Below are positions 1-41,266 of a DNA stretch of 41,266 nucleotides, piece by piece; the stretch's first letter is position 1, and each line of letters starts with the position of its first letter. Under the pieces are notes generated by a model that did no database searches, was not told the origin of the DNA, and saw only the letters and a list, made by a program, of their open reading frames with translations. Location: the NCBI GenBank assembly GCA_028280285.1, contig JANQMA010000028.1, positions 1-41,266 of the forward strand, written 5' to 3'. The position numbers and the translations under genes are program-made. This stretch comes from Candidatus Omnitrophota bacterium. GTDB lineage: Bacteria; Omnitrophota; Gorgyraeia; Zapsychrales; Zapsychraceae.

Positions 1-834
1 AACAGCAAGCGCCGCTCCATTCGATTTAAGCGATAATGTTCTGACCTGATTGCTGAAAAAATGATCAAAAAACGCATCAGAAAAAAGTCCTTGGGCACGA
101 CGGTTACGCTGCTCAGCCGGCATCTCAACACTAACATCCATACGCACCGGATTAATAGCTAACTCGCCCTCCCTGGTCGGATAAATGGTTGTGTTAAACT
201 CAACCACATTAAATCTTATGCCATCTTTAACGATTTGGCCTTGCTGCGGCTTTTGGGTGAATTCTTTAAAAATGAAACCCTGCGAATCAAACTCAGGCAA
301 ACTTATCTGGCGCACATTAATCCCTGAGGCATAAAACATAAACTTAACCGGTACCCCTTGATTGACAAAAGCCTCGTTGGCACCAACTTCCATATCAAGG
401 TATATCCTGTCCTCAAGTCTCAATGTCTGCCCGGAAGACGAATCGGCCGCATTATCAACGACTTTTAACGTAATAGGATCGGTTGTGTATTGTTGACCTT
501 GATACGTTAAGGACAAACCGGGAATAACAAAGTCCCCTGTTCGTCGTGGAAATAACATATAGGTGAAAGCAATCGAACTACTCACATCCCCATTAACCAT
601 ACTCACTTGTCGAGACGGGCCGATGTATTGAACTTCGAGCCCATCGATTGCGGGCAGCTTAAGCGGCGCAACATCCTGCGTGCCTTCGATGGAAAGACGC
701 AGCTGCGTCGACTCTCCCATGACAATAGGATTTTGCCCCACACTGGAAGTAAAGGAAATGTCTTGGGCCAACGACAGGCTACAAAACACACCTAAAACCA
801 AACTAAAAGCTAAAACTATGTTGCGTATATTCAT
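1..834 (-). CDS. batD: BatD-like oxygen-tolerance protein (3' end truncated by window edge)
   Basis: Open minus-strand frame from ATG at 834 to the window edge, missing from the ORF track because it has no stop in the window. Translation begins MNIRNIVLAFSLVLGVFCSLSLAQDISFTSSVGQNPIVMGESTQLRLSIEGTQDVAPLKLPAIDGLEVQYIGPSRQVSMVNG, typical of BatD. The start overlaps the stop of the upstream TPR gene (TAATG) and follows BatA/BatB/TPR genes. Confidence 0.88.
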   Translation of the reverse strand, partial: MNIRNIVLAFSLVLGVFCSLSLAQDISFTSSVGQNPIVMGESTQLRLSIEGTQDVAPLKLPAIDGLEVQYIGPSRQVSMVNGDVSSSIAFTYMLFPRRTGDFVIPGLSLTYQGQQYTTDPITLKVVDNAADSSSGQTLRLEDRIYLDMEVGANEAFVNQGVPVKFMFYASGINVRQISLPEFDSQGFIFKEFTQKPQQGQIVKDGIRFNVVEFNTTIYPTREGELAINPVRMDVSVEMPAEQRNRRAQGLFSDAFFDHFFSNQVRTLSLKSNGAALAV

Positions 835-1691
835 TACCAATCTTGATACACCGGGCGCCTGTTAGGACGCTTTTCTATAAAGTTGATTATACCTTTTGGA
901 TCTTTGTTTTGTTCATAATCTTCCAAAAGCATTTTGGCTTCATCTTCGGTTAAGGCCTGCATGCGCACAGCTCTTGGTTGAGCAGCAGGCTGTTGTTCAT
1001 TGGAAGACTGCGGATCACCCTCAGAGGCTGCTTGATCCTGAGCTTGTTGATCTTGTCCATTTTTTTCCTGAGCTTGAGCGCCATCCTGATTTTGGCCCTG
1101 TTGATTATCAGGCTGCTGGCCTTCTTGTTTATTATTCTGATTTTGCTCTTCATTTCCAGAGTTTTTTTGATTTTGCTCGGAATTATCAGAAGAATTCTGC
1201 TGATTTTGCTGCATCATTTGTTGTTGCTTCATCCGCTCAAGTTCACGCTCGACAATCGGATAATTAAAGGCTACTTTTTCATCATCCTGATTGCTAATAC
1301 GCAGCTCATCATAATGGGCGAGGGTTTTCGTAAGCGACTCAATGGCTTGATCAATATCCTGCTTTTCAATGGCAAGGCCATGATAAAAAAGCGCATTGGC
1401 CAAATTATAACGCACTTTATCGCGCAGCGCACTATTATCCGTGAGCAAAGCTTTACGATATTTGGTTACACTTTCCCCAAACTGTTCATTCTGATACAAA
1501 GCATTCGCTAAATTGTAATTAATAATATCGTTTTCTTTTTTTTGATTAAGCAGATCTAAATAATCGATTTGAGCCTCTTTGTATTTGCCTTCCCTATAAA
1601 GCTTATTGGCATTGTTTACGCCAGACGCAACATCCCCGTATGCTTCAGAGCACAAAAATACCGATAAGATTAAAATAAAAAAGATTTTCAT
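834..1691 (-). CDS. TPR protein of Bat cluster (BatC/BatE-like), Q/N-rich C-terminus
   Basis: Signal peptide, TPR-like repeats (NANKLYREGKYKEAQIDYLDLL..., NLANALYQNEQFGESVTKYRKALL...), then a Q/N-rich low-complexity tail; synteny with batA/batB/batD. Confidence 0.85.
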   Translation of the reverse strand: MKIFFILILSVFLCSEAYGDVASGVNNANKLYREGKYKEAQIDYLDLLNQKKENDIINYNLANALYQNEQFGESVTKYRKALLTDNSALRDKVRYNLANALFYHGLAIEKQDIDQAIESLTKTLAHYDELRISNQDDEKVAFNYPIVERELERMKQQQMMQQNQQNSSDNSEQNQKNSGNEEQNQNNKQEGQQPDNQQGQNQDGAQAQEKNGQDQQAQDQAASEGDPQSSNEQQPAAQPRAVRMQALTEDEAKMLLEDYEQNKDPKGIINFIEKRPNRRPVYQDW

Positions 1692-1702
1692 CGTCTTTAG
1701 CT

Positions 1703-2716
1703 CTACTCTTTAACCAACTTTGTTTCTCTTGTCGGAATACATATCTCAAACAATAATAAAATTAAGGCTATCGCAAGCGGTATTTGAAACCGTTCATAAA
1801 AACGCTTTTCCATCCGGCTTTTGATTTCGCGCTTTTCAAACTTGGATAACTCTTTATCATAAAGAATATCCAGACCGAATTGAAATCCGCTGCTTCGCAC
1901 ATACACACCATCGGTTTCAAGCGCAAGCTGCTTGAGAAGCGTCTCATTTAAACGCGACTTAACAATATTGCCTTTGGCATCCTTTAAATAAGATGTATTC
2001 CCATATTCGTCGGCAATTTGGATCAATTCACCTTCAGGCGTTCCGACACCAACGGTAAAAATTTTGACTCCTTTATCTTTGGCCTGTTTGGCCATGGCAA
2101 TAGGGGATCCTTCTAAATTATCCCCATCCGTAATAATAATGACAGCCTTGTGCTTACTCTCTATTTCTTTATATCCATCGAGCGCCACTTCGATGGCCTT
2201 TTCTAAATCGGTTCCACCACGCGGCACCGAATTAATGCTTAACTCATCAAGGCTTAACAAAAATCCTTTATAATCATTCGTCAACGGGCACATCAAAAAT
2301 GCATCTCCGGCAAAGGCAATCAAACCAACCCGATCTCCCTTTAACTTTTGAATCAAGTCCTTAACGGCAAATTTGGTACGCTCAAGACGATTCGGCTTAA
2401 CATCTTGAGTAAGCATACTTTTGGACGTGTCGATCACGATCAGAATATCAAGCCCCTGACGTTTGATTTCGCGCCATTCAAACCCCCATTGCGGACGGGC
2501 TAATGCCAGCAAGGCAAATAAAAACACCCCCACCATTAAAACCGCCTTGATCTGATGCCGCTTAAAGCTGAACTCCCCGATCACATCAGAAATAAGGCTG
2601 GATGCAACAAACTTGCGGATCTTGTCATGACGACGTCGAAGCAGCCAGAGAAAGAACACGACAAGGACGGGCAGAAGAAAAAGATAAGTTAAATAATATG
2701 TTTCAACAAATTGCAT
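1703..2716 (-). CDS. batB: VWA-domain membrane protein BatB
   Basis: MIDAS-like DTSKSM, VWA fold residues (IIITDGDNLEG), N- and C-terminal TM segments, position after batA. Confidence 0.88.
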   Translation of the reverse strand: MQFVETYYLTYLFLLPVLVVFFLWLLRRRHDKIRKFVASSLISDVIGEFSFKRHQIKAVLMVGVFLFALLALARPQWGFEWREIKRQGLDILIVIDTSKSMLTQDVKPNRLERTKFAVKDLIQKLKGDRVGLIAFAGDAFLMCPLTNDYKGFLLSLDELSINSVPRGGTDLEKAIEVALDGYKEIESKHKAVIIITDGDNLEGSPIAMAKQAKDKGVKIFTVGVGTPEGELIQIADEYGNTSYLKDAKGNIVKSRLNETLLKQLALETDGVYVRSSGFQFGLDILYDKELSKFEKREIKSRMEKRFYERFQIPLAIALILLLFEICIPTRETKLVKE

Positions 2717-2717
2717 T

Positions 2718-3713
2718 TTAAGGCAGCCTCAGATAAACAGTGTTACGTAAAATAATTTCAATCAGCAAAAAAACAAGGCCGGCCAATAGAAAACGGCCAA
2801 AAATCTCTTCGTATTCAAAATATCCTTCTTGTTCGATCTCCGTTTTTTCAAGCTCATCAATTGCTTCATAAATTTTTTGAAGCGATGCCGTGTCCGTTGC
2901 CCGGAAATATCTCCCGCCCGTTTTTTGGGCAATTTGCGTAAGAGTCTCTTCATCAATCTCAATACGCACATTACGATAAGTGTGCCGTCCAAAAATATCT
3001 CTCGTTGGATACGGTGCGTACCCCTTGCTGCCGGCACCGATCGTATAAATCTTAACGCCGTAGCTTTTGGCAATTTCCGCGGCATCAAGTGGATCAATGT
3101 CCATCACATTATTCACTCCATCAGTTAGAAGAATAATGACCTTGCTCTTAGCCTCACTTTTCTTAAGCCTTATTAAAGAGGACGCAATCGCCGAACCGAC
3201 GGCTGTGCCATCCTCAATAACCCCGATCTCTAACCGCCCAAGATTTTTGGTCAGCCAATCATAATCGACCGTCAAAGGACACACCATATAAGCCAGTCCG
3301 GCAAAACCCACCAAGCCGATTTGATCGGCCTCGCGCCCGGCAATAAAATCTTTCACCACCTCCTTAACCACCGCCAGACGGTTAACGCGCTTTCCCTTAA
3401 CCTCAAAGTCCTCGGCTAACATACTGCCGGAAATATCAATGGCTAAAATAATATCGATTCCTTCGGCTTTGACAATTTGTTCTTCTAAAACCAAACGTGG
3501 CCGGGCAAGCGCCACGATAAAAAGAATAATCGCTATCGCCCTTAAAATATTTGGCAGCCACAATGTCCTTAACTTCCAGGAACGGTTTTTGGTCGAAAGT
3601 AAAAATTTAGAAGGAAACAAAAATGATGCATTCCGTCTTTGCCTATACCAGAACAAAAGAAACCCGAGAATAACCGGTATTAAAAAAAGAATATAAAATG
3701 ACTCAAATTCCAT
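2718..3713 (-). CDS. batA: VWA-domain membrane protein BatA
   Basis: DISGSMLAEDF MIDAS motif, IILLTDGVNNVMDIDPLDAAEIAKSYGVKIYTIGAG, TM segments at both ends; Bat synteny. Confidence 0.9.
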   Translation of the reverse strand: MEFESFYILFLIPVILGFLLFWYRQRRNASFLFPSKFLLSTKNRSWKLRTLWLPNILRAIAIILFIVALARPRLVLEEQIVKAEGIDIILAIDISGSMLAEDFEVKGKRVNRLAVVKEVVKDFIAGREADQIGLVGFAGLAYMVCPLTVDYDWLTKNLGRLEIGVIEDGTAVGSAIASSLIRLKKSEAKSKVIILLTDGVNNVMDIDPLDAAEIAKSYGVKIYTIGAGSKGYAPYPTRDIFGRHTYRNVRIEIDEETLTQIAQKTGGRYFRATDTASLQKIYEAIDELEKTEIEQEGYFEYEEIFGRFLLAGLVFLLIEIILRNTVYLRLP

Positions 3714-3714
3714 A

Positions 3715-4260
3715 TTACCCTTGGCTCGTCTCTTCGGTTCTTACGACACTGCCGATAAAATCACGCGCCACAGAAACTAACTTTTCGATCGACTCCGGAT
3801 CAGGATTAAACTTGGCAAACTTAATTTGATCGCATATCTCCATAAATTCTTTCAAATTCTGTTTATGTGTTGGATCAAGCTTTTGATTATCCTGCACACC
3901 GACCAAAAACTCCTCGGTTGTCATGTCCGGTGCATCGATATCGAAACGCGCTTCGATATACACACGGATAATGCGGGATAATGCAGTGAAAAATGCCTCC
4001 ACTTTGCCCTGCGCTATCATATTGCTTGCCATCAATTGATCAATAGCCTTTAAGGCGAGTGTCTCCGGAGGAATATCCAACCGACCTTTGTTTTGACTTA
4101 AAAATCTCTTTAGGAAAAATCCGATTACAGGACCGATAACAAGCGCAATCAGTATGACCGTCAACACCATCGGCCAAACATTTTTGGGATAGTCAACCAC
4201 ATCATAGATGGGTTTAAGCGCAGGCGCATTCGCAGCTAAAATAGGAAAATAGTTTTGCAT
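3715..4260 (-). CDS. DUF4381-like membrane protein
   Basis: 181 aa, one N-terminal TM, located between DUF58 and BatA as DUF4381 proteins usually are. Confidence 0.65.
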   Translation of the reverse strand: MQNYFPILAANAPALKPIYDVVDYPKNVWPMVLTVILIALVIGPVIGFFLKRFLSQNKGRLDIPPETLALKAIDQLMASNMIAQGKVEAFFTALSRIIRVYIEARFDIDAPDMTTEEFLVGVQDNQKLDPTHKQNLKEFMEICDQIKFAKFNPDPESIEKLVSVARDFIGSVVRTEETSQG

Positions 4261-4271
4261 GGCAAGTATAT

Positions 4272-5177
4272 TTACCGGCGTTTACGATGCATAAAAAACT
4301 TGGTTAACTCATCGGTAAAAGAAGAGTTTGTCATCACATCCATACTGTCCATCCCAACAGAGCGGAACAGCGCTTTTTGATCTTTAAGTCGCGTGGCATT
4401 ATGCTTACGGTATTCTTCGGTAAAATATTTATCGGTTGTATCGACACAAAGCTCTTCTCCTGTCTCCGCATCTTCAAACAAAAGCAAGCCATGATCATCC
4501 ATGGCTAGCTCCTTAGGGTCGTGTAAGGCAACGGCAATCATATCGTGTCTTTTATTGGCGACGGCCAATGCCTTTTTTAAAGCCTCCCTGTTAACACGAT
4601 AACCACCTTCATTGTCGAAGAAAATAAAATCAGAAACAAGAAAAGCGATCGCCTTTCTTCTTTGCACGCGATTTAAATATTGAATTGCTTGCACAATATC
4701 AGTGCCATTATGCTTTGGTTTAAAATAAAGAATCTCACGGATCAAGCGTAGCACATGGGTCCGCCCTTTACGCGGGGCAATGTAAAGCTCGATCGTATCT
4801 GTGAATATGATAAGGCCGACCTTATCATTATTACGGATGGCCGATAAAGCGAGTACGGCCGCAATTTCGGCCGCCATTTTATTTTTAAGCGTTTGTGTTG
4901 AGCCGAACCGTGAGGACGCCGAAAGATCGACGGCAATCATAACGGTAAGCTCACGCTCTTCAACGAATTTTTTAACATGCGGGCGGCCTTGGCGGGCAGT
5001 CACATTCCAGTCAATGGTGCGGATATCATCACCCGGTTGATACTCACGGACCTCATCAAACTCAATTCCCTGGCCTTTAAACGTACTATGATACTCTCCG
5101 GCGAAAATATCGGTTACCAGCCTTGAGGTCGTAATTTCGATGTTGCGAACTTTCTTGAACAGTTCTTTGGGAATCAT
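4272..5177 (-). CDS. DUF58 domain protein
   Basis: GEYHSTFKGQGIEFDEVREYQPGDDIRTIDWNVTARQGRPHVKKFVEERELTVMIAVDLSASS is the DUF58 signature. Confidence 0.93.
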   Translation of the reverse strand: MIPKELFKKVRNIEITTSRLVTDIFAGEYHSTFKGQGIEFDEVREYQPGDDIRTIDWNVTARQGRPHVKKFVEERELTVMIAVDLSASSRFGSTQTLKNKMAAEIAAVLALSAIRNNDKVGLIIFTDTIELYIAPRKGRTHVLRLIREILYFKPKHNGTDIVQAIQYLNRVQRRKAIAFLVSDFIFFDNEGGYRVNREALKKALAVANKRHDMIAVALHDPKELAMDDHGLLLFEDAETGEELCVDTTDKYFTEEYRKHNATRLKDQKALFRSVGMDSMDVMTNSSFTDELTKFFMHRKRR

Positions 5178-5180
5178 AGT

Positions 5181-6173
5181 TTAAGGCACTTCAACTTCAT
5201 CAAACACGCGTTTAACAATCTCCTCGGGGGCAATCTCCTCGGCATCAGCCTCATAACTGGTGATCACACGATGGCGCATAACATCTAATCCAATCGACTT
5301 AACATCCTGAGGTGTAACGTAGCCGCGCCCTTGAATAAATGCATAGGCGCGTGCCGCAATCGCCAAATTAATCGTTGCCCGCGGTGAGCATCCGTATTGC
5401 AAAAGCCCTTTAATCGATTCGATCCCATACTGATCCGGATACCGTGTGGCGTTAACGATATTCACAATATACTGTTGCACCTTCTCATCCATGTAGATTT
5501 CATCGACCAGCTCACGCGCTTTTAAAAGCTCATCAGGCGTAATGACAGGCTTTACTTCAAACTTTGTTTTAGTAAAGGCCATGCGCTTGAGGATTTCAAG
5601 CTCTTCTTCTTTGCTTGGATAATCGATGACAACTTTGAGCATAAAACGGTCGACTTGTGCTTCGGGCAGTGGATAAGTCCCTTCTTGCTCGATTGGATTT
5701 TGCGTGGCCAAAACCAAAAACGGTTCTTCTAAGGCAATCGTTTCCTCACCGATAGTGACTTGTCTTTCCTGCATCGCTTCCAGTAGCGCACTTTGCACCT
5801 TGGCCGGCGCACGGTTAATCTCATCAGCCAAGATCATATTGGTAAAGATCGGTCCTTTTTTCACAATAAAATCATTGGTCCGTTGATCAAAAATAAGCGT
5901 GCCGATCAAATCAGCCGGAAGCATGTCCGGCGTAAACTGCAGACGCTGAAATTCTGTTTTGATTGTCGATGAAACGGTTTTAACCGCCGTTGTTTTAGCA
6001 AGACCGGGAACACTCTCTAAGAGAATATGTCCGTTGGCCAAAAGCCCAACCAAAAGTCTTTCCAATAGATAATTCTGTCCGACGAGGACTTTGCGGGATT
6101 CGTTAAGGATAGCTTGAACAAAGGCCCCTTGGGCTTTGACCTTTTCATTAAGCGCGGCTATATCCGATGACAT
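5181..6173 (-). CDS. MoxR-family AAA+ ATPase
   Basis: GHILLESVPGLAKTTAVK (Walker A), FIVKKGPIFTNMILADEINRAPAKVQSALLEAMQERQVTIG (Walker B/MoxR); strong SD (AAGGAGG) upstream of the ATG. Confidence 0.96.
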   Translation of the reverse strand: MSSDIAALNEKVKAQGAFVQAILNESRKVLVGQNYLLERLLVGLLANGHILLESVPGLAKTTAVKTVSSTIKTEFQRLQFTPDMLPADLIGTLIFDQRTNDFIVKKGPIFTNMILADEINRAPAKVQSALLEAMQERQVTIGEETIALEEPFLVLATQNPIEQEGTYPLPEAQVDRFMLKVVIDYPSKEEELEILKRMAFTKTKFEVKPVITPDELLKARELVDEIYMDEKVQQYIVNIVNATRYPDQYGIESIKGLLQYGCSPRATINLAIAARAYAFIQGRGYVTPQDVKSIGLDVMRHRVITSYEADAEEIAPEEIVKRVFDEVEVP

Positions 6174-6190
6174 AGTTGTTCCTCCTTGAC

Positions 6191-9100
6191 TTAATAATGA
6201 ATATCAACACGTGCCACCTGCCCATCGCGAATATTTTGGGCATGCGGCGCATTAATTGTACTATTGTTCACAACAACCGGTTTGGATTGATCATGATAAG
6301 TGAGTTCAATCTTTTTGATCTTGGCCTTACTATCAAATGTATCAAGGCGCTTAGGATTGTGATAAACCACAAATGTGCCGTTTAAAAAGTTAAAGGCATA
6401 ACTGTTTTTAGGCAATGATTCTTTTTTACCGCTAAAGGTTAAAGAAGTTGGCTTTGATGTAAAAAGCCACCCGGCGAGCGCCGGTTCAAACTGAAGGGTG
6501 AGCTCACCCTTAGCATTCAGTGCAAATGGCGCCTGACCGACGTTCATATAGAGCCATATGTGCATAAACTCCGCCGTGCTTCCCGATAAGCGGGCCACAA
6601 ACCCTTGCCCATGCAGATTTTGATCCTCATGCGCACTGGACACAATAAAAGAAGAGTTCTCAAGCACACTGCGGCCGTATTGTGCCGGTTTTAGAAACGG
6701 CACAAAGACATTTTTAAAATCATGATAAAACTCTTCATATAATCCCCGGCGAAGCACCTCCAGCATAAACTTATATTCCATATGCAGCCATATCGATTCA
6801 TTCTCAAGCCAACTGGCCGGAAAGACACTTGTACGGCCAATCTCTTCGGATTCACCGGATAAATCAATGTTGACTTTATACATACCAAGCTTCTTATCAT
6901 ACAAATCACTTTCCCTTACCTTTTCGTAGAGATCTGATGCCTTTTTCTTCTGCGTTTCCGAACGCAACGCATGAACATACCCCTCTAAAAACAACGGCAA
7001 GTCGTGACGAGCAAATGCCTTTGGCCTTACAAACGGCTCTTCTTCTTTTTTACTTTTATCCAGGACATCGTACTGGCTTACGTCATGATAAAAATAGGTT
7101 GGAATAAAACCTTGCTTGTTACGCGCCTTATCTTCGGCCGCTCCCGTACGCTCAATAACAAGCTCAAGAAAGTGACGGATATCTTTAACCGTCAATTCGG
7201 TTTCCTCGCCTTCAATGCCTCGACGGACACGATTGCGGTAGTTTTCTTTAACATCATTGGCCTTATTCCAATACGCTAAATCATTTTGCTCCGTTGATAA
7301 AATATTGGTCAGTCCATCAATAAAGGTCGCAAGCTCTTCATAAATGCTTAGTTTTTGCGACGGTTCAAGGCCAAGCTTTTTAAAAGCCTCACGGACAAAT
7401 AACGCATGACGTTTGACTTCAAAGGTCTCTGAAATCGACGAACCCAAGAGCCCCGGCAGCCCGTTAAGCGCATCATACCAGTTTGGTTTATCAGCCTCCA
7501 TTTCAACACCGATTCCACTTGGATCGAGTGTTGCCACCTTACACGCAATCAAACACAACAACTTGTTCACCAAATTCGTGTAGTACACATCCCCCGCGCC
7601 TTGCTTAACACGCAGCTGATCGCCATATTCAGCCGGTTTAATATCTGTCTTACCGTCTTTAACCGATGCATACTGACGCACACCGCGCCCGGTCAAAATA
7701 TACCGTTGTTCCCGCGGTAAAACATAATGAGAGTTAAAATAAAATGTAAACGGTTTTCGCTCAAGCAACAGATCGTTTAAGTTTTCCGGGTATAATGCCA
7801 GATAGCTTTCGATCAAATCAAGATTATAGGTCCAGTGATCCGACCAAAACCCTTCGCCATGTTCGGCAAGCTCTTCTTTGCGGCAGATTTCAAGGACTTG
7901 GCCTAAAAAGTCTTTTTCATCAACCGTTAATTCAATCTCTTGCACTTCAATAAACTGAAGCAAATTACCCGGTAAGAAACTATTATCAAAAAATTCTAAA
8001 ACCTGTGTTTGATCGCTGGAAGCCACGCAACGCGCCACAACTTTTTTCAAATCATCATGGCTCTTAACAGAAAATGTTGTTCCTTTAACAACCAACGGAT
8101 TATACCCGTCAGCCTGACTTAGATTAAGAAAGTTAACTAAATGACTGTCTTTGATGTTCCCGTTAAACCAGACATCGTTACGCCGGTTCTGATTCACATC
8201 ACGATAATTGCCGTTGCCTTGGGAATAATAGGTTGGCGCCACCGTAAAGAAATTATAATCACGCTCAAGGTCACCGTGTTTGCGGCTGTAGACATTAAAC
8301 CCGACATGCCCGTCGGACGTCTTGAGAGAAACCGGCAGACCACCCCGCAGAATATTATCGAGGAATGTGTGCCCCGCATACATGTTAAACTGCTCCGAAG
8401 AACTTTTAACAGTCGCATAGTTTTTAATCTCATCAACAATCGCCTGATTACGCTTGGCTTTTTCTTCGATAAATTTCTTATTCGTTGCCTGCTTAACAAT
8501 ACGGTTAAGCCGATCAATCGAATGCGTCATCCCATAGACAGATATAATTTCTTCAGACGATTTACCTTTAATGGTTAAACACGCACTGCTCATAGCAGAA
8601 GGTGAACGATTGCTTGTTTGCTGATCATCCAGCGACAGATTATCATCCAAGAAGTTTTGGGGCGCAATGAAATCCGACGACTGCCCAAACACACTGGCTG
8701 CCTCAACAATCGGTTTAAGCAAAGTGTTGTCCTTGGCATTGAACGAAAAGAAAAAGTTGCCTTCTTTGATGTGGCGCACTTCCGGGCTATCATCCACCTC
8801 AACATTTAACTGATAATACGGCGCATCATTATCTAGATTACGTACCTTAACCCACGCCTCAACCGTACGTGATAAATGTTTATTAAGCCAGTCGCCCAGG
8901 CCATAGGGCACAATCACCGGCAGCCCGTCAACGATCGAAACATCACAACTGGAGGCATTATTATTTTTAACGCTCACCCGACGGACAAGCCCTGAATAAG
9001 GCTCTTCAGGGATCGTGAAAAAGTTGACTTTGACCGTCAACCCAAGCTCATCATTTTTTTCTTCAAGTGTTAGATCATGCGCCGCAATAGACATCTTTTG

Positions 9101-9448
9101 AGACTTCTTAAAAGATGTTCCTTCCAAATGATTTTGAAACGGCTCCCAGTAGACAGTCTTGCGCCCACGTTTAACTTTGATGAATGTACGGAATCCCGAT
9201 AAGGCCGTATAACGATAAGATTTATTCGCCGGCTGAAATTCCATAATCGCCTTGTCTTTCGATTCGATCCCGAAACTGGTAATGCATTGGCCCCGATTAA
9301 CATAAAATGCCCACATCGGAACGCCCCATAACCCGGCGATCCCCGGAAAGAAATTGCTAAACGGCTTGGCATAATTATAGTTTTCAATCACAAAATGGCC
9401 GTTGGCCGTTAAGGAATATTTGGCTTGCGGTAAACTGCTCTTACTCAT
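6191..9448 (-). CDS. Large GH94/GH161-like glycoside phosphorylase family protein
   Basis: 1085 aa; N-terminus NGHFVIENYNYAKPFSNFFPGIAGLWGVPMWAFYVNRGQCITSFGIESKDKAIMEFQPANKSYR and length resemble cellobiose-phosphorylase-like proteins. Family choice between GH94 and GH161 is from memory and not tested. Confidence 0.7.
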   Translation of the reverse strand: MSKSSLPQAKYSLTANGHFVIENYNYAKPFSNFFPGIAGLWGVPMWAFYVNRGQCITSFGIESKDKAIMEFQPANKSYRYTALSGFRTFIKVKRGRKTVYWEPFQNHLEGTSFKKSQKMSIAAHDLTLEEKNDELGLTVKVNFFTIPEEPYSGLVRRVSVKNNNASSCDVSIVDGLPVIVPYGLGDWLNKHLSRTVEAWVKVRNLDNDAPYYQLNVEVDDSPEVRHIKEGNFFFSFNAKDNTLLKPIVEAASVFGQSSDFIAPQNFLDDNLSLDDQQTSNRSPSAMSSACLTIKGKSSEEIISVYGMTHSIDRLNRIVKQATNKKFIEEKAKRNQAIVDEIKNYATVKSSSEQFNMYAGHTFLDNILRGGLPVSLKTSDGHVGFNVYSRKHGDLERDYNFFTVAPTYYSQGNGNYRDVNQNRRNDVWFNGNIKDSHLVNFLNLSQADGYNPLVVKGTTFSVKSHDDLKKVVARCVASSDQTQVLEFFDNSFLPGNLLQFIEVQEIELTVDEKDFLGQVLEICRKEELAEHGEGFWSDHWTYNLDLIESYLALYPENLNDLLLERKPFTFYFNSHYVLPREQRYILTGRGVRQYASVKDGKTDIKPAEYGDQLRVKQGAGDVYYTNLVNKLLCLIACKVATLDPSGIGVEMEADKPNWYDALNGLPGLLGSSISETFEVKRHALFVREAFKKLGLEPSQKLSIYEELATFIDGLTNILSTEQNDLAYWNKANDVKENYRNRVRRGIEGEETELTVKDIRHFLELVIERTGAAEDKARNKQGFIPTYFYHDVSQYDVLDKSKKEEEPFVRPKAFARHDLPLFLEGYVHALRSETQKKKASDLYEKVRESDLYDKKLGMYKVNIDLSGESEEIGRTSVFPASWLENESIWLHMEYKFMLEVLRRGLYEEFYHDFKNVFVPFLKPAQYGRSVLENSSFIVSSAHEDQNLHGQGFVARLSGSTAEFMHIWLYMNVGQAPFALNAKGELTLQFEPALAGWLFTSKPTSLTFSGKKESLPKNSYAFNFLNGTFVVYHNPKRLDTFDSKAKIKKIELTYHDQSKPVVVNNSTINAPHAQNIRDGQVARVDIHY

Positions 9449-9466
9449 GAAATAAAACCTTTCTTA

Positions 9467-10249
9467 TTAATACGGACTTCTCGGTGTTTTTAAAAGTGTA
9501 AAATAGCCCGTCAATTTCCAAAAAATTAAAAAATCATTGGTATCTTTGTTACTCATTTTGATACGGTTGATTTCATACACATCTTTATTCTTTCTATCAA
9601 ATCCACGGTTGGTGGTCACCGCCGATGTATGCCCCGCCTCTTTAACAAGGCGCTTGGTTTCTTCGGTAAATCCTCCGTTCGGATAAGCAAAATGGTCTAT
9701 CAGTACATCGAATTTTTTTTGTAATTTCAAACGACTTGCTTTAATTTCATCGGCCTGCGCCTCAACTGATAAATCCGGCAAATACTTATGCGTCATTGTG
9801 TGACTGCCAACCGTAAAACCCGCCTCGATCATTTCTTCTATTTGCTTGGCGGATAAAAACCCCTCCCGGTCGACATCCGTAAACGGCACAAAAAATGTAG
9901 CCGGATGGTTATACTTCTTTAAGATCGGATAACCATGCGTATAATTATTTTCGTACGCATCATCAAAGGTAATCACAACTGTATTACGCGCAAACTCTGT
10001 CTTATTTTTAATTCCCTCAACCAACTCATCGAGGCTGATGACATTATAGCCATGCTTTTGCAAAAAACTCATGTGCTTGACGAAAATGCTTGGGGAAACA
10101 GTATCTGAACGATGTCCCTCGATATCCTCAATGCTGTGATACATCATGACCGGAACAACATAATGAAATGATGCCCAGAACACAAAGGTGCTTATGCTCA
10201 AAAAAAACGCGACAGCCGCAATCTGGATAAACTTGAAAAAACGTTTCAT
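9467..10249 (-). CDS. Polysaccharide deacetylase (NodB/CE4-like), membrane-anchored
   Basis: VITFDDAYENNYTHGYPILKKYNHPATFFVPF, VGSHTMTHKYL, HFAYPNGGFTEETKRLVKEAGHTSAVTTNRG motifs; N-terminal TM. Confidence 0.93.
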   Translation of the reverse strand: MKRFFKFIQIAAVAFFLSISTFVFWASFHYVVPVMMYHSIEDIEGHRSDTVSPSIFVKHMSFLQKHGYNVISLDELVEGIKNKTEFARNTVVITFDDAYENNYTHGYPILKKYNHPATFFVPFTDVDREGFLSAKQIEEMIEAGFTVGSHTMTHKYLPDLSVEAQADEIKASRLKLQKKFDVLIDHFAYPNGGFTEETKRLVKEAGHTSAVTTNRGFDRKNKDVYEINRIKMSNKDTNDFLIFWKLTGYFTLLKTPRSPY

Positions 10250-10696
10250 TTAGCCGCTTAATGCATCTTTTACAATTTTACTGACCATCCCATTATCCGC
10301 TGCCCCGGCTGTTTTGGCCATAACGGCCTTCATCACAGAACCCATATCTTTCATGGAGCTGGCGCCTGTTTCGGCGATCACCTCACCCACCACCTTTGTG
10401 ATATCATCCTCAGAGAGTTCAGCCGGAAGATACTTTTGTAGAACCTTCATTTCCTGCTCTTCTTTGTCCGCCAGCTCACTGCGTCCGGCATTGGTGAACT
10501 GCTCAATGGAGTCCTTGCGCTGCTTGACCTGTTTTTTTATAACTGTAATAACATCAGCATCTTCCAACTTTTCTACCTTCTTTTCAATCACAACATTTTT
10601 AAGCTGTGCCCTTAAAAAATTGAGTGTCTGCGATGTCACTGTATCTTTGGCCTTCATGGCCGTAATATAATCTTTGCCGATTTGATCGTGTAACAT
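10250..10696 (-). CDS. GatB/YqeY domain protein
   Basis: MKAKDTVTSQTLNFLRAQLKNVVIEKK...VIKKQVKQRKDSIEQFTNAGRSELADKEEQEMKVLQKYLPAELSEDDI...MGSVMKAVMAKTAGAADNGMVSKIVK is typical YqeY. Its stop directly abuts the ATG of the deacetylase. Confidence 0.94.
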   Translation of the reverse strand: MLHDQIGKDYITAMKAKDTVTSQTLNFLRAQLKNVVIEKKVEKLEDADVITVIKKQVKQRKDSIEQFTNAGRSELADKEEQEMKVLQKYLPAELSEDDITKVVGEVIAETGASSMKDMGSVMKAVMAKTAGAADNGMVSKIVKDALSG

Positions 10697-10755
10697 AATA
10701 CCCTCATTTATTAATATTAGTCTTAATTTTAAGTCACTATAGTAATAGTTTTACT

Positions 10756-10864
10756 TCGGGATTGCAATGGTTTTATTAATGAGCGCTGAACTTACGGACC
10801 CCACCTCTTGCATTCTGCAAGAATGCGGTGGGGGAACGTAAGTTCATGCGTGAATTAATCCCGA
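10756..10864. other. Nested imperfect inverted repeat (intergenic hairpin element)
   Basis: TCGGGATT (10756-10763) pairs with AATCCCGA (10857-10864); GAACTTACG (10788-10796) with CGTAAGTTC (10837-10845); CCCACC with GGTGGG; GCATTCT-GCA-AGAATGC at the apex. No T-tract. Confidence 0.7.
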
Positions 10865-10912
10865 GTCATTTTTGATTATTTTTCGGTGACGAGGGATCTG
10901 TATGCGGCCAAT

Positions 10913-11683
10913 TTAGGCCTGCGGCAGGACCATATCCACCGCATGGTCCTTGAGCCATTTAACCTGATGCTTATAATCAGGCAGAATCTTGGCCACATGG
11001 CGCCAAAACCGCTTGGAATGATCCGGCACAATCAAATGGCATAATTCATGGACCACCACATAATCGATCACATCCAGAGGCGCTAAAATGATTTGCCAAT
11101 TGATATGAATCGTCTGCGTCTTAAAATCGCAAATACCCCATAGGCGTTTTTGCGTGCGCACCGCGATTCTTTTCGGCTCAACCCCTATCACACGCGCAAA
11201 ATGAAAAAGCCGCCCACCGATGATTTCCACGGCCTGTTTACGGTACCATTTGATAAGCGCCTTGCGGATATCCCCCGCTGCCTGCGCCCCTTTTAACCCA
11301 ATCGGTGTTGTGATATACCAGCTTTCGTTAATAAACTCCACCTTTATCCGCTTCACATTGCCTGGTAATGTCTTGATCGGGCATTTCTTGCCTAAAAATA
11401 AAAAAGCATGCCCGTCTTTAAACTGTTTTTGATCAATTTTGGCCTGCCGCTTTTTTGATTCAGCAATCTTTTCTATAATCCATTTTTCTTTTTCATCTAA
11501 AAATGCCCTGATCTCTTTATCGGGCGTACGCATCGGAACCGAGATAGACAAATCACCCTTCTCGTCTATGCAAATCGTCAATGTCCTTCTTCCCGTCGAT
11601 CTTTTAAGTAAATAGGGAATAGATCGCTCTTTCGTCTCAAATACAGCTTCCGATTGTTCCATACGCTTAGGACGTCTGATCAT
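10913..11683 (-). CDS. YgjP-like zinc metallopeptidase (DUF45/WLM)
   Basis: YVVVHELCHLIVPDHSKRFWRHVAKILPDYKHQVKWLKDH (HExxH-type HELCH ... H) and RxxKRLWGICDFKTQTIHINWQIILAPLDVIDYVV. Confidence 0.92.
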   Translation of the reverse strand: MIRRPKRMEQSEAVFETKERSIPYLLKRSTGRRTLTICIDEKGDLSISVPMRTPDKEIRAFLDEKEKWIIEKIAESKKRQAKIDQKQFKDGHAFLFLGKKCPIKTLPGNVKRIKVEFINESWYITTPIGLKGAQAAGDIRKALIKWYRKQAVEIIGGRLFHFARVIGVEPKRIAVRTQKRLWGICDFKTQTIHINWQIILAPLDVIDYVVVHELCHLIVPDHSKRFWRHVAKILPDYKHQVKWLKDHAVDMVLPQA

Positions 11684-11733
11684 TGATTTACCTCATCAAG
11701 TTTTCAAGAAATTTACTGCTTAAGGAAAGATTA

Positions 11734-12951
11734 TTACTTCACAAATTCAACATTCACGTCGACTTTACGCCTTTTTACTTCTTGCGTCTGTAACTCTCCG
11801 GTATATGTGCCGTTACCGGCCGCCGTATACTTTTGTTCATCCACACGCACAACAGAACCATCCTTCATAAAATAACCGTTATTGCCCAAAAGAACTTGCA
11901 GTCTATCCCGTTCTTTTTGCGCGGCGCGGTTGAGTCTTTGCGCATCACGCTTAAATTGTCTGATCTTGGACTTGACCAGCTTCATATTGCGTTTATACGT
12001 CCGTATGAGCAGCTCGCCCTCATCTGTATTTTTAACATCTCCCTGATAATACGCTAACTGCGATTCAAGTCGACGCATTAAATTAGTTAGATCTTTGTTT
12101 TCTTTTTCAAGCCGGTCGACGGTCGTCGAAAGAGTCTGTCTTTTTTCTTCAAATTCTTTTTGTTGCTCGGCGGAAAGCCCTTCGATTTCCGTTTTACTGG
12201 CGAGCGCTTGATTAAGCATGGTTTCTGTTTCGGTGAGCGCCTTGCGTGTCGAATCCAGCTCTTGGTTGATCGACGCTATCATCTGCTCGCCCTCGCTGTA
12301 AAGCCGTCTTGATTCTTCCAAATCCAGTTCGAGCTGCGCAATACGCTTCTGCGCACTGGTAAGCTCCTCGCGCACACTCGCCAACTCCGTTTGAGACACT
12401 TCATATTTATCTTGATAATGCTGAATGAGCGTGGCCTGCTGGGTTGTTACCACTTCCATTTGCTTGTTTGTTCTCTCCATATGCTGATAGACATCTGCAC
12501 TCATCCATACGGTATAGGCCGTCAGTCCAATAATGGCACAAAATAAAAGCCCATCACAAAACTTGTTAAGATACTTGATCGTTCGTTCTGATTTTCGTCT
12601 GTTTTCAACACGCTTCTCAAGCTTTGGTAAGATATAATCGGAAGGCTCAACAAAGCGTACACCACATAAATAGCGCTTACTTTTTTCTTTTTTAGGACGA
12701 GCCCAAATCAGCTGCCCACGCTGGGGGACAAAATTATCGTGGCCAAGATCAGCGGCGAAGGAAAAAAATTGATGGTCAGGATCGATCGGACGTTCTGTCT
12801 CCAAAAGCATGCCCGAGGCACTTATATTGCGGATGCGTCCAATGCCGCGCGTTTCACTATTTTGAACAAACCAGGCTACCTGCTTATTTTCACTGACTCT
12901 CTGCTCTATACGCGCATCATAAAACACATTTTCTTTCAGACGATTAACCAT
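11734..12951 (-). CDS. PilZ-domain protein with TM segment and coiled coil
   Basis: N-terminal RIEQR (RxxxR) and NISASG (NxSxxG) consistent with PilZ; TM-like FCDGLLFCAIIGLTAYTVWMSADVY; long heptad-rich region. Confidence 0.8.
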   Translation of the reverse strand: MVNRLKENVFYDARIEQRVSENKQVAWFVQNSETRGIGRIRNISASGMLLETERPIDPDHQFFSFAADLGHDNFVPQRGQLIWARPKKEKSKRYLCGVRFVEPSDYILPKLEKRVENRRKSERTIKYLNKFCDGLLFCAIIGLTAYTVWMSADVYQHMERTNKQMEVVTTQQATLIQHYQDKYEVSQTELASVREELTSAQKRIAQLELDLEESRRLYSEGEQMIASINQELDSTRKALTETETMLNQALASKTEIEGLSAEQQKEFEEKRQTLSTTVDRLEKENKDLTNLMRRLESQLAYYQGDVKNTDEGELLIRTYKRNMKLVKSKIRQFKRDAQRLNRAAQKERDRLQVLLGNNGYFMKDGSVVRVDEQKYTAAGNGTYTGELQTQEVKRRKVDVNVEFVK

Positions 12952-13090
12952 GAAAAGGGCAATTCCCGATAAATAGTATCAATATATAGTACTTTGTACT
13001 GAAACCGGCCCTACATAATGTAGATGTCCGATTATGCTAAATATATAATGAAATAATATTAGTTACAATATATTTCCCGATTATTTATAC

Positions 13091-13159
13091 GGTAGGGGTC
13101 GTTCGTGAACGACCCTCATTTTCCAAATTAATTAGGGGCGCTCACGAGCGCCCCCTACA
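13091..13159. repeat. BIME-like pair of inverted REP elements
   Basis: GGTAGGGGTCGTTC-GT-GAACGACCCTC (stem 13096-13115) and TAGGGGCGCTC-AC-GAGCGCCCCCTACA (stem 13135-13154), each a perfect 9-bp stem with 2-nt loop; GTAG tails point in opposite directions. Confidence 0.85.
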
Positions 13160-13190
13160 TTTTTTTTATTACATTTTTCGTAATTCAATG

Positions 13191-14840
13191 TTATTTAAAC
13201 AACGGAATTTCGTTGAGCAGGCCGTCCAGGAGCTGCTGCTCAATGGGTTTTTCCTGCTTTGGTTGGGTATTTTTATCAGAAGGGTTCTGTGAAGGCGTGT
13301 CAATATCCAGGGCCTTGTAAATCGCATCGCGCAACTCCTGCTTGCCCTTTTGCTCAATGACGCGACGCCCGACCTGTCCCAAATCAGGCAGAATTTCGAT
13401 GCGATCCACCGGCCCGCTATATTGTTTAAACGGTATATGAATGCGCCCCTGATTATCTAAAAGCGCACTCAACTCTTCCACAGACTGGATAAGGCTATCG
13501 CTTAAATCTTTAGGAATATAAACATGCGTTGTGTTATCAATAGTCTGATTCAGTTGAAACACCCCGGTCAAATAGGCAAGAAACTCATCGGCCTCAACAT
13601 TAACCATATAATTAAGATCACCGGCAACCAGTTTTCCTTCAGCATAGACAATCTTAAGCTCGGTGTCTTTGACATCCAGTTTTTCTTTATACTTCCCGGG
13701 AAGATTCCCAGAGACTTTTTCAGCCAAATTCGGAACAAACGAAATGTGTGAAAACACAACATCCAAAACATTCAAATCAACAATCCGCGCCTCATCCATA
13801 GTGAAAGACACATTACCTTTTAATCCGGCAGGTATTTCTGCAAGCAACCCAGCCAACTCAACTTCCGCGCGCATAACCCCGCGCAGATCAACCGGCAAGC
13901 CTTTGCCATCCAACAAATCCTCGGTGAGAAGCTGCTCACATTTGACATTGACTTGAACCAGTGGATTTTGAAAAATATTAATCAGACGGACATCCCCACC
14001 GACAGAACCAGAATAAATACGTGCCGCAATATTTTTTAATGTTAAAACATCATCGGCAAGGCCAATATCGGCATTAATCTCTTTAATCGGAACACCTAAC
14101 TCTTTGAGTGTGATCGACCCGTTTTTAAAGCTCCCCTTCATATTAACTGCCGGCATTGTCTGATCGTCGACAATAAGCTCTTCAAGATTAAGATCAATCA
14201 CCCCCTGAAGATTATCAGTGACACCTAAGTCTTTGACCTGCGGCACAACCTGTGTTAATTGATCCATAGCAATGGTTGATAAATCGGAACGGAGATTAAC
14301 ATCCGTCAGACTCAATTGCTTTGCCGCCGAATCTACGCGCGCCTTTCCATTAAACGTGATGTTCTGCTTCTCACTTAATGCCATAAGCGCGCCGTTAAAC
14401 GGAAACGCGCTTCCGTCGGCTATATTGGCTGCTTGAAAGTCAAAATGATCAATCGTAATTGCGCGCAGCTCATCAGAAATGTGTTGCCGGATATTAATAG
14501 ACGCATCAGAAATCTTAAAAGAATTCACCTTAAGGTTCTGCCCAGAGATAAGGCGTTTAACATCGACATTAAGCCAAACAGACTCAGCCGACAACAGCGG
14601 CGCATCAGAAAAATGGGGACCGTCGGCCACCGCAACACCACTTAGTTTTAAACTGACCCCTTTATCCAAGGCAACGGTTAGATTAATGTCGTCGATCGTA
14701 ACCGCACGGCCTAGCGCCTCACTTGCCTTTTCGACAAGAATACCGCGGTATTGGTTGGCATCGAAAAATTGCAGATAAACAAACAGACCTGCAATAACTA
14801 CGGCAAAAACAGTAAAAATAATGATTAGAAATTTTTTCAT
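13191..14840 (-). CDS. AsmA-family protein
   Basis: From the internal ATG (14840) the product starts MKKFLIIIFTVFAVVIAGLFVYLQFFDANQYRGILVEKASEALGRAVTIDDINLTVALDKGVSLKLSGVAVAD, a classic AsmA N-terminus. The longer ORF start at 15065 would overlap the upstream gene by >200 bp. Confidence 0.88.
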   Translation of the reverse strand: MKKFLIIIFTVFAVVIAGLFVYLQFFDANQYRGILVEKASEALGRAVTIDDINLTVALDKGVSLKLSGVAVADGPHFSDAPLLSAESVWLNVDVKRLISGQNLKVNSFKISDASINIRQHISDELRAITIDHFDFQAANIADGSAFPFNGALMALSEKQNITFNGKARVDSAAKQLSLTDVNLRSDLSTIAMDQLTQVVPQVKDLGVTDNLQGVIDLNLEELIVDDQTMPAVNMKGSFKNGSITLKELGVPIKEINADIGLADDVLTLKNIAARIYSGSVGGDVRLINIFQNPLVQVNVKCEQLLTEDLLDGKGLPVDLRGVMRAEVELAGLLAEIPAGLKGNVSFTMDEARIVDLNVLDVVFSHISFVPNLAEKVSGNLPGKYKEKLDVKDTELKIVYAEGKLVAGDLNYMVNVEADEFLAYLTGVFQLNQTIDNTTHVYIPKDLSDSLIQSVEELSALLDNQGRIHIPFKQYSGPVDRIEILPDLGQVGRRVIEQKGKQELRDAIYKALDIDTPSQNPSDKNTQPKQEKPIEQQLLDGLLNEIPLFK

Positions 14841-14847
14841 AATAATC

Positions 14848-17130
14848 TCACTGAGTTTGCTTGAGCAGCGGTTGAATAACTTTGTGAAAGCCTTCCTCAT
14901 CGACAACCGGCAGCTTACAAACATGATTTTCACACACATAAATAGTGGATTGATTTTCAACCGGCTCTTGTTCTTTGACAAATGGGGCAATGGCAACCAC
15001 ACGATTAAGATCTTGTTTATCTTTATTTCTTCTAACAATAACTTTGTTAGGAATAAAAGCAGCAAACAATGTCTGATGCGACCGGGCTAAAAATTCCGGA
15101 TTCTTCCCTTCCGTTAAAACAATTTCGGCAGCCGGCCCGACGGCAAAGTCAAAGACGCTAAGCATCTGCGCGTATCCAATCGGATGTTTATTTAAAGCAT
15201 CCGAAAATGTGGTAAACAAACGTTGCAGGTATTGATCATACTTCGGGTCCAACGTAATATGTGCAAGCCGGATCAAATCAAGCGCCGCGATGGAATTGCC
15301 AGACGGAATGGCCCCGTCATAGATTTCCTTTTGTCTGAATATTAATTTTTCGGCATCATCAGCCGTAAAATAAAAGCCGCCTTCTCTCTCATCCCAAAAT
15401 AAATCAATCATTATCTCCGTCAAATCACGGGCGCGCTCTAAATAGTCAATATTGAATGTCACTTCATAAAGCCCAAGAAGGCCATGGATAAAAAACGCAT
15501 AATCTTCGATAGTACCGGTGACATCAACACTGCCGTCGCGGTAACGATGATAAAGCCGGCCATCCTTGATCATTTCTTTTATAATAAACGCAGCCGCTTT
15601 TTCAGCCGCGTCGATATATTTGGCCTGATTCATCACCTTCCCCCCATAAGCCAAACTACCAATCATAAGGCCGTTCCAGTCGACGAGAACCTTATCATCC
15701 AAATGCGGTCGAGGACGTTCATTACGCACCTTAAGTAACTTTTGATTGGCGCTCTTTAACATTTGATCCACTTCATCAACCACTTTATTTTTGAGCTTAG
15801 CTGTTTGTTGCAAAGACCGTTCGGTAAAAATAATATTTTTCCCCGTAAACTCCTGATGCGGATCCGTGTGCGCATTGCCGTCTTTTTTGATCGCATAGTA
15901 CGCGGCAAAAACATCAAATTCTTCATCGGTTAAAATTGTTTGAATCTCATCATATCGCCACAAATAAAAAGCCCCTTCCTTTTTATGCAAACTTTGTTTG
16001 GTATCAACCGACATCGCCGCATATTCATCCGGATCCAAGCTATCCGCATCCTCGGCCGAATAGAACCCGCCTTCCGCACCGGTCATATCTTCAAGAACAT
16101 AGCTAAATATCTCATCAACGACACGCATATATTCCGGATTTTTGGTGATTTGATACATCTCGGTATAAGTCCAGGCGAGCATCGCTTGATCATAAAGCAT
16201 TTTTTCAAAGTGTGGAATCTGCCAATAACGGTCAGTGGCATAGCGGTGAAAACCGCCGCGGATATGATCATACATTCCACCGCGCGCCATTTGGGTCAGC
16301 GTAGCATCTACCATCTCAAGGGCTTCTTTGTCCCCGGTACGATACCAATAACGCAGTAAAAAAGACATGTTATGGCTCGACGGAAATTTTGGCTCCATGC
16401 CAAAACCACCATACTCTTCATCAAAATGCTGACGATATTGATTAAAGGCACGCTCTAAAACAGATGCATCAAGCATTTCTTCTGAGCCTGATTTGGCAAC
16501 TCCTTGCATAACAACCTGCGTAATGTTCTCACTGGATGCCTGTATGCCGTGACGATTATTCTGCCAATTCTCCGTTAGAGAATGTAGAACATCGACAAGC
16601 CCGGGCGCACCCCACTTAGCGACAGGCGGAAAATAAGTCCCGCCAAAAAACGGTTTTTTATCAGGCGTCAGAACAACCGTTAAAGGCCAGCCGCCGCGTC
16701 CGGTCATACTCATAACCGCGGCCATGTAGACACCATCGATATCCGGACGTTCTTCCCGGTCAACCTTAACCGCAATAAAATTTTCATTGATAATCTTAGC
16801 GATAGCCTGATCTTCAAAAGACTCATGTTCCATCACATGACACCAATGGCATGTCGAATAACCGATAGAAAGAAAAACCGGCTTATCTTCCTTAGCAGCC
16901 CGCGCAAAGGCCTCCTCACCCCACGGATACCAATCAACAGGATTATCCGCATGCTGCAGCAAATAAGGACTCTTTTCGTGAGTAAGACGATTAGTGAATT
17001 TTTTCTCGACGGACATAGCGTTGTGTTGAATAAAAAATGTGGTGATTAAAGCCAGGACAATAATTTGTGTTCCATACCGCACGGCTCTTTTTTGGTTTGT
17101 CGGGATTGGTTTATCGCAACTGACGTTCAA
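14848..17130 (-). CDS. DUF255/YyaL-type thioredoxin-fold protein (spermatogenesis-associated protein 20 family)
   Basis: [63 protein letters not shown]...[16 protein letters not shown] and six-hairpin-like C-terminal part. Track start is TTG at 17130; the true start may lie further in. Confidence 0.95.
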
Positions 17131-20100
17131 TTTTATCTAAGGCATCTGAAACAGCATTGAGACGTGTATCAAGTTTATTACGTTTGGTGGAATGTATGAC
17201 TGCACCCTTTTCGGAAGGATCATAATAAATGTTCATTTCATGCAGATCATCAATATATTTTTGCGTATCCTTGTACCCTTTTTCCATATCATCTACTTCA
17301 GTAAAAATCCGTATGGCTTCGGCATAATCCTTACGCTCGAAAAATTCTTCGCCTCTTTCATATAAATCATTTAAATGCTGTTGAAATTCATCATGGATGC
17401 GCTCGCGCTCGGCACGAAGTTCCTTATTGCGTTTTTCCAAAAGTTGAGTAATTTCCGCGCGCTGCTTCTTAATCTTTTCTTCGAGTGTTGAAGGCGTATC
17501 TTTCTTTGTCTGAGAACGTGTTGGGGTATGATCGCTGCTACTTTGCGCAATCACGGTGTGTTTAACCGAACTATTTTCAGACTTAGTGCGCATAGCATCT
17601 TTTTCGGCCTGTCTACGACGACGCGCCATTTCCCTTTCTTCAAATTTCTTGATGCGCTCTTCATCTTTTTTTCTGCGCAACATCTCCCGCTTTTCTCTAC
17701 GTGACTGCTTGATTGCAGACTCCTTATAATCCTTTCCTGTTGATTGCGGTGAGCCAGACGTGCGGTCCATTCCTTTTTGTTTTAATTCAAAATCACGTTT
17801 TTCCATCGCAAGCTTGACCCGCTCAAGCTTGTTGGCCTCATTTTCCTGCTTTGCCTTTAATTCAAGACGCGCCATTTCCCTATCATGTTTTGCTTTCTCC
17901 CTGGCAATTTTTTGCCGTTCGCGTTCAATCAAGGCCCTTTCCTTTCTGGCTTTTTCCGCAAGCTGCTTGACTTGTCTTTCTTTCTTTGCCTTTTCCTTAG
18001 CCAACTTTTTCTCTTCAGCCTTAATGACCTTATCAGCCCTTTCATTGATTTTTAGGGCAATCTCATCCTTCTTTTTTTCCTGACTTTTCACACTCTTTTC
18101 TTCTCCCACCCGTTCTGTCTTACCAAGCTGCATAGCCTCTCTTTCTTTGGCAAGCTTTTCCCGTTCACGTCTCATCGATTTTTCTTCTTTTTTAGCCTTG
18201 GCTTCCAGACGGGCGACTTCTTTTTTCTTTTTGGCTTTGGCCTTGTCCCGCGCGCGGATCTGTTTTTCTTTACGCTTGCGGATTTTTTCCTCAAAGCGGG
18301 CAATATCACGCTCTTTTTTCTTTCTTATCTTCTTCAAATAATCCTGAGGAAATCCGCCACTTAAAAGCAGCATATCAACACGGGCAAACTTATCCTGCGC
18401 TTGCATGACTTTTTCAAGCTTATAGAGCCAGACGCCCTCATCATAAACCTCTTCAACTTCTCTTTTCAGACGTTTTAAATCCTTTGACTTACGGACCTGG
18501 GTTCCATCTAATTTTTTATCAATAGCTTGTTTTTGTTGATCACGTGCTTTGCGGTAATCGACATTACGGCGACGGGCATTTTCAGCCACTTTTGATTCAT
18601 CTTCAATTTTCTCATTATTGCTGAGCATAACGATTTCGCGGTGCGCTTGAGCCAATTGTTTCTTTAAATGCTTGAGCTCTTTGCTATCATTCCAGCCGAT
18701 CTTGTTAGCCTTACCCGATTCGATCTTTTTAATAGACTTCTCGACATACAACTTAGCCTCTTTATAGCCGGGATATAAACGATTAATGAGTTCAAACTTA
18801 GCTTTCGCACCTTGATAGTTTTGCTCTTCATAGAGCACACGCGCATCGTTATACATAGGCTCTACCATACGTACCAGTTCGTATTCTCTTTTCTTATCTA
18901 ATTGCTTACGTATATCCTGCTGGCGGCTCCACCATTCTTTCTTTTCTTCTCTGGAAAGTTTTCTTTGCTGCTGGCGGAGCTCCTTAAGCTCATCCCCTTT
19001 TAAGTCAGCCGCCTGTTGACGGTAGGCCTTGGTCCGCGCTTCAATTTGGGCGGCTCGCCTAAGATTTTCTTTTTCTTGATCGCGTAATTCATCGAGTTTG
19101 CCTTCAATCTTGGCCAGAAGCATACTCTGTTCTTTCTCTTTTCGTAATTTACCTTCCGGCTCGATACCGAGTATAGTAAAAATCTCTTTATTGAGTTGCT
19201 CTTTAAGTTCTTCAATGCTTGGTGGATGAGATTCGAGATACCTTTCAAGCTGAACATCATCATCGTAAGCAATCGCCTTAACAATCGTCTCTCCAGGCCC
19301 CAAAAATTCTTTTTCCCACTCTTCTTCTTTTTCCATTAATTTCTTTTTAGATTTTGCCAGTGCCGCCAACCCTTCCCTGTAGCGTTTCTCCATTCCTTTT
19401 AATGTCTTACGATCACGTCGCTGAACCTTTTTATCTTCTTTTTTAGCCGCTTTTCGATTCTTTTCGCTAATAGCAAAGAGATTCTCGGCTGAAAGATCTT
19501 CCGGCGCCTCACCGGTTACTTTGTACACCTGCGCCTGCCGCTTCATCTTTCGTCCAATACGTTTTAAATACCATTCGGTCCAGCGGTATTTTGGATCCGT
19601 CGCTTTAATCTGATCAAACAAATTGCGCGCATGCCCATACTCTTCTGCTTTGTATAAACCGACCGCCTGCTCATAAACTTTTTCCATCTCTTCAATATTG
19701 ATCGGTTTAACATCCGGCATTTTGCGATAATGCTTGTCTTTGCTAAAAAGCTTACGCAAACTCCACTTTTTATTTTTTTCAGCATCGACCGTTGGTGTAA
19801 AAGCTTTAAGTGTTGCATCATCCGGGCGGCGGCCACCACTGTTAAAGACTTCATCAATTTTTTGCAAATAGATGCGCGTATCCCGGAAGTTCGGATAAGT
19901 CGCTTCAACGGTAATAAATTTTGCCTTTGCTTCTGTCAAATTCTCTTCCTCATATAATTTGATACCCGTATCATAAATTTTTTCCGCCGATGTAAATAGC
20001 TCTTCATCACGGGAAATTTCTGCCCGCGCCACCATATCCATTTCGGCAAAATTGGTAATACCCGCTCCTTTCTGGTGCGCAATATTTTGATTAATAGAGT

Positions 20101-21748
20101 TTAAATAAGTTTGAACAGCCCGGTAATCCGGCCTTTGATTAGCTATTTCATTAAATTTAAACCGTGCCTCATGCAGTTTCTTAGCGCGGTATAGCCCCAC
20201 AGCTTCATCATAAAGCTCTTCAAACGAACGCCCGAGCGGCATAGACGGCTCAATAATATAGTCGACTCGATCGGGATCAAAGTCAGGATCAAGCTTGGAT
20301 AAATATTTGGTCGTTGATTTATAGCCAGGATAAATCCTGTGCACTTCATAAAAACGATCCTTGGCCTCCTCGGGGAGATCATTATCGTAATACGCTTTGG
20401 CCGCACGATAAGCAAATCCTGCCTTTTCTTTTCTTATTGCCTCTTCTTCTTTTTTCTTCCGTTCCGCGGCATCATAAGCCTCTTTTAACTCTTTCTTGTT
20501 AGTAGAGTCACTGCCGACAAGATTCGAAAAGAATCCTAACGGTCCGGACTTCCTCTCCCCTGTTATCTTAGCTAGCTTTTTAATGTGCTTGCGGGTTTGT
20601 TTATAGTCAGGACTAAGCTCATCCAATTCTCTAAATTTTTTGAGCGCCTGATCATAACTTTCAATATTGTAAAGCCCGAGTGCCGCATCATAAAGAAACT
20701 CAGCCTCTTCCTTAATCCGTCTTGCTTTTTCTTCCTTAGCGGCTTTTTTAAGCGCAATGTCCGCTGCCACCTGTTTTAAACGCTCGTCTTGAACCTCATC
20801 GATTTTCTCATCAATTTTTTGAGCCACAATCACATCAGGATCTTGACGGTATCTTTCTATATCCGCATCAATTTTACCGAGATAACGCAATGTTTTCTTA
20901 TAATCAGGCAGAACCCATTCAACCTCTTTAAACTTTTGTTTAGCTTCTTCAAACCGCTTGGCTTTATACAATAGCAGCGCTTCGGTATACAGTTCGCCTG
21001 CCTGCTGCTCAAGTGTCTGCGACCGTTCAATCTCTTTACGCTCAATCTCTTTACGCCATTTTTCTTTTTCTGTCATCTTAGCGTGCGCTGTTTCACGCAG
21101 CTTTTCTTCAATAATCTCTTGTTGATCGGCTTGAATTCTTTGATCGATAAGCATTAAATAACTCTTCGTTGCCTTGTGATCAGGGAACATCTCATCCACT
21201 TTTTCAAATTGCGTTCGCGCATCCAGCCACTTTTCTTTTTTGTAAAACTTAACCGCAAGCTCATACACTTCTTCCACTTCTTGTGCACTAAAACCACGCT
21301 CAGCCTCCAGCCGCTTTAAACGCTCCTTTTCCTGCTGGCTAAGCATTTTGGCTTGTTTTTTATCCTTTTTCATCTCACTGCGGATAAAGCCCTTCATCTC
21401 CGGATGATCAGTAATACGGATGGCCTTACGCCACATTTCCTGGGCCTTTTCGAAATTACCATCTTCAAAGTACTGGACCCCCTGACTGTAATACTCGTGG
21501 GCTTTAGCGGCACGCTTTTGATTGCGACGGATTTTGGCCTGGTCTTCCAGCCTTTCATCAACCTGTTCAATTTTTTTCTTAGAACGTTTCAGAAGCTTCT
21601 TAAGGTCGACCATAAATCCTTTTTTGGTCTTTTCTTCCTTAAGTGATTCATCGTCCGCATAGACCGGGGACACAAGAAGGCTTATAACACAAATGCCTGC
21701 TATAAGTGGAGTAAGAATAGATCTTTTCGTATTAGTATATTTAGACAT
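17111..21748 (-). CDS. Secreted/periplasmic TPR-repeat protein with long charged helical region
   Basis: Signal peptide ([31 protein letters not shown]); about 11 modules of the form (E)xxYxxAvxLYkxxxyxeAkxkFxxvxxxxPdYkxtxxYLxkI; K/E/R-rich stretch (about 17600-18350). Confidence 0.88.
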
Positions 21749-21768
21749 ATATAATTTATATATTAGTT

Positions 21769-24700
21769 CTAGTTATTGTATTCTAACATGACCTTTTCAG
21801 CCTCTTCCACAATTTTCTCTAATATTTTTCGTGCTTTTTCGTACTGACCGTTCTTATAGTATTGGTCGGCAATAACTTTCATTTGTTTCAGCTCTTCTTC
21901 TTTACCGATGCGTGCGCGAATATACTGAGAAGCTTCCGCAAACATCATTTCGGCTGCAATCACAACATCTTTATAGATTTTACGTGCTTCTTCTAAGTCG
22001 CCTTTGTCTTCCGCATACTGCGCCATACGTATATTTTCATTCAAGGCAATCAAGATCTCGGAATCTTCTTGTTCCAATTGTTCGTAAACAATCGCTGTGG
22101 CCCAGCGTCTAACCTTTTCATCAATCCATGCCTGACGGGAACGCTCCAATTCTTCCGGTGTGCGGTCATATAATTTCCCTGTCATGCGGATAAACGGCCC
22201 GTGTGTGCTGTAATCAAGATCGGTGAGATCATCGGTAAAATCCGTAAAGTTATACCCCAATCCCAACTGCGTATAATCCCCTACATTACGCACAACTTCA
22301 AACAATCCACCGGCTTTGTAGTCTTCGGCTTCTTCCACTCCGAGCATACGCAGCTCACCGGTTACCGCCCAGTCTTTATCCACATTGTACGTCAAACGCT
22401 GAATCATAAGCCACGTGTGCGTTTCGGTAAAATCAAATCCCGTGACTTTTTCTTCACTGATACGATAGGCGAACTTCTCAGCGATCTGCCACTTTTCGGT
22501 CAAATCAAAAATAACATCGGCGGATAAGACATGCGCACGGACTTCCTCGATATCTTCAATATCCTCCTGCGATGATGGTGATAAATCTTCTTGATAGGTA
22601 TACTGCGCTAAAAAGTTTAACCGGTCATTCATAATCGGACGATACGCCGCCCCAAGTGAAAATTCTCTATGCTGCGCTTCCACTTCATCGGTATCCAAAT
22701 TCCGTGTTTCCGAGATTTCCGCTTTACCGGAGAGTGTCAGGTCGCGATTAACCTTTCCTTCAATCGCGTTATACGCAAGCACCTGGCGTTTATCCGTGTC
22801 TCCACGATCCATACGGATTTCAAACTTAGAGGACGCCTTAAGCTCTTCCCCGGTGATGTCATCCTTGTTGACATATCCGGCGGCAACAGACACAACATTA
22901 CGATCCGTTTCCGATCCATCAAGATTTTGCACATTGGATTGTTCAATATTACCTTCCAGCGCCCACTTATCACCAAAATCACCGGATAAGCCAAAGATAT
23001 TAGACTTAGAAATCTCTTGATCATCCCGAGCATCTTTACGCGTAAGCGTTCCTTCGAGTTTTTGTCCTTCTCTTTCGCGGATTAAACTAAACGTGCTTTC
23101 TTTACCTACCTCATCCTCAATCCCATCGGAAGACTTTTGTCCATATTTACCCTCGAGGCGCTGGCCGTCTTTATTTTGAATTAAACTGTACGCTGTTTCA
23201 TTGGTTGTTGTGCCATCTTCCTTCGTTCCGAAAATACGTGATGAGGCAAACGCTAGCTCTTCATTAATTTTGCGATTAGTACCGACGGTGAAATTGCTTT
23301 CACGGCCGTCAAGCGGAGACTCTTTAAGAGCAAACTTGCTTGTTGTTTTAGTATTTTCATCAACTTGCTTCGTACCTCCAAACGTCATTGTCCTTTGACG
23401 ATTATCTTCAGGTCCATCAAGAATAAGTTCCGTTTCCATTTGGGTATTTTCATCAATTTTGGAAATACCCCGCATAGCGTATGCGGACTGTTGATGCCCT
23501 TGATCACTGGATAAAACAGCTTCCCCCTCAACACGGTTGTTTTCATCGATTGCGCGTACCCCTTTAAGGCCAAGCGCTGTTGATTGACTACCGCCACCAT
23601 CACGCAAGGCCAACTCTGTTTCGATTTTATTTTTGTCGCCTAACGCAGATGCTGTTCCCAGCTTAACCACCCGGCGCGGATCCTCCTCAAAAACACCTTC
23701 AAGACCAAATTCGGTTTTGACCTCCGTACTCTCAGTGACTTTCATAACGACACCAGCGGTCGCATCGCCCGATTGATCTTGGGTAATGGTGCCGTCTTTA
23801 TCGCGATGCAATTTATACCCACCGACAAATGAGATCGGACCTTCTGTATCAACCCTGACATCAAGATCACCCATAAACCCTGATTCGCCGATGGTTTTCT
23901 CACCTTTAACGGTGATCTTATCCGTTGGTTTAGCCACAACACCGATCGTTGTCTGATCATTATCTTCCCCATCAATCGTAATCTGTTGACGCAAGGACAC
24001 ATCCACTTTATCGCTCAGTTTATAGTCTGCCCTCACCGCAACCGTATTCGTTTCTGTATTGTTTGCTGTATCAAATTCTGATTTTTTATTTTCGACTTCT
24101 GTGCGTTGATATTCCGCGGTCAGTTTAAGCCGGCGCGCCTCATGAACCATTTGAATAAGCGATGTGGTGGACTTACTCGCCCCAACCTGGGCCTGACTTT
24201 GCAGATTGCCATCATCAATCAAGGCCTGGATATCATGACGGACGGTAATCCGCGTCGAGTCAGTCGGATCATAAATCGCTTCAATATTGGTGATTTCTTT
24301 ACCTTGTTGCGCGGTTGTGGCGGAAGACGAAAAGTCATTGCCGACCCAACGGTAACCGGCTTTAACGGCAAGCTTATCAAAAAGACGCGTGTCCCCTTTA
24401 ATGCTATACGCCGCGCCGCGCGCATCACCTTCAGTATTTATCTCTGTAAAGGAGAGCCCGCCATCGGTTGAAATGAAGACGCCTTCCTCTTCATCTTCGG
24501 TCATGGCGTATTCGGCTACGATCTTGGTATTCTGATTCGGTTGAATGGTCAAATCAATTCCCTGCATGCGGTACTGCCCGCCCTCCTGACTTTCTTCAAC
24601 AACAGTCCCGCCGACAATCACATTGTCGCCTAAGGCCTGACGCACACGGGCGCCATACGTTGCCTCATCGATTTTATCAAGCACCTCATACTCATAATCA

Positions 24701-27700
24701 GCCACAACATAAACCAGATTACCATCGAGAAGATCATCATTGATGATCGAATACGCTTGCACGATTGTCTGAATCGGTTTCCAGAAGAGCATGCGCCCTT
24801 GCTCATAATCCATCTCATAATCGGCGCCCTCCACCATTTCTTTACTCGATATGACAAGACCTGTAATTTTGTCTCTGACCTCAATCTTAATGCTATCCGA
24901 ACCTTCAACAATTTTCTTATGTCTGAGATAATAGAGTGAGCCGCCGGTTGCTAAAAATTCATTGTGTGCATTTTTCTGCTGGGCACGGGCACGGAAGGCG
25001 ACAATCTTTGTCTTGGCCTCACCAAACTCGGTTGTCCCGACACTTTCAAAATTAATCTTACCGCCATACAGCGAACGGGTGTAGCGGGCAAACTCTGTAT
25101 CTTCAAAACCGACACTATAGTTACTCCACTGCACCGATGATTTGTCCCACTCCATCATTAAATAAAGATTACCCTGCGTATCGGTCGCATCGTAATCAAC
25201 CTCGGACTGATCGCCATAAACCGGATAATACGTGTCTTCGTCGAGATTACGGAACAGTTGTTTGCGTTCGCGGTCACTGTCAAAACTCGATGTAATGAGG
25301 TATTTACCCTTAATCTTACCTTTTAAGTAATAAGACACCTGGCCGTCTCTATAGAATCCACTTGTAAACCGGTCTTCATTAATAACCGGTTCAATGTTGC
25401 CTTGAACAAAATTATAACCGGCTTTAATATCACCCATTCCCACGAAGAATAGATAATCTTCGCCGATACGCACCTGCTTTTTATATTGTTTGCTTGGGGC
25501 TTGGGCATAAACGACTTCTTCTTGTGTCGCCTCAATACCACCGATGGAACGGTCCACATCGATCGTGATTGACTCATAGGATTCCCTCGCTTGCGGCACA
25601 TCGCGGGCCGTTTGCACCATAATTTCATAATCACCCCGCGGCAAAATAATATCGATCGGCTCGGCCTCTGTTTCTTGTATCTGGCCTGTCTCGATAATCT
25701 CGCGCGCGGTCAATCCGTGATGATAAACAACCGGTATTTCCGAAACCAGATTGTTATCTTGCAAAATCTGTATGCTATAAAGGCTTTCATCTTTTTGATC
25801 GACCGTAATCGTCTCCCCTTCAACAAATATGGTTTGAATACCGAGATTATTAATCTTATTTTGCGCAATGATCCAATCTTTATAGCCTTCGCGTTCAATC
25901 TTTTCTTTTCTTTCTTCCATGTATTGATCATATTCTTCCTCATCTTCAATCAAACGTAGTGCGATGTCCTTGGCTTTTGTCTCATCATATTTATGACCGG
26001 CATAAACAGTAAAAATGTATTGGTACTTTTTATCCGGATCAACATACTCTCCGTCATTATTACGCCCATCCCAGAACACAGGATCATAAATATTAAGATT
26101 AGTACCTTCAAACGTCTTCATGGTTTTCTTGGTTAACTCTTCGAAAATTTCCAGACGCCATTGATCGACAAAAGTGCCGTAATTGGTAAAGAAACGAAAC
26201 TCGATTGGATCAATAAATATACGATTGTAAACAACTGCCCCATCACCAAAATAATCAGCATTAAGCCGTGGTGTTGGTTTGGACGTGTCTTGGTTAAATC
26301 CGATTTGTTTGGCAAAGAATTGATTATCGACACTGGTAAAGACTTCATAGTCGACATGCACGCCGAAATTAACCTTATACGTTGAGCCTTGCGTCACATC
26401 AACCACAACCACCTTTGGTGTTGTAAGATAACTATCCTTTGGCAAGCTACGTTCATCAATCCTGAATAAATGCCGTCCCGGCGTAATCCCCGGCACACTA
26501 AACAGACCGTTAGCATCGGCTGTAATAATGGTGCCGTCTTCCATCACAATGCGTGCATTCGAAATCGGATCCTCGGTGATTGTCTCAGCTTTAAGAAAAT
26601 CATAGACCGGCGCATCTTGAATGCCGTTTTCATTCTGATCATAAAAGACCTTACCGATAATCGTACCAAGATCAAAGAGTGGATCCATCACAACCTCGAC
26701 CGTTTCACTCGCGGTGTTGGAAATAATAGATGAATCATCATCAAGTCTGGCGACAGCCGTGTTACGGTAATCACCGAAAGTCACACCGGAACCGACAACG
26801 AGTTGGTATTTAAGCGTTTTGGTTTGGCCCGGCCCCATTGTGCCCGGATCAAATCCAACAGGCCTGCGGCCCGTTGGATCGTCAATGGGCACCCCATCAA
26901 GGATCACACGATCATCAATATACTTAAAGCCCGGCGGAATCGTATCCCACACTCTAAAATCACCAATACTGTTTTCCGTATTTAAATTTTCGATGGTGAT
27001 TGTATATGTCACAACCTCACCGATCTTGACTTCCTTTTTATTTGCCGATTTTTCTAAACGCAGGAGTGATGCATTCTCATCCATGGGATGATCCATTTCA
27101 ATAACAGTTGATGCAACCGTAAATAATTCTCCTTTAGATCCGTTAACAATCGTTCTATCCGATGGAAAAGTCGTTTTACTTGACGGGTAAGTAAAACCGG
27201 CGGCCGTAACATCAATGGTATAATCGCCGGACACAGTTAAGAAACTATAAACCCCGTCGGATCCCGTGGTCAGAGGATTCACATCGGTGGCATGCAAATG
27301 CACACCGGCGACCGCCAGCGTACCACCCGAAGTGAAGATAGACACCTCCGCTCCTTCAATCGGCAGATTACTGGAAGAATCAAAAACAACCCCGAACGGA
27401 TCAACAAGCAGAATATCTAAAATATCACTGGCCACCCCGTCAACAGTGACAGAAATAGAATTGGTGCCCTTGGGCAGAGGAATTGTAAGCGCAATCGAAT
27501 AAATACCGCCTGCCGTGGATGTTCCGGTACCGACCGTTGTTAAAAGCAGATTGCCATCCGCGTCACTCGCCAAAATTTCGGCACTCGAGCTAGCCAAACT
27601 TGCCCCGGCAATGGTTGGTGTTGCCCCAAGGACGCGCTCATTTTCTGTATGCGAGGTAATGGTCGGTTGCTGAGACGTGGTTGGGGCACTGACAACATTA

Positions 27701-30700
27701 ATTGGTGTCGGTGTATTACCGACGCCTGAAACAAACGCCGTTAACGATGTGCTACCAATCGTCAGCTGATCACTGCCGGCTACCTCAAACCGCCAGTTAC
27801 CGGCCGAATCAGCTGTCGCCGTACCAATCACATGGGCGTTTGCCTGAACTGTAATAGCATCACCCGGATCAGCTGTCCCGATGATCGTCGGTGTGCGGTC
27901 AACCGTTTTATTTTCTTGCGGAACATTAATCGCCAAACTAGAAAATACCCATTGTGGCGTTGATGCGGGATCAGTATTGTCATTGCCCGTCCCATCCGTA
28001 CAGCCGAAACAGAATATGTCAAAATTATTTGTGGATGTCGTCTCCACCTCACCATCGGAAACAATCAGATTATTAAGTCCCTGATTGGCATCAGGGATTT
28101 CCCATGTCCAATCCGATCCGCTGGAAGTGGATTGCATAGTAATGTTATTGCTGGCCTCCCCATTCGCGGTTAAAGTTCCCCCTGTATCAATCACCTGTGT
28201 GCTGCCTGCGGTAAAACTAAATGTCTTTCCACCCGTCGTTGTTGTAAAGTTATAAAAGGTTGTATTCCCGGTAAGCGTAACCGAGTTGGACACATCAAAG
28301 ATAACCGTCCCGGAGGAATGCGTGAACGTCGCACTGCCGCCGAGCGTCCAGTTACCGGCAACATTAAAGGTGTTACTGGAATTGGGCGCGGTGAGTGTCC
28401 CCGCCGAGGTAGTTACATCGCCGTTGGCATCAATACTTCCACTGGTTGCCGTTAAGGTTCCGCCGTTAATCAAAAGTGTGTTGGTAACCGTTAATGCATC
28501 ACCATTGGTTGAAATATTAAGCACACCGTTTAAGAGGGTCAAATCATTGGCTACAACCAAATCACCGTTGGTAGTAAAGTTATCCGGTGTAGAGCCTGTA
28601 TCATTAATGAGAAGGTTATAGTAATCAATGCTGCCGGCCGTACTGGCGATATCGACAATGCTGCGCGCATCGGCTGTGGCATCTGTATTACCAATATAGG
28701 CAAAGGTTCCTGAGTCCTCGTCCATGTTCGGAATAGTCACCGTTTCGCTACCGATAAGACGAATACTTCCATCCAGACTAAAGACATCATCAACCTCTAG
28801 CCCAAATCCGGCGAGCGTGACGGTGGCGGTTGAGGCAACACTTAGGTCGTCGACATCAACGGCTGAAGCGAGGACCGGATAAACGGTCGCCACGACCGGA
28901 ACAATAACCGAGTCGCCCGGAATAGGCAGAAGACCGACATTCCAGTTAAGCGCCGTATCCCAATCTTGGTCAACATCTCCCTCCCAAGTAAAGGTCCCGG
29001 AATTGAAAAACCAATTCGCCGTTGAGGATGTCGGGCTTTCGCTTGACGTACGCGCAATAAGCGGCAGGCCGCCCGAGGCATCGGAATCCCCGACAATGAG
29101 AAACTCAAGGTCCTGAAGCCCTCCGGTCGTTAAAGTAATATCAAACTGTGTCCCGCCGACATTACTAAGAAGAGTCAACGACCGCGCCGCACTGACCCCG
29201 TTGATTGTTAAGCTGTTAGTAATGGTCTGTTCGGCACTGGTGGTAAAACGCATAGTATCGGTTGCCGTTGCCGTTTTATTAAAGCCGTAGAATGTTGTAT
29301 TACGATTACCAAAAATATTCTGCATGGTCCCATCAAAAGTTACTGTACCGCTTGAATTAGTAAATGTCCCTCCGGTGCTGTGGGTAAAGTCACCGCTAAT
29401 GGTAAATGTCTCTGATGTTGTCGGTGCTGTCAGCGTACCGGCGGTCAAGATAAGATCTCCATTAAGATCAATATCTCCATTGGTTGCCAGAAGGTCCCCA
29501 CCGGAGAGATTAATTGTGCTGGAAACCGTGATGGTGTCGGTGCCGGTTGAAATGTCAAACGTGGCATTGGTCAAACTCAATTCACCAAAGATGCTTAAGT
29601 TGCCTGGCGTCGCATAGGTATCTTCCCCGTTAGCATCGCTAATCACAACATCAAAGTAATTTAGATCCGGAATCGTTGGATTTTCGACAACCGCATCCGC
29701 ATCCCCAAAGTAGAATGCCCCGGAATCGGTATCCGGTGTGACGATCGTTACGTTTTCCGAACCGTTAAGGAAAATGGTTCCGTTACTCGACAAGATACCG
29801 TTGATGTGCAGATTCTTACCGGATAAGGAAATACTTGCGCCGGCATTGATCGTCATATCAACAACAGTCACAAATGTCGCGGTCACGGTTGTTAAATCAG
29901 GTTGCGTGGTGACATCGGCAATCACAACCGAGTCGATTGACTGCGGCACAAAACCAAGATCCCAGTTGCTTGCTGTCTCCCAGTCGGCGCTGGTGTCCCC
30001 ATCCCAGGTCAATGTCGCCGCACCAAAAGACCAGTTAATGTTGTTTTGGGCCAAACCAACCGAATTACGCCCGACCAATGTCAACCCATTGTTGGCATCG
30101 GAATCGGTGACGTCCAGCCACTCAAGGTCCTGAAAGCCTCCGGCCTGAAGCGTGATGTTCCATTGATCGCCCGGCGAGTCGCTGACAAGCGCAAGGAGCT
30201 GCCCGGCGCTCGCCCCGCGCAGCGTTAACATGTTTTGAATGATTTGTTCACCGGAATTGTCGAACGTCAACGTGTCGGTGGCGGTCGCAATCTTGGTCCA
30301 GTTCCAGAAGGTTGTGTTTCCATTAATGCTTTGCGTGGTTCCGTCAAAGGTCACGGTCGCGCTGCCATGCGTGAATGTTGAGTTGGTATTGCTCCAATCG
30401 CCGGCCACGGTTATGTTAAATCCGCCGGTGTTAAAGGTTCCGGCGGTTGAGGTAAAGTTGTTATCGATATTCATTTGGGTTGTGGTCAGGATCGCATCCC
30501 CTGTTCCGGAATGAGAGAAATTGAAGAACAGCTTACCTGAGCCGATGCCGCCGGTGTTGATATTCTGTGTGCCGGTACCGGAGAAGATCACGGTTGAACT
30601 GCCGGCCATAAAGACCCCGGAAGAATTGGTCCAGTCGCCTGTGAGCGACACCGAGCCGGTGGTGGCCGAAAGCGTTCCGGCAATCGTCACAAATCCGGGC

Positions 30701-30864
30701 ACATTTAGATCACTCCCGCCGACACTTAGGGAAGATCCGACCGGGATGGTCAACCCTTGGGAGCCAACATGCGTTGGACAGCTAACAATAAAAGCTGTCA
30801 GCAAAATGGCGGCCAAGCATCGGCTTGGAATAATCTTCGCTAATTGTAAAAGTAGTTTACTCAT
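21769..30864 (-). CDS. Giant multidomain outer-membrane protein (beta repeats, Big, CarboxypepD_reg-like, DUF11-like, SdrD-like, FlgD-like, predicted OM barrel, TPR-like tail)
   Basis: 3031 aa. N-terminal hydrophobic signal ending IVSC; FTWEGDVDQDWDTALNWN repeats; FGVVFDSSSNLPIEGAEVSIF; LLRLEKSANKKEVKIGEVVTYTITIENLNTENSIGDFRVWDTIPPGFKY; IIGKVFYDQNENGIQDAP...; DPVFWDGRNNDGEYVDPDKKYQYIFTVYAG; alternating amphipathic strands from about 25.5 to 22.2 kb; helical tail IYKDVVIAAEMMFAEASQYIRARIG...YYKNGQYEKARKILEKIVEEAEKVMLEYNN. Confidence 0.85.
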   Translation of the reverse strand: MSKLLLQLAKIIPSRCLAAILLTAFIVSCPTHVGSQGLTIPVGSSLSVGGSDLNVPGFVTIAGTLSATTGSVSLTGDWTNSSGVFMAGSSTVIFSGTGTQNINTGGIGSGKLFFNFSHSGTGDAILTTTQMNIDNNFTSTAGTFNTGGFNITVAGDWSNTNSTFTHGSATVTFDGTTQSINGNTTFWNWTKIATATDTLTFDNSGEQIIQNMLTLRGASAGQLLALVSDSPGDQWNITLQAGGFQDLEWLDVTDSDANNGLTLVGRNSVGLAQNNINWSFGAATLTWDGDTSADWETASNWDLGFVPQSIDSVVIADVTTQPDLTTVTATFVTVVDMTINAGASISLSGKNLHINGILSSNGTIFLNGSENVTIVTPDTDSGAFYFGDADAVVENPTIPDLNYFDVVISDANGEDTYATPGNLSIFGELSLTNATFDISTGTDTITVSSTINLSGGDLLATNGDIDLNGDLILTAGTLTAPTTSETFTISGDFTHSTGGTFTNSSGTVTFDGTMQNIFGNRNTTFYGFNKTATATDTMRFTTSAEQTITNSLTINGVSAARSLTLLSNVGGTQFDITLTTGGLQDLEFLIVGDSDASGGLPLIARTSSESPTSSTANWFFNSGTFTWEGDVDQDWDTALNWNVGLLPIPGDSVIVPVVATVYPVLASAVDVDDLSVASTATVTLAGFGLEVDDVFSLDGSIRLIGSETVTIPNMDEDSGTFAYIGNTDATADARSIVDIASTAGSIDYYNLLINDTGSTPDNFTTNGDLVVANDLTLLNGVLNISTNGDALTVTNTLLINGGTLTATSGSIDANGDVTTSAGTLTAPNSSNTFNVAGNWTLGGSATFTHSSGTVIFDVSNSVTLTGNTTFYNFTTTTGGKTFSFTAGSTQVIDTGGTLTANGEASNNITMQSTSSGSDWTWEIPDANQGLNNLIVSDGEVETTSTNNFDIFCFGCTDGTGNDNTDPASTPQWVFSSLAINVPQENKTVDRTPTIIGTADPGDAITVQANAHVIGTATADSAGNWRFEVAGSDQLTIGSTSLTAFVSGVGNTPTPINVVSAPTTSQQPTITSHTENERVLGATPTIAGASLASSSAEILASDADGNLLLTTVGTGTSTAGGIYSIALTIPLPKGTNSISVTVDGVASDILDILLVDPFGVVFDSSSNLPIEGAEVSIFTSGGTLAVAGVHLHATDVNPLTTGSDGVYSFLTVSGDYTIDVTAAGFTYPSSKTTFPSDRTIVNGSKGELFTVASTVIEMDHPMDENASLLRLEKSANKKEVKIGEVVTYTITIENLNTENSIGDFRVWDTIPPGFKYIDDRVILDGVPIDDPTGRRPVGFDPGTMGPGQTKTLKYQLVVGSGVTFGDYRNTAVARLDDDSSIISNTASETVEVVMDPLFDLGTIIGKVFYDQNENGIQDAPVYDFLKAETITEDPISNARIVMEDGTIITADANGLFSVPGITPGRHLFRIDERSLPKDSYLTTPKVVVVDVTQGSTYKVNFGVHVDYEVFTSVDNQFFAKQIGFNQDTSKPTPRLNADYFGDGAVVYNRIFIDPIEFRFFTNYGTFVDQWRLEIFEELTKKTMKTFEGTNLNIYDPVFWDGRNNDGEYVDPDKKYQYIFTVYAGHKYDETKAKDIALRLIEDEEEYDQYMEERKEKIEREGYKDWIIAQNKINNLGIQTIFVEGETITVDQKDESLYSIQILQDNNLVSEIPVVYHHGLTAREIIETGQIQETEAEPIDIILPRGDYEIMVQTARDVPQARESYESITIDVDRSIGGIEATQEEVVYAQAPSKQYKKQVRIGEDYLFFVGMGDIKAGYNFVQGNIEPVINEDRFTSGFYRDGQVSYYLKGKIKGKYLITSSFDSDRERKQLFRNLDEDTYYPVYGDQSEVDYDATDTQGNLYLMMEWDKSSVQWSNYSVGFEDTEFARYTRSLYGGKINFESVGTTEFGEAKTKIVAFRARAQQKNAHNEFLATGGSLYYLRHKKIVEGSDSIKIEVRDKITGLVISSKEMVEGADYEMDYEQGRMLFWKPIQTIVQAYSIINDDLLDGNLVYVVADYEYEVLDKIDEATYGARVRQALGDNVIVGGTVVEESQEGGQYRMQGIDLTIQPNQNTKIVAEYAMTEDEEEGVFISTDGGLSFTEINTEGDARGAAYSIKGDTRLFDKLAVKAGYRWVGNDFSSSATTAQQGKEITNIEAIYDPTDSTRITVRHDIQALIDDGNLQSQAQVGASKSTTSLIQMVHEARRLKLTAEYQRTEVENKKSEFDTANNTETNTVAVRADYKLSDKVDVSLRQQITIDGEDNDQTTIGVVAKPTDKITVKGEKTIGESGFMGDLDVRVDTEGPISFVGGYKLHRDKDGTITQDQSGDATAGVVMKVTESTEVKTEFGLEGVFEEDPRRVVKLGTASALGDKNKIETELALRDGGGSQSTALGLKGVRAIDENNRVEGEAVLSSDQGHQQSAYAMRGISKIDENTQMETELILDGPEDNRQRTMTFGGTKQVDENTKTTSKFALKESPLDGRESNFTVGTNRKINEELAFASSRIFGTKEDGTTTNETAYSLIQNKDGQRLEGKYGQKSSDGIEDEVGKESTFSLIREREGQKLEGTLTRKDARDDQEISKSNIFGLSGDFGDKWALEGNIEQSNVQNLDGSETDRNVVSVAAGYVNKDDITGEELKASSKFEIRMDRGDTDKRQVLAYNAIEGKVNRDLTLSGKAEISETRNLDTDEVEAQHREFSLGAAYRPIMNDRLNFLAQYTYQEDLSPSSQEDIEDIEEVRAHVLSADVIFDLTEKWQIAEKFAYRISEEKVTGFDFTETHTWLMIQRLTYNVDKDWAVTGELRMLGVEEAEDYKAGGLFEVVRNVGDYTQLGLGYNFTDFTDDLTDLDYSTHGPFIRMTGKLYDRTPEELERSRQAWIDEKVRRWATAIVYEQLEQEDSEILIALNENIRMAQYAEDKGDLEEARKIYKDVVIAAEMMFAEASQYIRARIGKEEELKQMKVIADQYYKNGQYEKARKILEKIVEEAEKVMLEYNN
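23180..23680 (-). repeat. About 31-34 aa beta-hairpin repeats within the predicted barrel
   Basis: Successive units: TALGLKGVRAIDENNRVEGEAVLSSDQGHQQ / SAYAMRGISKIDENTQMETELILDGPEDNRQ / RTMTFGGTKQVDENTKTTSKFALKESPLDGRE / SNFTVGTNRKINEELAFASSRIFGTKEDGTTTNE. Confidence 0.65.
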
Positions 30865-30908
30865 TTTATTAATTTACGGTTACGGTGTCGATGCTCGTTA
30901 CGTATCAT
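30861..30908 (-). CDS. Candidate 15-codon mini-ORF (MIRNEHRHRNRKLIK) linking RAYT stop to giant-protein start
   Basis: ATG at 30908 overlaps the RAYT TGA (ATGA); its own TGA (30863-30861) overlaps the ATG of the 3031-aa ORF (ATGA); AAGGAG lies a few nt upstream. The giant ORF has no obvious SD of its own. Confidence 0.4.
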   Translation of the reverse strand: MIRNEHRHRNRKLIK

Positions 30909-31528
30909 TTAAATCTCCTTTTAAACTCCCGGTCGCCTAAGATGCCGGCTCTGCGTTCAAGCAAATTCAAGTCTTCGGTCTGTAAATTATTCACAAGCGC
31001 CTTGTACACCATCTGACGCTCTTTACTCGTTGATCCAAGTTCCCGGTAAATCGTGTGCTCATCTAAATTGATTCCGTTGCTTTGCCCCAGGGCCAGCACA
31101 TGATAGCCGCTCCACTTATAATCCTCGGGCGCGTCTACCTTCCGGGCGGCCACCGGATCGAAATCGATAGCGCGTGAGCAGGCCATAAAATACTTATCTT
31201 CCTGAATCACAAAGCTTTTGTAACGCCCCTGGAAGACATGGCCTGTGCGGTTGTATTTTTTGTTGAAATATTTGGCGTAATTTTTTTGCACCATCTCCAT
31301 GGCGCGGGCAAGATTACCATCCTCCTTCGGCTCGACTAAGAGGTGAATATGGTGATCGAGTAAGACGTAATTGTAGATATATAAAGGAAATACAGATCGG
31401 GCTTCGTTGAGGAGCGCAATGTATTGCGCGCAATCCTCATTGGATGGGAAAAGCACAAGTTGATCGTTGGCACGGCAGACAATATGCTGCACATACCCCG
31501 CTTGCTGTACGCGTTGAGGCCTCGGCAT
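30905..31528 (-). CDS. IS200-like / REP-associated tyrosine transposase (Y1_Tnp), RAYT-1
   Basis: MPRPQRVQQAGYVQHIVCRANDQLVLFP...YNYVLLDHHIHLLVEPKEDGNLARAMEMVQKNYAKYFNKKYNRTGHVFQGRYKSFVIQEDKYFMACSRAIDFDPVAA: HUH (HIH) motif and catalytic-Tyr region; C-terminal RAGILGDREFKRRFK. Confidence 0.93.
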   Translation of the reverse strand: MPRPQRVQQAGYVQHIVCRANDQLVLFPSNEDCAQYIALLNEARSVFPLYIYNYVLLDHHIHLLVEPKEDGNLARAMEMVQKNYAKYFNKKYNRTGHVFQGRYKSFVIQEDKYFMACSRAIDFDPVAARKVDAPEDYKWSGYHVLALGQSNGINLDEHTIYRELGSTSKERQMVYKALVNNLQTEDLNLLERRAGILGDREFKRRFK

Positions 31529-31564
31529 GGTTGAATGATATCAAGGTGGCACCTCAATGTCAAG

Positions 31565-31690
31565 AAGAACCTAGTTCTTTTTTAATTATAAGTACCCGGA
31601 ACTATAATTAATATATAGTAGCTGGTTTTTTCATTATTTTTAGTACCTGGTTTTTATTATATAATAAGTACCTGGTACTTATATAAATAA
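31565..31690. repeat. Iteron-like array: five 25-26 bp units with AAGTACCTGGTACTT-type palindromes
   Basis: AAGAACCTAGTTCTTTTTTAATTAT / AAGTACCCGGAACTATAATTAATATA / TAGTAGCTGGTTTTTTCATTATTTT / TAGTACCTGGTTTTTATTATATAAT / AAGTACCTGGTACTTATATAAATAA; the last contains the perfect palindrome ATAAGTACC-T-GGTACTTAT (31664-31682). Confidence 0.85.
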
Positions 31691-31751
31691 AAGAGCCATG
31701 TTAATAAATGTTATTATATCCGACAATTAGGCGCCGGTAAATTATTCGAAA

Positions 31752-31797
31752 ATTAGGGCGGGGATAAACCCCGCCCCTACGCGAGCGACCCCTACAT
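31752..31797. repeat. Composite REP element upstream of RAYT-2
   Basis: GGGCGGGG-ATAAA-CCCCGCCC followed by CTACG, then CGAGCGACCCCTACA, which looks like the 3' half of another REP. Confidence 0.7.
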
Positions 31798-31874
31798 TAT
31801 TTCTATTGCGATTTTTCCATATATTCGTACAATGAGATATATCTATTCCCCCATGCCCCAACCATGGAGGAATA

Positions 31875-32459
31875 ATGAAAAAATTCTACACACGCAAGAA
31901 TTTGCGCCTACCTGCATACAATTACACATCACCTGGATATTATTTCGTCACCATTTGTACGCACAAACAAAAACGATTGTTGGGACAAATAATCCATACG
32001 GAGGGCGGCTCACGAGCCGCCCCTACGGTTAAAGGATCAAGTTATAACCAAAATACGAATAAAAATATCGTAGGGGGCGTTCGTGAACGCCCCTCCAGAA
32101 TGTGTTTAAATCAGATTGGTAAAATCGCACAAGAATCATGGTTATGGTTAGAACAACAATACGATCATGTATCATTGGATTGGTTTGTTATCATGCCTAA
32201 CCATATTCATGGAATAATTATTATTAAGGAGGGCGGCTCGCGAGCCGCCCCTACGAAACCATTAGGCCAATTAATCGGCGCATTCAAAACGATTTCAACC
32301 AAACAAATAAACATATTACGCAATACACCAGGAACAAAAATATGGCAACGCAATTATTACGAACATGTGATACGGAATGAAGAATCTTTGCAAAAAATAC
32401 GCGAATATATCGTCAATAATCCCCAAAAATGGCATATGGATGAATATTGTCGAAATTAA
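31875..32459 (+). CDS. IS200-like / REP-associated transposase (Y1_Tnp), RAYT-2, with in-frame REP insertions
   Basis: LPAYNYTSPGYYFVTICTHKQKRLLGQII...LDWFVIMPNHIHGIIII...IGAFKTISTKQINILRNTPGTKIWQRNYYEHVIRNEESLQKIREYIVNNPQKW: HUH motif HIH plus canonical RAYT C-terminal part. Confidence 0.92.
   Translation: MKKFYTRKNLRLPAYNYTSPGYYFVTICTHKQKRLLGQIIHTEGGSRAAPTVKGSSYNQNTNKNIVGGVRERPSRMCLNQIGKIAQESWLWLEQQYDHVSLDWFVIMPNHIHGIIIIKEGGSRAAPTKPLGQLIGAFKTISTKQINILRNTPGTKIWQRNYYEHVIRNEESLQKIREYIVNNPQKWHMDEYCRN
32001..32027 (+). repeat. REP copy 1 inside RAYT-2 (encodes EGGSRAAPT)
   Basis: GAGGGCGGCTC-AC-GAGCCGCCCCTACG; perfect 9-bp stem (32003-32022). Confidence 0.85.
32069..32096 (-). repeat. REP copy 2 inside RAYT-2, opposite orientation (encodes VGGVRERPS)
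   Basis: CGTAGGGGGCGTTC-GT-GAACGCCCCTCC; perfect 9-bp stem (32074-32093). Confidence 0.85.
32228..32255 (+). repeat. REP copy 3 inside RAYT-2 (encodes EGGSRAAPT)
   Basis: GGAGGGCGGCTC-GC-GAGCCGCCCCTACG; perfect 9-bp stem (32231-32250). Confidence 0.85.
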
Positions 32460-35400
32460 AACGGATATCTTCCAAACTCGCTCTGATAAGAGAAGCCCCA
32501 GCCGGAATTGTTGCCGGAGTCTTTGACGTTGAGTTTGTTCTTAATGGTCTCGCCGGACGTCGCATTGGAATCCTGCACATCAATGAAATTCACATCAAAC
32601 CCTTCCCGTCCACTCTGATTGGAATTGAAGAGATATCTATTGCCTGAGGAAGTTGAGCGCAGTTGCAATAACTTACCCGCCGTTCCCTTAAGCGTCATAG
32701 TTCCTGTAAAGGATATTGTATCACTCACACCAAAGTACATTGTGTCGGTCACCGTCGGGGTTTTGCTAAACATATAGAATGTCTCACTACCGATCACACC
32801 CTGCGCGGTTCCGTCAAAGACCACCTTGCCTGTTCTCTCCATAAACACCGCGCCGGTGTTAAACCACGTGCCGCCTATATTAATTTGATATTCACTGCCG
32901 GAAATATCCATCGTCCCTTCGGCCAAAATCAAATCACCGTCGACATCAAGCGCCGCCGCCAACGTCTGATTAGTTTCATTACCTGTCACAACCTCAGCCT
33001 GCGCCAGCGCACGGACCTCATCAGCCGACAACACCCGATTATAAACACGCACATCATCAAGAATGGCATTAAGCGCATCGACTCTATCCGCAATAACAAA
33101 TGTCTCATCATTGCCTGTATCTTCTACAGGCTTCCCATTAGCATCAGACCCATTACCAAAACTAAAAGTATTTAAAACGCCATCTTTATAGATAAATGTA
33201 CTGTCACTCTCATCAGGTTTGCCATTCCAAATAACAACAAAGTGCGCCCACTCATCGGCCGTAACGATACTATTAAAACGATTATTAATATCTGTCGTTC
33301 CATCATAGTTAATATTAACTGTGATTCTTCCGGACGTGTTAGTGGTCACATTCCAAAGATAATCACTGCCGAGGCCATTTTCAACAATCGTGGCACTTGC
33401 AAAACTATAATCCTTCATCCAGAAGGATAAAGAAAAACCATCCCGAAGGTCAAGCTCCCGGGCCACTCCAATATCCACATGATCGGCGGCCCCATCAAAA
33501 TTGAAACTACCATTATTGGTAAAACCAATAGGTTGATAACCGGTACTTGTTTGCGGAGCACCATTGATTGTTCCGTGATTGCCATAGCCGGAGGAATCAT
33601 CCGGCGTGGAATCACTTGTCGAATCAAGCTTCCAATATCCGACAAGCCCGTCACCAATAATCAAATCATTAAATGTCGTTGAGCTGGCATTGAGTGTACG
33701 GTCAGTCGAAGATGTCAGAAGCACTTGCCCTGAGTTATGTGTAAACGTTCCGCCGGTGTGCGTCCAGTTGCCGGTGACGCGCAGCTGTTCTTCCGGCGCC
33801 GTGAAGGTTGCCCCGGCATCATTTAACGTAAACGCCCCATCGATCACAAACGTTGAATCGGTGCCTTCAAAGACAACATTCGCGGTTGACATTGCAAAGT
33901 CGCCGGTGAATTTGACGGTATCAATAAAATCACTATGCGTTAAGGTTCCATCGGTGAAGGTAAATGTTGACGCTTCAAAATTATCCGCGAGTGACCACGT
34001 CCCACCGGTACCGCCATCATCGATCACAACGGTGTTAAATGTATTCGAACCGGAGAAGATATCATGCGTCCCCGAACCGGTTGAGTCAAACGTCACGGTT
34101 GCCCCGCTTGATTTAAATACCCCGCCGTAGTTGAGCCATGAACCGCCGACTGTAATTGCATTACCCGCGGCATCCAGCGTCCCGGAACCTATAATCAGAT
34201 CATCATCGACATCAAGCCCATCACTGAGCGTCACAACACCTTTAGTCGATTGCGGCTGAAAACCGTTAGCGAGTCTTGTAATTTCTACAGACGACAACGC
34301 ACGATTGTAAACACGCACATCATCAATCAAACCATCCCACGTTTTAGTTCCAATTGGTAAATTACCAATTGTAATAGAACCATCGGCATCACTTTCAACA
34401 TTTCCGGTTCCATTGGTTGTTGTTTGATAACTTGCTTCTTCCCCGTTTATATATATTCTCGCATTAGCAGCCGACGCAGAACCATCCCAACTTAGAGCGA
34501 TATGCTGCCAAATACCTAAATCAATCGAGTTGTCATCCGTAGTATGGGTTAGATCAACTCCTGAAAACGGTCTTAAGAATACGAATGCGTTAGTACTGCT
34601 GAATCGGAACACCCACCTAACAGAACCACCACTTGTGGCTTTACTCATTAAAACTCCCTGCGATGTTTCACCCATTGAATCCGGATGAATCCATGCGCTT
34701 ATAGTCATTGGACCAAGCTCATCAACAACCGCACTTGAATTAGCATCAACATAGTCATTAGAACCGTCAAACTTAAGCGCTCGCGTGTTTTCGAAATTTA
34801 AATTATTATGGGCGAAAGAAATCGTTGGTGAGTTTTCATGGACTCCATCATTATCATACCCAGATGAATCAATCGCGACAGAACCTCCCGTTTCATCAAA
34901 TTTCCAATACCCAACTAAGCCATCGGCGATCGCCAAGTCATTAAACGTCTCACCACCCGATGTAAGCGTTGCGGTTGTGGTTGTTGTCATGATCACTGTA
35001 CCGGTTGACGTGAACGTCGCACCCAACGTAACCGAGCCACCCACAATTGTATTTTCTCCACTATCAACATACGTTCCTGATGTGAATGTAAAATTACCCG
35101 TCGATCCGGTCGTTGACGATAGCGTAAGTGTTCCTTGCAATGTTAATGTTCCGGTAAATGATCCACTGGCATCCAGCTCCCCAATCTTAAGATGGGAATT
35201 AGCAATCGTGACAATGCTGTCTGATGTCGAATCAATCGTTGCTGTGTGATCAGGCGTACCCGGATATCCGCTCGCCCCGGTCCAGTTGCCGGAATCATTC
35301 CAGGTCGCACCATCCGACAGACCAGTCCAGACAAAGAGCGTAGTTGAGAAGACCCAGTTAAAGTTATTGCCCGCATCCGTACATCCAGACAAACAGCTCA

Positions 35401-38400
35401 AATCACTTCCTGTATTATTCAATGAATCTTTGACATTAAGATTGCTGAATGATGACGTTTCATTGGAAACGATTTTCCAAATATTATCACTCGATGTAGA
35501 ACGCAGCGACAGCGGCCGGCCGCTTGAGAAGCCTTGCATGTTAAGTGTCGATGATACGGTGAATGTATCACTGGCTGAGAAGTAAAGTGTATCGGCCACG
35601 GTTGGCGTCTTGGAGAACATGTAGAATGCTTCGCCGCCAAACACACCTTGCATCGTTCCGTCAAACCAGACAAGACCACTGCGAGCCGTAAAGGTTGTGG
35701 CCCCGGTGTTGAACCACGTGCCAGCCAGGTTAATGGTGTAATTACTTCCCGAAACATCCAATGTTCCTTCAGAAAGGATAAGATCACCGTCGACATCCAG
35801 CGCAGCGGCCAACGTTTGCGTTTGATTGTCACCCGTACTTGTTAAATGTTCGGCTTCAGCTAGGATACGCAGCTCTTCAGCCGATAATGCGCGATTATAA
35901 ACCCGCACATCATCAACAAGCCCCTCCATAAATGAGCCCGTTCTTTGTCCGATACTTAAGTCAGCGCTTGTTCCGACAAAATTAAGTTCAGCTATGCCGG
36001 TAATGCCGGCATTCATCACAACACCATTTTGATAAACCAGCACCTGATCATTACCTTTACTCCACGTAAAAGCAGCATGCACCCATTCATCTAACGGCAA
36101 AGTCCCTCCTGCTGCTCCTGGTTGAAGAAGATTACCGTCTCCTTCCCAGTTTGCTTGGAGCTTTCCTCCTCCTGTATTATCAACACGTAGAAAAATCTGA
36201 TTGTCACCATCCACCCGCCAAGCAACAACATAGTTTTGTACAGAGCCAAAGCTATCAAAATTAACCCACGCACTGAATGTCCCCTCATTTGGATTAACTA
36301 GATCATATGAAGCAACATTGACATAATCGCCCGCCCCATCAAGACGGAAACTACCATTATTCGTAAACCCTACTGGCAATTTACCTAAACTCGTTTGCGG
36401 ATCGCCGTTGATCGTTCCATGATTGCCGTAGCCGGAGGAATCATCCGGTGTTGAATCGGATGTGGAATCAAGTTTCCAATAACCGATGAGGCCGTCGCCA
36501 ATGATTAGGTCATTAAAAGTAACGCCGGTTGTGGTCAGTGTTCTGTTGTCTGTGCTCGTGAGCAAAACTTGACCACTATTATGAGTAAAGGTTCCGTTGC
36601 TGACATTGAAATCACCTGTCACCCGAAGTTGTTCCTCAGGGGCTGTGAAGCTGGCGCCGGCATCACTCATTGTAAAGCCTCCATCAATCACAAACGTTGA
36701 ATCGGTTCCTTCGAATTCAACTGCGGCAGTTGAAAGGGCAAAGTCACCGGTGAATTTGACCACATCGACAAAATCACTGTGCGTTAGATCACCATCGGTG
36801 AAAGTAAATGTGGACGCTTCAAAGTTATCTGCCAGTGACCATGTGCCGCCCGTGCCGCCGTCATCGATCACAACGGTATTGAATGTATTCGATCCACTGA
36901 AGATATCATGCGTTCCCGAACCGGTTGAATCGAATGTTACAGTAGCGCCTCCTGATTTGAAAACCCCTCCATAATTAAGCCAGCTACCTCCAACCGTGAT
37001 CGCATTACCACCAGCTGCCAGGGTACCTGAACCTATCACTATATCACTATCTACGTCCAGCGAATCTGTGAGCGATATCACTCCTTTCGTCGACTGTGGC
37101 ATAAAACCATTGGCCAACCTCTGAATCTCAGTCATCGACAAGACTCGGTCATATATTCTTACATCATCCATTCTTCCATTAAATGCTTGCACATCTCCTG
37201 ATGAACTATTTCCAATACCCACTGCAGCATTCGTATCAGTACCTAGCGTTAACACAGTCCCACTTGTAGGCGTCTGTTCAACAGCATCAAAATAAAGTGT
37301 ACTTGCAACACCGTCCTCATGTGTTAACAAAACATGTATCCATCTATCCGAAGGTAAAACAGGATATCTGACATCATTACCACTAATACTAAATGCCATA
37401 TATCCAGAGCTGCTATTTACCAATTGCCAACGCATATCAGTTGCACTAAAAGAATCTCTTTTCGTTATCAGCACATCAATTCCTTCTATCCCATCGAAGT
37501 AAACCCAGGTAGAAAGTGTAAAATTATTACCAGGATCAAATGTCCCCACTGAAATGTAATCAGAAGTCGTAGTAAAAGCTACTGAACCTATATTTTCAAA
37601 GTTAAGATTAATACCTGTACTTGTTTCCGGTGAACCTGATATCGTCCCGTGATGCCCATACCCCGAATGATCGAGCACGCCGCTGGCGGCTGTGGAATCG
37701 AGTTTCCAGTAGCCGACCAGCCCGTCACTGATGACTAGATCATTGAGCGAATTGTTGCTCGTTGCTAGTTGCTCGTTGCTCGTAGTAGTCATAATCACTG
37801 TACCCGTTGAGGTGAAGGTTGCGCTGAGCGTTACAGAATCATCAACAATGATGATTTGACCGTTGTCAACGAGTGTCCCGGCGGAATGCATCAGGTTACC
37901 GACCATGGACATTGTGCTTTGCAATGTCCAGGTTGTGCCGCCGTCAAGGTCATTGAAGGTCACATTATCGAATGTTTCCGACAGTGATGTGATATCAATG
38001 GATGCAATCGATCCTTCAAACAGAACCGTTGAACCTGTTGCACGGAATGATCCGGTATTGCCCATCGTCCAGGTGGAACCGAGCGATATGGTTGAGTTGC
38101 CGTCCGTACCGCTTTGCGCAATGAATGTTCCGTGTACAGTGATAAACTCTTGAATGTTAACTTCATATCCGTTGGTGCGGAAGATATCACCGTCATTGAT
38201 AAGAAGTGATTTAGCGGTAAAGGTTGAGGCAAGATCGGTTGTATCAGGAGATGTGCCGATTTCAATAATACCAAAGTTCCAGGCTGTATTACCTGAAGCT
38301 TCATACGTCAAGTCCCCATCGAAAGTAATAGTCCCTGTTCCTTTGGAAACCGTTGGATTTTCTATAATCGTAATATCCCCGGCGATGTTCATATTATTAT

Positions 38401-41266
38401 TGTTCGTCGCCAGATCAAGCGCGCCGGTGTTGACATCAAGCGTACCGTTGACATCCATATCGCCGGCGATCACATACGTTCCGCTGGATGAGCCGAGCGC
38501 CTTACCTTGAGCAAGATAGGCAATTTCGGTCGCTGATAACGCACGGTTATAAACTCTCAAATCATCAATACTTCCCGAATACTCTCTGTCACCATCACCT
38601 CTACGTCCTATCGTTGGATCAATATTGTTTTGGATAGAACTTGAAATAGAATTATTAAGTACAATGCTTGTCCCTTCAACCCCATCGACATAAAGAAGCA
38701 TCCCCGATGCATCATTAGAACCATCGTATGTTAGGGCAACATGGCGCCATGTGTCATCATCAACCTCCACACCACTTCTAACTTGATACCTCTCAGTACC
38801 TGACCATGTACTTATAATATGCGCCATAGTTTTACCATCAGTGTCCAATATAAAATCAAATCCCAAAAAGTCATCTGCAGACCGAACACCTTTTGCAAAA
38901 ATCGCTTCTTGGGCTGACACTGTAGGTTGTTTGACCCATGCAGCAATCGACCATTTATCCGTCCTTTCAAAATCAAAATTAGATTCATTGGCGACCGTGA
39001 TATAATCGCCAGACCCGTCAAAATTAATACTGCCTGTATTAATAAAATTAGTCGGCGCCTCATTGCTGGTCAAAGGATTGCCTGCAAGAGTTCCATGATT
39101 ACCATATCCAGACGAATCATCTGGCGTTGAGTCACTAGTCGAATCAAGCTTCCAATAGCCGACAAGGCCGTCGCCGAGGGAAACGTTATTAAAATCGGTA
39201 GAGGTTGTGGGGGTAAGGGTTTGGGTGTTAGTGGCCGTAAACATTATATGGCCGCTGTTGGCATCAAACGTTCCACCCGAATGCGCGAAGTTACCGGAGA
39301 CCCGCATGGTGCCGTTTGGGGCCGTAAATGTTCCTGCGGAAATGTCTAAGCGGCCGTCAAAGCTGATGGTGCCGTCTTTGCCGTTAAACACCCCGCCATT
39401 TTGCGTTAGATTACCCTCAACGATCAGTGATTGAACCGTTGTCGCATACGTCAATGTTCCATCGGTGAGTGTTGCCGTTGCATCCGTTATAAAATTATCA
39501 ACCAACCGCCAGGCTCCTGAAGCATTATTAAAGGCAACGGTGCTAAACGTTGAGGAACCTGTTAATACATCAGCATTATCCGCGCCATCAAACGTAACGG
39601 TATTGCCGCCGGCATTGAACACCCCGCCAAAGTTAAGCCATGAGGAGCCGACGGTAACACTACTACCACTAGTCTTCAAGGTGCCTGCCGCTATCACTAT
39701 AGCACCATTAACGTCGAGCGCATCAGCGAGCGTATACTGCCCCCGTCCAATCGCCGGCTGATCACCACGGGCCAGGCGCGCGGCTTCGGAAGCCGTCAAT
39801 GCCCGGTCATACGCACGCACTTCATCAATTAACCCATTAAATGGTGTAGATGTAAGGCTCGATCCGTTATTGCGGCTGCCGATTAAAATAATATCCCGCT
39901 CACCATACGTCCCTGACGGACTGGCCGTTGTGCTCCCTGCCAAAGTCCCGTCCACATAAAAGCTATAGGTTGTCCCGTCCTTAACGGCTACGGCATTCAT
40001 CCATACACCTGCTAATGCTGTTGTATTGATTTCGGCAATAACCCCTGCCGCATCATTTCTGTCTATAAATTCCAGATTAGAAGAAGCATCGATACCAATA
40101 TTGGCAAACGGTTCAGAGGTGTTCGCCGTACCTGTCCACCCTGCAATACCTTGCGCTGAACCGATACCGTCAGCCTTAAACCAAACGGAGAGAGAATAAT
40201 TATTTGTGCCATTTGGAATATATGATGGCGAAGCCACCTGCACATAATCACCACTTCCATCAAAATTAATGGCGCCCGCATTATTAAAATTAACCGGTGC
40301 TTTATCGGCCGTATCCGTACTTGTTGTCGGATCGCCCCCGACCGTACCGTGATTATCAAATCCCGCATGATCCACGACGCCACTGGCAGCAGTCGAATCA
40401 AGTTTCCAGTAACCGATTAGCCCGTCTGAAATCATTAAGTCATTAAACGACGCGCCACCCGAGGTGATGGTTTCGCTTGAACCAGAACCGGTCAACATCA
40501 CCTGGCCGGTTGAGGTAAACGTTGCACCGATTGTAACCGAACCCTCAACAACCGTAGTGAATCCCGCATCCACATACGTCCCGGCTGTTACGATTAGGTC
40601 TCCCGATTGGCTCATGGTATTCGATATCGTTAGCGTTGCCCCAAGTGTCAGCTTTCCGGTAAATCCGCTCGACATGGTCAGCGCACCAACACGCAGCGTT
40701 GAGGCCGTTACAATCGAATCATCTGATGAATCGATTGTTGCCGTTTCATCCGGACGGTTCGGATAACCTGAACCCAAATCCCAGTTGCCGGCATCTTCCC
40801 AGGTTGTAGCATCGGACAGTCCTGTCCATGTAAACAACACCAAACTGAATGTCCAGTTAAAGTTATTGCCTGAATCCGTACAACCGGATGTACAATTTAA
40901 ATTAGAACCTGTTTCATTATCCGAATCTTTAATATCAAGATTACTAAATGATGCGGTTGTATTGGATTTAATCTGCCAGGTGTTGCCGCTTGACGTGGAG
41001 CGCAAGAGTAACGGCTTGCTTGATGAGAAACCGGTGATGTTAAACGTGGATGAAACCGTCACCGTGTCACTCGCACTAAAGTACATGGTGTCATTAACGG
41101 TCGGTGTTTTAGAGAGCATGTAGAACGTTTCCCCGCCAAAAACACCCTGCTTGGTGCCGTCAAACCACACTAGCCCACTGCGCGCCGTAAAAGTGGTAGC
41201 TCCGGTATTAAACCATGTGCCACCGAGATTAATGGTGTAATTACTGCCCGAGACATCCAATGTTCC
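32456..41266 (-). CDS. Giant repetitive LamG-domain surface/secreted protein (5' end truncated by window edge)
   Basis: Frame open from the right edge to TAA at 32456-32458 (2,936 codons plus stop in window). Six LamG-like domains each starting GL[IV]GYWK[LF]D...(Y/F)(G/D)N/H(H/D)G and ending DDVR[VI]Y(N/D)R[AV]LS, separated by beta-rich repeats (FTARSGLVWFDGT.QGVFGGE.FYM.SKTPTV.DT.YFS). The track's Met at 41260 is an internal residue. Confidence 0.9.
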   Translation of the reverse strand, partial: GTLDVSGSNYTINLGGTWFNTGATTFTARSGLVWFDGTKQGVFGGETFYMLSKTPTVNDTMYFSASDTVTVSSTFNITGFSSSKPLLLRSTSSGNTWQIKSNTTASFSNLDIKDSDNETGSNLNCTSGCTDSGNNFNWTFSLVLFTWTGLSDATTWEDAGNWDLGSGYPNRPDETATIDSSDDSIVTASTLRVGALTMSSGFTGKLTLGATLTISNTMSQSGDLIVTAGTYVDAGFTTVVEGSVTIGATFTSTGQVMLTGSGSSETITSGGASFNDLMISDGLIGYWKLDSTAASGVVDHAGFDNHGTVGGDPTTSTDTADKAPVNFNNAGAINFDGSGDYVQVASPSYIPNGTNNYSLSVWFKADGIGSAQGIAGWTGTANTSEPFANIGIDASSNLEFIDRNDAAGVIAEINTTALAGVWMNAVAVKDGTTYSFYVDGTLAGSTTASPSGTYGERDIILIGSRNNGSSLTSTPFNGLIDEVRAYDRALTASEAARLARGDQPAIGRGQYTLADALDVNGAIVIAAGTLKTSGSSVTVGSSWLNFGGVFNAGGNTVTFDGADNADVLTGSSTFSTVAFNNASGAWRLVDNFITDATATLTDGTLTYATTVQSLIVEGNLTQNGGVFNGKDGTISFDGRLDISAGTFTAPNGTMRVSGNFAHSGGTFDANSGHIMFTATNTQTLTPTTSTDFNNVSLGDGLVGYWKLDSTSDSTPDDSSGYGNHGTLAGNPLTSNEAPTNFINTGSINFDGSGDYITVANESNFDFERTDKWSIAAWVKQPTVSAQEAIFAKGVRSADDFLGFDFILDTDGKTMAHIISTWSGTERYQVRSGVEVDDDTWRHVALTYDGSNDASGMLLYVDGVEGTSIVLNNSISSSIQNNIDPTIGRRGDGDREYSGSIDDLRVYNRALSATEIAYLAQGKALGSSSGTYVIAGDMDVNGTLDVNTGALDLATNNNNMNIAGDITIIENPTVSKGTGTITFDGDLTYEASGNTAWNFGIIEIGTSPDTTDLASTFTAKSLLINDGDIFRTNGYEVNIQEFITVHGTFIAQSGTDGNSTISLGSTWTMGNTGSFRATGSTVLFEGSIASIDITSLSETFDNVTFNDLDGGTTWTLQSTMSMVGNLMHSAGTLVDNGQIIIVDDSVTLSATFTSTGTVIMTTTSNEQLATSNNSLNDLVISDGLVGYWKLDSTAASGVLDHSGYGHHGTISGSPETSTGINLNFENIGSVAFTTTSDYISVGTFDPGNNFTLSTWVYFDGIEGIDVLITKRDSFSATDMRWQLVNSSSGYMAFSISGNDVRYPVLPSDRWIHVLLTHEDGVASTLYFDAVEQTPTSGTVLTLGTDTNAAVGIGNSSSGDVQAFNGRMDDVRIYDRVLSMTEIQRLANGFMPQSTKGVISLTDSLDVDSDIVIGSGTLAAGGNAITVGGSWLNYGGVFKSGGATVTFDSTGSGTHDIFSGSNTFNTVVIDDGGTGGTWSLADNFEASTFTFTDGDLTHSDFVDVVKFTGDFALSTAAVEFEGTDSTFVIDGGFTMSDAGASFTAPEEQLRVTGDFNVSNGTFTHNSGQVLLTSTDNRTLTTTGVTFNDLIIGDGLIGYWKLDSTSDSTPDDSSGYGNHGTINGDPQTSLGKLPVGFTNNGSFRLDGAGDYVNVASYDLVNPNEGTFSAWVNFDSFGSVQNYVVAWRVDGDNQIFLRVDNTGGGKLQANWEGDGNLLQPGAAGGTLPLDEWVHAAFTWSKGNDQVLVYQNGVVMNAGITGIAELNFVGTSADLSIGQRTGSFMEGLVDDVRVYNRALSAEELRILAEAEHLTSTGDNQTQTLAAALDVDGDLILSEGTLDVSGSNYTINLAGTWFNTGATTFTARSGLVWFDGTMQGVFGGEAFYMFSKTPTVADTLYFSASDTFTVSSTLNMQGFSSGRPLSLRSTSSDNIWKIVSNETSSFSNLNVKDSLNNTGSDLSCLSGCTDAGNNFNWVFSTTLFVWTGLSDGATWNDSGNWTGASGYPGTPDHTATIDSTSDSIVTIANSHLKIGELDASGSFTGTLTLQGTLTLSSTTGSTGNFTFTSGTYVDSGENTIVGGSVTLGATFTSTGTVIMTTTTTATLTSGGETFNDLAIADGLVGYWKFDETGGSVAIDSSGYDNDGVHENSPTISFAHNNLNFENTRALKFDGSNDYVDANSSAVVDELGPMTISAWIHPDSMGETSQGVLMSKATSGGSVRWVFRFSSTNAFVFLRPFSGVDLTHTTDDNSIDLGIWQHIALSWDGSASAANARIYINGEEASYQTTTNGTGNVESDADGSITIGNLPIGTKTWDGLIDDVRVYNRALSSVEITRLANGFQPQSTKGVVTLSDGLDVDDDLIIGSGTLDAAGNAITVGGSWLNYGGVFKSSGATVTFDSTGSGTHDIFSGSNTFNTVVIDDGGTGGTWSLADNFEASTFTFTDGTLTHSDFIDTVKFTGDFAMSTANVVFEGTDSTFVIDGAFTLNDAGATFTAPEEQLRVTGNWTHTGGTFTHNSGQVLLTSSTDRTLNASSTTFNDLIIGDGLVGYWKLDSTSDSTPDDSSGYGNHGTINGAPQTSTGYQPIGFTNNGSFNFDGAADHVDIGVARELDLRDGFSLSFWMKDYSFASATIVENGLGSDYLWNVTTNTSGRITVNINYDGTTDINNRFNSIVTADEWAHFVVIWNGKPDESDSTFIYKDGVLNTFSFGNGSDANGKPVEDTGNDETFVIADRVDALNAILDDVRVYNRVLSADEVRALAQAEVVTGNETNQTLAAALDVDGDLILAEGTMDISGSEYQINIGGTWFNTGAVFMERTGKVVFDGTAQGVIGSETFYMFSKTPTVTDTMYFGVSDTISFTGTMTLKGTAGKLLQLRSTSSGNRYLFNSNQSGREGFDVNFIDVQDSNATSGETIKNKLNVKDSGNNSGWGFSYQSEFGRYPF
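32900..41266 (-). repeat. Three ~2.7-2.85 kb super-repeats within the giant LamG gene (boundaries approximate)
   Basis: Equivalent landmarks recur at about 34227/37073/39731 (AGCGtcAcaaC...) and at 35767 and 41266 (CCAATGTTCC); blocks near 33750-34160 and 36600-37010 are highly similar at the DNA level. Confidence 0.75.
37755..37782 (-). repeat. Heptanucleotide tandem repeat (TTGCTCG)x4, one mismatch, inside coding sequence
   Basis: TTGCTCG TTGCTAG TTGCTCG TTGCTCG, directly visible; encodes part of TTTSNEQLATSNNS on the minus strand. Confidence 0.9.

Follow-up and report, generated by a model that had tools for sequence, protein, structure and literature searches.

RAYT genes typically have their REPs alongside (PMC2817692, PMC6006769), and the literature describes them as flanked by either REP or TIR (PMC2817692, PMC3733652, PMC6006769). 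Why genomes retain them over such long times in single copy is an open question, and in the literature searched, mostly outside subscription papers, we found no report of a RAYT that controls its own promoter. Here, we describe RAYT-1, a 207-aa Y1_Tnp protein encoded on the minus strand at positions 30905-31528 of a 41,266-nt stretch of DNA (the window), together with the array of dyads upstream of its gene. The window, from Candidatus Omnitrophota, corresponds to contig C15 of a genome of 2.2 Mb, and the closest named RAYT-1 orthologues all belong to Candidatus Omnitrophota. The RAYT-1 clade offers a testable answer to the question of persistence, in which binding would have been kept, cutting lost and a host operon gained, and it suggests that an old DNA-mobilising enzyme may have become a gene switch that controls itself.

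Beyond its own clade, RAYT-1 has its nearest database relatives among the TIRYTs, or TnpA-Y1 subclass 2.1 (PMC3733652, PMC6006769), which are about 280 aa long and carry a C-terminal HTH (HTH_23-type match), whereas RAYT-1 has none. Control TIRYTs have the motif GGGTCA[GC] upstream in 51 of 69 cases, and in 15 of 69 it lies 0–4 nt before TTGA; TIRYTs and RAYT-1 thus have in common a recognition motif that adjoins the -35 box. At RAYT-1, however, GTACC dyads replace GGGGTCAG, there is no GGGGWSAS-type terminal inverted repeat, and the locus differs further in its 25-bp multi-site lattice, in catalytic residues that are often gone and in its linkage to giant genes. With RAYT/REPIN systems (PMC2817692, PMC3116915) it shares RAYT-flanking palindromes, dispersed inverted pairs (in genomes G028 and G006) and a family of palindromes scattered over the window genome. 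It differs from these systems in that its dyads are AT-rich with no obvious GT[AG]G tag 5′ of the hairpin (as read by eye in the printed units and the dispersed copies), restricted to the locus in most orthologues and overlapping a promoter, and in that catalytic residues are lost in six members. The nearest conceptual parallel is TldR, a group of nuclease-dead TnpB repressors (PMC13418256). Both are IS200/IS605-type element proteins that have lost catalysis more than once and become stably associated with a host gene for a surface structure, but TldR is RNA-guided and TnpB-derived, whereas RAYT-1 is of the TnpA/Y1 type and would act via fixed dyads.

Array and promoter upstream of RAYT-1

The array is a 25-bp lattice of dyads with the consensus AAGTAC(C/A)WGGTACTT. 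Starting from the unit farthest from the gene, the five units lie on the minus strand at 31666-31680 (AAGTACCAGGTACTT; AAGTACCTGGTACTT as read), 31641-31655 (AAAAACCAGGTACTA; TAGTACCTGGTTTTT), 31616-31630 (AAAAACCAGCTACTA; TAGTAGCTGGTTTTT), 31590-31604 (TAGTTCCGGGTACTT; AAGTACCCGGAACTA) and 31565-31579 (AAGAACTAGGTTCTT; AAGAACCTAGTTCTT). The first of these is a perfect 19-nt palindrome, ATAAGTACC-T-GGTACTTAT, in which two perfect 9-nt arms surround a central base and reach 31664-31682, and the fifth abuts the 5′ side of the -35 box. The five starts, their steps of 25, 26, 25 and 25 counted from 31565 and the perfect palindrome of the farthest unit were all correctly given in a preliminary description of the window. 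That description also had successive units on alternating faces of the helix at a period of about 2.5 turns; the 25-bp period stands, but 25 bp is 2.38 turns, or a rotation of approximately 137 degrees, which is not strictly opposite.

A lag of 25 bp is the top of the autocorrelation, with 17 four-mer matches that none of 500 dinucleotide shuffles reach, and the array holds 6 near-palindromes versus 1.7 expected (p = 0.008). With the phase chosen uniformly, covariation between the arms within units is no greater than base composition gives (p = 0.13); the value obtained at first (p = 0.0016) had one array out of phase, and no covariation is claimed. As the arms do not covary, what is conserved in the dyads is a symmetric sequence, and this does not identify the binder. 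Rfam gave no more than a sub-threshold miRNA match, which we judged to be chance.

The array terminates at the predicted RAYT-1 promoter, TTGACA-N17-TATCAT, which scores 11/12 and has its -35 box at 31558-31563 and its -10 box at 31535-31540, both on the minus strand. The -10 box stops 6 nt short of the ATG at 31528, a leaderless-type start, and because of this proximity the RAYT-1 transcript is probably leaderless. The next lattice step falls within the promoter, in which AGGTGGCACCT at 31544-31554 (AGGTGCCACCT on the minus strand; AGTGCCATNTTGA or similar in orthologues) takes a sixth lattice position inside the 17-nt spacer, 23–25 bp or about one lattice step from the last unit. It had previously been read as a free-standing palindrome between the array and the ATG; the coordinates of both are right, but the element is part of the promoter spacer. 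The minus-strand order is TATTAACATGGCTC, five dyads, TTGACA, the 17-nt spacer with GAGGTGCCACCT, TATCAT, 6 nt and the ATG. The locus thereby has the layout of an autoregulatory operator array, with repeated sites overlapping the predicted promoter from which their putative binding protein is expressed.

The outermost element of this order is the minus-strand reading of a bracket at 31693-31706 (GAGCCATGTTAATA on the plus strand), the inverted counterpart of the spacer/-10 element, and the pair is perfect in the orthologue L094 (TATCAACATGGCAC ... GTGCCATGTTGATA). Inverted copies of RGTGCCATGTTGATA (or variants), observed at 31693-31706 of the window and in the upstream regions of L094 and L034, bracket the array in the subclade made up of the window, L094 and G008, and the inner copy is the source of the -10 region.

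Nine orthologues have a TTGACA-N17-(TATAAT-like) promoter that lies 6–8 nt from the ATG and whose -35 box is immediately preceded by a dyad or near-dyad, and in most of the nine the spacer contains AGTGCCA or one of its variants. GTGCC or a variant is likewise found in the spacer of most dyad-bearing orthologues with a conserved promoter, and in three orthologues (L030, L032 and L174) the canonical promoter is absent from that place. Promoter scores of at least 10/12 are reached at 9 of 16 RAYT-1 loci versus 12 of 69 control RAYTs (p = 0.003). As a hallmark of RAYT-1, the leaderless promoter is weakened by the 20 of 69 controls that score at least 9/12 as a leaderless-type promoter. Together with the start-proximal motif of the controls, these promoters indicate that the layout is partly inherited from mobile relatives. 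Recognition motifs against the -35 box hint at autoregulation across the TIRYT subclass and suggest that it may be a general trait of TIRYT-type transposases. In many TIRYT-type genes, for example at control loci L100, L103, L134 and L156, GGGGTCAGGTC leads directly into a box resembling -35, in some cases as tandem copies.

The RAYT-1 protein and its clade

PF01797 (Y1_Tnp, E = 4e-8) is the sole domain found in RAYT-1, and an AlphaFold model (pLDDT 91), whose best PDB match is 4ER8 TnpA-REP (E = 1.8e-8), predicts that the TnpA-REP fold is retained. An active RAYT/Y1 protein has both the HUH motif and the catalytic Tyr. RAYT-1 keeps the former as HIH (H60 and H62), but in the profile alignment its codon 120 (31169-31171, minus strand), which aligns with Tyr115 of E. 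coli TnpA-REP (4ER8), encodes Ala. Judged by its catalytic residues, RAYT-1 is a RAYT/Y1 (HUH) family member by descent and not an active one, and against NF047646, the NCBIfam equivalog for REP-associated tyrosine transposases, it reaches 53.6 bits, below the cut-off of 80. With the catalytic tyrosine missing, the array is unlikely to be a live substrate of the HUH protein of the window, as had been considered. No C-terminal HTH was found in the scanned members of the RAYT-1 clade, whose lengths of 199–228 aa leave no room for one.

Among 386 genomes from the phylum, searched at E ≤ 1e-45, 14 have RAYT-1 relatives, which, together with an additional copy in G012 and the named record L094, give a set of 16 proteins. 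These form one monophyletic clade (100/99) that sits on a long stem and is separate from the RAYTs on C10 and C48 of the window genome. One or more of the His/His/Tyr residues are lost in 6 of the 16 versus 1 of 74 other RAYTs (Fisher p = 8e-5). The losses are spread over at least three parts of the RAYT-1 tree and affect differing residues, and the genes stay intact despite them. Between G002 and G324, both without the first HUH His, differences are mostly silent, with a pN of 0.17 versus a pS of 0.91 (dS is saturated in this pair, hence no ratio is quoted).

GTACC-type dyads lie upstream of most of the 16 members, often directly before TTGACA, and within 150 nt upstream of 0 of 69 other RAYTs. 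The centre of unit 5 is at -44 from the RAYT-1 ATG, and orthologues with a dyad at the -35 box keep the last dyad centre at about -43 to -45. Multi-unit arrays with 25 bp as the top lag are found at five loci (the window, G002, G324, L094 and G008), and in G002 the array stands on both sides of RAYT-1, with nine further units downstream on the same lattice. Among orthologous arrays delimited by hand and chosen by eye, 25 bp is the top lag in 7 of 8; in a fixed 200-nt upstream stretch, it is the top lag at 7 of 16 RAYT-1 loci versus 6 of 69 control RAYTs. Three in-phase GSTWCW words at 25-bp steps match, across 37 genomes, at the window and G002 arrays only. The preliminary description had proposed a binding or recognition array, for autoregulation or as a substrate of the HUH protein. 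A recognition array that goes with the RAYT-1 subfamily, most likely an autoregulatory one, is supported by the comparable dyads upstream of most orthologues and by in-phase triplets that occur at RAYT-1 loci only and at no unrelated site in the 37 genomes.

Dispersed palindromes and the origin of the array

The array had also been set apart from ordinary REP hairpins; two sets of dispersed copies speak against its being unrelated to REPs. In the window genome (G000), a 21-bp AT-rich palindrome, AAATAGTRCCWGGYACTATTT, with the same 13-bp core as the array and differing flanks, is found at 32 places with ≤3 mismatches (reversed control, 0). In G028 and G006, in which RAYT-1 is not beside giant genes, HUH and Tyr are kept and the dyads are dispersed as inverted pairs, mostly 24–25 bp apart, which is the organisation of REPINs. 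The array looks derived from such REPIN-like inverted pairs, which is the simplest origin because the pair spacing equals the lattice step.

Copies of the 21-mer (loci L055-L084) were observed on C7, C9, C10, C14, C22, C48 and further contigs. Most of them avoid long open frames, some are paired 25–49 bp apart, and their oriented consensus is AATAAATAGTGCCAGGTACTATTT. A related palindrome, AATTGGTRCCTGGCACTATTT, is present four times within one open frame of approximately 2666 codons (L083, C30:8450-11794). The TIRYT-like gene on C10 (flank AAATAGTGTCAG) has only a half-site in common with the dispersed 21-mers, and in G008, G018 and G020 C10-type RAYTs are present and the 21-mer family is absent. 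The RAYT-1 array shares the whole 13-bp core with the 21-mers, and RAYT-1 is now without its catalytic Tyr. Inverted repeats also stand on both sides of two TIRYT-like genes of the window genome, AAATAGTGTCAGAACTCG at L085 (C10:29612) and AAAGGGGTCAGGCCGTCTTTTGTCAC at L086 (C48:82300).

Our preferred reading, the chances of which we see as evenly balanced, is that of a domesticated RAYT autoregulating its operon through a phased operator of REP-derived dyads. The dispersed copies also suit a local REP/REPIN cluster (REPtron), in which the dyads would be RAYT cleavage substrates multiplied beside their own transposase, non-regulatory and now decaying. That RAYTs are typically REP-flanked (PMC2817692, PMC6006769), that about 30 same-core palindromes are dispersed in the window genome and that intact HUH/Tyr goes with inverted pairs in G028 and G006 all agree with such a cluster. 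Yet catalytic residues are missing in the window RAYT-1 and five other orthologues, the dyad motif is essentially restricted to the RAYT-1 locus in six giant-linked genomes (G001, G018, G007, G012, G015 and G017), and decay would not be expected to preserve the 25-bp spacing amid unit divergence or the fixed distance to the -35 box. On this evidence we consider a REPtron rather unlikely, although it deserves to be kept in mind.

Giant secreted-protein genes and candidate autoregulation

A giant secreted protein gene (3031 aa, 21769-30864) follows RAYT-1 on the minus strand after 40 bp, and in 12 of the 16 cases a large secreted-protein gene directly follows RAYT-1 on its strand. In most of these the two genes overlap slightly or are separated by at most about 50 bp (in G002 the gap is longer and array-filled). 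Eight of these 12 giants, including that of the window, are homologous (type A), with about 42–49% identity to the window protein in the best stretch, and the other four are of a different type, which is repeat-rich. Type A giants are present in 11 of 12 genomes with RAYT-1 versus 5 of 25 without (p = 5e-5). Catalytic loss and giant-gene linkage show no significant association (p = 0.21).

As RAYT-1 precedes two unrelated giant types, the giants may be the selected part, and the array could then be an operator for another regulator of the giant-protein operon, with RAYT-1 a passenger. We regard this as improbable. Type A genes away from RAYT-1 have no dyad array upstream (in cases with the upstream end on the contig), which ties the array to RAYT-1 rather than to the giant gene. 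Furthermore, dyads stand on both flanks of RAYT-1 in G002, G324, G015, G006 and G028 and recur where RAYT-1 is not beside giants (G006 and G028). A period arising by chance in AT-rich intergenic DNA, or an array of replication iterons, would fit the AT-rich spacers and iteron-like spacing but is ruled out for practical purposes by the shuffle tests, orthologue conservation and triplet specificity, and the neighbourhood examined has no sign of a replication origin or Rep gene.

The lattice, its overlap with the promoter sequence, its conservation, the operon-like synteny and the loss of catalytic residues with gene retention are observed. For the fixed spacing, the fixed promoter distance, the linkage to RAYT-1 and the catalytic loss in retained genes, RAYT-1 as an autoregulator would be the simplest account. 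In this model, RAYT-1 would have become a protein that binds double-stranded DNA and that occupies the AAGTAC(C/A)WGGTACTT sites of the 25-bp lattice cooperatively. With the lattice running through the promoter (a full site at -35 and a GTGCC site in the spacer), occupancy would compete with RNA polymerase and binding would repress. The amount of a single leaderless transcript would be adjusted in this way, one that carries RAYT-1 and, we infer, the co-transcribed giant surface-protein gene behind it. In broader terms, a protein of the TnpA/RAYT type may, with repeated loss of its catalytic residues, have been exapted as a transcription factor for giant surface-protein operons via a REPIN-derived 25-bp operator lattice, as the TnpA counterpart of the TnpB-derived TldR; we offer this tentatively, at a little short of an even chance. 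It would provide a first handle on the control of giant surface proteins in Omnitrophota.

A second giant (2934 aa, window 32456-41260, minus strand), cut by the contig end and with Laminin_G_3 repeats, lies upstream of RAYT-1 on the same strand. In L094 (3998-8618), RAYT-1 and the giant are one uninterrupted open frame with a signal-peptide-like segment internal to it, and this fusion could be real or an assembly error. RAYT-2, on the plus strand at 31875-32459 of the window, has copies of its own GC-rich REP within the gene and in frame, where they encode GGSRAAPT and similar peptides. Such in-gene REP copies have been reported for TnpA-Y1 subclass 2.4.
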